Shown piece after piece: positions 1 to 64,000 of a stretch of DNA of 64,000 nt. How positions within the stretch are numbered: position 1 is the first letter of the stretch; every line of letters starts with the position of its first letter. The notes under the pieces are model-generated. The model made no database searches. It was not told the DNA's origin and saw only the letters and a program-made list of their open reading frames with translations. Location of the stretch: the NCBI RefSeq assembly GCF_029360805.1, contig NZ_JARKNC010000003.1:248001-312000 (forward strand), in the 5' to 3' direction. The translations under genes were made by a program, and so were the position numbers. The stretch is from Daejeonella sp. JGW-45 (GTDB lineage Bacteria; Bacteroidota; Bacteroidia; Sphingobacteriales; Sphingobacteriaceae).

Positions 1-2
1 CG

Positions 3-290
3 ACCGTATCGGGTGGCGGAACTCCGGGAACCGGAGGTAACGGTAACATTATATTTTATACTAAATCCGATCTTGGCTGCGGCAGTATTAAGGTGACGAT
101 CAATGGTCAAACCGGCACTATAAATCAATACTTCAGCAGCGGGGCTCCGGCATGCGGGAATAATGGCGGAGCGAACTTTAGTCTCCCGGCCGGAAATTAT
201 ACCTTTACAGCAGAATGTACCAATTATAAATGGACGTCCACACCGGTTACCATTACCGCCGGCCAGTGTTTCAAAATGGAACTTAAGTAA
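3..290 (+). CDS. C-terminal fragment of an unknown protein
   Basis: An open frame enters from before the window and ends at TAA 288-290. The visible 95 residues begin with a Gly/Thr/Pro-rich linker and continue as a compact domain with four cysteines and many aromatic and Thr residues. It looks like a secreted or surface beta-rich domain with disulfides. The first in-frame GTG (93) is internal, because the frame stays open to the window edge. A strong hairpin terminator follows. No family is recognised. Confidence 0.7.
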   Translation, partial: TVSGGGTPGTGGNGNIIFYTKSDLGCGSIKVTINGQTGTINQYFSSGAPACGNNGGANFSLPAGNYTFTAECTNYKWTSTPVTITAGQCFKMELK

Positions 291-314
291 TTCGGAGAAT
301 TTTAACTTAAAGAA

Positions 315-349
315 GGTGACGATTTGAATAGAAGTCGTCACCCTTTTTT
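315..349 (+). terminator. Rho-independent terminator of the first gene
   Basis: The arms GGTGACGA (315-322) and TCGTCACC (335-342) are perfect complements. They are followed by C and a run of six T (344-349), 24 bases after the stop codon. The rest of the gap to 503 shows no further gene or clear signal. Confidence 0.85.
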
Positions 350-503
350 ATTTCAAATAGGTTTCATTTGTACCTTCTTCGTTTTTTCTTCGTCTCCAAC
401 CCCATTTTAACTACCGTCAGGGCAATAATAGACGAAGTAGGTACGAACGAGAACACTAGAAGGTGGTTTGCTTGTGCCTGGCTGATAAAATTTGGATGCA
501 AAG

Positions 504-1088
504 CTAATTCGTAGAGTCACCACGAAAAGCACGCGAAGGCACCAGTCTGTAGTCTGCGTCACTGATACCTTTTACTCCCCGCGGCTTTTTCCTTGTTATA
601 ACCGTATCTGCCGGCCTGGGTAGCGCCAGCGGTTGTTCTGTTACTTTCTGCACAGGTTCATTCTTTAGAGTTTTATGAGCTGGAAGTTGTTCAGGTTCTC
701 TTATTTCAGAAGTAATTTTTTCGGAAACAACGACTGGCTTGCTAGCGTTAACTTTGATTGGAGGTGTTGTATGATCTGGAGTCGTCTCCTTATTTTTTAA
801 AGGCTGTTCGTGCCGGATTACCGGCGGTTCGTGTTCTAGATCTTTTTCCCTTTCTGGGTTCTGTTTTGAAATAAATATATAGATAATAATCGCTATAAAA
901 AGTGTCAACAGGCCCCCGCCTATCCACCAGTTGGAATTATTTAAACCACCCGAACCCGATGAATTATTTGGCATCTCTATGTTTAACTGGTGTTCAATAG
1001 TGGCCCAGATAGCATCCGCCTGATCAGGCACAGGCAGTTCCTGCAGTTTTTGAGCGATCAATTGTTCGTATGTGGTTGGTTGACTCAT
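504..1088 (-). CDS. Putative membrane anti-sigma partner of the adjacent ECF factor
   Basis: This 194-residue protein has one transmembrane segment at about residues 54-74 (WWIGGG then Leu/Ile-rich). The N-terminal 50 residues are predicted cytoplasmic, and the long Pro/Lys/Glu-rich tail periplasmic. I chose the start at 1088 because ATG overlaps the TGA of the sigma gene as ATGA, the usual sign of translational coupling; a longer frame to 1148 would lie inside the sigma gene. Position and topology fit an anti-sigma factor, but no zinc motif or FecR domain is visible, so the role is inferred. An undescribed membrane protein is the alternative. Confidence 0.7.
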   Translation of the reverse strand: MSQPTTYEQLIAQKLQELPVPDQADAIWATIEHQLNIEMPNNSSGSGGLNNSNWWIGGGLLTLFIAIIIYIFISKQNPEREKDLEHEPPVIRHEQPLKNKETTPDHTTPPIKVNASKPVVVSEKITSEIREPEQLPAHKTLKNEPVQKVTEQPLALPRPADTVITRKKPRGVKGISDADYRLVPSRAFRGDSTN

Positions 1089-1633
1089 ACCGAGTTTAAG
1101 TATTCTATTTTTTGTTGCAATGCTTTTCGGGCTTCGCTCAAGTGCCATTTACTGGTTCCTTCGCTTATGCCCAGGGCTTCCGCAATCTCTTTATGCTTAT
1201 AACCCTCTACCGCGTACAAAACAAACACGGCATGAGTGGCGGGGGGAAGTTTCTGGATCATGGTCATTATTTCACTTGCATTTAAACGATCCAGGGCGGC
1301 ATTATCAATAGCAGGTTCGGCAACGGTCTCAATCTCCAGATTATCTATAAACCGGTTTCTTGACTTAATATGATCAAGGCCTTCATTGATAACGATCCGC
1401 TTTACCCAGGAATAGATGGTCCCTTTACTTTCATCGAACGTATGGATATGTTTAAATATGCGTACAAAAGCATGACTTAGAATATCCGCGGCATCAAGCT
1501 CATCTCTTGAATAACGCATAGCAGCAGACATAGCAAATTTGTAGAGCATGCGGTAAAGCACTTCCTGGGCTCTCCGGTCGTTACTCCGGCAGCCTTCTAA
1601 GATCAGCTTTATTTCTGCTTCCTGTTTGGTCAC
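1085..1633 (-). CDS. ECF-type RNA polymerase sigma-70 factor
   Basis: At 182 residues this is typical ECF size. Region 2 covers roughly residues 20-90, with the DAADILSHAFVRIF and SWVKRIVINEGLDH segments for core binding and -10 recognition. Region 4 covers about 118-175, with a helix-turn-helix around HKEIAEALGISEGTSKWHLS that reads the -35 element. A linker rich in Glu, Ala and Asn joins them. It directs polymerase to a small regulon, probably for envelope or nutrient response. The next gene overlaps it by 4 bases and encodes a single-span membrane protein, the expected anti-sigma arrangement. Confidence 0.93.
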   Translation of the reverse strand: MTKQEAEIKLILEGCRSNDRRAQEVLYRMLYKFAMSAAMRYSRDELDAADILSHAFVRIFKHIHTFDESKGTIYSWVKRIVINEGLDHIKSRNRFIDNLEIETVAEPAIDNAALDRLNASEIMTMIQKLPPATHAVFVLYAVEGYKHKEIAEALGISEGTSKWHLSEARKALQQKIEYLNSV

Positions 1634-1662
1634 TATTTCAACGCTATGATAGTTCCGTGTCT

Positions 1663-2508
1663 TTAATCTACAGCACCTGCTGATCCAAGTCTGCGGAGAA
1701 GAATTGCCGAGGATATGGAGGCCAGTATCAACCTGGTCTCTTTATCCAGATCGTTATATATCCATACACTATTGTCGTATACATCGATAATGCCCACAAC
1801 ACCGTCATCAATCCGTAGCTCATAACCCGCAGGCATTTGAACGGGCATATTTACCTGCCTGCCTTTTGGAGTAGTCATTTTTTTGGCACGTACGGTTCTA
1901 ATAATAATCGTTTCGTCCCCGTTAGTGGCGTAGCCTTCCTCCTCGGCGTACGGCAGGTCCAGGAAACGCTTTGCCGTATCTCTTTTTGCATCGTAATTCG
2001 TATAAAGCACCACCTGCCACGGCTCATCATAACCGTCGATCAGCGGCAAAACAGCCGCAGAGAAAGAATACTTGTAACTCTTCGTCTGGGAGAAGTCGCC
2101 TAACCATTTAATATGAGTTTTGATCTCCCGTTCCGCCATATCTTTGCTTTCGATACAGAATATCTTAGACTCCAGTCCATCTCCATATAAACTATATTGA
2201 TATTTGGTATTCGAGCTTGTCCTTTTATTGATATTGTCCAGGTTAAAAACCTTTAACAGGTTTTTTTCCGTATTAAACTCCCAAACAGGACCGCTCTTTT
2301 CACGGGTAATTACCCAGTCATTTTTAATTTTTGAAGTGCTGTAGCCCCCGAATGTAAGAGTCTGATTAACGGTAAACCCGTTTATTCCCTTAACATTCAT
2401 CTCTGTAGCCTGTCTGGCAAACTGTTCCGGGATCCCCAATTTAACAGTAGTACACGCTGTAAAAATGAAAACAGGTGTGAGAAGGATAGTATATATTTTA
2501 AATTTCAT
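1663..2508 (-). CDS. Hypothetical lipoprotein
   Basis: The 281-residue protein starts with a lipoprotein signal (MKFKIYTILL then a lipobox ending FTAC at about residue 18). I placed the start at 2508 for that reason, although the frame stays open to 2694. The mature part is rich in beta-forming segments and holds a KGRQVNMPVQMPAGYELRI stretch. No catalytic motif or family is recognised. The tail IYNDLDKETRLILASISSAILLRR is helical. The upstream gene on the same strand is also a lipoprotein, 175 bases away, so the two may be related in function or transcription. Confidence 0.65.
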   Translation of the reverse strand: MKFKIYTILLTPVFIFTACTTVKLGIPEQFARQATEMNVKGINGFTVNQTLTFGGYSTSKIKNDWVITREKSGPVWEFNTEKNLLKVFNLDNINKRTSSNTKYQYSLYGDGLESKIFCIESKDMAEREIKTHIKWLGDFSQTKSYKYSFSAAVLPLIDGYDEPWQVVLYTNYDAKRDTAKRFLDLPYAEEEGYATNGDETIIIRTVRAKKMTTPKGRQVNMPVQMPAGYELRIDDGVVGIIDVYDNSVWIYNDLDKETRLILASISSAILLRRLGSAGAVD

Positions 2509-2683
2509 TTGAATAGTGGTCTTAACAGCCATGGAAGTCTGCCCCGCCAGGTAGGCTGGAACAGTCCCGCATGAGTTGATATTTCTTTGCCGGCTCATTA
2601 TTTCGGCGATAAATATCCTTATTTTAATGTATGTTATCAATTTGTCACTATTTACTGCAATACTCTCCAATAAAGCCCTGTCT

Positions 2684-3628
2684 TTAATAGACAAAAGCTG
2701 CCTCCAGTCCGGGTAGCGGTTTATTGTAGGTGAAAGACGTTAGTTTACGGGTAGGATAACCATGCACATCATACGAATACGAGTAGTGTTCAACAGGACT
2801 AGCGTTGTTCAGGATCTCCTTTTTACCGAGGTTATTTACAAAAAAGCTTAAGGGCTGCAGGATATAGTCGAAGCTCACAGAATTCTTCGGATACTTTTTT
2901 GAATCAAAATTAGAGAATTGTAATTCGGTAGAGCGTACAAACGTTTTGCTGCTTTCCACATACCAGTAGTAACTATAGTGTACCAGATTACCTGCGACAT
3001 CGTAAGTAAAATTGGTTTTAGATCGTGGTGTAACCGCACCGTCCAGGGTAACATTGAACTCGGTATAGTCACTCAGCTGATTTTTTGCATTAAACTGAAA
3101 TTGATACTTCCTAAGCGGTCTGTTCAGCTTATCAAAGCTTAACGCCTCGCTCCATACTGCGCCGCTGTACGTATATTCTGTCCGGATTCCGTCTTTACTC
3201 GTCACGCTGATTATTCTACCGTCAGTACCATATGCATAAGTATATTCCTCTCGCCGGACCATATCTGTCCCCTGTACGCTATTATATTGACTGATATATT
3301 TTAAAAGGTCGCCCTGTGTATTGTATTCAAATTCCTTGTAATCCAGGGGAGTCCATTTTATTTTTCTAAGCACACCAGGAACAGATGGTACCGATGGATC
3401 TGAAGCATCCTCTTCGGCCCGAGGTACAGGATTACCTGGAATTGGAGATGTAGGGCTATCAGGCCCTGCAGGCATGGTATCTATTGGAACAGGCGAATCC
3501 GGAAAGGGTTGTTGTGACGTTGGATTATTTTCCAATGGAATTGGAAGTTCGGTTTCTTCACATCCTGACATTAAAAGAGATACTACTGAAATTGCGATAA
3601 AGCTTAAGGTTTTAGATAAATTGCTCAT
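2684..3628 (-). CDS. Lipoprotein with YD-like beta repeats
   Basis: The 314-residue protein has a lipoprotein signal (SVVSLLMSGC, Cys near residue 23), then a Pro/Ser/Asp-rich linker to about residue 85. The remainder repeats short motifs such as TYAYGTDGRIISV, FTYDVAGNLVHYSYYW and YSYDVHGYPTRKL. These match the YxxDxxGN pattern of YD/RHS-type beta hairpins, a fold used in surface-exposed shells. It is far shorter than RHS toxins and has no toxin tip, so a stand-alone cell-surface lipoprotein is more likely. The specific role is unknown. Confidence 0.75.
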   Translation of the reverse strand: MSNLSKTLSFIAISVVSLLMSGCEETELPIPLENNPTSQQPFPDSPVPIDTMPAGPDSPTSPIPGNPVPRAEEDASDPSVPSVPGVLRKIKWTPLDYKEFEYNTQGDLLKYISQYNSVQGTDMVRREEYTYAYGTDGRIISVTSKDGIRTEYTYSGAVWSEALSFDKLNRPLRKYQFQFNAKNQLSDYTEFNVTLDGAVTPRSKTNFTYDVAGNLVHYSYYWYVESSKTFVRSTELQFSNFDSKKYPKNSVSFDYILQPLSFFVNNLGKKEILNNASPVEHYSYSYDVHGYPTRKLTSFTYNKPLPGLEAAFVY

Positions 3629-3733
3629 ATTTTTCTTGTGTTATTTACTGCAATACCCCAGGCCGCGAAAGAATGGTTGGGTAGAAGTGAAAAAAAATAT
3701 GAACGGGAGTCTATCGTCCTATAAGCGATCGGG

Positions 3734-5227
3734 TTACTTTCCGATACAGAACTTACTAAAGATCGTTTCCAGCAGGTCATCGGTAGTTACCTGACCGGTA
3801 ATTTCACCCAGGTAATGCAGGGCCTGTTTTATATCCATCGCCAGAAAATCAGATGTCACCGGGTTATCTATATTTTCAAGCACGCGGTTTAAAGAAGCTT
3901 CGGTTTTTTGGAGGGCTTCAAGATGGCGGATATTAGAAACGAGTACATCGTCAGTATTGATGGCGTGAAGGTTGACAATGCGGAGGATATTTTCTTTCAG
4001 TGAGTCGATGCCTTCGTTGTTTTTTGCCGATATGAAAAGAGGAGTTGAAAGTTGAAAGTTGAAAGTTGAAAGGGGTATATCGGATTCATTCAAATCTGAT
4101 GGCAAAAATTGACTGCGGGGCTTAGCCACTTCATCCGGCTCGCCTCCTGATACCTGATACCTGATACCTGATACCTTTTCCACAAATTCCGGTGCCGCCA
4201 AATCGTTCTTATTAACCACTGTTAAAAACGGTATTCCGAGGCCTCTTAAGTACTCAACCTGGCTCCCGATCTCGCTAACATCCTGCTGGGGGTCTACCAG
4301 ATAGATTATCAGTTTCGCCTGTCCTATCTTTTCGTGGGTGCGCTCCACTCCTTTGGCTTCGATAATATCCACCGTTTCGCGGATGCCGGCCGTATCGATG
4401 AACCGGAAATTAATGCCTCCAATCATCATTTCATCCTCTACCGTATCACGGGTGGTGCCTGCAATTTCGGAAACAATTGCCCTCTCCTCATTTAACAGTG
4501 CGTTTAAAAGTGTCGATTTACCTACGTTAGGCTTGCCTGCTATAACCACCGGAACGCCATTTTTCATAACATTTCCCTGCTCAAACGATTGAATAAGGCG
4601 ATGCAGGATCCTGTCGATCTGATATATTAAACCCTTAAGATCCTCACGGTTGGCAAATTCTACATCCTCCTCGCCGAAATCAAGCTCAAGCTCTATCATC
4701 GATGCAAAATGGATCAACTGGTCACGGAGATGCTGGAGCTCATGGGAAAACCCACCTCTCATCTGCTGCATAGCAACTTGATGGGATGCTTGTGAGTTAG
4801 AGGCGATAAGGTCGGCCACAGCCTCTGCCTGCGACAGGTCAAGCTGACCGTTGAGAAATGCCCTTAGGGTAAACTCCCCCGGGCTTGCAGGCCGGGCTCC
4901 TTTTCGAATAAGAAGTTTGATGATGCTTTCAATAATATATGCCGAGCCATGTGTGGATATCTCGATAACGTTTTCCCTGGTATACGATTTGGGGCCGATG
5001 AAAAGTGAAACCAGAACCTCGTCGAGCACCAGATCGCCATCCTTTATGGTTCCGAAATGAAGGGTATGTGTTTTCTGAATGCTCAGATCTTTACCGGAAA
5101 ATACCTCATTCACTATGGCTATAGCTTCCGGGCCCGATAAACGTATCACGCCTATGGCTCCTATTCCAGAAGGGGTGGCAAGCGCGATGATGGTATCGGA
5201 ACTGTGGATAGGTGTGGCAGCTGACAT
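3734..5227 (-). CDS. mnmE: tRNA uridine-5-carboxymethylaminomethyl modification GTPase MnmE
   Basis: MnmE with MnmG modifies the wobble uridine of several tRNAs in the cytoplasm. The order is classical: an N-terminal tetrahydrofolate-binding domain (about 1-125), a helical domain, then an embedded GTPase with G1 GKPNVGKS (231-238), G3 DTAG (278-281), G4 NKND (339-342) and G5 SAK (400-402). The C-terminus is the diagnostic CIGK (494-497). At 497 residues it is about 40 longer than usual. The extra residues (about 354-397) lie between G4 and G5 and are encoded partly by two tandem heptamer tracts. All GTPase motifs survive, so the gene is probably functional. Confidence 0.97.
   Translation of the reverse strand: MSAATPIHSSDTIIALATPSGIGAIGVIRLSGPEAIAIVNEVFSGKDLSIQKTHTLHFGTIKDGDLVLDEVLVSLFIGPKSYTRENVIEISTHGSAYIIESIIKLLIRKGARPASPGEFTLRAFLNGQLDLSQAEAVADLIASNSQASHQVAMQQMRGGFSHELQHLRDQLIHFASMIELELDFGEEDVEFANREDLKGLIYQIDRILHRLIQSFEQGNVMKNGVPVVIAGKPNVGKSTLLNALLNEERAIVSEIAGTTRDTVEDEMMIGGINFRFIDTAGIRETVDIIEAKGVERTHEKIGQAKLIIYLVDPQQDVSEIGSQVEYLRGLGIPFLTVVNKNDLAAPEFVEKVSGIRYQVSGGEPDEVAKPRSQFLPSDLNESDIPLSTFNFQLSTPLFISAKNNEGIDSLKENILRIVNLHAINTDDVLVSNIRHLEALQKTEASLNRVLENIDNPVTSDFLAMDIKQALHYLGEITGQVTTDDLLETIFSKFCIGK
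4044..4071. repeat. Tandem heptamer GTTGAAA x4 inside mnmE
   Basis: Four exact, adjacent copies of GTTGAAA lie in the coding sequence. On the coding strand they read as STFNFQLST-type residues near MnmE position 390. Seven is not a multiple of three, so the copies are read in successive frames. The same TGAAAGT/GTTGAAA word recurs in the intergenic tract at 9.84-9.97 kb. Confidence 0.95.
4146..4175. repeat. Tandem heptamer CCTGATA x4 inside mnmE
   Basis: Four exact copies of CCTGATA plus two further bases occur, giving GGTATCA units on the coding strand and the residues GIRYQVSGG. This tract and the one at 4044-4071 bracket a roughly 70-base segment. Together they make up the extra loop in the GTPase domain. 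Confidence 0.95.
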
Positions 5228-5309
5228 GGCAATAGGTTATTGCGCAAATATCGTGATTTTTATATTCTGTTTCGGGACCGCCAGGACCTTAAGGTTCATA
5301 TTGCGACAG

Positions 5310-6551
5310 CTACTCCAGGAGCAGTGTCTCATCTTCGTCATCAGTCAGGCTCAGAGAAATGGTATCCGCACCAGCAATGCCCTCAATAGACCCTTTAATA
5401 CCAGAGGCATTTATAAGAACCTTATCCAGCTGCTTTTCTCTCATCTTCCACATCTTTTCCATAGCATCCCGCTCTTTATGGATGGAGAGCCGCATACTCA
5501 TATACCCTTCGCGGATTGCTTTCCATTGTTCTGAGAACTCCGTTCCGGTAAGATAATCGTAGAGCATATGCATTTTATCCCCTTTATTTTCTTGCGACCT
5601 GGAAGCATTTGACAGCTTAATTATCCCATCACGCAATACATACGCTACAGCCTTAACTTCCTCAAAAGAACATATCCATACCCCGTCTTTTTCACCAAAG
5701 CAATCCATACCCTTAGGATAACATTGGGTAACGATCACTGCTACATCCACTCCTGCTCCCCGCATATCTTTTTTAAGCTTATCTATCCAGTCATTACCGA
5801 AATCCTTGGTGCGTTTGCTCTCATAAATGATCCTGCCGCAGTCCTGTCCAAATTTATTCCTTACAGTTTGTACGCAGTCGGCCCCTCTTACCCCCTTGCC
5901 TACCTCTCCGATCTCATCAAAAGGGAATGTATTCCGCAACAGTTCTTCCAGGATTAACTCCTGGACTTCTCCCTGGAGCTGCATCGAGCCCTGCTCGGCC
6001 TTCCGACGCATTTCTTCGACTAACTTTTTCTGATCTTCGAGCTGCTTCTCAAACTCTTTGATCCTGAGCTGATGTTCGGTTTCTTTGACCTGGTTCTTCT
6101 CAATCTCCTGTTTTTTGATCTGTTCGGCAATGATAAGCCGTTCTTCCTGCAGCTTTCGCTGGAAGCTTATCTCGATCTCAACTTCCTTATTTTTCAGTTC
6201 CTGCTCTTTTTGAAGGAATGCAAGCTCCTTTTCCCGGGCCAGCTTCAATTTTTCCTCATTGTCTCTATTAGAGTTCTGCAATAACAACAATTGATTCTCG
6301 AAATCTGCGGCAAGGCTTTTTCTTAAGCCTTCCTCCAGGTTTTTTCTTTCAACAGCTAATTGCTGCTCATATTTCAACGCTATTTCCTTCTGCTGGGCTC
6401 TCAGTTCCTCCTCCTTTTTCTGGAACTCCTCATCCTTCTTCTTTTGCCAGAGTTTCATTTTATCCCTCAACTCCTGCTCGTACTCTTTTCCAATTGCCTC
6501 TTCCAGGGGAAATGAGTGATTACATGACGGACATTTAACTTCTGTTGACAT
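5310..6551 (-). CDS. DUF2130 domain protein with zinc-ribbon-like N-terminus and long coiled coil
   Basis: The 413-residue cytoplasmic protein opens with a CPSC knuckle (Cys7, Cys10). A long Glu/Lys/Gln-rich coiled coil follows (about 20-200, with repeats of EEELR and KELAFLQKEQELKNKE types). A globular domain at roughly 205-360 carries DEIGEVGKGVRGADCVQTV and IIYESKRTKDFGNDWIDKLKKDM, typical of DUF2130 (COG4487). This domain resembles nuclease-like folds (E-x-K within YESKRTKDF), but no activity is established. It stands alone, divergent from the methyltransferase gene across a short region with a palindrome. Confidence 0.88.
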   Translation of the reverse strand: MSTEVKCPSCNHSFPLEEAIGKEYEQELRDKMKLWQKKKDEEFQKKEEELRAQQKEIALKYEQQLAVERKNLEEGLRKSLAADFENQLLLLQNSNRDNEEKLKLAREKELAFLQKEQELKNKEVEIEISFQRKLQEERLIIAEQIKKQEIEKNQVKETEHQLRIKEFEKQLEDQKKLVEEMRRKAEQGSMQLQGEVQELILEELLRNTFPFDEIGEVGKGVRGADCVQTVRNKFGQDCGRIIYESKRTKDFGNDWIDKLKKDMRGAGVDVAVIVTQCYPKGMDCFGEKDGVWICSFEEVKAVAYVLRDGIIKLSNASRSQENKGDKMHMLYDYLTGTEFSEQWKAIREGYMSMRLSIHKERDAMEKMWKMREKQLDKVLINASGIKGSIEGIAGADTISLSLTDDEDETLLLE

Positions 6552-6605
6552 AGCTGAAAATTTGTTAAAAATAAGGATTCGTTACCTGTTTACAATCATC
6601 AGGCA

Positions 6606-6628
6606 ATTTACTAATAAAATTAGTAAAT
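6606..6628. promoter_or_regulatory. Perfect 10-bp-arm palindrome between divergent genes
   Basis: The arms ATTTACTAAT (6606-6615) and ATTAGTAAAT (6619-6628) are exact complements around three A. It lies 55 bases before the DUF2130 start and 44 bases before the methyltransferase start. It has no T-run on either side, so an operator for a dimeric regulator is more likely than a terminator. Confidence 0.5.
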
Positions 6629-6672
6629 ATCTGCCCCGGCCGAATATATATTCATTTGCCTAATTTTACCTT

Positions 6673-7362
6673 ATGGATGTGTTTGGAAAGGCCCTCACAG
6701 ATTACTACGAATTCGGGCAATCAGATAAATTGTGGCTGCATAACAATTACGGGAAACCTGAGGATATGCCGGTTGAAGTATTTTTCAGGTCAGGAAACGA
6801 CATCCCTGAGCTTGAAGAATATGCCCTGGCTCTTTGCCGGGGAAAAATACTTGATATCGGTGCAGGAGTGGGCGTCCATTCCCTGATCCTCCAGTCAAAG
6901 GGTTTTGATGTTACTGCCCTGGAGATATCTGGCTCGGCAGCCGGAATAATGAGCGGCCGCGGTGTAAAGAGTGTTATTAATATGGATATCGCTTCGTATA
7001 CAAATGCTGCCTACGACACGCTGCTGCTCCTGATGAATGGAATTGGTCTCGCTGGAGATATGGAAGGTTTGAATGCATTGCTTCCGCATCTCAAAAACCT
7101 GCTTAAGGAAAATGGGCAGATAATCCTTGATTCCTCAGACATCGCCTATTTGTATAATGCACGAAATCTTCCCAGGAAAAACTATTATGGTGAAATTTCA
7201 TACCGGTACGAGTACCAGGGCAATCAGGGCGAATGGTTTAAGTGGCTATATATTGATTTTAATAAGTTGTCTGAAATAGCTGCAGTCCACGGCATGTTGT
7301 GCCAGCTGTTAATTGAGGATGGTATGGATCAATACCTCGCCAGGCTTACCAAAATCAGGTAA
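6673..7362 (+). CDS. Class I SAM-dependent methyltransferase
   Basis: The 229-residue protein carries the SAM-binding glycine motif DIGAGVGVHS at 61-70, with the acidic strand-2 residue in VTALEIS about 20 residues later. A later strand (TLLLLMNGIGLAG) takes the place of motif IV. The fold is Rossmann-like, residues 55-165. The substrate cannot be told from the sequence. The 3' end overlaps the convergent epimerase gene by eight bases. No RNA-binding or lipid-specific domain is attached. Confidence 0.88.
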   Translation: MDVFGKALTDYYEFGQSDKLWLHNNYGKPEDMPVEVFFRSGNDIPELEEYALALCRGKILDIGAGVGVHSLILQSKGFDVTALEISGSAAGIMSGRGVKSVINMDIASYTNAAYDTLLLLMNGIGLAGDMEGLNALLPHLKNLLKENGQIILDSSDIAYLYNARNLPRKNYYGEISYRYEYQGNQGEWFKWLYIDFNKLSEIAAVHGMLCQLLIEDGMDQYLARLTKIR

Positions 7363-8224
7363 TTCCTATAGTGTAGTCGACTTCAAAAACATGACCGTGC
7401 TCGAGTTTGCGGAGCCCCTCTTTATTCCTGAAATCTCCCGGACCGCCAACACTGTCTCCGTATCCCAACCAGGGTTCAATGCACACAAAGTCAGCGCCCG
7501 GAGGAGCCCATATGCCAAGTGACTCAAAATGAGGAAAGGAGACGGAAATAAAATTGGGGGTCTTATGATTTTTTATGAGCACTTCTCTTGAGGCCAAACT
7601 TTTGAAAACCAAGGCACCGGCAGAAAACAGATCTTTATTAAGATCGATCTTATTACCGTTCTGGGAAAGATTCTCTCTCTCGCCGTTAAAGTAGCCTTCG
7701 TCTGAAAACAAGTGCTTAATGAGTTGTTCTTCTACTTCAAACTCAATATAGTAATCGTCGTATTTCTCTCCCTTAAAGAATGGTATATTAAACGCCGGAT
7801 GAGCACCAACAGAAAAGTAAATAGCATTTTCATCCTCGTTGATCACCTTATAGCTTACCCGCAGCTCAGAATCAAACAGATCATACAGCACCTGGAAGGT
7901 AAATTTAAAGGGATAAACCTGGTGAGTGGTTGCAGAGTGGCTCAAAGAGAATTTCGCATGTGCATCGGAACAGTCCTGAATGATAAATTCTGATGTTCTT
8001 GCAAAACCATGCCTTTCCATAGGGTACGTACGGCCGTCAACCTGGATCACGTCATTAAAACACCCTCCAACCACGGGAAATAAGTTGGGCGCATGATAGC
8101 CCCAAACAGCGGGATCAGCCTGCCAAAGGTGTTCCACTTTGTTGAGTTTATTAAAGATGGATGTAAGCTGCGCGCCGAGCGGACTTATTTCAACTCTTAA
8201 AAATTCGTTCTGAAGTGTTACCAT
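7355..8224 (-). CDS. Aldose 1-epimerase family protein (LacX-like mutarotase)
   Basis: At 289 residues it has the usual family length with no signal peptide, so it acts in the cytoplasm on the anomers of a hexose or hexose phosphate. The residues expected for catalysis are visible: His72 in MERHGFAR, His142 in VGAHPAFNIPF and the base Glu250 in CIEPWLGYGD. The overall sequence fits the LacX-like branch rather than galactose mutarotase GalM. It converges with the methyltransferase gene and has no sugar genes next to it. Confidence 0.92.
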   Translation of the reverse strand: MVTLQNEFLRVEISPLGAQLTSIFNKLNKVEHLWQADPAVWGYHAPNLFPVVGGCFNDVIQVDGRTYPMERHGFARTSEFIIQDCSDAHAKFSLSHSATTHQVYPFKFTFQVLYDLFDSELRVSYKVINEDENAIYFSVGAHPAFNIPFFKGEKYDDYYIEFEVEEQLIKHLFSDEGYFNGERENLSQNGNKIDLNKDLFSAGALVFKSLASREVLIKNHKTPNFISVSFPHFESLGIWAPPGADFVCIEPWLGYGDSVGGPGDFRNKEGLRKLEHGHVFEVDYTIGIT

Positions 8225-8340
8225 AATAAATACTGATGCCTTTAAAATAACAAATTCAACTGGTTTGTTTTAATAAATGTTAGACCATACGATGACAGGA
8301 ACAGAATTGGGTTTTCGTAAATTTACAATAAAAATATAAG

Positions 8341-8400
8341 ATGAATTTCCATACACGCAAACAGGTCAAACCTGGCGGTAGGCAGAGATCTACCCAATGA
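8341..8400 (+). pseudogene. Possible remnant of an acyl-CoA thioesterase start
   Basis: A 19-codon frame begins MNFHTRK-VKP and stops at TGA. From memory, that opening resembles the N-terminus of hotdog acyl-CoA thioesterases in this phylum. After about ten residues the sequence turns into GC-rich repeat-like DNA. This could be a gene head left after deletion or insertion, but ten residues are weak evidence and chance is possible. Confidence 0.3.
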
Positions 8401-8534
8401 CTCGCGGCCACAGCCCCCATGTCTACCGGCTTGTTAAATTGCATAAATTTGGCTCACATTCGTAGCCGGGCATATGCTGCGCATGCCCATGAGGGGATCC
8501 CTGTCTGCGATAGGCAGGCCCGATCAAGTCGGGG
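8371..8534. repeat. GC-rich REP-like patch with small hairpins
   Basis: This patch differs in composition from the AT-rich leader before it. It holds several small inverted repeats: GGCAT/ATGCC around 8468-8488, CCTG-TCTGCGATA-CAGG around 8500-8518, and CCCGATCAAGTCGGGG at 8519-8534. The last resembles the CCCCGATTTAATCGGGG units at 51.9 and 52.1 kb. It lies just after the helicase stop codon and may also serve as its terminator, though no T-run follows. Confidence 0.45.
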
Positions 8535-8554
8535 AAGAGACGGGTGTCGGCAAA

Positions 8555-9781
8555 TTACGCCTGTTTTTTAGGCCAGGTTTTTTTGTTCCTGCCATTCCTC
8601 CTGTTGTTTCTCGAGCCTGATGGCCTTCTGAGTGTTGGATTATAAGCAGGGCCCTCTCCTAATTCTTCAGGAAGTGCCATTCTCGGGATTTCCCTCGCAA
8701 TAAGGTTTTCGATAAAAGAAAATTTACGCTGATCCTTCTCGTTTACAAATGTTATAGCGGTACCGGTGGTTTCTGCTCTGGCAGTCCTGCCGATCCGGTG
8801 TATATAGTCTTCAGGGTCAGGCGGTACATCAAAGTTAATAACCAGGCTGATGCCTGTAACATCTATACCCCGGCTTAACACATCAGTTCCGATAATTACC
8901 GGTAAAGCCCTGCTTTTGAACGCTCTAAGAATGGTTTCCCGCTGCTCCTGCTCCAGGTCGGAGTGAAAGGCTTCGGCCTTAACACCCTCTTTCCGCAGGG
9001 TCCTGTTCAGATCCTTAACGGTTTCTTTTCTCGAACAGAAAATGAGCACGCTCTTATAATCGCCGTTCTTAAGGATCGTGGTTATCAACTTAACCTTCTG
9101 GGGGTCATAGACCATATAAACCTGCTGGGAAATTCCGGCCGCAGGTTGTGACAGCGCTATATTGATCTGTTCGGGGTTCTTAAGAATAGTGTTCGCCAGA
9201 GTCCTGATCTTTGGCGGCATGGTGGCCGAAAAGAGAAGAGTCTGGCGTTCTTTGGGAAGGCTGCTGATGATCCTGAGTATATCTTCATAAAATCCCATAT
9301 CCAGCATCCTGTCTGCCTCATCTAGTACCAGGTACTGAAGATGATTCAGCTTGATAGCGCCGGATGCCAGCTGGGCGATCAAGCGCCCTGGTGTAGCGAT
9401 GATAATGTCTACTCCGTCCAGCATCGCACGGCGCTGCTGCTCGTAGATCATTCCATCCCCGCCTCCATACACCGCGATGGAACTGATTCCCGCAAAATAT
9501 GCGAGGCCTTCAACCTGCTGGTCTATCTGCTGTGCCAGCTCACGGGTTGGCGCCAGGATTAAAGCTTTTGTATGTTTTTTATCCGTGAGACTGATATGCT
9601 GTAACACCGGCAACAGATAGGACGCTGTTTTTCCTGTCCCGGTCTGTGCACATGCGATCAGATCTTTGTGTTCCAAAATTAGAGGGATTGCCTGCTGTTG
9701 AATTGGGGTGGGTTTAACATAACCCATGCTTTGAAGACCTTCGAACAATTGAGGGTCGAAATTGAAATCACTGAATGTCAA
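8555..9781 (-). CDS. rhlE: DEAD-box ATP-dependent RNA helicase, RhlE type
   Basis: The 408-residue protein has the full helicase motif set: Q motif PTPIQQQ (24-30), Walker A AQTGTGKT (45-52), PTRELAQQ, TPGR, DEAD (154-157), SAT (185-187) and HRIGRTAR near residue 331. A short basic tail (GSRNNRRNGRNKK) follows, typical of RhlE, which unwinds structured RNA in ribosome assembly and RNA decay. The tail is shorter than in some phylum members. The neighbours are unrelated, so it is probably transcribed alone. Confidence 0.93.
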   Translation of the reverse strand: MTFSDFNFDPQLFEGLQSMGYVKPTPIQQQAIPLILEHKDLIACAQTGTGKTASYLLPVLQHISLTDKKHTKALILAPTRELAQQIDQQVEGLAYFAGISSIAVYGGGDGMIYEQQRRAMLDGVDIIIATPGRLIAQLASGAIKLNHLQYLVLDEADRMLDMGFYEDILRIISSLPKERQTLLFSATMPPKIRTLANTILKNPEQINIALSQPAAGISQQVYMVYDPQKVKLITTILKNGDYKSVLIFCSRKETVKDLNRTLRKEGVKAEAFHSDLEQEQRETILRAFKSRALPVIIGTDVLSRGIDVTGISLVINFDVPPDPEDYIHRIGRTARAETTGTAITFVNEKDQRKFSFIENLIAREIPRMALPEELGEGPAYNPTLRRPSGSRNNRRNGRNKKTWPKKQA

Positions 9782-9843
9782 ATGGTAAGAATTAAATTAA
9801 TTAATATTTACAAAGTTACTTAAAACTATTGAGTACTAGTGAG

Positions 9844-9966
9844 CTGAAAACGGAAAACGGAAAGTTGAATGCGCATTTATAAGGTTAGATTCCTTAATAA
9901 GGGCTTTGGTCGCCATATTCAGTTTTCAGTTTTCACCTTTCAGTTTTCCTCTTTCAACTTTCTGCT
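9844..9966. repeat. Two-armed heptamer tract (CGGAAAA / TTCAGTT units)
   Basis: The left arm (9844-9871) reads CTGAAAA CGGAAAA CGGAAAG TTGAATG. The right arm (9918-9966) is seven heptamers in strict register: TTCAGTT TTCAGTT TTCACCT TTCAGTT TTCCTCT TTCAACT TTCTGCT. The right arm is close to the reverse complement of the left, so a hairpin can form around a 46-base loop. The rest of the 339-base gap (9782-10120) holds the pyrG leader. Confidence 0.85.
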
Positions 9967-10022
9967 GATTTATCAACACATTAAATTTTCTCAACAAATA
10001 AGAACCTTATCGATTATTTTCA

Positions 10023-10030
10023 TACTTTTG
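10023..10030 (+). promoter_or_regulatory. Candidate -7 box for pyrG-yidC
   Basis: TACTTTTG matches the Bacteroidota -7 consensus TAnnTTTG and lies 91 bases before the pyrG start. No clear TTTG -33 box is present at the usual spacing; the upstream DNA is A/T-rich. It is assigned by motif and position only. Confidence 0.4.
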
Positions 10031-10120
10031 AATCCCGTACAAAATGATGTTTTTATCGCCTAAAACAGTCTTCAAAGGCTCCTAAACGATAAGGCATTCT
10101 AAGCAAATCCTTCAGTTATC

Positions 10121-11731
10121 ATGACCAAATACATTTTTGTTACGGGCGGCGTTACTTCGTCGTTAGGAAAAGGTATTATTTCCGCTTCTCTTGCTAAACT
10201 ACTTCAATCAAGAGGTTACCGTGTTACTATCCAGAAATTCGATCCCTACATCAATATTGATCCGGGAACGCTGAACCCGTATGAGCACGGCGAATGCTAT
10301 GTTACTGAAGATGGAGCTGAAACAGATCTGGACCTGGGTCACTATGAGCGGTTTCTTAACGTTCCGACTTCCCAGGCGAACAACATAACTACAGGGCGTA
10401 TTTATCAGAACGTTATAAACAAAGAGCGCGAAGGAGCTTATCTAGGCAAAACTGTGCAGGTTGTGCCTCATATAACCGACGAGATCAAGCGCAATATGCA
10501 AATGCTTGGAGACAGCGGTAATTTTGATATTGTTATCACCGAGCTTGGCGGAACAGTAGGCGATATAGAATCACTACCCTTCATAGAAGCTGTACGACAG
10601 TTAAGGTGGGAACTAGGCTCCAGTAACTCGTTGGTTATCCATCTTACACTGGTACCCTTCCTGGCAGCGGCTGGCGAATTAAAAACCAAACCAACCCAGC
10701 ACTCGGTAAAAATGCTTCTTGAATACGGAATCCAACCCGATATCCTGGTTTGCCGTACAGAACACCATATTCCTCAGGAGCTTCGTAAAAAGATTGCTTT
10801 ATTCTGCAACGTAAATATAAACGCTGTAATCGAATCTATTGATGCATCTACTATCTATGACGTTCCGCTCCTGATGCTTAAAGAGCAATTAGACAGAACC
10901 GTACTGGGTAAGTTAAAACTTCCGCTTAAGAATGACCCGGATATGGAAAGCTGGAAGGATTTTCTGGGACATTTAAAAAACCCGACTTCTGAAGTGGTCA
11001 TTGGCCTGATAGGAAAGTACGTAGAGCTGCCCGATGCTTATAAATCGATAACAGAGTCGTTTATTCATGCGGGTGCCAAGAATGAATGCAAGGTGAAAGT
11101 GAAATGCATCCATTCTGAAGGAATTACCGCTGCTAACGTGGCTGAGAAATTAAGAGGACTTGACGGCGTGCTTGTAGCTCCGGGCTTCGGCAGCCGCGGC
11201 ATCGAGGGAAAAATAGATGCGATTAAATATGTCCGGGAGAACGACATTCCGTTCTTTGGGATCTGTCTCGGTATGCAATGCGCTGTGGTGGAGTTTGGAA
11301 GAAATGTTCTTGGGCTTAAGGATGCTCAAAGCTCAGAGATGGATGAAAACTGCGCAAATCCCGTCATCTCAATGATGGAAGAACAGAAAAAGATCAAGAA
11401 TAAAGGGGGAACTATGCGTCTTGGCGCATACACTTGTGACCTTAAAAAAGGAAGCAAAGCAGCAGCGATTTACGGAAAAACACGCATTTCCGAAAGGCAC
11501 CGCCATCGTTATGAGTTCAACAATAAGTATTTGGAGCAATATGAAAAGGCGGGAATGGTACCGTCCGGAATTAACCCTGAAAACAATCTTGTTGAGATCG
11601 TAGAGCTTAAAAACCATCCCTTTTTTGTGGGCGGGCAGTTTCACCCTGAATTAAAGTCGACAGTTGCCAATCCTCATCCACTTTTTGTTAACTTTGTCGC
11701 CGCTTCTCTGGCATATTCAAAAAGGAAATAA
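10121..11731 (+). CDS. pyrG: CTP synthase
   Basis: CTP synthase makes CTP from UTP, ATP and glutamine, the last step of pyrimidine nucleotide synthesis. The 536 residues match the family. The N-terminal synthetase domain has the P-loop [10 protein letters not shown] (9-18) and the segment [21 protein letters not shown] in its usual place. The C-terminal class I glutaminase shows the nucleophile in FFGICLGMQ and the His/Glu pair in GQFHPE. It starts with [10 protein letters not shown] as in nearly all homologues. yidC follows after 17 bases, so the two are probably co-transcribed. Confidence 0.98.
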
Positions 11732-11748
11732 ACGACTTTCAAATTATA

Positions 11749-13614
11749 ATGGATAGAAATACATTCACGGGCCTGTTTTTGATACTGATCATTTTAGTTG
11801 GCTCGACATATCTTATGCAGCCGTCTGATGAGGACATTAAGCGGGAAAAAGCAAAACAGACTCAGGATTCTTTAGCACGGGCCGGAAAGCCCGTTAAATC
11901 ACCGGCTGCTGCTGATACATTAAAAACTGTAAGCACACCTAAAATTGATTCCGCGGCAATATTAGCAGGACCTTTCGGCTCGGCAAATTCAGGTTCTTCA
12001 ACACCGGTCGTACTTGAAAACGAGAAATTAAAAATCGAGATCAGTCCGAAAGGAGGCCGTATTTCTTCTGTCCAGTTAAAAGACTTTCAGACCTATACTA
12101 AACAACCGCTCATCATGTTCAGCGGTGAAGGCAACAGGTTTGGACTTATTTTTGGAGCTGCCGGTAAGAACATCAGCACGAACGAACTGTACTTCACTCC
12201 TTCCGGTTCCTCGGTATCGGTTTCGCAGGGCGATTCTGCCTCGCTGACCATGCGCCTTAACTATTCGGAAGGCCAGTATATCGATTACATATATTCTCTT
12301 AAAGGTGATAGCTATAACGTTGGTTTAACGATCGCAACGCAGGGCATGCAGGACGTGGTTGCGCCAACCCAGCAGCATCTGACCCTTAACTGGGAAACCG
12401 TCCTTAAAAAGAAGGAAAAAGACCTCGCGAGCGAGCAGCAGTATTCCACAGCCTATTACAACCAGGGCGAGGCCGGCGTGGACCATCTTGAAAGACTTGA
12501 ATCTGAAAAGAAAGAACTTACAGAAGGTAAGATCAAGTGGTTTTCCTTCAAACAGCATTTCTTTTCGAACATACTTATTGCTAAGAATGGATTTGACAAA
12601 GGCGACCTGGCGGTAAGCACGAGTGCGGACCTTAATATTGTAAAGAGCTTTGCAGCCAATATGCAGATACCGTTTGCAAGACAGGGCGCAACATCTTTTC
12701 CAATGGAATTCTATTTTGGGCCAAACCAGATCAATATATTAGAAAAACAGGGCTTTGACATTGATAAGCAGATCGACCTGGGTTACTGGCCTCTAAAATA
12801 CATTAACCGTTGGGTTGTTCTGCCAGTATTCAATTTCCTCGAACGCTTCGGCTGGGGATATGGCCTGATCATCCTGGTGCTGACCATAGTTCTTAAAACC
12901 GTCTTATTGCCGCTGACCTACAAGTCGTATTTGTCTATGGCGAAAATGCGGGTTCTTAAGCCTGAAATGGACGAGATCAAGGCAAAGGTCGGGGATGATA
13001 ACCCTACCCTGCTGCAACAGGAATATCTGAAGCTCTATAAGAAAGCAGGGGTAAACCCGCTGGGCGGATGTTTGCCGATGCTTCTTCAACTGCCAATCAT
13101 CATGGCTTTCTTCTTCTTCTTCCCTAACTTGTTTGAGCTTCGCCAGAGAAGTTTCCTGTGGATGGAAGACCTTTCGACCTATGATGCTTTTTTCCAGCTG
13201 GGATTTCAGCTTCCTTTCCTTGGATCGCATGTCAGTTTGATGTGTATCCTGATGACTATTTCTACGCTCATTTATACCTATTTTAACAACCAGGTATCAG
13301 GAGCCACAGGTCAGATGAAATATATCGGGTACATCACCCCTATTATATTCTTCGGGGTTCTTAACAGCTATCCTTCGGGGCTGAATTACTACTACTTCCT
13401 GGCCAATATGTTAACCTTTGCCCAGCAGTATATCATCCGGATGTTTGTAAATGATGATAAGATCCACGCGCAGATACAGGAGAATAAAAAGAAGCCCGCC
13501 AGTGAAAAGAAAAAATCGGGCTTCCAGCAGCGTATGGAAGATTATATGAGGCAACAGCAGCAAATAGCGGCGGCAAAAGGTAAAGAAGCGGGGAAGACAG
13601 GAAAGAAGAAGTAA
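11749..13614 (+). CDS. yidC: Membrane protein insertase YidC
   Basis: YidC inserts and folds inner-membrane proteins, alone or with SecYEG. The 621-residue protein shows an N-terminal membrane anchor (about 7-22), a large periplasmic beta domain (about 75-350), and the conserved insertase core with transmembrane segments near 360-390, 430-460, 485-510 and 525-545. The core includes the LLPLTYKSYLSMAKM and NPLGGCLPMLLQLPI signatures. The tail is strongly basic with Lys and Gln runs, as expected for ribosome contact. Its stop codon TAA is the second to fourth base of the first heptamer of the downstream repeat tract. Confidence 0.97.
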   Translation: MDRNTFTGLFLILIILVGSTYLMQPSDEDIKREKAKQTQDSLARAGKPVKSPAAADTLKTVSTPKIDSAAILAGPFGSANSGSSTPVVLENEKLKIEISPKGGRISSVQLKDFQTYTKQPLIMFSGEGNRFGLIFGAAGKNISTNELYFTPSGSSVSVSQGDSASLTMRLNYSEGQYIDYIYSLKGDSYNVGLTIATQGMQDVVAPTQQHLTLNWETVLKKKEKDLASEQQYSTAYYNQGEAGVDHLERLESEKKELTEGKIKWFSFKQHFFSNILIAKNGFDKGDLAVSTSADLNIVKSFAANMQIPFARQGATSFPMEFYFGPNQINILEKQGFDIDKQIDLGYWPLKYINRWVVLPVFNFLERFGWGYGLIILVLTIVLKTVLLPLTYKSYLSMAKMRVLKPEMDEIKAKVGDDNPTLLQQEYLKLYKKAGVNPLGGCLPMLLQLPIIMAFFFFFPNLFELRQRSFLWMEDLSTYDAFFQLGFQLPFLGSHVSLMCILMTISTLIYTYFNNQVSGATGQMKYIGYITPIIFFGVLNSYPSGLNYYYFLANMLTFAQQYIIRMFVNDDKIHAQIQENKKKPASEKKKSGFQQRMEDYMRQQQQIAAAKGKEAGKTGKKK

Positions 13615-13687
13615 TTGAGTGATCAGGTGTGTGCGACCGGTAATTGGTAATCAGTGATCTGTATTTAGTAATCGGTGATCGGTGCTG
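13611..13687. repeat. Heptamer tract after yidC (GTAATTG/RGTRATC units)
   Basis: Eleven consecutive 7-bp units of the RGTRATC type (AGTGATC, GGTAATC, GGTGATC and variants such as TGCGACC) start at the yidC stop codon. They end about 38 bases before the next gene. Same unit family as the tracts at 14.1 kb, 29.9 kb and 30.6 kb. Confidence 0.85.
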
Positions 13688-13725
13688 GGGGTTTAGTATC
13701 TTTAGCCTTTAACTGTTCTGCCTGT

Positions 13726-14127
13726 ATGAAAAGATTCGCATTTCCATTACTCTTTCTTGTCCTGTTCTTTGTCTCGTGTTCCACAGCTATTAAACAGGAA
13801 GATCTTTACGGCAGATGGAACTACGTGAGGGTAGATAATTCCAATCCCCAGGATACCCTTCCTGACGGTGAACTGGAATTACAGTCACCAGCAATCATTT
13901 TCAGTCCGGAAGATAATCTCGTAATAGAATGGGGAGGAAAGAAATTATCTTCGGGCAAGTTCCGGCTTGACGGCAAAATGATCAGGTACACCGAAACCCT
14001 TGAGGGCGGACAGACAAGGGAGTTTCCATTTCTGATAAACAGTCTTGATGAGAAGGAATTGGTGTTTCAGACCATGGAGCGAAGTACGACTACGGTTGTG
14101 GCACGGAGAGTAATTGGAGATCGGTGA
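13726..14127 (+). CDS. Small lipocalin-like lipoprotein
   Basis: The 133-residue protein begins with a lipoprotein signal (MKRFAFPLLF then VSC, Cys near residue 17). I chose ATG 13726, because the longer frame starts within repeats. The mature part opens LYGRWNYVRV and alternates short beta strands, like small lipocalin-type lipoproteins of Bacteroidota. The ligand is unknown. The last residues (VIGDR) and the stop codon are encoded by units of the heptamer tract that follows, so the C-terminus may have been reshaped by it. It converges with the kinase operon. Confidence 0.75.
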   Translation: MKRFAFPLLFLVLFFVSCSTAIKQEDLYGRWNYVRVDNSNPQDTLPDGELELQSPAIIFSPEDNLVIEWGGKKLSSGKFRLDGKMIRYTETLEGGQTREFPFLINSLDEKELVFQTMERSTTTVVARRVIGDR

Positions 14128-14284
14128 GTGGTGACCAGTGATCAGTAAACGGTAATCAGTGACCAGTAAACGGTGATCAGTGACCGGTAAGCGGTGATCG
14201 GTAAACAGTAATCGGTAAACAGTAAACAGTAATCAGTAAACAGTAACCAGTAAGAATACAATCGGCAGCACCGATTACTGATCA
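14110..14284. repeat. Long heptamer tract between convergent genes
   Basis: Twenty strict 7-bp units run from 14110 to 14249, with consensus GT(A/G)A(T/A/C)C(A/G). After a short loop, a reverse-complement arm GCACCGATTACTGATCA follows at 14266-14282. The tract spans the stop codon of the lipoprotein gene (14125-14127) and reaches the stop codon of the kinase gene (14282-14284, TGA of TGATCAG). It may act as a bidirectional terminator-like hairpin. Confidence 0.9.
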
Positions 14285-15889
14285 CATCCTTCTCAAATCA
14301 CGTTTCCGGAGCCACCCTTTAATCACCTGGCCATTTTTCGTGAAGAAAACTACGTAAATGAATCCGTTCCTGTCATCAAGAGCTGTCAGTTCAGGATTAT
14401 TCGAGCGGGCGAGGAAATTGTGCATACGGGAACTTTCATTGGGATCTGTATAAAAGTAAGCCCTGTTTGCCGCCAGCGTATATTTCGGGGCCCTCACCGG
14501 TGGTTCATCAGAGTTACCTGCCATAGGTTCGGATTCAGGGGTCTCTGCAGGCAGCTCTTCTATGACTGATTCATCCTCTGAAGGTAAAACAGTGTCAATT
14601 TGCTCATCACTTTTCTGAACTGAATCGATAAGAGCCCTGATCTCCTTGTCGTGGTTGTCTTTTACACGTCGTTGCGGCTCATTTGATAGATCTGCAGAAT
14701 CTGTTTGCATAGTATCTACCGGGCTAAATGTATTTGTTTCAATAACCGGCTGTTCCCTGGTGTAAAAAGTATACGCCGCCAGGCCGGTAGAAGCCAGAAG
14801 CATCAACACCAGCAAATAGAATAATGGCTTTGACAGGCTCACCCTGTCGGGATCAGGGACCGGCGGCAGAGGGTCAAACACTGTATTTGCCTCATTGACC
14901 GTCGCTATCTTAGACTTGAGCACCTCATTTTCTTTCTCCAGCTTGCTGAGCCTGCCTGCCATAGCCTCTGAACTGCCTATGTCTGCAGTATAATTGTGAA
15001 TAATACTAGCATGCAGTTCAACGCCATCCTTAAACCGGTTGGAGGCTTTCTTTTCCAGACATCTGTCTAAAGTCTCCAAAAGCCAGGTTGGAACCCTCAT
15101 TTCGCTCTCGCGTTTTTCCGCGCTCCATGATTTAGGCAAATGTTGCCGTCTCAGGGCCATCACATCGGGAACTGGCTCCTCCATGTGGGATATCATAACC
15201 TTATTACGAGCGGTCTCGCCTTTGTCATTCAGGGGAAACGGAACCGTTCCGGCCAGTAATTCATAGAGGATCACACCGAAGCTATAAACATCACTCTGAA
15301 AAAGCATCTGACCTTCGTTTTGCTCAGGCGCCATAAACTCGATGGCCCCGGCGTGTCTCAGGCTTGTTCTGCGTTGTTCGTCAGACATGATTGCCAGGCC
15401 GAAATCCAATAGCACATAATTTCCGGTGTAGATATTAAGTTTGACGTTATTGCTTTTAATATCGCCGTGTTTTATCCCCAATTTATGGCAGTGAGCAAGG
15501 GCATTACTTAGCTGAGTAACAACTTTGATCAGTTCGTGTATTGTAAATACAGGGTCAGACGGGCTTTCCAGCAGTTCCTCAAGATCAGGGCCTTCTATAA
15601 ATTCCATTTCGATATATGGGAAAGACCCGCTTTCTGTTAAGCCAGAGTTCAGGATCTTAACGACATTCGGATTAGGAACTTCGTTGACCTTCTTCAGCTT
15701 TTCAACCTCATTAAGGAAATCGCGGTAATTCTTATCGTTTTTGTCCTCCTGATGAATAGGTGTCGGTAAAAGCTTTACGGCACTGATTATCTCACCAATC
15801 CGCCGGCCTTTATACACTGATCCCTGGCCGCCGGTGCGAATGGCGCCCATATTCTCTAAACCTTCAGCTATGGTAAATACTTTTCCCAT
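14282..15889 (-). CDS. Membrane Ser/Thr protein kinase with periplasmic SH3-like tail
   Basis: The 535-residue protein has an N-terminal cytoplasmic kinase domain: glycine loop TGGQGSVYKG (19-28), Lys39 in AVKLL, catalytic loop HGDIKSNN (141-148), DFG (162-164) and APEQ (187-190). The loop has Gly in place of Arg in HRD, so it is a non-RD kinase. A short coiled coil (about 312-332) leads to one transmembrane segment (357-376). Outside lie an acidic Ser/Thr-rich linker and a C-terminal SH3-like domain (about 472-535) ending GWLRKRDLRRM, which could sense wall material. PASTA repeats are absent. The start overlaps the FHA gene stop by one base (TAATG), so the two are coupled. Confidence 0.93.
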   Translation of the reverse strand: MGKVFTIAEGLENMGAIRTGGQGSVYKGRRIGEIISAVKLLPTPIHQEDKNDKNYRDFLNEVEKLKKVNEVPNPNVVKILNSGLTESGSFPYIEMEFIEGPDLEELLESPSDPVFTIHELIKVVTQLSNALAHCHKLGIKHGDIKSNNVKLNIYTGNYVLLDFGLAIMSDEQRRTSLRHAGAIEFMAPEQNEGQMLFQSDVYSFGVILYELLAGTVPFPLNDKGETARNKVMISHMEEPVPDVMALRRQHLPKSWSAEKRESEMRVPTWLLETLDRCLEKKASNRFKDGVELHASIIHNYTADIGSSEAMAGRLSKLEKENEVLKSKIATVNEANTVFDPLPPVPDPDRVSLSKPLFYLLVLMLLASTGLAAYTFYTREQPVIETNTFSPVDTMQTDSADLSNEPQRRVKDNHDKEIRALIDSVQKSDEQIDTVLPSEDESVIEELPAETPESEPMAGNSDEPPVRAPKYTLAANRAYFYTDPNESSRMHNFLARSNNPELTALDDRNGFIYVVFFTKNGQVIKGWLRKRDLRRM

Positions 15890-16680
15890 TATCGAATAGC
15901 TTCCTGAGATACAGATTTGAACTCAATCACCGCAGATTCCCCTAAGATCACCTGATCCCCGTCCTTTAACTCATGGCCGATCTGTGTCGAATTTAATTTA
16001 AAAGGACTGTCGTCATTCATGCTTTTAATCTTGATCTTGTTATGCGGGGGCACGCCACCCTCATCAGCAAATATCATAAAAGAACCTTTTTCTGAGTTCC
16101 AGGATATGTGCGCGTGCTGCCGGCTGATATATTTATTGGCTTCATTGGAACTATCGCCCGGAAAAGCAATTGCATTGACACGGAAAAAACCATCTGAGCC
16201 CTGAGCTTTTTTCTCTCTTCCTATCGTCATGGGTTCCATACCCGAATGAATTTTATATTCAGACTGTTCTGCCTCACCGTTCAATATCTTTATACAGGCC
16301 TCAAGATCTTTCCTGATCAAATTTTCCCGGGTTTTTATAAATAAAGCCAGGGCGAGCTCAGAAGCTCTCCTGCTCCCCGTTGGAGCCTCATCGGCAAACG
16401 ACACTTCCAATGTCCAGTTTAACGGCAGATCCATGTCAAAGTCGTCGGCAATTTTTTGAATTTCTTCCTTTAATCGCTCCGGTTCTCCTACATAAAGTGC
16501 GGCCTCGTAAATATGTTTCTCTTCTAAGCGACTGGATATAAACAGTTGCAAGCCCCTGATATTGCGACCCTCACCTCCCTCCGACTTTTGCAATTCTTCC
16601 TTAATAAAACGTATAGCTGCATCCCGTAAGGATTTCACATCCATCTGAGCTGGCTGATCATTTTTGAATATTTCGAACAT
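15889..16680 (-). CDS. FHA-domain phosphothreonine-binding protein
   Basis: The 263-residue cytoplasmic protein carries a C-terminal FHA domain (about 145-258) with the canonical Gly154-Arg155 and Ser186-Arg187-x-His189 residues that hold phosphothreonine, and ends DGDQVILGESAVIEF. The N-terminal 120 residues form a separate alpha/beta domain (ISSRLEEKHIYEAALYVGEPERL) whose layout recalls the N-terminal domain of actinobacterial FhaA; that link is inferred. It sits between the SEDS-PBP gene and the kinase gene and probably links the kinase to wall synthesis. Confidence 0.92.
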   Translation of the reverse strand: MFEIFKNDQPAQMDVKSLRDAAIRFIKEELQKSEGGEGRNIRGLQLFISSRLEEKHIYEAALYVGEPERLKEEIQKIADDFDMDLPLNWTLEVSFADEAPTGSRRASELALALFIKTRENLIRKDLEACIKILNGEAEQSEYKIHSGMEPMTIGREKKAQGSDGFFRVNAIAFPGDSSNEANKYISRQHAHISWNSEKGSFMIFADEGGVPPHNKIKIKSMNDDSPFKLNSTQIGHELKDGDQVILGESAVIEFKSVSQEAIR

Positions 16681-16730
16681 CTGATTTATTTTAATAATCT
16701 ACTTCAAAAAATAGTCCAATTTTACGCCAA

Positions 16731-19700
16731 TTACATTACTTCCGGTACTTCAACAGAGGCGGTGTCTCTGGCGGCCTCGGGCTTATTCTGTACAGGAACG
16801 CTAATCCCTTTTATATATTTTGATCTTAACAATAAGGGGATTACATGCTGTCCGGCGAGCTTAACAGCATCGCTTGATCCTTTGGTTGACTCAATCCGGA
16901 TACAAACTACCAGATTACCGTTCCCTGAAGCCCTGGGCACAAAGAATGCATACCAGCCGTCATTGATCCTGTTGCCCTTCCAGATTCGCTCCGGCGTACC
17001 ACTTTTACCACCGACAACAGCTCCAAGCCGCGTCGTTTTGTTCGCGCTCTGCCGGATCATATATTGTTTGAGCAAAGCCGCATTTTCCGGACTGGTTAGC
17101 TGAATACCGGGGTTCACCGGAATATCCCTGTCGCCCGATCTCAATACATACCGGTGCTCGGTCAGCTTGCCATGGTTAGAAACAGCGGATACGAGGCGTG
17201 CTACCGCAGCCGGACTTGCAATCAGCTCTCCCTGGCCCCATGCCATGCCGGATATGCCTTTTGCCCGTGTCCTCCTGATATTATTAGGATCATACCTGGG
17301 GCGGGTATCAAATTCCGTTCTTCGCCACAGCTCACGCCATTTATTTTCCTGGGCAGCGTTATCTGCGCCTTTCGAGTAATAGTATCCCCCCACCCCTCTC
17401 AAAAACATTCCTGTTTTCAGATAAAGATCAACCATATTTTCCTGAAGCTGTTCTTCATTTGCAAGCTTGATAAAATATACGTTGTTTGAATTAACTATAG
17501 CGCGTTCCATACCTATCAGACCTGTCTCGTCAGGTTCCAATCCCTTAGTCCGGATCCTCTCAAAAGAACTGACCTGGAACTTTTTATCGGCAGCTGCAGG
17601 GCCGAGTTTATTAAAAGCAGCCATCGCTGTCAGGATTTTAGCCGTTGAGCCGGGTTGTGTTGCATAAGTGAAGCCGAGATCTGATGTTGTCATCCAGTCA
17701 GCCAGTTTATTCTGCTCGGCCGCGGTCATGATCATCCGGTCCCAGTCTTTAACAGGAGGCAAGGGGTAAACCGCCGAAGTAAGCACATCTCCCGTTGAAT
17801 CCTCGATGATCACAACTGAAACACGGTTGTCTTTAAGCGAGTCGTCCTTTGCTATGGACCGCTGGAGATCTGCTTGCAGTCCGGCGTCAAGCGTCAGCAT
17901 TAAATCTCTGTTCCGCAATTTAAATTCTTCAACTTTCCGGCTATTGATACCCGCGAGCAATAAGGGTGCGAGCTCCCTGTAATCTTTCTTAGTGACTGTC
18001 ATTTCCTTCACTCCCCTTGGCAAAAACCTGTCCTCCCTGTACCTGCTGGCAATTGTATTAAATTTAATTACCGGGGTATTGAATCCGCGAAGTTCTGCCG
18101 CGTGTTCGTATTCAGCAAAATATCCATTAGTACTGCCAGTAAAAATGCCGGTATTTGCGTCGCCCGTCCAAAAAAACATCTGCTCTTCATAAGGATAGTA
18201 TCTGTCTACACGCTTATGAATTGCCGAATCCAGATCATAGTCCTTTGCTCCTGCGGCGGCTAAACGACCTTTTTGCTTTTTTATCAAATCCGCATTGCTG
18301 GTGACTAAAATGAGTCCGTTACGATCATATAAAGAACCGGCCTGCAGCTTGTTCATCAGTATATTTATCCTGGGATTATAACTAAACATCCTGGCTCCGC
18401 TCCGGTCTGCCACCAAAGATGGCTGGACAACCCATTTTTCATTATTTACCAGGTACGAGGCGATGTTAAATATAAGTAAGATAACGCCTGTAAAAGCTGC
18501 AGCCAGGGCGGGGATAAGATTCCTATCCTGCTGTTTGCTTATGTAATTCAGTTGTACCTCCGTACCTTTTATCTTTGAAGCCGATAACAGGAATCCTGCA
18601 GCTGCAATATTAGCCAGAAGAGAGGATCCGCCGTAACTCACCAGGGGTAATGAAACGCCTGACAATGGCAGCGCGCCGGTGGAGCCGGCGGCAATTAAAA
18701 GGAATTGAACAAACGTGCTTATACCTATGCCCGCGCTTAAATAGAACAGGAAAGGAGTTCCCGTTTGGCGGCCAATTAATATTGCCCGGTGCAAATAGAT
18801 CAGGAAAAGTATACAGATGCAAACTATACCGGCAAGGCCAAACTCTTCGCCCAGCGCCGGCAGGACCATATCGGTGTGAGCCTCAGGAATATTCTTGGCG
18901 AAGCCCTCACCTATTCCCTGACCACCGATTCCACCTGCTGACATTGCCCATATCCCGTTAGCTACATGGTCGCCGCCGTAGACCTCATTATTCCAGGCAT
19001 CGTTCCAGATAGCCTTCCGCTCAACAAGGCGTTGAACCGGCCCGGGGAAAAGCTTGTCCAGGCCGGGGATTTGATCAATAAGTAAAAACCCTGAGATGAC
19101 CAGAATAGCCATCACTGCCGACTCGCTAAGTTGCTTTCGCTTAAATACCATTGCCAGGGCTAGTATAGTAACGGTTACCAGGGTGGCCAACCATAAACTA
19201 CGTAACAGCCATACTGTGAACACATACAGAATTACAGCGGCAACCATAAACATAAAGTCGCCCCTGGAAAAAGAAAACAGGATGATAAAAGTGAAACAGA
19301 TCACCATTGCAGGTCCCAGATCCCCGAGTACCAGGAAAAGCAGGATCGAAACCAGGATCGCGCCTAAGGCGAAAGAGAAGAACGACCAGCGCTTCCTGTA
19401 AGTGCGGTATTCGGAGATAAATTTTTCGTTGGCAGCAAAGAAACCAGCCAGAAAAAGGATAATGCCGAATTTCACTATTTCACTCGGTTGTATTCCAAAT
19501 AAATTAACCTTCACTCCGCTTCCTTCCGGCCCCGTACCAAAAACGATCATTAACGCCAATAACGCAATAGACAATACGGCCCATGGCCAGCCATTCGCTG
19601 CCTTTCTGTTGGACCTGAAAAAGAACAATCTATAAAACCTGGAATCGGGGTTTAGCTTGCGGAAGTTGATGAATTGCAGGATGCATAAAACCATTAATCC

Positions 19701-20852
19701 GGCGAATAAATAAAACAGGGTATCCTTGGCAAGAAAGCGGTCGCGCAAGGGGTCCTGCAGACTGAGCAGCGTCACAAGCGAGATCCCGGTCAGGAACATC
19801 AATACCGGCAGCAACAACTGATCTGCCTGAGGAAATCTTATGCTTAGTATGACATGGACCATAAGAAACCCTGCAATGAATCCTCCCCCGATGATCCAAA
19901 ACCATTTTGTAAACTCTTCAGGTGTCCTTACAATAAGCGCCTTTTCCTTTTTCAGAATGTTAAAATCCCGCGTAGGAAATAAGCGAATAGTGTGAATATT
20001 TTGCGTAAATGTGAGGTCAATATCCGACGCCAGTTCCTGAACTCCCTGCGACGATCCGAATTGGAAGCCTGGTTTTAGTGGCAAGACCTGGTATGCTTTG
20101 TTATCCGGAAGATTTCGGAATGTAAACTCGCCCTGTGCACCGGTACGTACATAAGCAGTTAATGATTCAAGCTGTTTGCTTCCCTTTTCGTTTGTCAGAA
20201 AGGTTTTAGTGTATCCATTTGCGCTCTCCTGGTATCTCCGGTCTATCTCAGCAACCTGGTCACTATAAACGCTGTCCTGCGGCAGGATCATTATCAGCCT
20301 GACAAGCACCCCCGGAATTAATTCTCCGTCCTTATCTTTAATTTTTCCATTAATGTCGAATTGACCTGACTTAAGGTCTGTCGACGAGGGCAAAGACGGC
20401 GGACGGGATGTTTCCTGATCGTACCGCAGGGAATCATCTCCCGTAAAACCCAATAGCGAACGCGATGCGCGGGCTCTCATTTTAAAGCTTTTACCTCCCC
20501 TGACATCCGCCTCCTGTGCGTTAACAAAAAATCTTCGCTTATTCAATTCTCCAATATTATCTATCACACCAAGGTCGCGGCTAGCATTTTCAACAACAGA
20601 ACGTATCAGATCGATATCCTTTTTATCTTCGAAATAATATCCCCTTAGCATGAGCTTTTGAATCCGTTCTGCTGTTTTGTCTGAATTAAGATTAACCATA
20701 CTCCCATCCGAAATCCGCGTTTTCACATCTTCAAAATCGCGTTCAAGTACCTGATGCAGGCTAAAAAATAAAAGACCGAACGCCACCGATAAGAGGACGA
20801 GAAATATCCGTTCAAACTTTCTGCTAGCTGAATGTGCTTGTGTTTCGGGCAT
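16731..20852 (-). CDS. SEDS (RodA/FtsW) glycosyltransferase fused to a class B penicillin-binding transpeptidase
   Basis: One 1373-residue frame joins the two enzymes that polymerise and cross-link peptidoglycan. After a membrane anchor (15-35) comes a periplasmic region with a carboxypeptidase-regulatory-like beta sandwich (about 163-290). The multi-span SEDS domain (about 315-800) has GIQPSEIVKFGIILFLA, a likely catalytic Asp511 in GDLGPA, TDMVLPALGEEFGLAG (660-675) and GVSLPLVSYGGSSLL (732-746). After a last span near 780-800 comes a PBP2-like domain with Ser1069-Thr-Ala-Lys1072, Ser1122-Asn-Asn1124 and Lys1283-Ser-Gly-Thr. All active-site motifs are intact. SEDS and bPBP are normally separate partner proteins; the fusion fixes them 1:1. 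A long uninterrupted frame argues against an assembly error. Confidence 0.95.
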   Translation of the reverse strand: MPETQAHSASRKFERIFLVLLSVAFGLLFFSLHQVLERDFEDVKTRISDGSMVNLNSDKTAERIQKLMLRGYYFEDKKDIDLIRSVVENASRDLGVIDNIGELNKRRFFVNAQEADVRGGKSFKMRARASRSLLGFTGDDSLRYDQETSRPPSLPSSTDLKSGQFDINGKIKDKDGELIPGVLVRLIMILPQDSVYSDQVAEIDRRYQESANGYTKTFLTNEKGSKQLESLTAYVRTGAQGEFTFRNLPDNKAYQVLPLKPGFQFGSSQGVQELASDIDLTFTQNIHTIRLFPTRDFNILKKEKALIVRTPEEFTKWFWIIGGGFIAGFLMVHVILSIRFPQADQLLLPVLMFLTGISLVTLLSLQDPLRDRFLAKDTLFYLFAGLMVLCILQFINFRKLNPDSRFYRLFFFRSNRKAANGWPWAVLSIALLALMIVFGTGPEGSGVKVNLFGIQPSEIVKFGIILFLAGFFAANEKFISEYRTYRKRWSFFSFALGAILVSILLFLVLGDLGPAMVICFTFIILFSFSRGDFMFMVAAVILYVFTVWLLRSLWLATLVTVTILALAMVFKRKQLSESAVMAILVISGFLLIDQIPGLDKLFPGPVQRLVERKAIWNDAWNNEVYGGDHVANGIWAMSAGGIGGQGIGEGFAKNIPEAHTDMVLPALGEEFGLAGIVCICILFLIYLHRAILIGRQTGTPFLFYLSAGIGISTFVQFLLIAAGSTGALPLSGVSLPLVSYGGSSLLANIAAAGFLLSASKIKGTEVQLNYISKQQDRNLIPALAAAFTGVILLIFNIASYLVNNEKWVVQPSLVADRSGARMFSYNPRINILMNKLQAGSLYDRNGLILVTSNADLIKKQKGRLAAAGAKDYDLDSAIHKRVDRYYPYEEQMFFWTGDANTGIFTGSTNGYFAEYEHAAELRGFNTPVIKFNTIASRYREDRFLPRGVKEMTVTKKDYRELAPLLLAGINSRKVEEFKLRNRDLMLTLDAGLQADLQRSIAKDDSLKDNRVSVVIIEDSTGDVLTSAVYPLPPVKDWDRMIMTAAEQNKLADWMTTSDLGFTYATQPGSTAKILTAMAAFNKLGPAAADKKFQVSSFERIRTKGLEPDETGLIGMERAIVNSNNVYFIKLANEEQLQENMVDLYLKTGMFLRGVGGYYYSKGADNAAQENKWRELWRRTEFDTRPRYDPNNIRRTRAKGISGMAWGQGELIASPAAVARLVSAVSNHGKLTEHRYVLRSGDRDIPVNPGIQLTSPENAALLKQYMIRQSANKTTRLGAVVGGKSGTPERIWKGNRINDGWYAFFVPRASGNGNLVVCIRIESTKGSSDAVKLAGQHVIPLLLRSKYIKGISVPVQNKPEAARDTASVEVPEVM

Positions 20853-20855
20853 ATA

Positions 20856-22289
20856 CTATGGCTGAATGGTTTGTAAGGAATCAGCTTTAAGGAAAATTTC
20901 TTTTAAACTTCCGTTCATAAACCTGTCGGGGGTGTTTCCAAATTGGTAACGTACAGGTACAGGACAGTCCAGAAACTGGATACCTATTAACTTTAAGTTC
21001 TTCGTCTGAGATTCAATCCCCACTTCAAAGCCATCAATTATCATCCCGTTTAGAACTATATTTTTCGCGCTTGCAGGAATCCGGAAAGCCGGTCCGGCAA
21101 AAACAGAATCTGGCTGAAATGCTATTTTACCTCTCGCAAGGATATACAGGGTATCCCTGTTGATATTAATACTGCGGGTTAAAATAATAGGCTGTCTGAA
21201 ACTGGAGTCGTTCAAGACAAGAGTGTCACTCGTTCCGGAATTGAGTGCCTGGTAGAATAGCTGCTCTGAAGAACTCTCAGCGGTATCCGCGATGACGACT
21301 TTCTCCGGAACAGATATTTGTGTTTTGGGATGTAAAAACAGAATATAGATTATCACTAAAGATAAAGCAGCACAAAGTATTATTAACCAAATACTTAATG
21401 GTGTTCCATTTTTCCCTGCTTCCGATTTTGCATCTTCTGAAACGACATCGGGTTCGTCATCCTGATCCCGTTTCGGCACTGCAGGCGTCAGGACTTTTTT
21501 TTTTGAAGCAGGCACCGGATTAACAGCCTGTTGCTGAACTGGTCTGTCGTTCTTCACTAAAACAACTGTAATATTATCTTTCCCCCCCTTTGAATTCGCA
21601 TCATCTATTAGTTCCTGCGCCATCACCTCAATTCCCGAATCGCTTGACAAGATCTGTGTAATGTCTTTCCGGGGTACCAGGTCAGTTAAGCCGTCGCTGC
21701 ATAAAAGGATCATATCACCGGGAAGGAACGGGGAGCTGCCTGTTTCGAAATAGTCGATATCATTTTCCAGGCCGGTGTTAAAACCCAGTGCCTTGTTGAT
21801 CTCATTTCGTTTAGGGTGGCTCATTGCTGCTTCCTCAGTCAGCCTTCCGCTGTCCTCAAGATAGCCTACGAAAGACTGGTCTTTAGTTACTTTTATAAGA
21901 GACCCATCCCGGAGAAGGTATAGCCTTGTGTCTCCCACGTGGATATAATGAAATTCATTATTTTTCACGTCAACAACCGCCAGCGTTAGCACACAAGCCA
22001 TACTCTCATGTTCCCTCACCTCGATCTTCTCCTGGTAGATCTTCTCATTTGCTTTTAGCAGCGCTTCTGCCATCATCGAAATTATGTTGCCGCCTGGTTT
22101 AGCCAGCTGATCGATGATAGTTTCCCGTGCCAGCGCTGCCGCTATTTCACCGCCGGAATATCCGCCTACACCATCTATAGCGGCAGCCAGTATATATTCA
22201 CCGTCGGCTGATAGCTGGACAATAAATGCATCCTCATTGTTCCCGCGAACCCTACCTGTGTCTGTAAGCCCGAAAAAATTATTCGCCAT
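20856..22289 (-). CDS. PP2C-type Ser/Thr phosphatase with periplasmic beta-rich domain
   Basis: The 477-residue protein starts with a PP2C domain (about 1-245) that removes phosphate from Ser/Thr. Metal-binding residues are visible in NNEDAF, Asp39-Gly-Val-Gly-Gly, CSDGLTDL (Asp199) and GKDNITVVLVK (Asp238). A charged linker leads to one transmembrane span (299-320). A periplasmic domain of about 130 residues follows (FRQPIILTRSININRDTLYIL and later turns), resembling short parallel beta-helix rungs. It is the natural opponent of the kinase in the same operon. It stops three bases before the SEDS-PBP start and begins inside the end of a small membrane-peptide gene. Confidence 0.95.
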   Translation of the reverse strand: MANNFFGLTDTGRVRGNNEDAFIVQLSADGEYILAAAIDGVGGYSGGEIAAALARETIIDQLAKPGGNIISMMAEALLKANEKIYQEKIEVREHESMACVLTLAVVDVKNNEFHYIHVGDTRLYLLRDGSLIKVTKDQSFVGYLEDSGRLTEEAAMSHPKRNEINKALGFNTGLENDIDYFETGSSPFLPGDMILLCSDGLTDLVPRKDITQILSSDSGIEVMAQELIDDANSKGGKDNITVVLVKNDRPVQQQAVNPVPASKKKVLTPAVPKRDQDDEPDVVSEDAKSEAGKNGTPLSIWLIILCAALSLVIIYILFLHPKTQISVPEKVVIADTAESSSEQLFYQALNSGTSDTLVLNDSSFRQPIILTRSININRDTLYILARGKIAFQPDSVFAGPAFRIPASAKNIVLNGMIIDGFEVGIESQTKNLKLIGIQFLDCPVPVRYQFGNTPDRFMNGSLKEIFLKADSLQTIQP

Positions 22290-22380
22290 TCTTTTTATAG
22301 GTGTTTTTGATATCCATAAAATGTGCTATCATAAGAATTACACACATAACAAGAAGCACAAAGGATAAAACGTGAGACAT
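22279..22380 (-). CDS. 33-residue single-span membrane peptide
   Basis: An ATG at 22380 lies three bases after the stop codon of the upstream gene. It opens a 33-codon frame that ends in TAA at 22279-22281, overlapping the PP2C start as ATGGCGAATAA. The product is one hydrophobic helix (VLSFVLLVMCVILMIAHFM, about 4-22) with a short polar tail (DIKNTYKKNGE). The exact fit between both neighbours and the overlap with the phosphatase start suggest a real, translationally coupled gene. It is too short to rely on composition, and a role in anchoring or regulating the phosphatase or wall synthase is only inferred. Confidence 0.6.
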   Translation of the reverse strand: MSHVLSFVLLVMCVILMIAHFMDIKNTYKKNGE

Positions 22381-22383
22381 GAT

Positions 22384-23370
22384 CTATGGCTTAAAAATAT
22401 TTATACCAATGATACCGTTAAGTATCATCTTCGAATTTATTGGCAATTCCGTCCAGACGGGCGCGTTGATATCACTTTTCGTTATTACCTGTTCGTTAAC
22501 GACAGTTTTTTCACCGTAGGAACTAACGTAAAACTTAGAATCCGACTTATTGTGCTTTATAGAAAGATGGGGAGTATCAACCCACTCCGATGGGATCTTG
22601 AAAATATTGCTCTTGTCACGGGATTCATCTGATCCTGAAACAACGATCTCTTCATCAGTCATGATATACTCAACCTTCTGCCCTGTATAGGCCTTATCAG
22701 GAAGAATGGTTTCAAACCGCGCGATCGGAATATTTCTGACATCATTTAAACCCGATCCCTCCGGAATGAGCTCGTTTATGTATGGAACTTCATAATAGCC
22801 TTCGCTATAAAATGTAAAACCTTTAAGGTTCTCCTGGTTAATATCAAAGGTTTGAGCCAGGCCGGTTTGCCGGGGGATAAAAGTTACCCGTAAGCTTTCG
22901 TCCTTATGTGTGGTGCCTGGAAGAAGCCTGCCTATGAAGCCCATATCACCCTTCTCATATTCAGGGTGCGAAACAAAGCGGAACACCCATTTATTGCTTG
23001 ATGGCTCGACTACCCGCAGATCAGTTTTCGACTGGGTTAAGATCTCATAAAACTTCTTAACGGCCTCCTGGACGATAAGTCCGAAGATCCCTCTTTTATT
23101 CTCCATAAACCCCTTATAATCGTCGGGGTTGAAGCAAATAATATACTCATGATAGAAAACAACACGCTCGGCAAAAGACAGTGTCGAAATAGATTCCCTG
23201 AATTTTTCTATGATATACCTGTACACCTCATTCGGAGTGAGGGTTTTAGGTTTGGCCGATGTAATACCAGTATCATTTAGAAACCAGCTTTGAATACCAA
23301 TACGTTTCCAAAAATTGGCTTCGGACTTCATGTTTAAGAGCTTTAAGATTATGTAAGGTTTAATGTCCAT
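22384..23370 (-). CDS. Two-domain protein with degenerate FHA-like C-terminus
   Basis: The 328-residue protein has no signal or membrane span. The N-terminal half is alpha/beta with FAERVVFYHEYIICFNPDDYKGF, FGLIVQEAVKKFYEILTQ and FVSHPEYEKGDMGF. Its layout resembles the N-terminal domain of actinobacterial FhaA. The last 100 residues end HLSIKHNKSDSKFYVSS, VVNEQVI and a final short strand, the pattern of an FHA beta sandwich. The Gly-Arg and Ser-x-x-His phosphate-binding residues are missing. Start 23370 is the longest; ATG 23331 (MKSEANFW) is also possible. It is the first gene of the kinase-phosphatase operon. Function unknown. Confidence 0.75.
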   Translation of the reverse strand: MDIKPYIILKLLNMKSEANFWKRIGIQSWFLNDTGITSAKPKTLTPNEVYRYIIEKFRESISTLSFAERVVFYHEYIICFNPDDYKGFMENKRGIFGLIVQEAVKKFYEILTQSKTDLRVVEPSSNKWVFRFVSHPEYEKGDMGFIGRLLPGTTHKDESLRVTFIPRQTGLAQTFDINQENLKGFTFYSEGYYEVPYINELIPEGSGLNDVRNIPIARFETILPDKAYTGQKVEYIMTDEEIVVSGSDESRDKSNIFKIPSEWVDTPHLSIKHNKSDSKFYVSSYGEKTVVNEQVITKSDINAPVWTELPINSKMILNGIIGINIFKP

Positions 23371-23470
23371 ACAACCCCGAAAACCTACTAAATGTTTTAA
23401 CCAAGGTTCAGAATTCCATCCATGTCGAACAGTAAATTTCCGGGCACTGTCTTAAGGGTAGAATACAAAT

Positions 23471-23499
23471 AAAAAATGCGCAGGGTCTCCGCGCATTTT
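23471..23499 (-). terminator. Terminator of the NTF2-like lipoprotein gene
   Basis: The arms AAAATGCGC (23473-23481) and GCGCATTTT (23491-23499) are exact complements around a nine-base loop. On the minus strand the hairpin ends in a run of six T, 17 bases after the lipoprotein stop codon. It separates that operon from the cell-wall operon. Confidence 0.85.
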
Positions 23500-23516
23500 C
23501 ATAATTTCAATAGTGA

Positions 23517-24023
23517 TTACTTCACGGGGTCAGGAAGTTTGAAGGCCTGCCTTGCGAGCAGTTTCCAGTCGCCGTTTTCCTTACGCAAAACAAGGAGAAT
23601 GCCGATCTTAATATCGGTCGGAGCTCCGGCATTAGTTGCTTTTGCGATAAAAGTATGACGTACAATAGCGTTATCCCCACTTACCGCGATTGTCTGATCA
23701 GCGGCGTCTACGGACTGAAAGTCAAAGGGCCCGTTAATCAGATCATCAACAAACTCGGCCTTATTCTGAACCTTACCCCCAGAATGGCCATAGGATAAAG
23801 CATCAGAAGCAATGTTCTCGAGTCGACTCTTTTCGGGATTTACTATACTTTTGTTCAGGCTGTCAACTGCAGTCGCCACAGCCTGTTCATCTTCCGGAGT
23901 GGCTGTGGCTGTAGCCGCTACAGCCGTTGTATCAGCCCCGGTTTGACTGGTACTTTCTGTTTGACCGCAGGCTACGACTGCTAATAGGGCAATCAGCACA
24001 AAACTATTTTTGACATTTCTCAT
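23517..24023 (-). CDS. NTF2/SnoaL-like (DUF4440 type) lipoprotein
   Basis: The 168-residue protein has a lipoprotein signal (IALLAVVACG, Cys near residue 19), a Thr/Ala-rich linker, and an NTF2-like cone-shaped domain from about residue 45 (AVDSLNKSIVNPEKSRLENIA, DALSYGHSGGKVQNKAEFVDDL, IVRHTFIA, WKLLARQAFKLP). Such domains bind small hydrophobic ligands or act as simple lyases or isomerases; no catalytic pair is certain. It is the last gene after the BASS transporter (28-base gap) and is closed by a strong terminator. Confidence 0.85.
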   Translation of the reverse strand: MRNVKNSFVLIALLAVVACGQTESTSQTGADTTAVAATATATPEDEQAVATAVDSLNKSIVNPEKSRLENIASDALSYGHSGGKVQNKAEFVDDLINGPFDFQSVDAADQTIAVSGDNAIVRHTFIAKATNAGAPTDIKIGILLVLRKENGDWKLLARQAFKLPDPVK

Positions 24024-24051
24024 ATTATTCTTCAGTTTGGGTTTGTAAAAA

Positions 24052-25170
24052 TTAGTGAGAGCGCACTACCTCTTCAGTTTCAGGAGCTACATAGCCTGCA
24101 GGCGGTCTTTTGTGCCAGTATGATGCAAGAATAGATCCTGTTATGTTCATTAGCGGGCCGAAGATACCAGCCGCTAAACCCATAGTGGCTATCTTACCCA
24201 GTGAATTCGCAATTGCCGATGCCAATCCGCCGTTTTGCATACCCACTTCGATTGCAACGGTCCGGGCATCACGTTCGGGCATATTAAACAGGCGTGCAAA
24301 CCAGTATCCTAGTGTATATCCAAAAATATTATGAGCCAAAACCACTAACAACAATATCGCACCGATAGCAAGCAAGCTATCCCGGCCTGCAGCCGTAATA
24401 ACCACAATGATCAATGCAATTCCGGCCATTGATATTAAAGGCATTATATCGTTAAGTATTTTGGACCTGCCGCTTAAAAGCTTGTTTAAGATCAGACCAA
24501 GCCCGATAGGAATAATGATCATCTTAGCTATATCCCACATCATGGCAAGCATATCTATTTCAATGAACTCCCCGGCAAGTAACTTCATCAAAGCCGGTGT
24601 GAGAATCGGTGCCAAAAGCGTAGCTATCGAGGTAATCGTGATCGACAAGGCTAGGTTAGCTTTTGCAAGATAGGACATTACATTTGACGCAAGCCCGCTT
24701 GGAGAACATCCTATCAGTACAATTCCCGCAGCGATTTCCGGCGGAAAGTTGGTTAAGGTAGCCAGCAGGTAACCCATACCAGGCATGATCATGAACTGGG
24801 CAGTGACACCTATCAGAACCCCTCTCGGCGTTTTGATTACAGCTACGAAGTCCTTGGCGCTCATCGATGTTCCCATTCCAAACATGATGATCTGGATAAG
24901 CGGAGTGATGAGTAAGGTCAATTTAAAATCGCCCACAGTCAGAAAGTACTGAGGATAATATAATGCCATAGTAACCGCCGCAAAGATAACCGTCGTATAG
25001 ACGAATCCTTTCATGCTGTCGTAGCCACGGAAGCCGACGGCCAGGGCCAGGAAAAAGGCTACCAATAGCGGCCCTGCCAAGGCCAGATTTCCCATAAAGA
25101 TCATCCCGAGGGCGACCAGCAGCAACAGGGCTGCAAGCCCCAATGCGATTTTGTAAATAGATTGTGTCAA
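24052..25170 (-). CDS. Bile acid:sodium symporter (BASS) family transporter
   Basis: The 372-residue inner-membrane protein has about ten hydrophobic spans. It shows the BASS signatures: MFGMGTSMSAKDF near residue 100, GCSPSGLASNVMSYLAKAN in the unwound helix region, and EVGMQNGGLASAIA near 310. The family takes up organic acids such as 2-keto acids, pantoate or bile acids with sodium. The substrate here is unknown. It is linked to an exported RraA-family protein (35-base gap), which releases or handles small keto acids, so a keto acid such as pyruvate is a reasonable guess. Confidence 0.92.
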   Translation of the reverse strand: MTQSIYKIALGLAALLLLVALGMIFMGNLALAGPLLVAFFLALAVGFRGYDSMKGFVYTTVIFAAVTMALYYPQYFLTVGDFKLTLLITPLIQIIMFGMGTSMSAKDFVAVIKTPRGVLIGVTAQFMIMPGMGYLLATLTNFPPEIAAGIVLIGCSPSGLASNVMSYLAKANLALSITITSIATLLAPILTPALMKLLAGEFIEIDMLAMMWDIAKMIIIPIGLGLILNKLLSGRSKILNDIMPLISMAGIALIIVVITAAGRDSLLAIGAILLLVVLAHNIFGYTLGYWFARLFNMPERDARTVAIEVGMQNGGLASAIANSLGKIATMGLAAGIFGPLMNITGSILASYWHKRPPAGYVAPETEEVVRSH

Positions 25171-25205
25171 AGTTTAAGGGTTTAGGTTGTTTATATTCTT
25201 GTTTA

Positions 25206-26132
25206 TTACCAGGTTCTTTTACTCATCAACACATCCAGTTCGGCACGGGTCATTTTGCCTTCCTCAGGATGTTGTGCAAGCCATTTAAGAAAGTCCACCT
25301 TAATTGCGTCAGTCCACTGGCTGTCGACCTGACCGGTGGTATAACGGCCAGCTTTGATCACTTCAAACCCGAATTTGTCTTTCAATGTAACAAATTCTGC
25401 GGTAGCTACCACCTGTTCGGCTAAGTGAGAAGGTACGAAAAGCACCCCGATCCGGCCGCCAATCACCAGGTCGCCCGGAAGAACCATAACCTTACCGATA
25501 CGAATTGGCGTATTGAGGCCCATCAGCACCATGTCTTCCAGGAATGAAGGATGAAAGTCACGGACGAAGGCATTAAACCCCTTAATTTCGGCTAAGCCCT
25601 GTACATCACGCGCAGCACCGTCGAAGACCACCCCGTTACCGGACTTTGTAAAGATCGATGTGGCAAGGGTGCTTCCCATAAGGGTCCCCCCTCCTATCTT
25701 TCCGAATCCATCCGCTACATAAATATCTCCTTTTGTCAGGACATCTATAGGCCATGCGTTTGTATTCCCGGTACGGCCTTGTTTTGCACCCCGGTCTTTG
25801 ATGTTCTTTTCAATATCAGGGCGGGTAGGCATAAACATGGCCGTCATGGCTCTGCCGCTTACCGGAAGATCGTTTACTGTTTTCCAGCCCAATTCAAACT
25901 GGTTGGTATAACCCAGGTTTTTTAATACTGTCCACGCATCATCGATGCCGATCTTTTTCGCTCTTTCGAGAAGATTATCAGCTATTTTGGGTCTGCCATC
26001 AGCAAACCTTTCGCCTTTCCATTCTGAGGTAAGAAAAATTAACTCCTCCTTCGATATTGTTTGTGCAGACAAATATCCTGTACTTAAGAAGCAAGAGATA
26101 ATTGAAAGTAAAAAGACATTCTTAATTCTCAT
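25206..26132 (-). CDS. Exported RraA-family (aldolase-like) protein
   Basis: The 308-residue protein starts with a Sec signal (MRIKNVFLLS, cleavage after LSAQ near 24). I chose 26132 over the longer frame to 26177 for that reason. The RraA fold covers about 85-280, with GDIYVADGFGKIGGGTLMG and Asp-Gly-Ala-Ala-Arg175-Asp176. The Arg-Asp pair is the catalytic and Mg-binding pair of HMG/CHA aldolases, so it is likely an active class II aldolase or lyase and not an RNase inhibitor. Export is unusual for the family. It lies between a sorbosone-dehydrogenase-like gene and a BASS transporter. Confidence 0.88.
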   Translation of the reverse strand: MRIKNVFLLSIISCFLSTGYLSAQTISKEELIFLTSEWKGERFADGRPKIADNLLERAKKIGIDDAWTVLKNLGYTNQFELGWKTVNDLPVSGRAMTAMFMPTRPDIEKNIKDRGAKQGRTGNTNAWPIDVLTKGDIYVADGFGKIGGGTLMGSTLATSIFTKSGNGVVFDGAARDVQGLAEIKGFNAFVRDFHPSFLEDMVLMGLNTPIRIGKVMVLPGDLVIGGRIGVLFVPSHLAEQVVATAEFVTLKDKFGFEVIKAGRYTTGQVDSQWTDAIKVDFLKWLAQHPEEGKMTRAELDVLMSKRTW

Positions 26133-26250
26133 TACATTACTATTTAACATTATAAATAAACAAATTTTATTCGACAAAATACCATTTCACAGATCCTGCC
26201 CTGAACTCCATAGGTTAAACGTACCGGCTGACTGCTTTGGCAACAAAGAT

Positions 26251-27699
26251 CTATCTTCTCTTCTTTGAAGCAGCTTTACCCGGGAGCGTCAATTTCCAGA
26301 TACTGCCCTGCACATTTCCATATTCAATGATATACAATTCATTCCCCACAAGAACCGCGTCCGTCGGGTTATTAAAAGTATCAACTATCCTTGTTGTCTT
26401 AACCAGGTAATTATCTGCCAGAGGATTGTAAGTCATCTGCAGATGCAGGAGATCCCTGCCCTGATCAGTAAAAGGCTTCATCATACTTGACCTGGCACCA
26501 AGCGAATTTCTCAGAACAAAACCACTGCCTTTAAATTCCCCGCTAAGGGCACCCTTACGGTCAAATACCAAACCCAGGGGTGAGCTGTGCGGAGTGAACG
26601 TACTGGTAGTCACACCTGTATTATCACCATCGAGTACCTTCCCGGTATGCCCACGGTATTCATTTGCGTCAGGTCCTACGTTCTGGATACCTGCTGTAAA
26701 TTTAACCCCTTCAGGGATTTTAGGGAACTCCGGATCAGTACGAAAATATTTAACCGCCCAGGCATGCGCACTTCTTGGAATGAAAGGATCTGTGTCCGGG
26801 TTTGGCTTCCAGTCGGGATACTGCTGAGGATTTTCAATCCCGCCCATTACCCATGGAAAACCATAATGATGTCCTTCGCGGACCCAAAACATGTCTTCAT
26901 TATGGTCATAATCCGATGAGTTAACTACAGCGAACAACTTGTCAGAGGCATCAAAAGCAATATCATAGGCATTTCTTATGCCTTCCGCATAGATAAATCC
27001 TCCGGCCTTAAGCTTCGCCAGGTCATCCTGTAATTCCAGATCTTTTGCATCCGCCGGAATTCTGAAAATCTTAGCAGTCAACGCATTGTCGCGGGCATTT
27101 GGATATGCTCCCCTGTTGTCCTGCACCTCTCCATGATCTGTTCTTGCACCGGTATTGGCATAGATATATTTTCCATCCGGGCTCACCTCAAGTGCATTCC
27201 AGCCGTGATCGAACGTAGTGGCGTTTGTTCCGTATTCTACTGTATTAAAAACAACGGTCATTTCAGGCTTACCGGATGGTTTTATATTGTACCGTACCAT
27301 CCTGCCCTTATTTCCCTTACCGTTATTAACACTCACGTTGCCGCACAAGAACAGGTTGTTACCCGAAAAAATGGCCCCCTGCAGGCGGCCAATACCATGA
27401 TCCGCAGCGCTTAGTACCTGCTCCGGCACCGGGTTTCCGCCCGAGGTATTAACTTTAAAAACCCCACCATCAAAGGTGGTATAAAAAAAATCGCCGGTGA
27501 GCGGGTGTACGAGTAAACGAACAGCTTTAGCACCGACGGTCATATATTTTTCCACTTTTATATCCTGCCTCAGGGCCACGGGGGTTGTCTCAACCGCCGG
27601 ACGCCTTGCTGTCCTTACGGGAGTATCCTGGGCCGATGACACCAAAGGGATTAAGATCGCCGGGATGGCGAGAGAATATCGTATTAACGAGCGTATCAT
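26251..27699 (-). CDS. Exported sorbosone-dehydrogenase-like beta-propeller (PQQ-type sugar dehydrogenase)
   Basis: The 482-residue protein has a Sec signal (MIRSLIRYSL, cleavage after VSSAQ). I took ATG 27699; the frame extends to 27729 but then overlaps the cytochrome gene. The propeller (about 55-470) shows HGWNALEVSPDGKYIYANTGARTDHG, RNAYDIAFDASDKLFAVVNSSDYDHNEDMF, EGHHYGFPWVMGG and a closing IIEYG blade, as in the L-sorbosone/glucose dehydrogenase family. It would oxidise a sugar in the periplasm and pass electrons to the cytochrome c encoded just upstream (gap 13 bases). PQQ binding is inferred. Confidence 0.88.
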   Translation of the reverse strand: MIRSLIRYSLAIPAILIPLVSSAQDTPVRTARRPAVETTPVALRQDIKVEKYMTVGAKAVRLLVHPLTGDFFYTTFDGGVFKVNTSGGNPVPEQVLSAADHGIGRLQGAIFSGNNLFLCGNVSVNNGKGNKGRMVRYNIKPSGKPEMTVVFNTVEYGTNATTFDHGWNALEVSPDGKYIYANTGARTDHGEVQDNRGAYPNARDNALTAKIFRIPADAKDLELQDDLAKLKAGGFIYAEGIRNAYDIAFDASDKLFAVVNSSDYDHNEDMFWVREGHHYGFPWVMGGIENPQQYPDWKPNPDTDPFIPRSAHAWAVKYFRTDPEFPKIPEGVKFTAGIQNVGPDANEYRGHTGKVLDGDNTGVTTSTFTPHSSPLGLVFDRKGALSGEFKGSGFVLRNSLGARSSMMKPFTDQGRDLLHLQMTYNPLADNYLVKTTRIVDTFNNPTDAVLVGNELYIIEYGNVQGSIWKLTLPGKAASKKRR

Positions 27700-27712
27700 G
27701 TAAGTGTATAAA

Positions 27713-28177
27713 TTATTGTTGTTTTCCAAATTCCTTCAGGTAAGCTATCAGTTCCCATCTTTGCTCCTCCTTCAGAATTTCCTTAAAAGGGGGCATGTTA
27801 CCTTTTCCATTCGTTAGTTTCCAGAATATAGCACCGTCCTTTTGCTTTATAAATTTCGGATCGTGGAAATTTGCCGGCTTCACTCCCATAGCGCCACCCG
27901 CAGCTCCGTCACCGTAGCCGGTTTCTCCATGGCAGGCAAAACAATATAAATTATATAATTCCTCTCCCCTGGAAATAATTTCAGCAGAGGTACCAATTGG
28001 GTTTTTAATTGTGTCGGCCCAGGCCGGCGCCTTGAATGGTTCCTGCGCTACAGTGTCTGCTAAATCTGGTGAATAACCAGCCTGGGAATTTGCATTGTTA
28101 TAGTTTGTTGAAGCGGATAATATAAAAATACCCACAGTACCTAACATCAGAACCCCGTAAAATCTTATCTTCTTCAT
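27713..28177 (-). CDS. Exported monoheme cytochrome c
   Basis: The 154-residue protein has a signal or anchor (MKKIRFYGVLMLGTVGIFILSAS) and a class I cytochrome c domain with the heme site CFACH in the middle and a distal Met in GKGNMPPFKEIL. I chose ATG 28177 as the start, because the longer frame adds six residues before the signal. It is immediately upstream of the sugar dehydrogenase-like gene and is its likely electron acceptor. Confidence 0.93.
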   Translation of the reverse strand: MKKIRFYGVLMLGTVGIFILSASTNYNNANSQAGYSPDLADTVAQEPFKAPAWADTIKNPIGTSAEIISRGEELYNLYCFACHGETGYGDGAAGGAMGVKPANFHDPKFIKQKDGAIFWKLTNGKGNMPPFKEILKEEQRWELIAYLKEFGKQQ

Positions 28178-28267
28178 TTGAATATTATTTACCAATAGCT
28201 TAGCCGGAATCCGTCTAAATCATGCATTGTAAGCTAATTGATGATTGTCCCGAACCGGGAAGCAGTA

Positions 28268-28321
28268 AAAAATTTGTAAGAAGGTTACAGCATAGTGAAA
28301 AATCACAACAGCCGTAACCTT
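28268..28321 (-). terminator. Probable terminator after the RidA gene
   Basis: The arms AAGGTTAC (28281-28288) and GTAACCTT (28314-28321) pair, with an inner GTGA/TCAC stem inside. On the minus strand a run of six T lies five bases after the hairpin (28268-28275). The rest of the 179-base gap to the cytochrome gene has no other clear signal. Confidence 0.5.
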
Positions 28322-28356
28322 AAACTGTAAAACCGATACTTCGGCTCTGTTTTTTA

Positions 28357-28824
28357 TTAGATATAAGCGATGGCGTCCATCTCTACCAGCGAATCGCCCG
28401 GTACACCGCCTTTAGCGACAGCTACAGTTGTACGAACCGGTGGTTTTGCTCCGAAACGGCCTTTGTAAACCTCGTTCATGCCCTTGTAATCAGCAATATC
28501 ATTAAGATATACCGTTACTTTTAAAACCTTCTGCATTGATGAACCGGCTCTTATAAGCTCCTTTTCAAGCTCTTTCAAAACTATCTCCGTATGAGACTTG
28601 ATATCGAATGGATCGGTATGAGCACCCTTTCCTGCGATGTAAACCAAGCCGTTATGAATCGTATGACCGGCAAATAATTGCTGGCCGGCATAGTCAGTGA
28701 TGTTTCCGGCTACCTTTTCCGGAGCGGAATCAAGAACTTTTGCATTAGCCACCGCTCCAAGGCCTGTAACACCCACAACAGAGGCAAATAACTTTTTTAA
28801 TACTGATCTTCTTTGTGTTTTCAT
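28357..28824 (-). CDS. Exported RidA/YjgF-family protein (Tat-type signal)
   Basis: The 155-residue protein starts MKTQRRSVLKKLF, a twin-arginine type signal with a hydrophobic stretch ending ANA. I chose ATG 28824; the longer frame runs into the upstream gene. The RidA domain (about 38-155) keeps the active-site Arg in PPVRTTVAV and Glu in LVEMDAIA. RidA proteins hydrolyse reactive enamines/imines released by PLP enzymes, normally in the cytoplasm. Export is notable because the window also encodes two Tat-type PLP enzymes. It follows the SMP-30 gene by 22 bases. Confidence 0.92.
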   Translation of the reverse strand: MKTQRRSVLKKLFASVVGVTGLGAVANAKVLDSAPEKVAGNITDYAGQQLFAGHTIHNGLVYIAGKGAHTDPFDIKSHTEIVLKELEKELIRAGSSMQKVLKVTVYLNDIADYKGMNEVYKGRFGAKPPVRTTVAVAKGGVPGDSLVEMDAIAYI

Positions 28825-28846
28825 TTTCTTATTTGTTGGTTGTTGA

Positions 28847-29791
28847 TTATTTCTTCTTTTGCATTGCCCATTCGCGGCCCGGCCTGTCAACCCGGAAACT
28901 CTCAAGGTTGCCCTTATCCTGCAAAGTAACGTACATCGTGCGGCCATCAGGTCCGCCAAAAGCTACATTACTTGCCAATTTGCCTATCAGAGTAATTTCC
29001 TGTACGAGCTTTCCTTCTGGCGAGAGCTTTGCAACCGTACCTTTACCATGTCTTGAGATGTACAGGTTTCCGTCAATATCGCACCTCATTCCGTCCATAC
29101 CGAAATCCGCGAATTCATGAAATAAACGCTTATTGCTTACATTTCCTTCCGGGGAGAGGTCGTAAACCCATACCTTACGCTGAACAGACTCGTTTACATA
29201 AAGCAATTTATTATCAGGGCTCACCTCGATCCCGTTTGCAGTCCCCATGCTGTCAAGCAATACAGACGAGCCATTGGTGTCAATACGCCAGATCCGGCCA
29301 TTACCAGCTTTCCAGTTTGGGTCGCTTGCATATAGCCTGTCTTTATTATCGATCGCAATATCATTAGGCTGGCTCATATTGGCGTTATGCGCAAAAACGG
29401 TGATTTCCTTGGTTTGCATATTAACCTTAAGGATATTGTGTTTCGTATAATCAGCAATTAGCATATCGCCTTTGCTGTCGAAGCGAATGCCGTTTCCGAT
29501 ACTCCCTGCCGGTAATTCCACAAATAAACTCGCCTTACCTTCAGGCGTCACCTGACCGATTGTACCCGGGCCACCGAAATTAACCGCGTAGACCGTGCCG
29601 GCAGCACTAACTGCAGGCCCTTCAACGCCCTTCGGAAAGCTCTTCTCAGGCGTAAACGTTGATGATTTAAACATTTCAGATTTTGGGATTTGTGCCTGGC
29701 ATGCCACAAAAAGAGGTAACAAGCCAAGTGCTAAACCGGCAGCCTTAGCTGACAGTCTGTTCTGTAGAAAACGGTTCATTTTCACGGTCAT
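28847..29791 (-). CDS. SMP-30/gluconolactonase-like exported beta-propeller
   Basis: The 314-residue protein has an N-terminal signal ending LFVACQAQ; the Cys could be lipidated. Met1 or Met5 (29779) can be the start. The six-bladed propeller shows the SMP-30 pattern: KGVEGPAVSAAGTVYAVNF, GNGIRFDSKGDMLIADY, QPNDIAIDNKDRLYASD, ANGIEVSPDNKLLYVNES and GMRCDIDGNLYIS. The Glu, Asn and Asp residues at the centre would bind a metal. The family hydrolyses sugar lactones. Next to sugar dehydrogenase and cytochrome genes it would open the lactone formed by oxidation. Confidence 0.9.
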   Translation of the reverse strand: MTVKMNRFLQNRLSAKAAGLALGLLPLFVACQAQIPKSEMFKSSTFTPEKSFPKGVEGPAVSAAGTVYAVNFGGPGTIGQVTPEGKASLFVELPAGSIGNGIRFDSKGDMLIADYTKHNILKVNMQTKEITVFAHNANMSQPNDIAIDNKDRLYASDPNWKAGNGRIWRIDTNGSSVLLDSMGTANGIEVSPDNKLLYVNESVQRKVWVYDLSPEGNVSNKRLFHEFADFGMDGMRCDIDGNLYISRHGKGTVAKLSPEGKLVQEITLIGKLASNVAFGGPDGRTMYVTLQDKGNLESFRVDRPGREWAMQKKK

Positions 29792-29932
29792 CAGAGAATA
29801 AAATACTTTTAAAAAACAGGCGTAAAAAGCCAGTTTATATATATTTTAACGCAATATATGACTCTTAGATGTCATGAGCAATTCCATAGTAATTATGTTA
29901 CACTTTTTTCATTGGAAACGTGGTAGGTGAAC

Positions 29933-30167
29933 GGTAATCGGTGATCGGTAATCGGTGCTCGGTAATCAGTGATCAGTAATCGGTAATCGGTAGTTACTAG
30001 TAAAAGACTCGTTAATGATTGCTGAGCGCAGCACCGATTACTGATCATTGAGTGAAGTACTGATTACTGAGCGCAGCACCGATTACTGATCATTACTGAG
30101 CACAGCACCGATCACTGATCACTAAGCGCAGCACCGATCACTAATTACCAAGCGTAGCACCGATCAC
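29933..30167. repeat. Left heptamer element beside the four-helix gene
   Basis: The plus arm (29933-29995) is nine strict 7-bp units of type RGTRATC (GGTAATC, GGTGATC, AGTGATC). A core TAAAAGACTCGTTA (30001-30014) follows. The return arm (30022-30167) repeats GAGCGCAGCACCGATTACT-type units that are largely complementary to the first. The rest of the gap (29792-30252) is the SMP-30 leader and about 85 bases before the four-helix start, with a small CCAGAA/TTCTGG hairpin. Confidence 0.9.
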
Positions 30168-30252
30168 CATACACGTCACTGATTAACCGGTATCTCATAT
30201 CAAATAACCGGCATATCAACTTTTTTCCAGAAGATTTCTGGTAAATTTCCTA

Positions 30253-30639
30253 ATGGAATACGTAAAAAATTTCGGGGATTTACATGTATACAAGTTATCA
30301 CGAGATATCTCTAAGATAATCTTTGAGACTTCAAAAACATTTCCGAGAGAGGAGACTTACTCGCTAACGGATCAGATTCGAAGATCTTCGAGATCTGTTG
30401 GCGCTCAAATTGCAGAATCCTGGGCGAAAAGGAAATATGAAAGACATTTTATAAGCAAACTAACTGATGCAGATGGAGAACAAATGGAAACTCAACATTG
30501 GCTGGAGGTAGCACGAGATTGTTCCTATATTTCGCCTGATCTTGCCCAAGATCTTCTCGATCAATGTCGCCATGTTGGCAAAATGCTAAACTCAATGATC
30601 GCTAAATCAGCAGTTTTCTGTCAAACGGTGAGGAGGTGA
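30253..30639 (+). CDS. Four-helix-bundle protein (S23 / 23S rRNA intervening-sequence protein family)
   Basis: The 128-residue basic protein matches the TIGR02436-type family: FGDLHVYKLSRDISKIIFE, ETYSLTDQIRRSSRSVGAQIAES, then helices with QHWLEVARDCSYISPD and DQCRHVGKMLNSMI. Members form homopentameric four-helix bundles with a basic surface. They occur as orphan genes, in rRNA intervening sequences, and as Avd accessory proteins of diversity-generating retroelements. No reverse transcriptase is present here. The gene stands alone on the plus strand, and both flanks are heptamer elements; its TGA stop lies inside the first unit of the right element. The function is unknown. Confidence 0.92.
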   Translation: MEYVKNFGDLHVYKLSRDISKIIFETSKTFPREETYSLTDQIRRSSRSVGAQIAESWAKRKYERHFISKLTDADGEQMETQHWLEVARDCSYISPDLAQDLLDQCRHVGKMLNSMIAKSAVFCQTVRR

Positions 30640-30910
30640 TCGGTAATCAGTAATCAGTAAGTGGTAATCAGTGAGTGGTAATCGGTAAGTGGTAATCGGT
30701 ATTCGGTGATCAGTATAATCAGTGATTAGTAGTGAGTAATAAAAGACTCATTACCAAGCACGCACCAATTACTGTGCACACTACTGATCACTGATTACTG
30801 ATTACCAGTCATGGAGCGAAGCACTGATTACTGAGCGAAGCACTGATCACTGATCACTGATTAACTAGTAACCGAGCGCAGCACCGATTACTGAGCGAAG
30901 CACTGATTAC
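30635..30910. repeat. Right heptamer element beside the four-helix gene
   Basis: Eleven strict units run from 30635 to 30711 (GGTGATC, GGTAATC, AGTAATC, GGTAAGT and so on). Next comes a core TAAAAGACTCATTA (30740-30753), the same as the left core except for one base. The complementary return arm carries GAGCGAAGCACTGATTACT units. The tract holds the stop codon of the four-helix gene at one end and of the cytochrome gene at the other (30907-30909). Confidence 0.9.
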
Positions 30911-31485
30911 TTCAAAGACAACACATATTTAACCATCGCCTTCGCGTCATCGTCAGACAGCGCAGGGTGTGGTGACATTGGAATGGCTCCCCATACACCG
31001 CTTCCACCTTTTTTGATTTTTTCAACAAGCTGGTTTACAGTGGAGGCATTGTTTGGATATTTATTCGCCACGTCTTTATAAGATGGTCCGAGCACTTTGA
31101 CATCGACTTTATGACAGGCAAAACAATCTGACTTCGCTATCAAAGCTTCTCCCCTTTTTATTTCAGCATCGTCATTCGCTGAAGCTGCCGGTTTAGCCGG
31201 TGCGGCAGCGGGAGCTTTAGTTGTAGTTGCTGCTGTTGCCGGGCTTGCCGGTGCGGTAGTTGTAGTAACTGCAGTATCAGCCGTTGCGCTTGCAGGCGCA
31301 GCAGTGGCTGCTGCAGCAGCAGCAGGAGCTGCAGAAGGTGCTGCCGGTGCGAACCCATCGTTACTGTTATAAGCACTTCCGGAAGCCGTAGAATCTGCGG
31401 ATGTTGATGCAATACCGCGTTCATTCGACGAATCACCGCATGCTAAAAAAAGGGCACACATACCCAGAATAAATAGTTGTTTCAT
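30907..31485 (-). CDS. Cytochrome c lipoprotein with Ala/Thr-rich linker
   Basis: The 192-residue protein has a lipoprotein signal (MCALFLACGD, Cys near 16), about 85 residues of Ala/Pro/Thr-rich low-complexity tether, then a cytochrome c551/c552-like domain with heme site CFACH and distal Met in GAIPMSPHPALSDDDAKAMVKYVL. The tether would let the heme domain move between periplasmic partners. Its TAA stop belongs to a TAATCAG unit of the repeat tract downstream. Confidence 0.93.
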   Translation of the reverse strand: MKQLFILGMCALFLACGDSSNERGIASTSADSTASGSAYNSNDGFAPAAPSAAPAAAAAATAAPASATADTAVTTTTAPASPATAATTTKAPAAAPAKPAASANDDAEIKRGEALIAKSDCFACHKVDVKVLGPSYKDVANKYPNNASTVNQLVEKIKKGGSGVWGAIPMSPHPALSDDDAKAMVKYVLSLK

Positions 31486-31649
31486 TTTAGTAAGAGAATA
31501 TATAGTAAGACGTTGTATAACGCAATTTTATACAAAATATTCGAATTTCAGATTAAATAAAGAACCTTTGACCGATTTTTAGGAATAATCAGAGGCTCCA
31601 CCAGGACAAAGCAGCTGAGCGATGATAATATTCCAAGGCTCCTACTGCT

Positions 31650-32957
31650 TCAATTGAGCTTATTAAAGACGAAGTTACCTATCTTCTCTCCTTCCTTAAG
31701 ACCCTCATCCATAGCTTCGCGATAATGTATACCGCCGTATATACGACTAATAGCTGCTTCCCGGGCGGCATGATTTACGCTTGCAAATTTCCTGTCCGGC
31801 CAGCCCCAGCGTCTTTCCGTTGAATCGGTAAAAGCAGTGTTCTTTCCGAAGATATTAGTTAAAACTGTTGCCGAAGCGTTTGATATTATAGAATGCCCGC
31901 TAGTGTACTCGGGAAAGGGTGGTGTTTGAAGATATGGTTTCCAGTTTTCGTCAAGATACAAATTGATATAGGTTTCAGGTCTTAACAGCGAGTAAGTGAA
32001 TTTTGTATTCCAGCAGGCAATAAAAGAATCCATAATGGCAATTGAGACACCGGCATAACTAAATACGGTTTTGTCAAAATCGGCCTTTTGATTTTTGCAT
32101 ACTATACCAGTTATGCCCATCCAGTGACCTCCCGGTGTCATAGCTTTTGTGGCAAACATCACATGTCCGGATACATTCATTTTAAACCCATTACAATCCC
32201 AGAAGTCAGCTATTGCCTTTTGCTCATCGGTCAGATTTACTCCCAGGTCGTATACTTCCGAAGCAAGTTTGTGAAACTTGCTATCCTTTTCCTTGCTAAA
32301 GGGAGCGGGTGGAAGCGGCAGGAACTGACTGGCAGAATCTATCATGACCGGACGCAGCTTCATCCAGTTTGGTTCTATTGCTGACATATAACCAGGGGGA
32401 GTTGGCACCCACCTGCTTTCATCATTATTAACAGTATACTTTACGGCTGACCGGGTTTGTTTGTAATTGTCTTTTTTACTCCAATCCATAACAGCTTTGC
32501 TAGATCCCTGGGCATAATTCCGGGAGTTTTCTATAATTTCGGCTGGCATTCCATTCGATTCCGCCAGGTGGATAAGCCCATCAATTATTTTCTGGGTGGA
32601 ATCCTTCGAAAAGGTCAGTTCCTGCCCCACGTACATGAACGCCAAAAGAGAAGCAAGCTCGATATTAACCGGCTTTTCAGGCTTTGCAAGTTTATTGAAT
32701 CCAGCTAGTTTTTTGCTAAGCGATCTATATTTTACAGACTTTGATGCCATAACCTCATAAGCTGCCAGATTACTGTAGGCATAGATCCTGCTGGCCACCG
32801 GTGGAGAAAAAACATCATACGTGATCACATCTGTTAATGAGCCTACGGTCTGTGAATACAGCTCAGGATTCTTGAAAACTGTTTCATAATCCTTGTCTTC
32901 GGAACACGAACTTGCCAGGAATAGAATGCAAATTATAACTACGTATATCTTCTTCAT
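31650..32957 (-). CDS. Vanadium-haloperoxidase/PAP2-family lipoprotein
   Basis: The 435-residue protein has a lipoprotein signal (ILFLASSCSE). The mostly helical body is of the vanadium-dependent haloperoxidase-like type. The phosphate/vanadate site is visible near the C-terminus as PEYTSGHSIISNASA and AAREAAISRIYGGIHY, providing the Ser-Gly-His and Arg...His residues. The first Arg/Lys motif would lie around residues 310-330 (LLRPETYI). The family includes haloperoxidases and acid phosphatases, which sequence alone does not separate. It follows the Tat-type PLP enzyme gene by 70 bases. The gaps on both sides (31486-31649 and 32958-33027) show no signal. Confidence 0.88.
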   Translation of the reverse strand: MKKIYVVIICILFLASSCSEDKDYETVFKNPELYSQTVGSLTDVITYDVFSPPVASRIYAYSNLAAYEVMASKSVKYRSLSKKLAGFNKLAKPEKPVNIELASLLAFMYVGQELTFSKDSTQKIIDGLIHLAESNGMPAEIIENSRNYAQGSSKAVMDWSKKDNYKQTRSAVKYTVNNDESRWVPTPPGYMSAIEPNWMKLRPVMIDSASQFLPLPPAPFSKEKDSKFHKLASEVYDLGVNLTDEQKAIADFWDCNGFKMNVSGHVMFATKAMTPGGHWMGITGIVCKNQKADFDKTVFSYAGVSIAIMDSFIACWNTKFTYSLLRPETYINLYLDENWKPYLQTPPFPEYTSGHSIISNASATVLTNIFGKNTAFTDSTERRWGWPDRKFASVNHAAREAAISRIYGGIHYREAMDEGLKEGEKIGNFVFNKLN

Positions 32958-33027
32958 ATCGGGAACGTCGATTAGTCTTATCTGTCTAAGTAAATTAATT
33001 TATTATCACATCAATATTAACGCATTT

Positions 33028-34674
33028 TCAGGTAGCTAGAGGCGGGCCTCCCGGTACGGAAACTTTTCGGCGGACCGCCTTGCTTTTTTCCCGGGTTGCT
33101 GTAAATTTAGCCGTGCGATATTCGCCCAAATGAATGTCACCTGTAATAGAATCACCGCTCACTGTTCCTGAGAAATAGAAAGTGATGCTATTTCCCGGCA
33201 TTTCTGCAACGCTTTTAAGCTTCACCTGGTTACCTTCTATAGTACCTGCTATAAGCCTCTCATGAAACTCGCTCTTATGCGTACCATTTACCCAGTTGCC
33301 ATCTTGAATAAGAGTAAAAATATGCTGATCCATACTGCTGAAAAACTTAATTCCAACTTTCCATGTTCCGCTTAAATTACCCGAAGGACTATTCATGGTT
33401 TCTGATTTTGGGCTACGCTTACGCGACAAGACCTCATAAAGACGGTCAGCCACCAAACGATCCTCCCCTTCTTTCATGTGCCCGGCGGTAATATCAATTG
33501 ATGTTGTGCCATCTGGATGATCGGCATCACCTACGGCAACTCTCGGCTTATTTCTTCCTACCTCTTCTGCTATTTCATTGCCATTAACATTTAATTTTGC
33601 CGGATCCCAGCTAATTTTCAAGACCGGGTACTTATTGGACAGTGCTGTTGGTTCGATGATCAATGTTTTAACACCATTTATAGTCAGCATCTTCTTAGAA
33701 ATAGTGTCCAGCCAGGATAACCATCTCTTCCATTCTGCCTCATGATCTCTTTTCGCCCAGCTTTCTACAGCCGCCAGCATTCCCATCATTTCTTCGCGGC
33801 CAACTTTATTATCTCTTCCGGGCCCGTGGTGCGGAGAACTAGCCTGCCATGCAGACATAAGTATATCTTTATTACCAAGCATTAAGCCCGCACATTGAGG
33901 CCCTCGTATAGCTTTACCTCCTGAGTAGGCCACTACGTCTGCTCCTCTTTTTAAATGGACCGGGGGAATTGTCAAATGCTCCGCGGCGGCATCGATAAGC
34001 ACAGGGATATTCGCAGGTTTGGCGATCTTTGATATGACCTCCAGAGAGAACGGCTGCCCGGTAAAGGAACCCTCTACTGCATTGACATAAATCATCGCCG
34101 TTTTTGAGTTAATTGCCTTTTTCAGTTCCTCCGGCGATGAAACGTGGACGATTTTCACTCCGATATTCCGGACAGCATGATCATATACATTTCGGGAATA
34201 CTCAGGAATAATCACTTCGGTTTTTTCCAAACCCGTAAGATCAGGAATACGAATCAGCTTTTCCGGATTACCCCCGGTTACGCAGGCTGCTGTTATATGC
34301 TTTAACCCGGCTGCACAACCGGCAGAAACCATAGCCCATTCCGCGCCGGTAATTTCGGCCAGCCTCTTGCTTATCCCGTCAGCGAGTTCATCATACTGAA
34401 CAAAATTCTGTGAGGCTGCCTCCATTGCTTCTCTTACCTGGGGGAGCTCTAATGATCCGCCAAGAATAGTGAAAGCACCGCGGCAATTAATAATGGGTTC
34501 AACGCCAATTGAACGGAAAATATTTAATTCTGAAGAAGCAACAGATGGACCCGGAATTTGCGAAACCAGGGATCCCTTATCAGAAAGAATGGGTCCTGCT
34601 AATGATTGTTTAGGAAGCATGCTTCCGGTTAAAGGCAGGAGAGCTAAACCTTTAAGAACATTTCTACGTTTCAT
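33028..34674 (-). CDS. Exported SelA/DgaE-like PLP enzyme with C-terminal beta domain
   Basis: The 548-residue protein starts MKRRNVLKGLALLPL, a twin-arginine type signal. The fold-type I PLP domain (about 55-418) belongs to the SelA-like family that includes D-glucosaminate-6-phosphate ammonia lyase. It shows Asp228 in VLIDAAAE for the pyridine nitrogen and the Schiff-base Lys254 in YSGGKAIRG. A tail of about 115 residues (432-548: SGTWKVGIKFFSSMDQHIFTL and more) forms a beta barrel-like domain, absent from the second copy at 58.7 kb. Tat export suits a protein folded with its cofactor. The substrate is unknown; an amino sugar acid is the best guess. Confidence 0.88.
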   Translation of the reverse strand: MKRRNVLKGLALLPLTGSMLPKQSLAGPILSDKGSLVSQIPGPSVASSELNIFRSIGVEPIINCRGAFTILGGSLELPQVREAMEAASQNFVQYDELADGISKRLAEITGAEWAMVSAGCAAGLKHITAACVTGGNPEKLIRIPDLTGLEKTEVIIPEYSRNVYDHAVRNIGVKIVHVSSPEELKKAINSKTAMIYVNAVEGSFTGQPFSLEVISKIAKPANIPVLIDAAAEHLTIPPVHLKRGADVVAYSGGKAIRGPQCAGLMLGNKDILMSAWQASSPHHGPGRDNKVGREEMMGMLAAVESWAKRDHEAEWKRWLSWLDTISKKMLTINGVKTLIIEPTALSNKYPVLKISWDPAKLNVNGNEIAEEVGRNKPRVAVGDADHPDGTTSIDITAGHMKEGEDRLVADRLYEVLSRKRSPKSETMNSPSGNLSGTWKVGIKFFSSMDQHIFTLIQDGNWVNGTHKSEFHERLIAGTIEGNQVKLKSVAEMPGNSITFYFSGTVSGDSITGDIHLGEYRTAKFTATREKSKAVRRKVSVPGGPPLAT

Positions 34675-34741
34675 GTATTATTTTTTTGGGCTTTATATAA
34701 TGAGTAGCTTAAATTATCAAATGTCATGGAATCCGGCATTG

Positions 34742-37700
34742 TCAATTAACCTTTACAGACCTTAGTTTCGAGTCATTTATTCCCATGATGATCTGGTGAG
34801 AATTCTGAGATTTATTAGAGACCATTTGCATACTTCTTACATTACCACGAATATTCAAGCCGCTTTTCCATTGAGGTACGTATTCAAATTCGCCTTTACC
34901 TTTACCCATTATCATCGTGCCGTTACTTCCAGTGAATTGACCGAATTTGATCCGTGTCCAGGAATTATTACCTGCTAATACCAGATCTTTTTTGCCATCT
35001 CCATTAGCGTCAAATGATGCAATTGCATACACAGGAGCATATTGTGCTTCAACGGGAAGCTTCTTCAGTGTAAAACCCTTTCCTGTATTCTCCAAATAAA
35101 CGGTTTCAAGAATTTCTGATTTCAGCACTTTTGCATCCTTTAACTGCTCAGGCGTAAATAAGTCGGTAATAGTCGCTGTTGAATACTTATGATACTCCAG
35201 GAATTTCTTTTTCAGGCCTGGAAGCTGGTCTGTTATATCGTCCCTCGAAGCCGCCGGATAGGATGCGCCTCCATTGTAATAGCAGAAAATGGGATCTACA
35301 GAACCGTTTTCATCAAAATCTTTGAAATACAACTGTAAAGGTTCCTTCTCGCTCGCCCGGAATTGAGCATTTGTTCCGAGATTTCCAATGATCAGGTCTT
35401 TGTCGCCGTCGCCATCCATGTCATCCGCATGAATTTTATTCCACCAGCCGGTTGAAGCGAACTTAATATATGCTGACGAAGCGTCTGTAAGTTTGCCATT
35501 TTTATTCAAAAAGACTTTTACTGGCATCCATTCTCCCACCACTACCAGATCTTCTGTCTTATCATTGTCCACATCGATCCATAATGCATCCGTTACCATG
35601 CCTATATTCTTTATCGCCGGTGCGATCTTATTTGTCGCATCCGTATAATTTCCTTTGCCATCATTAATCAGGATCTTGCTCTCCGGCGTAGTTGGATACA
35701 TCCCCGGGACCAAACGTCCCCCAACGAAAATATCTATATCACCATCTGCATCGATATCAGCAGATTTCACACTTCCTGTACTGATCAGCATTTTTGGCAG
35801 ACTTGTTTTGCTCGCCGAAAAACCTCCTTTGCCGTCATTTATATAGATCCTGTCCTGCAAAAGAATATCATCCTTACCAAATTCATATCCGCCGCTGGCT
35901 ACATATAAATCTTTATCGCCGTCGCCGTCTACATCCAAAAATTCAGCGGCCGTATCTTCATACTGAGAATCGGCTGTAATTGCTGCCGATGGTTTAGCAG
36001 AAAAGCTCCCGATCGCTGTTTGCAGATAAACAGCTCCGGATTGCCCCGCTGCACCACCTACGAATATGTCATCCAGCCCGTCATGATTCAAATCTGCCTT
36101 TACTATACACGGCCCTTGTCTTGACAGGTAGTTAGGCAGCAGGGTCTGAACTGTAAAATCATTAAACTGATTTTCTATGTGAGTATAGTTTATAGTATTG
36201 GTGTTGGTGAAATATCTACCCGAAATAGATGCCGGAACGAATTTATCGCTCTGCCCGGCATCCTTCAAATCCAGCGAGACTGTCTGGTTTACTTTAAGAT
36301 TCCTTAACTTTTGAGTCTGATCATTTGGCCAGACTATTAAAATAGAATCAATAAGGTTGTTTTTTCCTACGCCAAAATTTAATACCGGATCTACAGAAGA
36401 TTGAAACCCACGCACAGGGATCTGCTCCTGGTAATATTTTTTATCCTTACAATATACCGTCACCTTAGATCCGATACCATAGGAATTCAGGGGATCACCT
36501 TTTAGCTTGATCTTAATGTAATTGTTTTTTCCAATCGTTTCACTATTATTCTTGTAGATGCCTGCGTAATCATTTGTATTGCTGACTATCAGGTCCATAT
36601 CGCCATCGTTGTCTAGATCAGCATACGCAGCACCTGCCGATATGCCTTCCTTGCTTAAGCCCCATTCAGAGTTCTTTTTTTCAAACCTGTCATTCCCCGT
36701 ATTACGGAAAATGTAATTAGGGGTAACGATAGTCGGCATTTTTTCAATAAAGTCTTTCACCGCGACCTCCTTTCCCTCCTGCCTTGCACGAATGGTTTGA
36801 TCCATTGTGTATCTTAGGAAGTCCATGTCAGTATAGTCCTTAACGTAACCATTCGTAACAAAGAGATCCTTATTGCCATCGTTATCGTAATCTGAAAACA
36901 AAGCAGCCCAGCTCCAGTCTGTGTTAGATATTCCGGCTAACTGGCCTATCTCAGAAAATGTGCCGTCCCCGTTATTTTTTTGCAGCATATTTCGACTGAA
37001 CTGGTAATAAAAGCCTTTTTGGAAAAGAAATTGCATCTTATCAAAATTTTCGGCACCTGAATGCATCTTTTGTGTCTGATTATCTTCAGGAAGCATATCC
37101 AGGGTAACAAGGTCTGGTAAAGCGTCGTTATTATAATCTGCAACGTCAGATCCCATAGAATACATCGATACCAGGCTCATACTTTCGGCGAGCTTATCAG
37201 TAAATGTACCATTGCCATTATTAATGAACAGGTAATCAGGTTCATTAAAATCATTGGACACGTAGATATCCGGCCAGTTATCATTATTGACATCAGATAT
37301 AGCAAGACCTAACCCAAAGGTGAGAACGTTAGAAGTTATTCCAGCTTTAGCACTGATATCGGTATAATAGCCATTATTATTTTGATATAGCTTATTAGCA
37401 AAATCCGGATTCTGCTGCTTTCTCAACTGAACATTCTCCTGCACACCCGTGGTGTATTTTTGCAGGGAGTGGTTAATAAGAAACATATCCAGGTCCCCGT
37501 CTTTATCATAATCAAAAAAAGAGGCCTGAGTGGAATAACCATGATCAGCAAGGCCATATTCTTCGGCTTTTTCCGTAAACGTCAGATCACCATTATTGAT
37601 AAATAGCAAGTTCTTCCTTCTTTCAGGATCAATGTCTGCCGAGCGACAAATATAAATGTCGAGAAAACCGTCCGCGTTAATATCAATCATTGTTGCACCA

Positions 37701-38035
37701 GTACACCACCCCTGCATACTGGCTATACCGCTTTTATCAGTTATATTTTCAAACTCAAAATTTCCTTTGTTGATATACAGACGATTTCTAACCATGTTAC
37801 CGGTAAAAAGCAAATCCTGAAGCCCATCATTATTAATATCACCAACTGCGACACCGGCGCCGTTATAGAAGTATGAATAGTTCATTACATTCAGTTCATC
37901 ACTCTCACGAAGCTTATTCGAGTAGTCAATCCCCGTATCATCTTCGTCCAATAAGGTAAAAAGTGTATCATTTTTACTGGCGCAGCCACTCAATGCAAGA
38001 CTCAAAAGAGCAGCAGCATAAATTTTTTTTAGCAT
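34742..38035 (-). CDS. FG-GAP/VCBS repeat lipoprotein with ASPIC/UnbV domain
   Basis: The 1097-residue protein has a lipoprotein signal (MLKKIYAAALLSLALSGC). I chose 38035 rather than 38083. Many calcium-binding FG-GAP motifs follow (DINNDGLQDLLFTGN, DINADGFLDIYI, DYDKDGDLDMFLINH, DVDGDGDKDLYVASG and more), forming two seven-bladed propellers. A middle ASPIC/UnbV domain (about 505-590: INYIKIKL-type strands, IPVRGFQSSVDPVLNFGVG) separates them. Such proteins are surface-exposed and often sit beside SusCD pairs, probably to bind or present substrate. It lies downstream of SusCD but behind a terminator, so it has its own promoter. Confidence 0.92.
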   Translation of the reverse strand: MLKKIYAAALLSLALSGCASKNDTLFTLLDEDDTGIDYSNKLRESDELNVMNYSYFYNGAGVAVGDINNDGLQDLLFTGNMVRNRLYINKGNFEFENITDKSGIASMQGWCTGATMIDINADGFLDIYICRSADIDPERRKNLLFINNGDLTFTEKAEEYGLADHGYSTQASFFDYDKDGDLDMFLINHSLQKYTTGVQENVQLRKQQNPDFANKLYQNNNGYYTDISAKAGITSNVLTFGLGLAISDVNNDNWPDIYVSNDFNEPDYLFINNGNGTFTDKLAESMSLVSMYSMGSDVADYNNDALPDLVTLDMLPEDNQTQKMHSGAENFDKMQFLFQKGFYYQFSRNMLQKNNGDGTFSEIGQLAGISNTDWSWAALFSDYDNDGNKDLFVTNGYVKDYTDMDFLRYTMDQTIRARQEGKEVAVKDFIEKMPTIVTPNYIFRNTGNDRFEKKNSEWGLSKEGISAGAAYADLDNDGDMDLIVSNTNDYAGIYKNNSETIGKNNYIKIKLKGDPLNSYGIGSKVTVYCKDKKYYQEQIPVRGFQSSVDPVLNFGVGKNNLIDSILIVWPNDQTQKLRNLKVNQTVSLDLKDAGQSDKFVPASISGRYFTNTNTINYTHIENQFNDFTVQTLLPNYLSRQGPCIVKADLNHDGLDDIFVGGAAGQSGAVYLQTAIGSFSAKPSAAITADSQYEDTAAEFLDVDGDGDKDLYVASGGYEFGKDDILLQDRIYINDGKGGFSASKTSLPKMLISTGSVKSADIDADGDIDIFVGGRLVPGMYPTTPESKILINDGKGNYTDATNKIAPAIKNIGMVTDALWIDVDNDKTEDLVVVGEWMPVKVFLNKNGKLTDASSAYIKFASTGWWNKIHADDMDGDGDKDLIIGNLGTNAQFRASEKEPLQLYFKDFDENGSVDPIFCYYNGGASYPAASRDDITDQLPGLKKKFLEYHKYSTATITDLFTPEQLKDAKVLKSEILETVYLENTGKGFTLKKLPVEAQYAPVYAIASFDANGDGKKDLVLAGNNSWTRIKFGQFTGSNGTMIMGKGKGEFEYVPQWKSGLNIRGNVRSMQMVSNKSQNSHQIIMGINDSKLRSVKVN

Positions 38036-38232
38036 GTTAACGTATTTTATCAGGCACGGATCATTGAAAATTATTTCTGTCAATTGTACAGCATAAAATT
38101 CTGAATTATAAGTATTTCAGAATAAAAAACTTTGATAGGAAGGAATAATAGGTCCCAGTCAAAAATTACTGTGCGTTCACAGTGAACCATTAAATATAAA
38201 AAATATCTGGGTAAAGAATATCTTTTGAGAAC

Positions 38233-38251
38233 ATAATATTCAGAATATTAT
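38233..38251. promoter_or_regulatory. 19-bp perfect palindrome upstream of the FG-GAP gene
   Basis: The arms ATAATATTC and GAATATTAT surround a single A (38233-38251). A second small inverted repeat, ACTGTG-CGTT-CACAGT, lies at 38168-38183. Both sit in the 340-base gap between the susD terminator and the FG-GAP start. They are candidate operator sites. No TAnnTTTG promoter box was found on the minus strand here. Confidence 0.45.
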
Positions 38252-38321
38252 TGCAAATGATCCCAGGTTCTATCTCATAGGTAAAATACCAGATAAACGG
38301 TTATTTTAAACTATTGTCAAT

Positions 38322-38354
38322 AAAAAAGGCCTCCCTGAAATTCAGGAAGGCCTT
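38322..38354 (-). terminator. Terminator of the first SusCD operon
   Basis: The arms GGCCTCCCTGAA (38328-38339) and TTCAGGAAGGCC (38341-38352) pair along 12 bases with one mismatch. The minus-strand hairpin is followed by six T (38322-38327). It lies 22 bases beyond the susD stop codon. Confidence 0.9.
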
Positions 38355-38375
38355 CACTTTCGATATTATAATTGA

Positions 38376-39926
38376 TTATTTATTCCACCATAAACGGGTA
38401 GCTTCATTATCAGGACCACCAAGTTTTGCAACTCCGGTTGCAACACCACCCGGGTTTGTCTGGCTTTCGCCAATAGTGTACGGTACACGACGAATAACCT
38501 GATCCTTGGTTACAACTGCACTCTCAGAGTTCATTACAGGGTATAACTTAGGGAAACCGGTACGGCGATATTCAGCCCATGCCTCTACTCCATTGGGCCA
38601 CAAAGCAAGCCATTTCTGAGTGTGGATCTGCTCCAATTGTCTTGCAGCGTTTGTAGTCCAGGCAACCGGAAGGTCGGTTAATGCAGGTGAAACTACAGCG
38701 CCTGTTACAGCGATAGGAGTTTTCGTGCTCGCAGTGTATGCAGCTATTGCAGCCGGATCTGAGATACCCCATTGTTTCAGGGAAGTCTCGATACCTTTCT
38801 CATAGAAAGATTTGGCAGTACCAGCGCCCATGTTCCATCCTTTCAATACGCCCTCTGCTCTCAGGAACCAGCTTTCTGCAGCCATCATAACCTCAAATGG
38901 ATTGGTATTCTGATTTGCTGGTAAAAACCTGTCAGCTACGTTTGACAATTTTGTATTTTGATTCTCTGGCAAACCTAACTGTACCTGAGTATATCCGTTA
39001 CGGATACCCTTAAAGGTTGCAGTTGTTCCCTCAATAGGAGCATAAAACTTAGAAAGACGCGGATCTTCGTAACCCGTTAACACGGATTCCATTGCAGCGC
39101 TCATACGGAACTCATTCCATGCCGTTGCCTGATTGAAACTGTTGATGTTATTGGCAGTAGTTTTCAGGTAAGCATCGTGAGCATTGGTTTCCATAACACC
39201 ACCGGCTATCGCAGCCTCAGCATTTGTCTTTGCCAATGCAGGCTCTACTCCTGAGATACGGATAGCGATACGAAGGCGTAAAGAGTTAGCAAACCGTATC
39301 CACTTATCTACATCACCTGCAAAGATCAGATCATTAGTTCCAAGAAGATTTTTTCCCTTGTATGCCTGCAGGTCAGCAGTTGCTTTAGCCAACTGTACCA
39401 GGAAGTCCTTATAAATAACATCCTGAGCATCATAATCCACTTGCTTTAGGCCATTACCTACAGCTGAATAAGGAATTGGTCCCCAATAATCAGTCATTGG
39501 CTGAAAGATCTTAACTTTCCAGATATTGGCCATGGCGTAAATTCCAGGATTTTCAGCTACACCACCCGGTTTAGTGTTTTCCAACACCCCCAACAATGGA
39601 TTTACACCATTATTGTAAAAGTTATTGAATGCACCATTCAACCAGTTACCAACCATTACGTAACGGTCAGAGTTGAAGTTCTGAGCGATATTGCCATAAT
39701 ACTGGGCGTATAAATCGCCAAATAAACTCTGAAAGGTCTGCCATGAAAACAGGATCCCCCTGTGCTGAGTGGCTGCGAATGCATTACCAACAGCTGATGC
39801 GTCAAGCTCTGTTAACCTGGTTTTATCAGTATTGTATTCCTCAAACTTGTCGGTACAAGAAGAAATACCAATAGCTGTAACCAGGACCAAGGTTGAAGCA
39901 ACGATATATAATCTATATTTTTTCAT
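38376..39926 (-). CDS. SusD/RagB-family outer-membrane lipoprotein (first pair)
   Basis: The 516-residue protein has a lipoprotein signal (TAIGISSCTD, Cys near 24). It shows the helical SusD-like layout with IWKVKIFQPMTDYWGPIPYS, WIRFANSLRLRIAIRIS, ESWFLRAEGVLKGW and a C-terminal QLEQIHTQKWLALWPNGVEAWAEYRRTGFP. This is the SusD-like group 2 (PF12771-type) variety. It acts as the lid that captures substrate over the SusC barrel. The stop of the SusC gene lies 20 bases upstream, so the two are co-transcribed. A terminator follows. Confidence 0.95.
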   Translation of the reverse strand: MKKYRLYIVASTLVLVTAIGISSCTDKFEEYNTDKTRLTELDASAVGNAFAATQHRGILFSWQTFQSLFGDLYAQYYGNIAQNFNSDRYVMVGNWLNGAFNNFYNNGVNPLLGVLENTKPGGVAENPGIYAMANIWKVKIFQPMTDYWGPIPYSAVGNGLKQVDYDAQDVIYKDFLVQLAKATADLQAYKGKNLLGTNDLIFAGDVDKWIRFANSLRLRIAIRISGVEPALAKTNAEAAIAGGVMETNAHDAYLKTTANNINSFNQATAWNEFRMSAAMESVLTGYEDPRLSKFYAPIEGTTATFKGIRNGYTQVQLGLPENQNTKLSNVADRFLPANQNTNPFEVMMAAESWFLRAEGVLKGWNMGAGTAKSFYEKGIETSLKQWGISDPAAIAAYTASTKTPIAVTGAVVSPALTDLPVAWTTNAARQLEQIHTQKWLALWPNGVEAWAEYRRTGFPKLYPVMNSESAVVTKDQVIRRVPYTIGESQTNPGGVATGVAKLGGPDNEATRLWWNK

Positions 39927-39946
39927 AATTTATAATTTTTTAATAA

Positions 39947-42900
39947 TTAAAACGATAAGTTTAAGTTTAAACCGATCTGGCGGGTTGTAGGCAGGGAGAA
40001 TCCTTCCTGACCAACGGACGTGTTAGTAGAACCTGCTGTAGATTCAGGGTCGAAACCTTTGGCTTTATTTACGATGAAGAATAAGTTACGACCTACTAAA
40101 GAAACAGAAGCTGCCTGGAATGGAGCTTTGTTAAATAGATTTTTTGGTATTGAATAACTTAAAGAAGCTTCGCGTAAACGAACGTTTGTAGCGTCATAAG
40201 CCCAAACTTCACCTACCGGAGTATTACGTCCACCTACAAATTTCCAGTATGCCTCGGCAGTTGTCGGAACTGTATTAGCTGCTCCGGCTGCGGTTACACC
40301 AGGGAAGATCATAGAGCTTCTTCCAGCTAATGTTTCGGCTACCTGACCATCAGAGTAGATAATTGCATTCGTGAATGAAGTAACCGTACCACCAACACGG
40401 GCTGTAATTAAAGCGCTTAGGCTAAATCTCTTGAAGTTAAATGAATTGCTTATACCTCCGGTCCAGTCAGGACGTGAATTACCGATATCAACAGTAGTAC
40501 CTGGGGTGATCAACGGTAAACCGTTTGGCCCCACTAATATACTTCCGCTGGCATTGCGTTGATAACCTCTGCTATACATCTGACCCAACGGTTGTCCTTC
40601 AACAGCACGCTGGAATACCATGAAATCCTGAGTTAAGTTCAAGGTTTTCAAAGTTGGAGACAACTCAACTAACTTATTAATGTTTCTGGCGAAGTTTACG
40701 TCAATATTCCAACGGAAATCATTTTTAGCAATAGGCGTTCCATTCAGGGTTAATTCAATACCCTTGTTGTTTACTAAACCAGCGTTAACATACTCTGAGC
40801 TCCATCCTGAAGCAGGAGGAAGAGAAACAGTAAATAATTGGTTTTTAGAATCAGAATTATAGAAACCTAAATCAAATCCAAAACGATCGTTAAAGAATTT
40901 AGCTTCTAAACCAATCTCCATTGCCGTTGTTAATTCAGGCTTCAATTCAGGGAATGGTTTTACACCATTTCTGCTAATGAAACCGCCGTTACCGCCAGCC
41001 GCAAAGTTATATAACTGGGTTGTAAGGAATGCAGCAGCATCGTTACCGGTAGTTGCATAAGAACCTCTCAGCTTAGCAAACGAAACTGCACTTGGTAAAG
41101 TGAAGATGTTGGAAAGTATTGCTGAAAAACCTCCTGAACCAAACAGATAAGACTGGTTTTGTTTCGGCAAGGTAGATGACCAGTCATTACGAACTGAACC
41201 AGAGATTGTAATTGCATTTTTGTAAGTGAAATCGGCAGTTGCAAAAACACCTTGTTTTTCTGTGGCAACAAATGAGTAACCATCTGTTGGACCACGACCA
41301 TTGGATGGAATAAATAAGTTATCCCTGTTTAGTCCATTAGTATTGGTTGAACGGAATGTCCTGTCAACGTGCTGAAGACTCGCACCGAAAGTTGCATCAA
41401 CAGTCAGATCTTCCAGAATGTTCTTTTTGTAGATACCAATGAAGTCAAAGTTAGTTTCAGTAACGTCCCTGTTTTCAGTTACGTAGTTACCAAAATCAGC
41501 GATAGTATAGGTATTGTTGTACCATTTACCCTCGAAAGCATCAATTGTTTTATCAATACCTACACGTCCCATTAAACTCAATCCGGGAGTAACCTGGTAA
41601 GTTAATGATCCAAAACCCATAACGCGATCCCTGATGTCATCAGAAATGATACGGTTTTTAGTCCAGAACGGATTTTCACCGCCATTAGATCCAGGATTCC
41701 AATAGTTCTGCATTAATTTACCTGTTGAAGGGTCAATGTAATCGAATTTTTTAGCCTGTTCCAAAGAGATGTTACGTGGAATACGTAAGATGTGACGCTG
41801 GTTATTCTGGTAGGCCTCACCCGTGTATTGCCTGTTGTCAATATCTTGTTTAAGATAAGTAACTTTCGAATCGTAAGATATTTTAGGGCTTACTTTTCCG
41901 GTAATACGCAGGTTAAGATTGTTTCTAACCAACTTGTTATTGTCAATGATACCGGTCGCATCTACCCTGGTGTATGCGAAATAAGTCTGAGCTTTTTCGT
42001 TACCGCCTGTGAATGCTAAAGTATTTGACAATTGCTTTCCTGTAGAATAGAAATCCCTGTAGTTATTCGGCTGAGGAGTCATGTTATAGGTTTTACCAGC
42101 ATCTGCAGGATCATTTCCCCACAAAGCTACTGACTGGCCTGTCATTTTCGGACCCCATGAGCCTTCCTGAGCTCTGTTATAAACTCCAGCGGCACCCTGA
42201 CCATACTCATTCTGGAAGTCATAAAGCTCCATCATCTGCTCAATTTGAGAAGAGCTGTTGAAAGAAACCCCTGAACCTGCCTGCGCACTGCCTTTTTTGG
42301 TAGTGATCAATAACGCACCGTTTGCAGCACGTGAACCGTAAAGTGCAGTTGCAGAAGCTCCTCTCAGTACAGTCATAGACTCGATGTTATCAGGGTTGAT
42401 GCTGGATAATCCATCACCACCATCACGGCCACCGTTACCGGTACCAGGACTGTAATTCGAGTTATCCATTGGAACACCATCGACAACGATCAATGCTCCG
42501 TTGTTACCTGTGATTGAACGGTCTCCTCTCAATACAACGCGGGTTGAACCGCCAAGACCTGAAGAAGTACCGGCAACATCAAGACCGGCAACACGGCCGA
42601 TCAAAGATTTACCAACATTTAACTCTCTGGCTTTTTGGAAATTATCAGTATTGACCTTTTGAGTTGCATAACTCAGGACCCTCTGATCTTTTGTAATACC
42701 CAAAGCTGTAACAATTACTCCTTCAAGTAGCTTTGAATCAGATTCAAGACGAACATTTAAATTTGTCCGTCCGTTAACTGAAACAGTCTGACTTGTAAAT
42801 CCAATGTAGGTAAAGACCAGTGATGCATTGGATGGTACAGAAATTGTAAAATTACCGCTTGCATCAGTACTTGTACCTTGGTTAGATCCACTCACTTTGA

Positions 42901-43027
42901 CGCTTACGCCGGGAAGCGGCAGGTTGTCCGAGTCAGTAACCTTTCCGGTTACACTGACATTCTGCGCAAACGCATAGGTCTGGCAAAGTAGCAGTAACAC
43001 GATTAGTTTGTAAATTTTTTTCATCAT
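39947..43027 (-). CDS. SusC/RagA-family TonB-dependent outer-membrane transporter (first pair)
   Basis: The 1026-residue protein has a Sec signal (MMKKIYKLIVLLLLCQTYAFAQ), a carboxypeptidase-regulatory-like domain (about 23-100), a plug domain (about 110-240, with VLRGASATALYGSRAANGALLITTKKG in two parts) and a 22-strand barrel ending NLNLSF with the terminal Phe. It takes up a nutrient across the outer membrane with energy from TonB. Its first 110 residues are nearly identical to those of the second SusC (45.1-48.1 kb), while the rest diverges. The 449-base leader holds only a terminator of the upstream pair and AT-rich DNA. Confidence 0.96.
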   Translation of the reverse strand: MMKKIYKLIVLLLLCQTYAFAQNVSVTGKVTDSDNLPLPGVSVKVSGSNQGTSTDASGNFTISVPSNASLVFTYIGFTSQTVSVNGRTNLNVRLESDSKLLEGVIVTALGITKDQRVLSYATQKVNTDNFQKARELNVGKSLIGRVAGLDVAGTSSGLGGSTRVVLRGDRSITGNNGALIVVDGVPMDNSNYSPGTGNGGRDGGDGLSSINPDNIESMTVLRGASATALYGSRAANGALLITTKKGSAQAGSGVSFNSSSQIEQMMELYDFQNEYGQGAAGVYNRAQEGSWGPKMTGQSVALWGNDPADAGKTYNMTPQPNNYRDFYSTGKQLSNTLAFTGGNEKAQTYFAYTRVDATGIIDNNKLVRNNLNLRITGKVSPKISYDSKVTYLKQDIDNRQYTGEAYQNNQRHILRIPRNISLEQAKKFDYIDPSTGKLMQNYWNPGSNGGENPFWTKNRIISDDIRDRVMGFGSLTYQVTPGLSLMGRVGIDKTIDAFEGKWYNNTYTIADFGNYVTENRDVTETNFDFIGIYKKNILEDLTVDATFGASLQHVDRTFRSTNTNGLNRDNLFIPSNGRGPTDGYSFVATEKQGVFATADFTYKNAITISGSVRNDWSSTLPKQNQSYLFGSGGFSAILSNIFTLPSAVSFAKLRGSYATTGNDAAAFLTTQLYNFAAGGNGGFISRNGVKPFPELKPELTTAMEIGLEAKFFNDRFGFDLGFYNSDSKNQLFTVSLPPASGWSSEYVNAGLVNNKGIELTLNGTPIAKNDFRWNIDVNFARNINKLVELSPTLKTLNLTQDFMVFQRAVEGQPLGQMYSRGYQRNASGSILVGPNGLPLITPGTTVDIGNSRPDWTGGISNSFNFKRFSLSALITARVGGTVTSFTNAIIYSDGQVAETLAGRSSMIFPGVTAAGAANTVPTTAEAYWKFVGGRNTPVGEVWAYDATNVRLREASLSYSIPKNLFNKAPFQAASVSLVGRNLFFIVNKAKGFDPESTAGSTNTSVGQEGFSLPTTRQIGLNLNLSF

Positions 43028-43423
43028 AAAACTTTTTTTGTGTTTAGGTATAAAAAACTATTTGTTTGCTCTAATTTTTACATAAAACTCATATTATCTT
43101 ACATAAATATTAGGCATTCCTAAATTAAACATTTATTTAATTATGCCAAATATTTACAAAAGTCCCTGAATGTTCAGGCCTTTAACCTCGATCATGTTTG
43201 TATGTAATTGATTATAAATAAATTAATGAAACTTGTAAGAATAAAAATCCGCCACATTTTTTTATGCAGATCGCCGAAAATCGCTAACTGAATTTTTACA
43301 GTAACAATTTAACGACATATTTGCTATTGCGATCTTCAAAAACTGCGAGTTTTTATCGGCTGCGGCGCGCCGCCCGGATGCCGGATAATTGCTAATTATT
43401 TATATAAAAAAAACTGCGAAAAC

Positions 43424-43455
43424 AAAAAAGCACCCCCTTTCAGGAGTGCTTTTTA
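43424..43455 (-). terminator. Terminator of the second SusCD operon
   Basis: The arms AAAAAGCACCCC (43425-43436) and GGAGTGCTTTTT (43443-43454) pair with one G-T/C mismatch. A-rich DNA on the plus side gives a T-run on the minus strand. It lies 22 bases past the susD stop. The rest of 43028-43423 is AT-rich leader with a GCGGCGCGCCGC palindrome at about 43363-43374. Confidence 0.8.
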
Positions 43456-43476
43456 CAATACAAAATTTACCGGGAA

Positions 43477-45066
43477 TTACTTCATCCAGTAAAATTTAAT
43501 ATCCGGTTCATCTTTTCCTTGAAGATACGCTGTAACAGCTGCATCATAAGCAGCTTTACTTGAACTTGCTACAAGGTTAGGATAAGTCAAACGCTTAATA
43601 AACGTTCCTTTTGGAAGTCTTGGGTTCGTAGGGAACGCAATTGCGTACTGTGCAGGGTATCCAGTTCTTCTGAACTCTGACCATGCTTCAGTTCCTTCAG
43701 GAAATAAAGCGATCCATTTTTGAGTGATGATCTTTTCGAGCTTATTGTCGAAACTACCCGCTTCATCCCATTTTACCGTATTGCTTGTTAATGGCTCGCT
43801 GTTTAATGAAGCGTTAGCAGGATCAACATACGCCGCCTGGGTTGAAGTGCTGTTCAGGTAAGCATCCACACCACCGGCACCATTTAATGTGAACGAAGCT
43901 CTTATCCCTTCTTCGTACAAAGATTGAGCAGTTCCGCCCACATTCCAACCTCTTAATGCACCCTCAGCTTTAAGGAAATAGCTTTCAGCGCCATCAACGA
44001 TCTTTACAGGTGCAAACTCAGCAACCTTGAATGTAGAATAATTGATGTATGGTTTTTTATCAGCTGGTTTTTCAATTCCCGGTCTGATTCCTCTGAAGGT
44101 ACCGGCTATTGGTGCATGCGTTGCAGGATTAGCATATACTGCTAAACGGCTGTCTTTGAAACCATCAAGGTACGTAATGATAGCTGCAGACATCCGGGTA
44201 TCAGACCATGCATTTGTCATGGTGAAATAAGGATTCACTGCAGTTGCGGAAGCTGCAACCTGGAAAGAGCCAGTGGATAGGTCCATTACACCACCATTAG
44301 CAGGCAATAAAGCTTTGTCAGCCTCAGCCTTTCCTTTAGCAGGATCAACCACCGAAATACGCATTGCCATACGTAATCTGATGGTGTTTGCAAGCTTTAC
44401 CCATTTCAGATAGTCACCCTTAAAAGTCGATCTGTCCCATTTCGCGAAACGCTTGGTATCAGCTGCCGGATCAGCTTTCTCTGCTGCCAAAAGTGCTGCA
44501 ACAGCTTTTTCCAGGTCAGCAAAAATACCTGCATAAACTTCTGCAGGAGAGTCAAACTTAGGCTCTGCGGTGTTACCGAACTTAGAGTACGGGTAAGGGC
44601 CGAAAGTATCAGTAAGCCTTTGACCAGCCATCCCTTTAAGGATCAGACCGATGGCATACAGATCCGGATATTTTACATCATATCCTTTTTTCTGCATAGT
44701 CAACCAGTTGTTCATTACATTGTTTGTGCTGGCATCGTATGAACCTGCCCAGATACCTTTGGTTGAGTAGGTCATGGTATTTACATTACCGATGAAAGCT
44801 GTCGGAGCTTCAAGGTAACCTGCATATGACTCGGCCTGAAGATTCTGCTGGGTCTGAACACCCGTTCCTGTAACCACGATATTGTTCATCATGATTGGTA
44901 ACAAAAACGCAGCCTCGGCACCGTCCTTGGCAAGGTCGGCATCAGAGATACGGCCTTTATCCACATTTAACCCCTCAAAGTCGTCCGTACATGCAGGAGC
45001 AGCAAGGGTTAACAAGCCCAGGCAAAGGAGCTTGAAATTGTTTTTATTAATATATTTCATCTTCAT
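43477..45066 (-). CDS. SusD/RagB-family outer-membrane lipoprotein (second pair)
   Basis: The 529-residue protein has a lipoprotein signal (LTLAAPACTDD, Cys near 26). Conserved SusD-like segments are AIGLILKGMAGQRLTDTFGPYPYS, YLKWVKLANTIRLRMAMRIS, ESYFLKAEGALRGWNVGG and KLEKIITQKWIALFPEGTEAWSEFRRTGYP. It is the same SusD-like group as the first pair and is only moderately similar outside these blocks. It lies 21 bases after its SusC partner. The ligand is unknown. Confidence 0.95.
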   Translation of the reverse strand: MKMKYINKNNFKLLCLGLLTLAAPACTDDFEGLNVDKGRISDADLAKDGAEAAFLLPIMMNNIVVTGTGVQTQQNLQAESYAGYLEAPTAFIGNVNTMTYSTKGIWAGSYDASTNNVMNNWLTMQKKGYDVKYPDLYAIGLILKGMAGQRLTDTFGPYPYSKFGNTAEPKFDSPAEVYAGIFADLEKAVAALLAAEKADPAADTKRFAKWDRSTFKGDYLKWVKLANTIRLRMAMRISVVDPAKGKAEADKALLPANGGVMDLSTGSFQVAASATAVNPYFTMTNAWSDTRMSAAIITYLDGFKDSRLAVYANPATHAPIAGTFRGIRPGIEKPADKKPYINYSTFKVAEFAPVKIVDGAESYFLKAEGALRGWNVGGTAQSLYEEGIRASFTLNGAGGVDAYLNSTSTQAAYVDPANASLNSEPLTSNTVKWDEAGSFDNKLEKIITQKWIALFPEGTEAWSEFRRTGYPAQYAIAFPTNPRLPKGTFIKRLTYPNLVASSSKAAYDAAVTAYLQGKDEPDIKFYWMK

Positions 45067-45087
45067 ATTATATATGTTATATGGGTA

Positions 45088-48000
45088 TTAAAAACCAGCT
45101 CTAAGTGTGAGACCGATAGAAGTTGCTGAAGGAATTTGGAAGGACTCAAAACCCTGAGCGCCATTTCCGGTACCAGAAGCTAATTCAGGATCGAATGGAG
45201 CTTTCTTGTAGAAGAATAACACATTTCTGCCTACTAAAGATAGGTTTACATTTTTGAACGTGTTACCGAATTTCGGCAAAGTGTAGCCAAGAGCTAATTC
45301 TCTTAATCTGATGTTAGTAGAGCTGTAGGTATATTCAAGACCAGCCGCACCGTAATCTGCTTTAGAAGATATGTGTCCAAAGTAGGTTTGTGCGTCGACC
45401 AATCTGCCGTTCAGCATTACGCCGCCAGCATCACGTGCTTCACCACTTCTCTTAGACAAACCTTTGAAGTCAAGCCATTGCTCGGTAGATGATGATACCA
45501 GACCACCGAAACGACCGTCAACAAGGAATGATAAGTTGAAATTTTTGTACTGGAAATTATTATTCATGTTCAACAGGAAATCCGGGTTGGCATTTCCGAT
45601 GAATTGATCATCAGTAGCGGACAAAACTGGAAGACCGGTAACCGGGTCGAACAACTGTTTGCCGTTTGCATCATACTGATAGGTTTTTCCGAACAGATCA
45701 TGATACGAACCGTATTTACGGCCTTGCAATAATGAACTTCCCGGACGAAGAAGGAAAAGGTTGGTTAACCTGTTACCGCTGTTCAACACAAAACGATCTG
45801 TAGTTAGCAAGCTGCTTAACTCTTCGATACGGTTGGTGTTTCTTGTAAAGTTTAAGGAAGGAGTCCACCTGACTGCGCCGAACTTAGTATCATAGCTTAA
45901 TGAAGCCTCAATACCTTTGTTACGGATAGTACCACCATTGATGTAGAAACTGGTAGCACCAGAACCTGTAGGGGCAGCAATAGTGAATACCTGATCTTCA
46001 GTTAAAGCATTATAGTAAGTAACGCTTAAGTTCAATTTATCTTTCAGGAACCTTAAGTCAGCACCAAACTCAATTGATTTAGAACGCTCAGGTTTAAGAG
46101 AGATAGTATCTGTACCGCTGAAGAATGGAAGAGTTGGTCTTCCTACTACGCTTTCCGAAGTATTCACCTGGTAGTTAGAGTTGGTTGCTGCCTGTCCGAA
46201 AGATAAGGAGTTACCCACTTCAGCATAACCTGCTCTTAACTTAGCATAAGAAAGGAAATTGTTAGTGCCAATCGTATTTGTCAGCACGTAAGCCAATCCG
46301 GCAGATGGATAGAAGAAGGGATCGTTCACAGTAGATGACCATTCATTTCTGGCTGTTACATCAAGGAAGAAGGTTTCTTTAAATCCAAAAGCAGCCGTAC
46401 CGAATACCGCACGGTCAATCCGCTTAGTTTTTTCAGAAGTTGAAATAAAATTTCCGGTCAGTCCTTGTAAGGCAAAATAATCAGCATAGAACAAGGTGTT
46501 ACCTGCACCGTCATTACCATTAAAGATCTCGTCAAACTTGGTGATGGTATTACTGAAACCAGCATTGGCTATCAGCGTTAAGTTGCTTGATAATGCTTTA
46601 TTGGCGTTAAGTAACACGTCAGTGTAGAGTTCTGATCCACGGTTTACTCTCTTATTGAATGCACCGTTTGCTCCAACAGATGTCGGATCAGATGTTGCTC
46701 CAAATCTCTGCTCTTCATCAGAACCGTAGTTGTTATACGTAGTTCTCCCGGCAACATTTAACCAGTTTGTCAGATCATACTTAGCAGAACCGGTTAAGTT
46801 AGTACGCTGGTTTAAGTTATCTCTGGTGATTTTGTTAGTGATCCAGTACGGATTCTGGTTAGAGCTGTGCTCGTTAACAATGTATGGCCAGTTTTGAACA
46901 TAGAATCCTCTGGAAGCATCCCATTTACCGCCACCATTAGCTTTGTATTTGTTCATATCATCGCCCATAGGGAAAAGATAAAGACCAAACATCGGGCTAT
47001 TATACCAACCTGAAAAGTTCTGATTTTTAGTGTGACGATTAATGTAGTTTATACCTCCATCAACAGTAAGCTTGTTGTTAAATGCTTTAGAACTACCACG
47101 TACAGTAATGTTATTTCTGCCGTAACCATAACCCGGAACCATTGCTTTTGCAGTAGTGTTAGCATAAGAAATGTAAATACGCTGTGTTTCATTTCCGCTG
47201 GCAAGTGATACACTGTTTACATAGTTCTCTCCGGTACGAAAGAAATCTCTGATGTGAGCATCGCTTCCGTTAGAAATTTTCGGGCCCCAGCTTTGATTAC
47301 CTGTAGTTGAAGCTATTCCGTTTGAACCTTGTCCATACGTTGTCTGAAGCTCAGGTAAAACAAATGGGCTGTCGAAAGTTGCTGTACTGGCAACATTCAC
47401 ACTGGTAGTTCCTAATTTTCCTTTTTTGGTTGTGATCAAGATCACACCATTCGCAGCTTGTGCTCCATACAAAGCTGCGGCAGATGCTCCCTGAAGAATC
47501 TGAAGGCTTTCAATGTCTTCCGGATTGTAATCCGAGAATCCACCGATAGGCACCCCATCCACAACATACAGAGGAGAGTTACTACCTGCAATAGACTTGT
47601 TACCACGTAACACGATCCTTGGGGATGAACCCGGACCGCCGCTGCCTTGAGTAACAAATACACCTGCTGCTTTACCAGCAAGAGAGTTAAGAACGTTTGC
47701 GCCTGTAACTTTGTTTAACTCTTCAGCTGAAACGTTCGTTGTACTGTAAGATAAACTTTTTGCAGACCGCTCAATACCCAAAGCTGTTACAACTACTTCA
47801 CCTAATGCAGTAGCATCTTCAGCTAAGCGGATGTTAAGGGTAGTACGACCCTGAACAGGAACAGATTGGCTGGTATACCCAATGTAGGTAAAAACCAAAG
47901 TTGCCGTTGAAGGCACAGAAATTGTAAAGTTACCCTCAATGTCGGTACTGGTTCCCTGTGTTGTCCCACTCACTTTTACGCTCACCGCTGGAAGTGGTAA

Positions 48001-48105
48001 ATTGTCAGAGTCAGTCACCTTTCCGGTAACACTGATATTCTGCGCAAACACATAGGTCTGGCAAAGCAGCAGTAATACGACTAGTTTGTAAATTTTTTTC
48101 GTCAT
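45088..48105 (-). CDS. SusC/RagA-family TonB-dependent outer-membrane transporter (second pair)
   Basis: The 1005-residue protein has a Sec signal (MTKKIYKLVVLLLLCQTYVFAQ), a carboxypeptidase-regulatory-like domain, a plug domain with LQGASAAALYGAQAANGVILITT in the usual place, and a barrel that ends LRAGF. The N-terminal domain is almost a copy of that in the first SusC. The barrel differs, so the two pairs probably import different or differently modified substrates. The 246-base leader carries the terminator of the next operon and an AT-rich start region. Confidence 0.96.
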   Translation of the reverse strand: MTKKIYKLVVLLLLCQTYVFAQNISVTGKVTDSDNLPLPAVSVKVSGTTQGTSTDIEGNFTISVPSTATLVFTYIGYTSQSVPVQGRTTLNIRLAEDATALGEVVVTALGIERSAKSLSYSTTNVSAEELNKVTGANVLNSLAGKAAGVFVTQGSGGPGSSPRIVLRGNKSIAGSNSPLYVVDGVPIGGFSDYNPEDIESLQILQGASAAALYGAQAANGVILITTKKGKLGTTSVNVASTATFDSPFVLPELQTTYGQGSNGIASTTGNQSWGPKISNGSDAHIRDFFRTGENYVNSVSLASGNETQRIYISYANTTAKAMVPGYGYGRNNITVRGSSKAFNNKLTVDGGINYINRHTKNQNFSGWYNSPMFGLYLFPMGDDMNKYKANGGGKWDASRGFYVQNWPYIVNEHSSNQNPYWITNKITRDNLNQRTNLTGSAKYDLTNWLNVAGRTTYNNYGSDEEQRFGATSDPTSVGANGAFNKRVNRGSELYTDVLLNANKALSSNLTLIANAGFSNTITKFDEIFNGNDGAGNTLFYADYFALQGLTGNFISTSEKTKRIDRAVFGTAAFGFKETFFLDVTARNEWSSTVNDPFFYPSAGLAYVLTNTIGTNNFLSYAKLRAGYAEVGNSLSFGQAATNSNYQVNTSESVVGRPTLPFFSGTDTISLKPERSKSIEFGADLRFLKDKLNLSVTYYNALTEDQVFTIAAPTGSGATSFYINGGTIRNKGIEASLSYDTKFGAVRWTPSLNFTRNTNRIEELSSLLTTDRFVLNSGNRLTNLFLLRPGSSLLQGRKYGSYHDLFGKTYQYDANGKQLFDPVTGLPVLSATDDQFIGNANPDFLLNMNNNFQYKNFNLSFLVDGRFGGLVSSSTEQWLDFKGLSKRSGEARDAGGVMLNGRLVDAQTYFGHISSKADYGAAGLEYTYSSTNIRLRELALGYTLPKFGNTFKNVNLSLVGRNVLFFYKKAPFDPELASGTGNGAQGFESFQIPSATSIGLTLRAGF

Positions 48106-48291
48106 GAACTTTTTTTTGTAAATAAATTAATTAATTGTAAAACCTCCTTTACGTATTCCCTGGAGCAGAAAAACGTGGTAATTCGGCCTCCCAAAATAAG
48201 CATTTACGTCAGACTTACCGGAATATTGGACGGTCTTTGCCGAAGCTCTTAACTCAGCCCTCAACTCCTTCCATCTAAGACATTTAGACAT

Positions 48292-48318
48292 AAAAAAACG
48301 GGTGCTGTTCGCACCCGT
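48292..48318 (-). terminator. Terminator of the CBM9-protein operon
   Basis: The arms ACGGGTGC (48298-48305) and GCACCCGT (48311-48318) are exact complements with a five-base loop. On the minus strand the hairpin is followed by seven T (48292-48298). It lies 34 bases past the stop codon at 48353 and closes the long operon that starts near 58.2 kb. Confidence 0.88.
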
Positions 48319-48352
48319 AATCGTAACGTGTTTGTTATCTATGCAAATCAGG

Positions 48353-49456
48353 CTACAGAATCTGCCGGAAATCGAACTTGCTATCGTGATCTAAAGAGGC
48401 TATTTTTTTCCGGGTTTTACTCTCCGCCTGAAGGACAAATTGATTTTCGGTGCCCCGGAGGATCACCTGTTCAATATCGTCAAAGTTAACAAGCGGGTAG
48501 TACTGTTTTAAAACCGAAAGGTCGGGTGTATATTTTCCTACCCGGGATTTATAATCCTGCATAAGATAATAATATTTCCATGCGGTAAGCTTTAGCTGCT
48601 CGTCCTCCAGGTTCAGAAAATCCAGGCTGTTTTCAGTCTCATCAGCAAACCTTACCACCCCCCACCTTTCCGGGTAATGGAAGTTTACAATGCCGGGTAC
48701 CGACCAGCAGCTATAAGCCGGTTGTACCGGCCTTCCATTCGCACCCACTCTTTTTACATAAGCGCCATCCTTAATATCAACCTCTCTCTGCACCCGGGTT
48801 ACATTCATTTTCCAGGTGCTTCCCACCTTAGGCATTGAACGGTTACCACCGTAACGGAACGTCGTTAAAGGAAATGCGAGCTCGATTCCCCAGGATTTAT
48901 CCTTATCTGACGGGTTATTTAATGTGCCGTCGATATAAACAGCCTTCTTCAGTCCTTTAATATCCCAGTCGGTGATGCTTGGCCCGCCATTACGCGGCGG
49001 CTTGTTTAATAAAAGATCCCAGATTGCAGCAAAAGCATTGATCTGGAACTCCATATAATTATGCGTATCTCCATCAGGATCGATAAATATTTCGAGGGCG
49101 TTATCCTGGAAAATGGATTGGTCATGCTCTTTTAGTGTAGCCCAGATGTGTTCCTCGTCAAAGCGGCAATAAACATAAAGGTTCTCATTGTCCCACAAAA
49201 GCTTGAACCGGGTGGAAGTAGCGGGCTTTTTCTCCGGCTTGCCTTCTATATCCTCAAAAGGCTCAGACCAGGCTGCCTTAGACCAGGCTGGGTCGTCGCT
49301 CTTACCATCAATGTTTATAGGCTGAGAAGTTTTAAGGACCGTATATCCCCTCGGGACGGTAAGTATCGGTGCCAGCTTTTCATCGGTTAACTGAGCAGAA
49401 ACGGTCAGCGAGCTTGCCAGCAACACTGCTGCGAGTATAAGGGTATTAGAATTCAT
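48353..49456 (-). CDS. Exported CBM9-like carbohydrate-binding protein
   Basis: The 367-residue protein has a Sec signal ending TVSAQ. A CBM9-like domain covers about residues 40-260: INIDGKSDDPAWSKAAWSEPF, TRFKLLWDNENLYVYCRFDEEHIWA, NALEIFIDPDGDTHNYMEFQINAF and WGIELAFPLT. CBM9 domains bind sugar ends through two Trp residues. The C-terminal 100 residues are helical and unassigned. It is the last gene of the catabolic operon and probably binds substrate in the periplasm or at the surface. Confidence 0.9.
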   Translation of the reverse strand: MNSNTLILAAVLLASSLTVSAQLTDEKLAPILTVPRGYTVLKTSQPINIDGKSDDPAWSKAAWSEPFEDIEGKPEKKPATSTRFKLLWDNENLYVYCRFDEEHIWATLKEHDQSIFQDNALEIFIDPDGDTHNYMEFQINAFAAIWDLLLNKPPRNGGPSITDWDIKGLKKAVYIDGTLNNPSDKDKSWGIELAFPLTTFRYGGNRSMPKVGSTWKMNVTRVQREVDIKDGAYVKRVGANGRPVQPAYSCWSVPGIVNFHYPERWGVVRFADETENSLDFLNLEDEQLKLTAWKYYYLMQDYKSRVGKYTPDLSVLKQYYPLVNFDDIEQVILRGTENQFVLQAESKTRKKIASLDHDSKFDFRQIL

Positions 49457-49579
49457 ATTGATGATAAATTATTAAAAACTGCGTTCCGGCGGTATCTCCG
49501 ATGATCTCTGCGTCCACTGCCAAAAAACTCTGCGCTCTCTGCGTTAAAAAAATTCCCACAACACCAGCACGAAGCGCCC

Positions 49580-50509
49580 CTATTTAGGCAGCAGCTTTGC
49601 GTCCCCCGTCTTCAGATATTCTTCAAATAATTTCAATAATTCAGGATCCTTTGGTCGTCCATAAATATCGCTTGACTTGTAGCGCTTCAGGTCGAATGCC
49701 TTTTTCATCCATACATCCCTGCGGCGGTCGCGGATAACATTCTTTATTACTGCTGAAACAAATTGCGGCGGAACGGCCAGTATGCCATCCTGATCGCCTA
49801 TAATAAGATCGCCAGGCATAATGATGGCGTTTCCGATGCGTACAGGAACATTTATTCCCGATACAGTTGCATTGCTCAACGGACCCGGATAGGTTCCGCG
49901 GTAGAATGCCTGCATGCCGCTCTGTGCCATATTCTCTAAAAGATAAATTCCACCGTCTACTACCACGCCTGTTTCGGTTGTTTTCCAGATGTAATAGGCT
50001 AATTTATCTCCCACGTAAGTTCCGCCCTGCACTTTACCGAAAAGGTCGACCACCACCAGGTCGTTTTTCTGAAGCATGTCAATAGTGGTCTGATTACGCA
50101 AACCGGTGAAGTTATTCTTCTTAGCTTCACTCTGCATGCCGGCCACCAGATCAGGTCGTGATGGGATGAACTGCACGGTAAATGCCCGGCCATACAACTT
50201 CTTGCCCGGCTGAAGGGTTTTCCAACCAGCCTCATACTGATTAGCATACTCCCGCGGAATAGAGCCAACTGCTTCCACTACCTGGATCTGCAACTGCCGG
50301 AAAGTATCAAGCACTGCCTCTGGTATCATTGGGCGCCCACCGGGAAAACGCCCGAAAGGATTGGCAGCGGTAAAGCTTTTCATCTGGTCTTCCGTAAAAT
50401 TATAGAGTTGAGCATTGGCTGGTTGGATAAAGACAGGGGCTGTAATAAGAAGAGCAAGCACAAAGCTCCTCACCTTAATTTTCAATTGATGAGTAAAAAT
50501 TGATTTCAT
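49580..50509 (-). CDS. Second exported RraA-family protein, lacking the catalytic Arg-Asp pair
   Basis: The 309-residue protein has a Sec-type signal ending ANAQ near 34. The RraA fold is clear (GWKTLQPGKKLYGRAFTVQFIPSRPD, NDLVVVDLFGKVQGGTYVGDKLA, MPGDLIIGDQDGILAVPPQ). Where active members have Gly-Gly-x-Arg-Asp, this one reads Asp-Gly-Gly-Ile-Tyr189-Leu190, so aldolase chemistry by the known mechanism is doubtful. The 123-base gap before the CBM9 gene holds three CTCTGCG words. Start 50509 gives a continuous signal peptide. The heptamer tract at 50.53-50.60 kb separates it from the MFS gene. Confidence 0.87.
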   Translation of the reverse strand: MKSIFTHQLKIKVRSFVLALLITAPVFIQPANAQLYNFTEDQMKSFTAANPFGRFPGGRPMIPEAVLDTFRQLQIQVVEAVGSIPREYANQYEAGWKTLQPGKKLYGRAFTVQFIPSRPDLVAGMQSEAKKNNFTGLRNQTTIDMLQKNDLVVVDLFGKVQGGTYVGDKLAYYIWKTTETGVVVDGGIYLLENMAQSGMQAFYRGTYPGPLSNATVSGINVPVRIGNAIIMPGDLIIGDQDGILAVPPQFVSAVIKNVIRDRRRDVWMKKAFDLKRYKSSDIYGRPKDPELLKLFEEYLKTGDAKLLPK

Positions 50510-50526
50510 TTGTTCTGTAGTAGGGT

Positions 50527-50603
50527 TAGGTTTTAGGTACTAGGTGTTAGGCTTTAGGTTTTAGGTTTTAGGTCAGACCTAACGCCTAAAGCCTAAGGCC
50601 TCA
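50527..50603. repeat. Mirrored heptamer tract TAGGNNN / NNCCTAA
   Basis: Seven units of type TAGGNNN (TAGGTTT, TAGGTAC, TAGGTGT, TAGGCTT, TAGGTTT, TAGGTTT, TAGGTCA) run straight into four units of the reverse type (GACCTAA, CGCCTAA, AGCCTAA, GGCCTCA), with no break in the 7-bp register. The last base touches the MFS stop codon at 50604-50606. Confidence 0.93.
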
Positions 50604-51902
50604 TTAAATTGTGAGCTTTGTTACTTTGCGAGAGTCTTTCGTTAAGAAATGAATAATTATCCATGCGATAAGATAAGTAATCCCACATATCGTGAATATT
50701 AAATTATACCCGCCCGTAAGGTTGCCCCCTGTTTTATAAACATCCAGGATAACTCCGACCAGCAGCGGAAAAAGAATTCCACCAACCGCACCTGACATGC
50801 CTGCGATCCCGACGACCGAACTCACCACCTCTTTTGGGAACATATCTGAAGCCATAGTGAACACATTCGTGGCCCAGGCCTGGTGAACTGCCACGGCAAT
50901 ACTGATGAGGCCTACCGCCACCCACTTATCGGTTACAAAATTAGCGATAGCGATCATGAGGATCAGCTCCAGAACGGCAACGAAAAACAAAACTCCTTTG
51001 CGGGCTCTTAACGTTGGCCAGCCTTTTTTGATCAGGGCGGATGAAAAATATCCTCCCGCAATGCTGCCTACCGTTGTAGCCGCATAAATAATCATCAACT
51101 CAGGACTTATTACCTTCAGGTTGAGGTTAAATGCTGCCGAAAAGTAAGATGGCAGCCAAATACCAAAGAACCAGAAAATAGGATCGATGAGCAGCTTTCC
51201 TGTAATTACTGCCCAGGTCTGCGGCAGTGCAAAAAGCTTAAACCATGATATTGATCTCTTGCTGTCAACGCTTCCCGCCACATCATCCTTATCGCTCTCG
51301 ATATATAAAAGTTCCTCCTTGGTAAGACGCTTTTGGCGGGAAGGGATCTCATACAATACCAGCCAGAATGCCAGCCATACAAAACCTAGCGCACCAGTGA
51401 TCATAAAAACACCTTTCCATCCGTAGCTTTGCATGATTACCGGCACAAGTATCAAAGCCACAACACTTCCCACCGCTGTACCGGAATTAAATATGCCGGT
51501 GGCAAGAGCCCTTTCCTTACGGGGAAACCACTCTGAAACGGCTTTGACCGCTGCCGGAAAATTCCCGGCCTCGCCAATACCCAGGGACGCCCTGGCGATG
51601 CCAAAACCCACAACGGATTTTGCGGCGGCATGAGCCATCCCCGCAACACTCCAGGCAACAACAGCAACACTATAGCCAATCTTGGTTCCTACCTTATCAA
51701 TAAACTTCCCGGAAATAAGAAGCCCTATCGCATAGGCAAAGGAAAAAGCAGACATTAACGCCGCGAAGTCTGTTTCCGACCAGTTGAACTTGACTTCGAG
51801 TGTTGGCTTTAACAGGCCGATAACCTGGCGGTCGAGATAATTAATTACTGTACCTGTAAAAAGGAGGGTGACAATGATCCAGCGGTAGTTTTTAATTTTC
51901 AT
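50604..51902 (-). CDS. MFS transporter, ExuT-like anion:cation symporter family
   Basis: The 432-residue inner-membrane protein has twelve predicted spans. It carries the anion:cation symporter signatures NYLDRQVIGLLKPTLEV, GKFIDKVGTKIGY and ASLGIGEAGNFPAAVKAVSEWFPRKERALATGIFNSG (in parts). This group includes hexuronate, galactonate and glucarate importers. With the kinase and aldolase genes just upstream it most likely brings a sugar acid into the cytoplasm. It starts 265 bases after the aldolase gene; that gap is filled by REP-like and heptamer repeats. Confidence 0.93.
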   Translation of the reverse strand: MKIKNYRWIIVTLLFTGTVINYLDRQVIGLLKPTLEVKFNWSETDFAALMSAFSFAYAIGLLISGKFIDKVGTKIGYSVAVVAWSVAGMAHAAAKSVVGFGIARASLGIGEAGNFPAAVKAVSEWFPRKERALATGIFNSGTAVGSVVALILVPVIMQSYGWKGVFMITGALGFVWLAFWLVLYEIPSRQKRLTKEELLYIESDKDDVAGSVDSKRSISWFKLFALPQTWAVITGKLLIDPIFWFFGIWLPSYFSAAFNLNLKVISPELMIIYAATTVGSIAGGYFSSALIKKGWPTLRARKGVLFFVAVLELILMIAIANFVTDKWVAVGLISIAVAVHQAWATNVFTMASDMFPKEVVSSVVGIAGMSGAVGGILFPLLVGVILDVYKTGGNLTGGYNLIFTICGITYLIAWIIIHFLTKDSRKVTKLTI

Positions 51903-51915
51903 TTAGTTGTTGGTT

Positions 51916-52113
51916 GTTCCCCGATTTAATCGGGGATCTTGTTCAGTTGCGGGGGATCCCGGCTGTAAGGCAGGACGCGTCGTCTATAATTTGACTGTAA
52001 TATAATTTAAACATCCGGCGCAGTTGTAATTTAATTGCATTCTTAATATCCCTGTCGACACATGCGGCTGTAGCCTCGTGTCATTGAGGAGATCCCCGAC
52101 TAAATCGGGGAAC
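51916..52113. repeat. BIME/MITE-like element bounded by inverted CCCCGATTTAATCGGGG units
   Basis: A 23-bp palindromic unit begins at 51916 (GTTCCCCGATTTAATCGGGG then ATC). Its inverted copy, with one change in the loop, ends at 52113. Each unit is itself a hairpin, and together they bracket about 150 bases with no coding potential. No transposase is present. The pattern fits a REP/BIME-type or miniature inverted-repeat element. Confidence 0.7.
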
Positions 52114-52138
52114 AGTTTCCCTGAACTCATACCTCCCA

Positions 52139-52180
52139 CCCATATCCCATATCCCATATCTCATAGCTCATAGCTCACAC
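52139..52180. repeat. Heptamer tract CCCATAT / CTCATAG at the aldolase 3' end
   Basis: Three CCCATAT, two CTCATAG and one CTCACAC unit follow each other in strict register. The aldolase stop codon (52168-52170) and its last residues Cys-Glu-Leu lie inside the tract. No complementary arm is present nearby. Confidence 0.92.
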
Positions 52181-52806
52181 CTCTTCACAAATTCCTTAAA
52201 ATGCTCTTCTAATGCTCCCCAATCCTTGTTCTCAATACTTTTCTTATCAAAAAGCTGCCCTCCAACACCAAAACCATCTGCTCCGGCCTTCTTAAATTCA
52301 GCGATATTATCCTTATTAATTCCCCCGGTAGGCATGAGTTTGATCTGGTTCAGCGGTGCTTTAACATCTTTGATATAGGCCGAACCCAGCGAAGTAGCAG
52401 GATAAACTTTCACCATCGAAGCGCCCAGCTCCCACGCATGATATATCTCCGTTGGTGTAAATGCTCCTGGAAATACCGGCACGCCCTTTTTTACGCAGGA
52501 TTTGATGACTGTTTCGCTTATTATAGGTGTTACGATAAAGCCCGCCCCGGCAGATAAGGCCTCATCCAAATCCTGCCCGTTGCACACCGTTCCTGCCCCG
52601 ATATTCAACTTATCGGCATAATTATCGGCCGCGTAACGAATGATCTCTTTCGCCGAACCGGTATTCATCGTAATCTCGAGCGTAGTTAAGCCAGAAGCAA
52701 TGTATACCGGCAGGATCTGCCGGATATCGTCAAAACTTAATCCCCTGATTATACCGACGACGGGTACCTTATAAAATCTATCCCACGAAAACGCCTGATT
52801 GCTCAT
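52168..52806 (-). CDS. eda: KDPG/KDPGal-type aldolase (4-hydroxy-2-oxoglutarate aldolase family)
   Basis: The 212-residue cytoplasmic enzyme splits 2-keto-3-deoxy-6-phospho sugar acids into pyruvate and glyceraldehyde 3-phosphate. It shows VVGIIRGLSFDDI, the active-site Glu in LEITMNTGSA, GAGTV, and the Schiff-base Lys in MVKVYPATSLG, then LMPTGGI. I chose ATG 52806 (MSNQAF); the longer frame reaches 52845. It overlaps the kinase gene by 29 bases, so the products are tightly coupled. Beside dgoK it may act as DgoA on the galactonate-derived epimer; the sequence does not separate the two. Confidence 0.93.
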   Translation of the reverse strand: MSNQAFSWDRFYKVPVVGIIRGLSFDDIRQILPVYIASGLTTLEITMNTGSAKEIIRYAADNYADKLNIGAGTVCNGQDLDEALSAGAGFIVTPIISETVIKSCVKKGVPVFPGAFTPTEIYHAWELGASMVKVYPATSLGSAYIKDVKAPLNQIKLMPTGGINKDNIAEFKKAGADGFGVGGQLFDKKSIENKDWGALEEHFKEFVKRCEL

Positions 52807-53794
52807 AATCTGTCTTTGCCTTAAATATGCGTACCTGACCGGCAATTGTTGCTTTGTCGATCAATTCCGGTTTAATAAATATATTATCTTCTTTTAAATT
52901 CAGAACCTCGGAAGCCACCTTATAATGATTATAAAGATGTTTGCCGCAGCAGATAACGAGGTTGTCTGCTGAGCCGGATGTAAGCTGCCGTAATTCCGTC
53001 CCGATAAGCAAACCGCTTAAATAAAAAGCGTTTTGTTCCTTGTTGAACTTCCCGAACAGCTGATTGGTACGCACTGTAAAAAGGGTGTTCAGAAGGGTTG
53101 AGGATCCTGAGGCTTCTACCCCATTCCGGAAGGCCGGCAAATTTCCCGCTTCCGACAAATCCGCGCCGGTAGTGATGGAGTCTTTGAGGATACTATGCTC
53201 TGATAAAATATTAAAGATCTCGCCTGTCATAAACGTTCTGAAGCTGCTTACGAGGCCGTCTTTCACCTCGATATGCTTTGAATGAGTTCCGGGAAATACA
53301 AACAGCGCATTTGTCCCGACAGACCCGGAAGTTTCTGCAAGATTGAGCAAGCCGATCAGCTGCGCCTCCTCACCTCTCATCACATCTGAATCGCTTTTAA
53401 TTCCCGATACCACAACCAGGGGATTCCCTCTGCCGTTGAAGTCCGGAAATATTCGTGCAGAGGCCTGGCTTCCATCTGCTGCAAATGGCAGCGGAGCATA
53501 TGGGATCTCCTCCATCCCAATGGAAGACGATGCCATCCCTGATACCAGCACAGGTATATCAGAAAGATTGATCGATGAGGCAAGCGACAATTGCTCAATG
53601 GCCCCTTTCAGCTTTGCCGCATAGAAATTAAAGCGATCCGGTGATCCGGCTGCCTGCCAGGATTTGAAGGTGCCGGCTACTCCTTCGGCCGACTGATGTT
53701 CGGCGATAACACTGTAGTCGGACGCATCAACTAAACGCAACCTGAACGAACTCGTTCCCCAATCGCAGCAAAGAATATGATTAATAAGATTCAT
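52778..53794 (-). CDS. dgoK: 2-dehydro-3-deoxygalactonokinase
   Basis: The 338-residue kinase opens ILCCDWGTSSFRLRLVD, the phosphate-1 motif of the DgoK family, and contains FVFPGTHSKHIEVKDG and SFRTFMTGEIFNILSEHS in the usual place, ending in FLSGLLIGTEL- and ICCGK-type segments. It phosphorylates 2-keto-3-deoxy-galactonate in the cytoplasm. The product is the substrate of the overlapping aldolase gene. A galactonate or similar dehydratase, needed before this step, is not in the window. Confidence 0.93.
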   Translation of the reverse strand: MNLINHILCCDWGTSSFRLRLVDASDYSVIAEHQSAEGVAGTFKSWQAAGSPDRFNFYAAKLKGAIEQLSLASSINLSDIPVLVSGMASSSIGMEEIPYAPLPFAADGSQASARIFPDFNGRGNPLVVVSGIKSDSDVMRGEEAQLIGLLNLAETSGSVGTNALFVFPGTHSKHIEVKDGLVSSFRTFMTGEIFNILSEHSILKDSITTGADLSEAGNLPAFRNGVEASGSSTLLNTLFTVRTNQLFGKFNKEQNAFYLSGLLIGTELRQLTSGSADNLVICCGKHLYNHYKVASEVLNLKEDNIFIKPELIDKATIAGQVRIFKAKTDYEQSGVFVG

Positions 53795-53810
53795 TTTTTT
53801 ATTATTGAAC

Positions 53811-53919
53811 GGGAATAGGAAATAGGGAATAGGGAATGGATCTAAACACAGTGTTACCTATTTACTATTTACTATTTCCCATTTACTATTTCCCATTTAC
53901 TATTTCCCACTTCCCATTC
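53811..53919. repeat. Two-armed heptamer tract GGGAATA / ACTATTT-CCCATTT
   Basis: Four units (GGGAATA, GGAAATA, GGGAATA, GGGAATG) lie at 53811-53838. After an 18-base loop, nine units in strict register (CCTATTT, ACTATTT, CCCATTT and variants) lie at 53857-53919. The arms are complementary. The tract ends on the stop codon of the BNR-protein gene and starts 16 bases upstream of dgoK. Confidence 0.92.
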
Positions 53920-55163
53920 TACTTATTAACTCTTCCCTTAAACACATTCTCCTCAAACCCTTTAAGAATATCCTCCTCATTAAACCTGAAATACAAAATA
54001 TCCTTCGCCCCTGTCCGGTCGCGGTCAAACACGACGTGAATGCTGCCATCCGGCGTTTGATCTGCATCGGGATAAGAGACATTTTCCCGCGCATCGAGAA
54101 GCAACTGGTATGGCCAGGTTTTGCCACCGTCTTTAGATAGAGAAGCTGTCATGTTATTCCTGGTTGTACTGTTGTTGGACACCAGCAGCAAATTCCCTGA
54201 AGCCAGTTTACCGATATAAAATCGGCTCGATGTAGTTGGCCCCGCAGCAGTAAAAGGCACGGGGTCTGACCATGTCTTCCCGTAATCCTCACTATTTGCC
54301 GAATAGATCCCTTTAGTTGTTCTCAGCAGGGCAAGAAACCTTCCTTCAGGCGATATTTCCACTAGCTGCGGCTCATCATGGATGCGTAATGAATCAGGGA
54401 GTACAATGGATGAGTATGAGTTCAGTCCCTGTTTACCGGCAGCCAGAACAAAAGCCCCGCTAGCCGGATAGCTGACGTTTCCGCCCTTCTGCTCAGGCGC
54501 CTTGTCTATATATACAGGCAATAAGGTGATCTTTTTTGATTCCAGGTATACCGGCTTATTACTCATAACGCCGTCGGTAAGCCTCTTAGCATTACTGTGT
54601 TCTACCTTTGTCCCCTTCATCACAAGATCGACAGAATTAACGCCGCCAAATCCGTCCCACAACAGGCTATCCTTAGCGGAACCGTAGTACAGGCGAACCT
54701 GGCCTTCATTGTCACGCCATAATGCCGGATCAAATATCCGCGTCGAAGGAGTTTTGGGATAGACGATCAGCTGATCGTTTACCCAGCTTTTGCCATTGTC
54801 TGAACTGGTGGAAACAGTAACGAAATTTCCGGGTCCGGGAGCCGCACCACCGGAATACCAGGCGACATAAATAACTTTCCCGTCAGCACTGGCAGCGATA
54901 GCTGGCACCTGTTCAAATTTTCGTTGGACGATCAGCGAATCAGGTATGTCCGATGTTAAAAACAGCGCAGGCCCATTGTCAGCTACAGAATCCTGAGACG
55001 ATTGTAAATTTGAGCCTGAGTTACATCCTATCGACAGAGCGATCATTCCCGGCAGGAATAATGAGAATCTAAATTTAAAGATCGAGTTTTTCAAATTGAG
55101 TGCATTTAATGATTTGATATATTGTCTGCTACGTCTTTTAATTAAGTTTTTCGACTTCAACAA
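53919..55163 (-). CDS. BNR-repeat propeller lipoprotein (sialidase-like fold)
   Basis: The 414-residue frame contains a lipobox ALSIGC at about residue 47. The N-terminus is long for a signal, and a TTG at residue 24 or a nearby codon may be the true start. The mature part is a BNR_2-type propeller with three Asp-boxes (SSDNGKSW, SEDYGKTW, SKDGGKTW) and FEQVPAIAASADG then YVAWYSGG. The sialidase Arg of the R-I-P motif is replaced by Gln, so true sialidase activity is doubtful. It overlaps the sulfatase gene by 26 bases. A glycan-processing role in the periplasm is inferred. Confidence 0.85.
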   Translation of the reverse strand: MLKSKNLIKRRSRQYIKSLNALNLKNSIFKFRFSLFLPGMIALSIGCNSGSNLQSSQDSVADNGPALFLTSDIPDSLIVQRKFEQVPAIAASADGKVIYVAWYSGGAAPGPGNFVTVSTSSDNGKSWVNDQLIVYPKTPSTRIFDPALWRDNEGQVRLYYGSAKDSLLWDGFGGVNSVDLVMKGTKVEHSNAKRLTDGVMSNKPVYLESKKITLLPVYIDKAPEQKGGNVSYPASGAFVLAAGKQGLNSYSSIVLPDSLRIHDEPQLVEISPEGRFLALLRTTKGIYSANSEDYGKTWSDPVPFTAAGPTTSSRFYIGKLASGNLLLVSNNSTTRNNMTASLSKDGGKTWPYQLLLDARENVSYPDADQTPDGSIHVVFDRDRTGAKDILYFRFNEEDILKGFEENVFKGRVNK

Positions 55164-56889
55164 ACAAGGGCCCTGAATTAATGCCGGCTGAAGTTAAAAA
55201 AATTTCAAGCTTTCCATTGCCTTCCTTAAAATTAACCCTGTCGACCACGGTTTCTGACATGCCTGTTGTTATTTCCTTTTTAACATCCTCGCCATTATAC
55301 CGGATATACAGCGTTGTGCCAGGGACGGCTTTTTGATGAGTTACCGAAATTTTGTAAGCCCCGGGCTGACTTGTCACATACCAGTAACCTAATTTGTTTC
55401 CCTGTTTATATGCCCCCGGGCCACCCCAGTCAAACCTTGAAAGATGCACCACCGGTTGAAATTGTGTTCCCATATGTATCTTTTGCGGTGGATCCGGCCC
55501 CCGGTCTGTCATCACCTGATCAAACCATCGCTCATATTTAGCCAGCAGCGATGCCACGATCTCCGGATTTTGTTTTGCTATATTAGATATCTCACTAGGA
55601 TCGTTCTCAATATCATACAATTCCAACACGGCGATTGCCCTGTTTTGCTCAGCCGGCGTTAAAGGACTGATAGGTCCGTACGGATTGTCGTGCGGAGAAA
55701 GCAGCTTATATTTTTGAGAACGAACGGCAAAATGGATATACTTAACCGGATCGGGGCCGGTATGGCCTTGCAGAAATATCTCGCGGGCCGGCAAACGATC
55801 CGTTTGGCCCGTAAGAAGTGGCATAAGTGAAATCCCGTCAATTTTCAGTTTCGCCGGCAATTTTGCTTGAACTGCGTCGATCAGAGTAGGCAGAACATCG
55901 ATATGAGCAGATAAGTTATCTATTTTCTTATTTTCTTTGAACTTACCCGGCCAGCGGATGAAAAAAGGTACGCGTATCCCATTTTCATAGACGCTTGTTT
56001 TCGTTCCCCGCAAATTCATGACATAACGGTCAGGGTAAAGATCATTTTTAGATCGCTTCGTTCTGGGGCCATTATCAGACATAAAAATAACGATGGTATT
56101 ATCCGCAATTCCCAGATCGGTCAAAGCTCTCATCAAACGACCGAAATTATAGTCGACGTTGGCAATCATGCCAAAGGTTCGCGCATTCAGCTCGTGCTCG
56201 CCAAGCTTCCGGTAGGGATCTGCCCGTTCTTTATCAACATCAAGAGGAAAATGCGGAAGGTTCGTTGCCAGGTAGGCGAAGAATGGTTTATTATTTTTTT
56301 CAGACATGAATTCCAATGCCGCATTGGTGAAAATGTCGTCGCAATAGCCTTTATATTTTTCAGATACATTGTTGTGCTCAAGAACCGGATCATAGTAAGA
56401 ATTTCCCGCCGGACCGGCACCCTGACCAATACCACCGCCTTTATGCACCAGGGATTCCTGAAATCCCTTATCTGTTGGCCTCATCGGATAATTGTCGCCA
56501 AGATGCCATTTACCAAAAATACCCGTGCGATAACCTTCATTTGCAAGGATCTGAGCAATGGTAACCTCGCTGGCTTTCATCAGGTGATCAGACTCAGTTA
56601 CTCCAACTACTCCTGTTCTGTAGCTGTCACGTCCGGTTAAAAGACTGGCCCGCGTGGGTGAACAGTTGAAGTTTACTATAAACTGCCTAAGTTGGGTACT
56701 TTCCCGGGCGAATTTATCAATATTCGGTGTTTTTAAAACAGGATTGCCATTTATCCCCAGATCGCCTATGCCCTGGTCATCAGTCATTACGAGAAGAATG
56801 TTGGGGCGCTGCTGGGCAAAGGAAAAACTCCCCTGCATGGCAAATGCAAAAAGGACACCCATACATAAACTTAAGCCCTTGACTTTCAA
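55138..56889 (-). CDS. Exported type I sulfatase (arylsulfatase family S1)
   Basis: The 583-residue protein has a Sec signal ending SFAQQ. The alkaline-phosphatase-like fold has Asp37-Asp38 for calcium, the formylglycine site Cys76-Ser-Pro-Thr-Arg80 with ASLLTGR after it, GKWHLGD near 124, and IVIFMSDNGPR near 268. Cys76 must be converted to formylglycine by a maturase not present in this window. The C-terminal 100 residues form a beta domain. It removes a sulfate ester from a glycan or other substrate. It lies between the amidohydrolase and BNR genes in one operon. Confidence 0.95.
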   Translation of the reverse strand: MKVKGLSLCMGVLFAFAMQGSFSFAQQRPNILLVMTDDQGIGDLGINGNPVLKTPNIDKFARESTQLRQFIVNFNCSPTRASLLTGRDSYRTGVVGVTESDHLMKASEVTIAQILANEGYRTGIFGKWHLGDNYPMRPTDKGFQESLVHKGGGIGQGAGPAGNSYYDPVLEHNNVSEKYKGYCDDIFTNAALEFMSEKNNKPFFAYLATNLPHFPLDVDKERADPYRKLGEHELNARTFGMIANVDYNFGRLMRALTDLGIADNTIVIFMSDNGPRTKRSKNDLYPDRYVMNLRGTKTSVYENGIRVPFFIRWPGKFKENKKIDNLSAHIDVLPTLIDAVQAKLPAKLKIDGISLMPLLTGQTDRLPAREIFLQGHTGPDPVKYIHFAVRSQKYKLLSPHDNPYGPISPLTPAEQNRAIAVLELYDIENDPSEISNIAKQNPEIVASLLAKYERWFDQVMTDRGPDPPQKIHMGTQFQPVVHLSRFDWGGPGAYKQGNKLGYWYVTSQPGAYKISVTHQKAVPGTTLYIRYNGEDVKKEITTGMSETVVDRVNFKEGNGKLEIFLTSAGINSGPLFVEVEKLN

Positions 56890-56921
56890 TTTTAACGACT
56901 CAGTTGATAAATAATCAGTCT

Positions 56922-58196
56922 TTATTTTGCTACCGGCGTTCCCGCAATCGCATTCAGGTCATACACGATCCGGCCGCCCTTAATGGTTATTTCACATTCA
57001 AACTTCTGTGTTCCGCCCTGCCTGTTTCCGGCAATGTCCCGGAACCCGAATTTACCCTGGCGCATACTCAGTATAGCAATGTCTGCGATCCCTCCAGCGG
57101 AGAGATTACCTAGTTCCTCGCGCTTAATAGCCTGGGCAGATCCCCAGGTCGCTGCCTTGATGATGTCCTGAATATTCATTCCCATTGCCAGGAATATAGA
57201 CATCATATTCAGTTCGTCTTTCATGGAACCTACAATGCTTGAAGTATGCAGGTCAGTACCCATTGTATTAGGATAGAAGCCAGCCTTTATAGCGGGTATT
57301 GCCTGGCGGAAATCGAAGCTGCCGCTCCCAAAACCCACGTCGAATACTATCCCTCTTTTTTGGGCATCTAACACAAAGGGCTTGAGCTTCCGGGTTTCAA
57401 AATCGACCACAGGGTCCCTTCTGGCCAGTTCAGTGTAAACATGCGTGTAGATATCGCCCGGACGGAGATATTTAGTAAACAACTCTTCGATAGACAGCCT
57501 GCCGCCGCCAAAATCTATCATCACAGGCATGTTTGCCTTTCTGCCCGCTTCTGTTATCCTCTGAATCGGTGTCCAGTCGGGAGCGGTAAAATGCGCCAGT
57601 TTAAAGCCCACTACATGTTCTTTATATGCTAAGGCCGTATCTACCGCACGCTGAACGTCCATATCATTCAAATTCTGTTCATATGCGCCGCCCCTCATCC
57701 CTTCTCCAACGATGTTAAGCAGCGATAATACGCGGGTTTGCGAAAGATCGATGATATTTTTCTTAAAGAGGGCGAACGATTTATAGCCGGCGCCGCCGGC
57801 ATCAACAACCGTTGTGACGCCGGCTTTAAACGTATGACCGTCCGGCACTACAGCTACAGAACCATTGCTTAAATAATTTTCGCGATGAGGACCGTAAAAT
57901 ACGTGCGCATGTACGTCTATCAGGCCCGGTGTTACATACATTCCCTTTGCATGGACTACTTGTACGGCCATTGCTGTATCGATGTTTTTGGCAATCAGGG
58001 CGATCCTGGCTTCCTGTGCCGGCAGACCATTCCCAGCCGTTGTGGCCGGCTCAATAGCAACATCCATTAACCCGTTGATGTTGTTTTTAGGATCAATAAC
58101 ATGACCGCCTTTTATAACAATGCTATAGGGACGCTGCGCCTGTGAATTTAGCGCAGTAATCGCGAGTATGGTTAGCAGGAGAATTAGTTTTTTCAC
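56922..58196 (-). CDS. Exported amidohydrolase/deacetylase-family metallohydrolase
   Basis: The 424-residue protein begins at GTG 58196 with a Sec signal (KKLILLLTILAITALNSQAQ); the longer ATG frame to 58298 adds 34 residues without sense. The amidohydrolase barrel has HAHV after GLIDV as metal site, a Lys in VGFKLAHF as probable bridging ligand, later His in YTHVYTE, and Asp in GTDLHTSS. It resembles the EF0837/COG3964 group, which often neighbours SelA-like PLP enzymes in amino-sugar-acid loci. It would remove an acyl group in the periplasm. It is the first gene of the operon that ends at 48.35 kb. Confidence 0.88.
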   Translation of the reverse strand: MKKLILLLTILAITALNSQAQRPYSIVIKGGHVIDPKNNINGLMDVAIEPATTAGNGLPAQEARIALIAKNIDTAMAVQVVHAKGMYVTPGLIDVHAHVFYGPHRENYLSNGSVAVVPDGHTFKAGVTTVVDAGGAGYKSFALFKKNIIDLSQTRVLSLLNIVGEGMRGGAYEQNLNDMDVQRAVDTALAYKEHVVGFKLAHFTAPDWTPIQRITEAGRKANMPVMIDFGGGRLSIEELFTKYLRPGDIYTHVYTELARRDPVVDFETRKLKPFVLDAQKRGIVFDVGFGSGSFDFRQAIPAIKAGFYPNTMGTDLHTSSIVGSMKDELNMMSIFLAMGMNIQDIIKAATWGSAQAIKREELGNLSAGGIADIAILSMRQGKFGFRDIAGNRQGGTQKFECEITIKGGRIVYDLNAIAGTPVAK

Positions 58197-58261
58197 ACAA
58201 AAAAGTTTAATGTAGTATATTATAGTTATACGTTTTGTTACCAGCGAAACTGGCCCGGAAG

Positions 58262-58299
58262 GGTGATCGCATGTGTGTGTTTTGTTACATGCGACCACC
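58262..58299. promoter_or_regulatory. Stable hairpin in the leader of the amidohydrolase operon
   Basis: The arms GGTGATCGCATGT (58262-58274) and ACATGCGACCACC (58287-58299) pair over 13 bases with one wobble. It lies about 65 bases upstream of the operon start and has no T-run. It could be a leader RNA structure or an operator. Confidence 0.4.
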
Positions 58300-58357
58300 T
58301 TCGGGGTCGGGTTTCGGACTATAAAGATGTTCTATAAACATTTGACCCGTTCCGGGT

Positions 58358-58620
58358 CATTGCAATGTATAATCCAGGGTATTGCATTGTATAATTCGGG
58401 ACCTTGCATTGTATAATCCGGGACCTTGCATTATATAATCCAGGTCATTGCATTACATAATCCGGGGCATCGCATTGTATAATCCGGGACATTGCATGTA
58501 TAATCCGGGACATTGCATTATATAATCCGGGACATTGCATTATATAATCCAGGGCATTGCATTACATAATCCGGGGTATTGCATTGTATAATCCAAGTCA
58601 TTGCATTACATAATCCGCGC
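58358..58620. repeat. Tandem array of twelve 22-bp units without spacers
   Basis: Twelve units lie head to tail; all are 22 bp except one of 21 bp. The core is TTGCATTGTATAATCC, with variation at the GT/AT/AC step and in the last four bases (GGGA, AGGG, GGGG). Two degenerate halves follow to 58652. The period is close to two DNA turns, so all cores face the same side. There is no open frame. The array fills the 502-base gap between the PLP-enzyme gene and the amidohydrolase operon. Confidence 0.95.
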
Positions 58621-58698
58621 CGTCGCATTATAAGTCGTCGCATTATAATAAGATGCGGGTACACGGAAACCCTGCCCTCCTGCTAACCCCATCACCTG

Positions 58699-59922
58699 TT
58701 AACTCACCGCCGCTTTAGTCAATTCTTCCTGCAAGCGTCTTGCGACGATCTTTTCCTCTCCCGGTTTAAGCATAAATACCGTAATATCAATCCCATCACG
58801 GCCACCCATGGTCTCGATCGAAGGGCTTCCGTCCTGCAATCTCTTCTGGATCTCCCTTGGCGTTGCCTTTACTTTGGTCTGGTCCCAGGACACTGTAATT
58901 TTGGGAGTGTGGTTAGCCACCGGCGGCACTTCTACTTTAGTGCTTACACCATCGACTTTCTTTGCCGAGTTTGTAATAAGGGCAACCCTGTCCTCCCACA
59001 TTTTCCACTCCTTGTCATGATCCTGGTTAATATATTTCTCAATAGCTACATACATACCCAGGATCTCTTCCTTGTTAACTTTCATTCCGCGGCCAATATT
59101 ACCGCCGCTTGGCGGTGCACTTAAACGCGCGGCTGCGATAAGATCTTTACGCCCCATCAGTATACCGGCACTTTGCGGACCGGCCATTGCTTTACCGCCC
59201 GATACGCATACCAGGTCGAAACCTATCTGGTTGTATTTCCAGAGATTTTCAACAGGCGGGACATCAGCTGCCATATCGATCATCGTCGGAATGTTGTGCT
59301 TTTTGCCTATAGCTACCCACTCTTCGTGTTTGATCTTGCCCAGGGGTCCGCTTGAATTTAAAAACCACATCATAGCGGTTTTGCTGTTAATAGCTTTTTC
59401 CAGTTCTTCAGCCGTTTCTATCTCAACCGGCTTAATACCTGTATTGGTGAGCGCATGAACGTAGCCTACATTATGAGTCTTCTGAACGATCACCTCTGTT
59501 TTTTCGAAGGTAGAGAGGTCAGGAAGCAAAGCTACTTTCTTACGGTCCATGCGGGTTAACACACCTGCGGTACCCAACACCAATGCCGACCAGCATCCCG
59601 CGGTAACCATCGCTGCTTCCGCCTTACACATGGCAGCGATCTTCTCACCAACTTTGTCCTGAACTTCATTGATCATAACGAAGTGCTTAGCCGATTCATT
59701 GATAGTATCGACTACCTCATCATGCATTAAAGATGCTGTCATCGTAGTATAAGTACCCGCAGCATTAATAAAAGTCCTCAGACCTAATTCCTTAATGACA
59801 TCACGTTTAGCCAATGCCGGAGCCGCTGCAGCTGCTTCTGCAATACCTGGAATACCTGTTCCAACAGCGGCGCCTGCAAGCGGAGCTACTGAAAGGTATT
59901 TAATTAAATCTCTGCGTTTCAT
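58699..59922 (-). CDS. Exported SelA/DgaE-like PLP enzyme
   Basis: The 407-residue protein starts MKRRDLIKYLSVAPLAGAA, a clear twin-arginine signal. The PLP domain shows Asp216 in TMIDMAAD and the Schiff-base Lys244 in VSGGKAMAGP, then GRKDLI. The family (SelA-like, including D-glucosaminate-6-phosphate ammonia lyase) carries out PLP-dependent beta-elimination. The first copy at 33.0 kb has an extra beta domain; this one has not. Together with the deacetylase it suggests an amino-sugar-acid route in the periplasm. A strong hairpin separates it from the susD gene upstream. Confidence 0.9.
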   Translation of the reverse strand: MKRRDLIKYLSVAPLAGAAVGTGIPGIAEAAAAAPALAKRDVIKELGLRTFINAAGTYTTMTASLMHDEVVDTINESAKHFVMINEVQDKVGEKIAAMCKAEAAMVTAGCWSALVLGTAGVLTRMDRKKVALLPDLSTFEKTEVIVQKTHNVGYVHALTNTGIKPVEIETAEELEKAINSKTAMMWFLNSSGPLGKIKHEEWVAIGKKHNIPTMIDMAADVPPVENLWKYNQIGFDLVCVSGGKAMAGPQSAGILMGRKDLIAAARLSAPPSGGNIGRGMKVNKEEILGMYVAIEKYINQDHDKEWKMWEDRVALITNSAKKVDGVSTKVEVPPVANHTPKITVSWDQTKVKATPREIQKRLQDGSPSIETMGGRDGIDITVFMLKPGEEKIVARRLQEELTKAAVS

Positions 59923-59952
59923 ATATTATTTTTTGATTTCTTTTTATTTAAA

Positions 59953-59990
59953 ATGATAAGAGGAGATTAAATTTAATCTCCCCTTATCAT
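59953..59990. terminator. Near-perfect 19-bp-arm hairpin after the third SusCD pair
   Basis: Bases 59953-59971 and 59972-59990 are reverse complements with one mismatch and no loop. The arm reads ATGATAAG-A-GGAGATTAAA. On the minus strand it is followed by TTTTAAATAAAAA. It lies 67 bases after the susD stop and 31 bases before the PLP-enzyme start, so it could attenuate as well as terminate. Confidence 0.65.
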
Positions 59991-60057
59991 ATAGCTAATA
60001 TATAAATAGGCTACCTATAATCCTATAAACACGGGGTTTATAACATATTAGTTACTA

Positions 60058-61710
60058 TTAATTTGTATTACTTTGACCTGTACCCGGGCCAACATCCCAC
60101 CACATTCTGCCCTGAAGAAGATCTACGGTTTCTTCCGAGAAGTTCTGACGCTTAATAGCTTCGAAATAGTTGGTCTCATTAGTGTTTCTCTCAGATAGCG
60201 GTAAAGAGAATCTTCTCCACATTTTTCCTGCAGTTACATTACCCGGATATGATACTTTCTGACCGGCAGTGTTAGTCCAGTTTGCATAATTGAACACTGG
60301 GAACTTAGTACGTCTCCAGTTTGACCAGATTTCATAATCATCGCCAAGCATTGAAACCCATTTTTGAGTAGAGATCTGCTCAAGCTGCTGTGTAAAAGTC
60401 CCGGCGACCAGGTATGGATTAGCTGCCAGGTACGCATCAACAGCGGCTGTTGATATATTTCCGTTATGAACACCAACGGTCGGCCATAATGCCCACTGAG
60501 CCATAGCCGCGCGCACACCATTAGCATAGGCTGCGCTGGCGGTTGTACCTACATTCCAGCCCCTGGCAGCACCTTCGGCTAAGATCAGCCATGCCTCAGC
60601 AGGACCCATTGTAATGATGGGTGAGCCCCGGTCGATATAGAGTAATGAAGGCTCAGAATAGGTGTCAAAATCTGTTGGCTTCGTATTGATGCTTCCATTT
60701 ACCATACCGCGCTGTACTGCAGGCGTGTTATTTGCTGTGTACCCACCGGCACCATTAGGCTCCCATACGACAGAGATCACAGGTAAACGAGGATCATTGG
60801 TCGCTTTAAGATGATCAATGAATTTTGCAGCCCATTTGCTGCCTTCTACGTTATCACCACCCGGACTTGTAAAGTCTCCGTTTATATAGGTAACTACCCT
60901 GGGATTCATCTGACCGCTCACATTTGCATATTTGATATAAGCAATATCAGAATTTGAGGTCATTACACCTCCGGCTGCCGCTTTTTCTACCCAGGTTTTT
61001 GCCGTAGCAGGTTCCACATCCGACATCCGCATTCCCAACCGCGCCATCAGGGTATAACCAAACTTCTTCCATTTGGCAACATCTCCTTTAAAATATGGAT
61101 CCGCATTTCCAAACACGTTTGGTTTGGCAGGATCCATTGATTTTAACGCAGCTTCAAGCTCGGTCAACATTGCCATATAGATGCTTTTTTGAGTATCATA
61201 TTTAGGCTTCAGATTATCATCACCTTTCATAGCTTCAGAATATGGCATATCACCCAAAGCATCTGTTTCCTGGTGAAATGCCAGGATCCTGATTATTTCC
61301 AATGCTGCACGCTTATTTACATTCTCGGCGCCGGGTATTTGACTTTGAATCTGCAAGATCCGGTTCCAGCTGACAGGGATAGTATTATTAGTACTGTTGC
61401 TGGTCGGCCCAGTGCCATTATAGATGTTAAAATTCCCATTTGTACCACCAAAATTGTAGAATTTATCGCCGGTTGCCGGTACTTCTTTGTAGGATGAAAA
61501 ATATTGGAGGCCCTGACCAAGTGGTCTGTAATTCTCCCCTGGCTGACTTCCAAGTACCGCCGCTGTGAACGCATATTCAGGAACGATATATTCGATCGCA
61601 TCCGGATTTTTATTCAGATCGGTGAGAGCTTCTGTATCGCAAGATGGCATTACGGAAGCAATAAGAACAGCGCCCGCCGCGTATATCATTTTATAAAATG
61701 TCTTTTTCAT
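60058..61710 (-). CDS. SusD/RagB-family outer-membrane lipoprotein (third pair)
   Basis: The 550-residue protein has a lipoprotein signal (LIASVMPSCDT, Cys near 24). Conserved blocks are RILAFHQETDALGDMPYSEAM, KKFGYTLMARLGMRMSDVEP, EAWLILAEGAARGWNVG and QLEQISTQKWVSMLGDDYEIWSNWRRTKFP. It lies 16 bases after its SusC partner. It is more distant from the first two SusD proteins than they are from each other. Confidence 0.95.
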   Translation of the reverse strand: MKKTFYKMIYAAGAVLIASVMPSCDTEALTDLNKNPDAIEYIVPEYAFTAAVLGSQPGENYRPLGQGLQYFSSYKEVPATGDKFYNFGGTNGNFNIYNGTGPTSNSTNNTIPVSWNRILQIQSQIPGAENVNKRAALEIIRILAFHQETDALGDMPYSEAMKGDDNLKPKYDTQKSIYMAMLTELEAALKSMDPAKPNVFGNADPYFKGDVAKWKKFGYTLMARLGMRMSDVEPATAKTWVEKAAAGGVMTSNSDIAYIKYANVSGQMNPRVVTYINGDFTSPGGDNVEGSKWAAKFIDHLKATNDPRLPVISVVWEPNGAGGYTANNTPAVQRGMVNGSINTKPTDFDTYSEPSLLYIDRGSPIITMGPAEAWLILAEGAARGWNVGTTASAAYANGVRAAMAQWALWPTVGVHNGNISTAAVDAYLAANPYLVAGTFTQQLEQISTQKWVSMLGDDYEIWSNWRRTKFPVFNYANWTNTAGQKVSYPGNVTAGKMWRRFSLPLSERNTNETNYFEAIKRQNFSEETVDLLQGRMWWDVGPGTGQSNTN

Positions 61711-61726
61711 GTTCTTAAATTTAATA

Positions 61727-64000
61727 TTAGAATCTTAAATTTACGTTAAAACCAATGTTCCTGGTCCTTGGCATTGCAACCCCCTGGCTTCCCTGACCGT
61801 TCCCTACAGTTTCCTGCATTTCAGGATCGATACCGGCTTCTTTAATTGCTTTATCCTGGTAAAGAATAGCCAGGTTCAAGCCTGTAATACCAATGGAAGC
61901 CTGCTGAACTTTCATAAATTTCAGTGCATTCGCAGGAAGATTGTATTTCAATACTGCGCGGCGCAGTTTCACGAAATCGGTCTTATAAACAAACTGGCCC
62001 GGATAAACACTGCCAAAATTGTTATAATATGTGTCAAGCGTTGCCACATCCCAAAGTTTAGTGAATGGCGCACCTGTCTGATCCACTCCGCTCACAGTTA
62101 AACCATTTTCCCTTCCAGGCAAAGTTACCGGAGTGTGTCCGAACCTGGTTGCGTACTGTATCAGGTTACTATAGCCAACCGCGCCAAATTTCGAATCGAT
62201 ATCTATAGTAAGTGAAAAACGCTTGTAGCGGAAATTGTTCCCTAATCCCATTAAGTAGGGAGGGTTTCCAACGCCTATGTCCGCTAATACCCTGTCCTCA
62301 TAACCGGTTGCCTTATTGTAAACAAGCTGGCCGCTGTCGTTTCTTCTCATCACGTAAGCGCGTATGGTTGAGTAAGGAAGTCCTACTGCATTGATCAGCT
62401 GAGGTCCTCCAATGGCATTTCCAAGATTAAGAAAATCAATTCCTTCTGCAAGCTCAACGATCTTGCTCTGATTGTAACCAAAGTTGTAATTCACATCCCA
62501 GCTAAAGTTTTCTTTCTTCACCGGTGTGCCGGTTAAACTTATCTCCCAACCCTTGTTAGTGATCAGACCAAGGTTCCGGCGTCCGGCAGAATAGCCTGTA
62601 GCCTGTGAAATTGGCGGTGAAAGAATGTCATTACGTGTCCTTCTTGAATAATAGTTAACATCCAAACCAAGACGGCTGTCAAGCATCTGAACCTCGAATC
62701 CGCCTTCCACTGTCGCCACGGTAACGGGACGGATATTTGGATTTTGCAAGGTATTAGGATTACTTAACGTAGGAAGACCGTAGGCGTTTACTGTACTTAT
62801 TTCATAAGTCTGATTAATACTTCCGGCATTCACAGTCGCGCTGCCTACTTCAGCCCATGACGAACGAAGTTTTGCGTAGTTCAGGAACTTCGGCATCTTA
62901 ACCACATCAGATAAAATGAAACTGGCCCCAACTGATGGATAAAAGATTGAGTTAAATCCAGGGTTCAATACAGAGAACCAGTCCTGCCTTCCGGTTACAG
63001 TCAGGTAGAAAATATTTTTATAATCGATGTTGGCTTCGCCAAACAAAGAGTTTGTTCCGCTTTTACTGCGTTCTATATTTACCAGGTCCCGGTTTATTAA
63101 ATTAGACAGGGCATAAAAATCAGGAACAACCCATTGACTGCCATTGGCTTCACTTTCCCTGTTAGAATATCTTTCACGCTGAGCACCAACTAATAAATTA
63201 AGTCCGACTTTATCAGCCAGGAATCTTTGATTGTAATTTGCAATAGCTTGAAAATTCGTCAGGTTCGAGTTCTCCTGGTTTGAGTCGTAATAGCCGAGAG
63301 GTGTGAACGCATTTGTTTTCGGCACATAGAACTGATCGTTATAGTCACTAAAGTCTCTGGCTGCTGTTCCTTTAATAAACAAATTAGGAAGAAGATTAAA
63401 CTGAACACTGGCTCTTCCAATTACACGCTGACGAGTATCTTCGTTACCCATTTGGTAGGCTGCATAATACGGGTTAACCGCTGCAGGTACGGGATTCCAC
63501 TCAAGCTCCCTTCCGGTAGCAGGATTTATTCCCGGCCTGGCAGGATCACCCTTCATATTCCTCACATCAACATTGTTTGCTGCCAGGTACACCGGCCAGG
63601 CTGCGTTAATTTCCGCATATCCGACATTAGGCCTGTTTTTACCTTCAACCAGGTTGTACTGAAGACTGGATTCTACTGTAATAAAATCGTTTTTACCCAT
63701 TTTACCGGTCACGTTTAAGTTCGCAGTTTTACGGTTGTACTCAGAATTCGGCTGCTGGTCTTTGGCACGAAGATCGCTTACTGATAACCTCATTCTTAAA
63801 TTCTGATTACCGGCGTTCAATGCTACAGTGTTTGTGAAGTTCTGACTCGTCTGGTAAAAGTTTTTGATATTGTCTTTGACATTGAACGCAGAATATGGAC
63901 GCATAACACCATCGAACTGCATCACCATCGAACCGTCAAGTTTAGCACCATAAGACAGACGTCCGGAGCTTAAAGCGGCTGCAGCGGTAGCTGGTTTTAC
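61727..64000 (-). CDS. SusC/RagA-family TonB-dependent transporter (third pair, 5' part outside the window)
   Basis: The frame stays open to the window edge (at least 757 residues) and lacks its signal peptide, regulatory domain and most of the plug. The visible part begins in the late plug (GRLSYGAKLDGSMVMQFDG) and runs through the barrel to the C-terminal FNVNLRF. Typical barrel blocks are LRSSWAEVGSATV, GFEVQMLDSRLGLDVNYYSRRTRND and FVKLRRAVLKYNLP. The first ATG (63928) is internal. It forms a pair with the downstream SusD. Confidence 0.93.
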   Translation of the reverse strand, partial: VKPATAAAALSSGRLSYGAKLDGSMVMQFDGVMRPYSAFNVKDNIKNFYQTSQNFTNTVALNAGNQNLRMRLSVSDLRAKDQQPNSEYNRKTANLNVTGKMGKNDFITVESSLQYNLVEGKNRPNVGYAEINAAWPVYLAANNVDVRNMKGDPARPGINPATGRELEWNPVPAAVNPYYAAYQMGNEDTRQRVIGRASVQFNLLPNLFIKGTAARDFSDYNDQFYVPKTNAFTPLGYYDSNQENSNLTNFQAIANYNQRFLADKVGLNLLVGAQRERYSNRESEANGSQWVVPDFYALSNLINRDLVNIERSKSGTNSLFGEANIDYKNIFYLTVTGRQDWFSVLNPGFNSIFYPSVGASFILSDVVKMPKFLNYAKLRSSWAEVGSATVNAGSINQTYEISTVNAYGLPTLSNPNTLQNPNIRPVTVATVEGGFEVQMLDSRLGLDVNYYSRRTRNDILSPPISQATGYSAGRRNLGLITNKGWEISLTGTPVKKENFSWDVNYNFGYNQSKIVELAEGIDFLNLGNAIGGPQLINAVGLPYSTIRAYVMRRNDSGQLVYNKATGYEDRVLADIGVGNPPYLMGLGNNFRYKRFSLTIDIDSKFGAVGYSNLIQYATRFGHTPVTLPGRENGLTVSGVDQTGAPFTKLWDVATLDTYYNNFGSVYPGQFVYKTDFVKLRRAVLKYNLPANALKFMKVQQASIGITGLNLAILYQDKAIKEAGIDPEMQETVGNGQGSQGVAMPRTRNIGFNVNLRF

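Follow-up and report, generated by a model that had tools for sequence, protein, structure and literature searches.

The mycobacterial gene order is fhaA-fhaB-pstP-rodA-pbpA-pknA-pknB. Actinobacteria and Firmicutes both leave it to be settled how kinases act on SEDS-PBP synthases. The actinobacterial cluster is described in PMC6554272, as far as the available part of that source goes. According to the available parts of PMC6207328 and PMC10449877, Asp262 of E. coli RodA is the conserved catalytic Asp, and RodA-PBP2 fusions engineered from the E. coli proteins show activity. A natural single-frame SEDS-PBP fusion is already mentioned in PMC10449877, which cites the Rhodococcus RHA1 genome paper; this one-sentence mention, in the available part of the text, gives no Bacteroidota case, operon or distribution. 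No account of a fused SEDS-PBP/kinase module was found in the literature searched apart from this single-sentence mention of a natural fusion. Here, an operon was analysed in a stretch of 64,000 nucleotides from Daejeonella sp. JGW-45 (the window). To judge from its genes, its product is likely an additional peptidoglycan synthase, third in the cell among those of the SEDS type, made as a single chain with phospho-switch signalling partners.

Organization of the operon

Six genes, for an FHA-like protein, a membrane peptide, a PP2C phosphatase, a SEDS-PBP fusion, an FHA protein and a kinase, lie on the minus strand at 14282-23370, where the original prediction had placed them. The first gene encodes an FhaA-like protein with a C-terminal FHA domain (22384..23331, delimited by the family profile and relatives' starts); its open frame starts at 23370, but translation probably begins with the ATG at 23331, the position where 10 of 12 aligned relatives start. 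It is followed by a 33-aa microprotein with a single TM helix (22279..22380, recognized by hydropathy and by counterparts at other loci), whose frame shares 11 bases with the start of the gene for the PP2C Ser/Thr phosphatase (20856..22289; catalytic residues 7-246 by Pfam, TM helix 300-318). The fusion gene (16731..20852), the gene for a second FHA protein (FHA2, 15889..16680; FHA at residues 152-247 by Pfam) and the Ser/Thr kinase gene (14282..15889; catalytic residues 16-286 by Pfam, TM helix at about 350-374 by hydropathy) complete the operon. In comparisons with two same-genus genomes, pN (0.105-0.364) was far under pS (0.73-0.92) in each of the six genes.

Domains, motifs and structure of the fusion protein

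The SEDS-class B PBP fusion, delimited by Pfam and motifs, is encoded in one frame of 1373 residues with intact motifs, as had been claimed, and no stop or frameshift was found between its SEDS and PBP parts. Since the frame is uninterrupted and longer than 1250 aa in 78 of 80 named loci, the fusion is not a product of chance or an artefact; the exceptions are L119, where it is split (266 + 1159 aa), and L123, where the contig of 5185 bases holds no full frame.

The N-terminal module (residues 1-345, 19818..20852; structure model, fold search and hydropathy) consists of a TM helix (12-38), a helical periplasmic part (43-149), a beta sandwich (157-283) and a further TM helix (311-339), and was modelled with a pLDDT of 88.4. 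A match to CarboxypepD_reg at residues 230-272 is sub-threshold (23.9 bits, cut-off 32.3). The SEDS domain (residues 340-770, 18543..19835) belongs to the SEDS family by its match to Pfam FTSW_RODA_SPOVE (155.1 bits, cut-off 26.4) and by its Asp motif, in which Asp661 (18870-18872), identified by motif conservation, takes the place of the SEDS catalytic Asp; the polymerase motif His-Thr-Asp661 is kept in 87/87 full-length copies. By hydropathy, the last TM helix of the SEDS domain is joined to the TM helix of the PBP by a short cytoplasmic linker, which is conserved.

The PBP part (residues 779-1335, 16848..18518; Pfam, motifs and structure matches) is composed of that helix (779-797), a pedestal and a transpeptidase domain, which matches Pfam Transpeptidase (68.5 bits, cut-off 22.1) and carries Ser1069/Lys1072, Ser1122/Asn1124 and Lys1283-Ser-Gly. 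With SxxK, SxN and K[ST]G behind one TM helix and no GT51 domain found by Pfam profile search at E 0.1, it is a class B PBP. The SEDS Asp and these three motifs are invariant in all 87 full-length copies (85 distinct). The SEDS-PBP model is middling (pLDDT 75.1, pTM 0.64), and its fold matches are limited to the PBP part, which resembles PBPs with Z of about 31, including FtsI of FtsWIQBL complexes; class A PBPs are among the matches.

Signalling proteins and the microprotein

Pfam cut-offs were passed by the PP2C, the kinase and the downstream FHA protein. The nearest solved chain to the PP2C is M. tuberculosis PstP (1txo/2cm1, E 1.7e-32), with other PP2Cs nearly level (E 7.3e-32); its extracytoplasmic C-terminal part is without a Pfam match. 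In the kinase, one TM region is followed by an extracytoplasmic C-terminal part. No PASTA domain was found at E 0.1 in the window kinase, at E 10 in its C-terminal part, or in four relatives' kinases, and for the outer part a Pfam search at E 10 gave a single match, no better than chance. By hydropathy, a TM helix stands behind the catalytic part in 139/139 kinases and 87/87 PP2Cs.

The window FhaA-like protein does not itself match FHA, and is assigned through its family: FHA matches at E up to 1 occur in 7 of 13 aligned members (best 2.4e-12), the window protein not being one of the seven, the family profile retrieves solved FHA domains (E 4.4e-5 for the best), and an annotation as FHA domain-containing is attached to the Spirosoma counterpart. 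An FhaA_N domain is present in 2 of the 13 aligned members (best E 4.9e-6), and the FHA protein of L149 approaches it (E 7e-5, 23.7 bits, under the cut-off of 25); no FhaA_N match was obtained for the window FhaA-like protein or for the FHA2 family (0/21), whose 21 aligned members all match FHA at E up to 1. Of 82 loci in which both neighbours are present, 81 have a motif-matching counterpart of the microprotein, and short hydrophobic frames were seen by eye behind the FHA gene in 9/9 further loci.

Separate SEDS proteins in carrier genomes

The fusion had been proposed to be probably additional to the normal RodA/PBP2 and FtsW/FtsI pairs, and two such SEDS-PBP pairs are present in the same genome: RodA and PBP2 adjoin each other, both above NCBIfam cut-offs, and FtsW and a PBP lie in a dcw cluster with MurE, MraY, MurD and MurG. 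A lack of separate SEDS genes, which would have told against the proposal, is contradicted by 15 of 15 other carriers as well, each holding two separate SEDS genes (frames of 380-466 aa). In 14 of them the two divide between the RodA clade and the FtsW clade, the second SEDS frame of G509 being absent from the tree. Because other SEDS genes are present, the fusion enzyme is probably non-essential.

In the SEDS tree, obtained by a quick search in which long branches were flagged, all 20 fusions included group in a single clade (support 100), distinct from those of Bacteroidota RodA and FtsW; this clade takes in another class of the phylum and has a long stem branch (2.25 changes per column). 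E. coli FtsW falls outside the Bacteroidota FtsW group. Against the RodA equivalog TIGR02210 (cut-off 336.7) the fusion scores 128.6 bits and stays below, and the genome's own RodA passes with 357.9; against the FtsW equivalog TIGR02614 (cut-off 337.5) the fusion (153.4 bits) and the genome's own dcw-cluster FtsW (269.4) are both under. The fusion SEDS scores closer to FtsW than to RodA.

Distribution and gene linkage

Carriage is scattered (8/296 class genomes and 40/201 family genomes) and patchy even within genus and within families, and one fusion copy is plasmid-borne in Spirosoma (S. oryzicola). The fusion is not the ordinary form of the phylum, the N-terminal module being found in 12 of 345 genomes.

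In loci with enough sequence, FHA2 adjoins the fusion in 81/81, and a kinase is linked to the fusion in 73/73 distinct loci; among relatives, the kinase genes stand upstream or downstream of the cluster or within it. The PP2C is linked in 77 of 78 distinct loci, as is the FhaA-like gene, whose one exception agrees with L048, in which two kinase genes intervene. In the deep-branching loci L149 and L150, profile search of the 19-kb stretch gave no PP2C and no kinase, and L155 has its FHA2 and kinase genes on the opposite strand; because of these gaps and this strand switch, linkage is looser outside the main clade. In the deep-branching G626, PP2C, SEDS and transpeptidase share a single 1384-aa frame, an arrangement seen in this genome only (the one genome of its family; 1/146 class genomes). 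The counterpart of the G626 PP2C in G506 is a separate neighbour gene, 54% identical, and by sequence the pair is a Rosetta-stone link between the predicted phosphatase and synthase.

Discussion

In the proposed mechanism, the SEDS domain would polymerise lipid II via Asp661, and Ser1069 of the transpeptidase would cross-link the emerging strand, while the N-terminal periplasmic module between its two TM helices probably touches the wall or envelope partners. The kinase, the phosphatase and the phospho-binding adaptors probably switch the synthase on and off: the membrane kinase probably uses its outer C-terminal part to sense the envelope, with the synthase or the adaptors as its probable substrates, the two FHA proteins would read phosphothreonines and recruit or hold the synthase, and the membrane PP2C would reset the switch. 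A probable role of the TM microprotein is to bind, within the membrane, either the phosphatase or the synthase. We tentatively suggest that the whole is a transferable, self-contained module, in which a phospho-switched single-chain synthase is equipped with its own kinase and phosphatase, a pair of phosphothreonine readers, a sensor module in the periplasm and a TM microprotein dedicated to it. Plasmids and genomes of several families may have picked it up as an extra, third synthase to serve in envelope emergencies, the phosphatase having been built into the enzyme in one lineage.

Other functions were considered. The enterococcal kinase-controlled pathway works with PBP4(5), and the fusion might similarly be a low-affinity, beta-lactam-tolerant backup synthase that the kinase activates under drug or wall damage, which we regard as unlikely. 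The fusion transpeptidase finds PBP2a first, both by sequence (E 2.5e-9, followed by T. thermophilus PBP2 at 0.0079, MrdA at 0.017 and PBP4 at 0.026) and by profile (E 4.4e-17), and PBP2a is the top Foldseek match of the model; by contrast, the separate PBP2 of this genome has MrdA as its top match (E 3.3e-75), with PBP2a far behind (1.2e-29). However, the PBP2a similarity spans part of the domain, and the top VIA-align match is PBP3/FtsI, with near ties. Slin_1280 of Spirosoma linguale, an 'FtsW/RodA/SpoVE family protein' that the available part of PMC8225782 includes in a table of this species' PBPs without assigning a drug to it, would also agree with a backup role, being probably a member of the fusion family by a product name nearly identical to that of the S. 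oryzicola plasmid fusion. Patchy carriage, the plasmid copy, the long SEDS stem branch (2.25) and the added periplasmic module suggest a specialised product, such as a wall layer of a special kind or an unusual lipid-linked polymer made for a life stage or surface structure and not for stress repair, but the polymerase Asp and transpeptidase motifs, unchanged in 87/87, are as expected for peptidoglycan, and this idea seems to us quite improbable. Fusion of adjoining partner genes is common in evolution, and the RodA and PBP2 genes of this genome are adjacent; nevertheless, an ordinary lineage-specific RodA/PBP2 duplicate fused by accident, with signalling genes as chance neighbours, is disfavoured and very hard to credit, the SEDS clade standing apart from the Bacteroidota RodA/FtsW clades and spanning another class of the phylum, and the gene linkage being kept at 73 to 81 loci.

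As to origin, the actinobacterial pstP operon may possibly be the direct source of this one, by descent or by transfer, with a later fusion of rodA and pbpA, though we hold this to be rather less likely than not; the opposing view is an independent assembly. The shared order of FHA, phosphatase, SEDS and PBP and the FhaA_N matches beside deep-branching fusions (2/13; L149) would suit descent, as would PstP as the nearest solved PP2C and M. tuberculosis PbpA among the better transpeptidase profile matches (E 4.1e-11). On the other hand, other PP2Cs almost equal PstP, the genome's ordinary PBP2 matches PbpA too (E 3.2e-25), PASTA matches and FhaB are missing, the fusion SEDS scores nearer to FtsW than RodA, and the FHA2 family is without FhaA_N.

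In the fusion, polymerase and cross-linker are joined covalently, and in one lineage the phosphatase too; such joining fixes the stoichiometry, and the coupling and its proposed phospho-control become testable. Natural SEDS-PBP fusions are also material for structural biologists, and the operon suggests that wall synthases can be mobile, in the form of an accessory module.

Compared with E. coli RodA-PBP2 and FtsW-FtsI, the fusion combines the same two enzyme families with intact motifs, but it belongs to a separate SEDS clade and has an N-terminal periplasmic module and a kinase operon. Its SEDS part precedes the PBP part as in the engineered RodA-PBP2 chain of the available texts, with a linker that is natural and conserved instead of added, and one frame codes for both enzymes as in the natural fusion mentioned in the available part of PMC10449877. 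The claim that the locus mirrors the mycobacterial operon holds for its content and for the order FHA-phosphatase-SEDS/PBP, and fails for fhaB, the extra FHA gene, PASTA and the place of the kinase. An FHA protein, a PP2C of the PstP type (TM helix and outer domain), SEDS, a class B PBP and a membrane kinase are clustered in both, and some FHA proteins beside deep-branching fusions match FhaA_N. In the present operon, SEDS and PBP form one chain with an extra periplasmic module in place of separate rodA and pbpA, the 33-aa microprotein occupies the place of fhaB, a second FHA gene lies behind the fusion, the kinases vary in number and place and lack PASTA matches, and carriage is scattered and accessory, beside separate SEDS genes.

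Organization of the operon

The six genes of the original prediction were recovered on the minus strand of the window (14282-23370), encoding an FHA-like protein, a 33-residue membrane peptide, a PP2C phosphatase, a SEDS-PBP fusion of 1373 residues, a second FHA protein (FHA2) and a kinase. The peptide gene overlaps the start of the phosphatase gene by 11 bases, the gap between the phosphatase and fusion genes is 3 bases, and the FHA2 and kinase genes share one base. PP2C, FHA2 and the kinase each exceeded the Pfam cut-offs, and SEDS and transpeptidase domains were matched by Pfam in one frame. For each of the six genes pN was far below pS; dN/dS was 0.092 for the peptide gene against locus L159, and other ratios were not computable because synonymous sites were saturated.

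The product of the first gene gave no FHA match of its own with Pfam models at E up to 1, and was classed as an FHA protein because its relatives are: FHA was matched at E up to 1 by 7 of 13 aligned family members, the family profile matched solved FHA domains with a best E of 4.4e-5, and the counterpart on a Spirosoma plasmid is annotated as FHA. Relationship to the FHA domain of M. tuberculosis FhaA was rejected (E 1.8). FhaA_N was found in none of the 21 members of the FHA2 family. A by-eye reading of the last 70 residues of the kinase as SH3b-like was dropped, as Pfam gave no support.

The peptide is a single-transmembrane microprotein (22279-22380) encoded between the FHA gene and the phosphatase gene, the slot occupied by fhaB in mycobacteria. 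Demanding the motif and both flanking genes, a counterpart was found in 81 of 82 loci with both neighbours, L084 being without the motif. By eye, a hydrophobic frame of 22-32 residues followed the FHA gene in all nine further loci (L048, L134, L149, L150 and L153-L157, with L157 of the main-clade type); in L149 and L150 this frame separates the FHA gene from the fusion.

Elsewhere in the window (38376-48105 and 60058-63928), large outer-membrane-receptor-like and lipoprotein-like frames in succession resembled SusC/SusD pairs by eye.

Architecture of the fusion protein

According to hydropathy and two structure models, fusion residues 12-339 comprise a transmembrane helix, a periplasmic helical part, a beta sandwich and a second transmembrane helix (pLDDT 88.4), residues 340-770 the SEDS domain, followed by a short linker, and residues 779-797 a transmembrane helix, after which come the pedestal and transpeptidase (pLDDT 75.1, pTM 0.64). 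In the fold search the N-terminal beta sandwich resembled dioxygenase, pilin and carboxypeptidase D-type sandwiches, although the TM-scores were low, near 0.2 when scaled to query length; CarboxypepD_reg was below threshold in the window's fusion and above the cut-off in L149 and L151 (42.9 and 44.8 bits). The listed fold matches to the 1058-residue SEDS-PBP model were PBP domains, so that these searches cover the PBP part alone.

The catalytic Asp of the polymerase and the transpeptidase motifs SxxK, SxN and K[ST]G were invariant in all 87 aligned full-length copies (85 distinct), a frame limit of 1250 residues having excluded L119 and L123 from the 80 named loci. The predicted joining of SEDS and PBP in one gene with intact motifs was thus upheld, and an assembly or frameshift artefact was rejected, since 78 of the 80 named loci hold the fusion frame.

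Relation to RodA and FtsW

In the window's genome, FtsW lies within the dcw cluster (gene order PBP, MurE, MraY, MurD, FtsW, MurG), and elsewhere RodA overlaps PBP2, with RodA and PBP2 each above the NCBIfam cut-off; the fusion is therefore additional to these pairs, as had been proposed. All 15 of the other carriers searched had, besides the fusion, two separate SEDS frames of 380-466 residues, and 14 of these carriers have one in the RodA clade and one in the FtsW clade; the second such frame of genome G509 is absent from the tree. Substitution of the fusion for the other SEDS genes was rejected on this coexistence. All 20 fusion SEDS domains formed one clade with support 100, distinct from the RodA and FtsW clades of Bacteroidota, in a quick tree search with flagged long branches, which held no actinobacterial sequences and placed E. 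coli FtsW outside the Bacteroidota FtsW group. The fusion scored below both the RodA and FtsW equivalog cut-offs; the genome's real FtsW also failed the FtsW cut-off, and the test therefore counts against RodA identity only.

Distribution and gene linkage

A survey of Bacteroidia, in which two candidates per genome were scored and weak distant fusions could escape, gave fusions above 900 bits in 8 of 296 genomes, including the window's own. The N-terminal module (residues 1-345) was detected in 40 of 201 genomes of Sphingobacteriaceae, in 37/150 and 13/146 of two further families, and in 12/345 across the phylum, a rarity by which the fusion as the phylum's ordinary form was rejected; a second class of the phylum had the fusion in 5/146 genomes. 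SEDS and transpeptidase were confirmed by Pfam in five fusions and by alignment in the 87; the remaining module matches were called fusions by frame length, every frame among the matches listed being at least 1109 residues. Among the best 80 of 401 relatives, a set that includes plain SEDS proteins, the carriers include Mucilaginibacter, Pedobacter, Daejeonella, Hufsiella, Paradesertivirga, Segetibacter, Flavisolibacter and Ferruginibacter.

There are signs that the operon has moved by transfer, because G926 has two divergent copies of the fusion, and G916 has, besides its own family's type, a copy grouping with Sphingobacteriaceae and Chitinophagaceae types. A 137-kb plasmid of Spirosoma oryzicola bears the complete operon (L134, 9432-19988), after which come a hypothetical gene and genes for a response regulator and a sensor histidine kinase. 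One contig of Pedobacter panaciterrae O48 carries two copies (L109 and L115) whose fusion proteins are identical; the first FHA gene of L115 is split into two frames.

After removal of duplicate proteins (L043 and L109) and the plasmid locus L134, PP2C and the FhaA-like gene were each linked in 77 of 78 distinct loci with sufficient flank, FHA2 in 81/81, and a kinase in 73/73; kinases lie upstream, downstream, on both sides or between. Linkage was weaker beyond the main clade: L149 and L150 have FHA genes, with neither PP2C nor kinase found over 19 kb, and the FHA2 and kinase genes of L155 are on the opposite strand. PP2C, SEDS and transpeptidase form a single 1384-residue frame in G626 (L152:8262-12413); the PP2C counterpart in G506, 54% identical, is a separate neighbouring gene. 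The FHA protein downstream of the single-chain frame bears a Swt1-like HEPN domain, and the operon kinase of G708 (L153:13654-15039) has an FHA domain of its own.

Proposed function

The operon most likely encodes an auxiliary synthase of peptidoglycan whose activity is controlled through reversible phosphorylation on Thr; the analysis establishes the parts and their linkage, and we infer activity, phosphorylation and trigger. The membrane kinase, with its outer part, would phosphorylate Thr, the membrane PP2C would reverse this, and the two FHA proteins would read the phosphorylation state. A role in drug tolerance is a lead suggested by the likeness of the transpeptidase to PBP2a, its first-ranked match both by sequence and by Foldseek, although VIA-align placed PBP3/FtsI first for the fusion model, with near ties.

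Comparison with known systems

Among the matches listed from open-licence literature, no title described the Bacteroidota module. Natural SEDS-PBP frames receive one sentence in the available part of PMC10449877, where the Rhodococcus RHA1 genome is cited, and Slin_1280 of Spirosoma linguale, tabulated without comment in the accessible portion of PMC8225782, is probably a member of the fusion family. Engineered RodA-PBP2 fusions are functional, according to an excerpt of PMC6207328. The nearest known operon is the actinobacterial pstP cluster, as presented in extracts of PMC6554272. Unlike that cluster, the Bacteroidota operon has a kinase with no PASTA match, no FhaB in the corresponding place, and no separate rodA and pbpA genes, and in these respects the predicted mirroring of the mycobacterial operon failed; it held in gene content and in part of the gene order. 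The actinobacterial domain FhaA_N was found in 2 of 13 members of the first-gene family, the window's own protein not among them.
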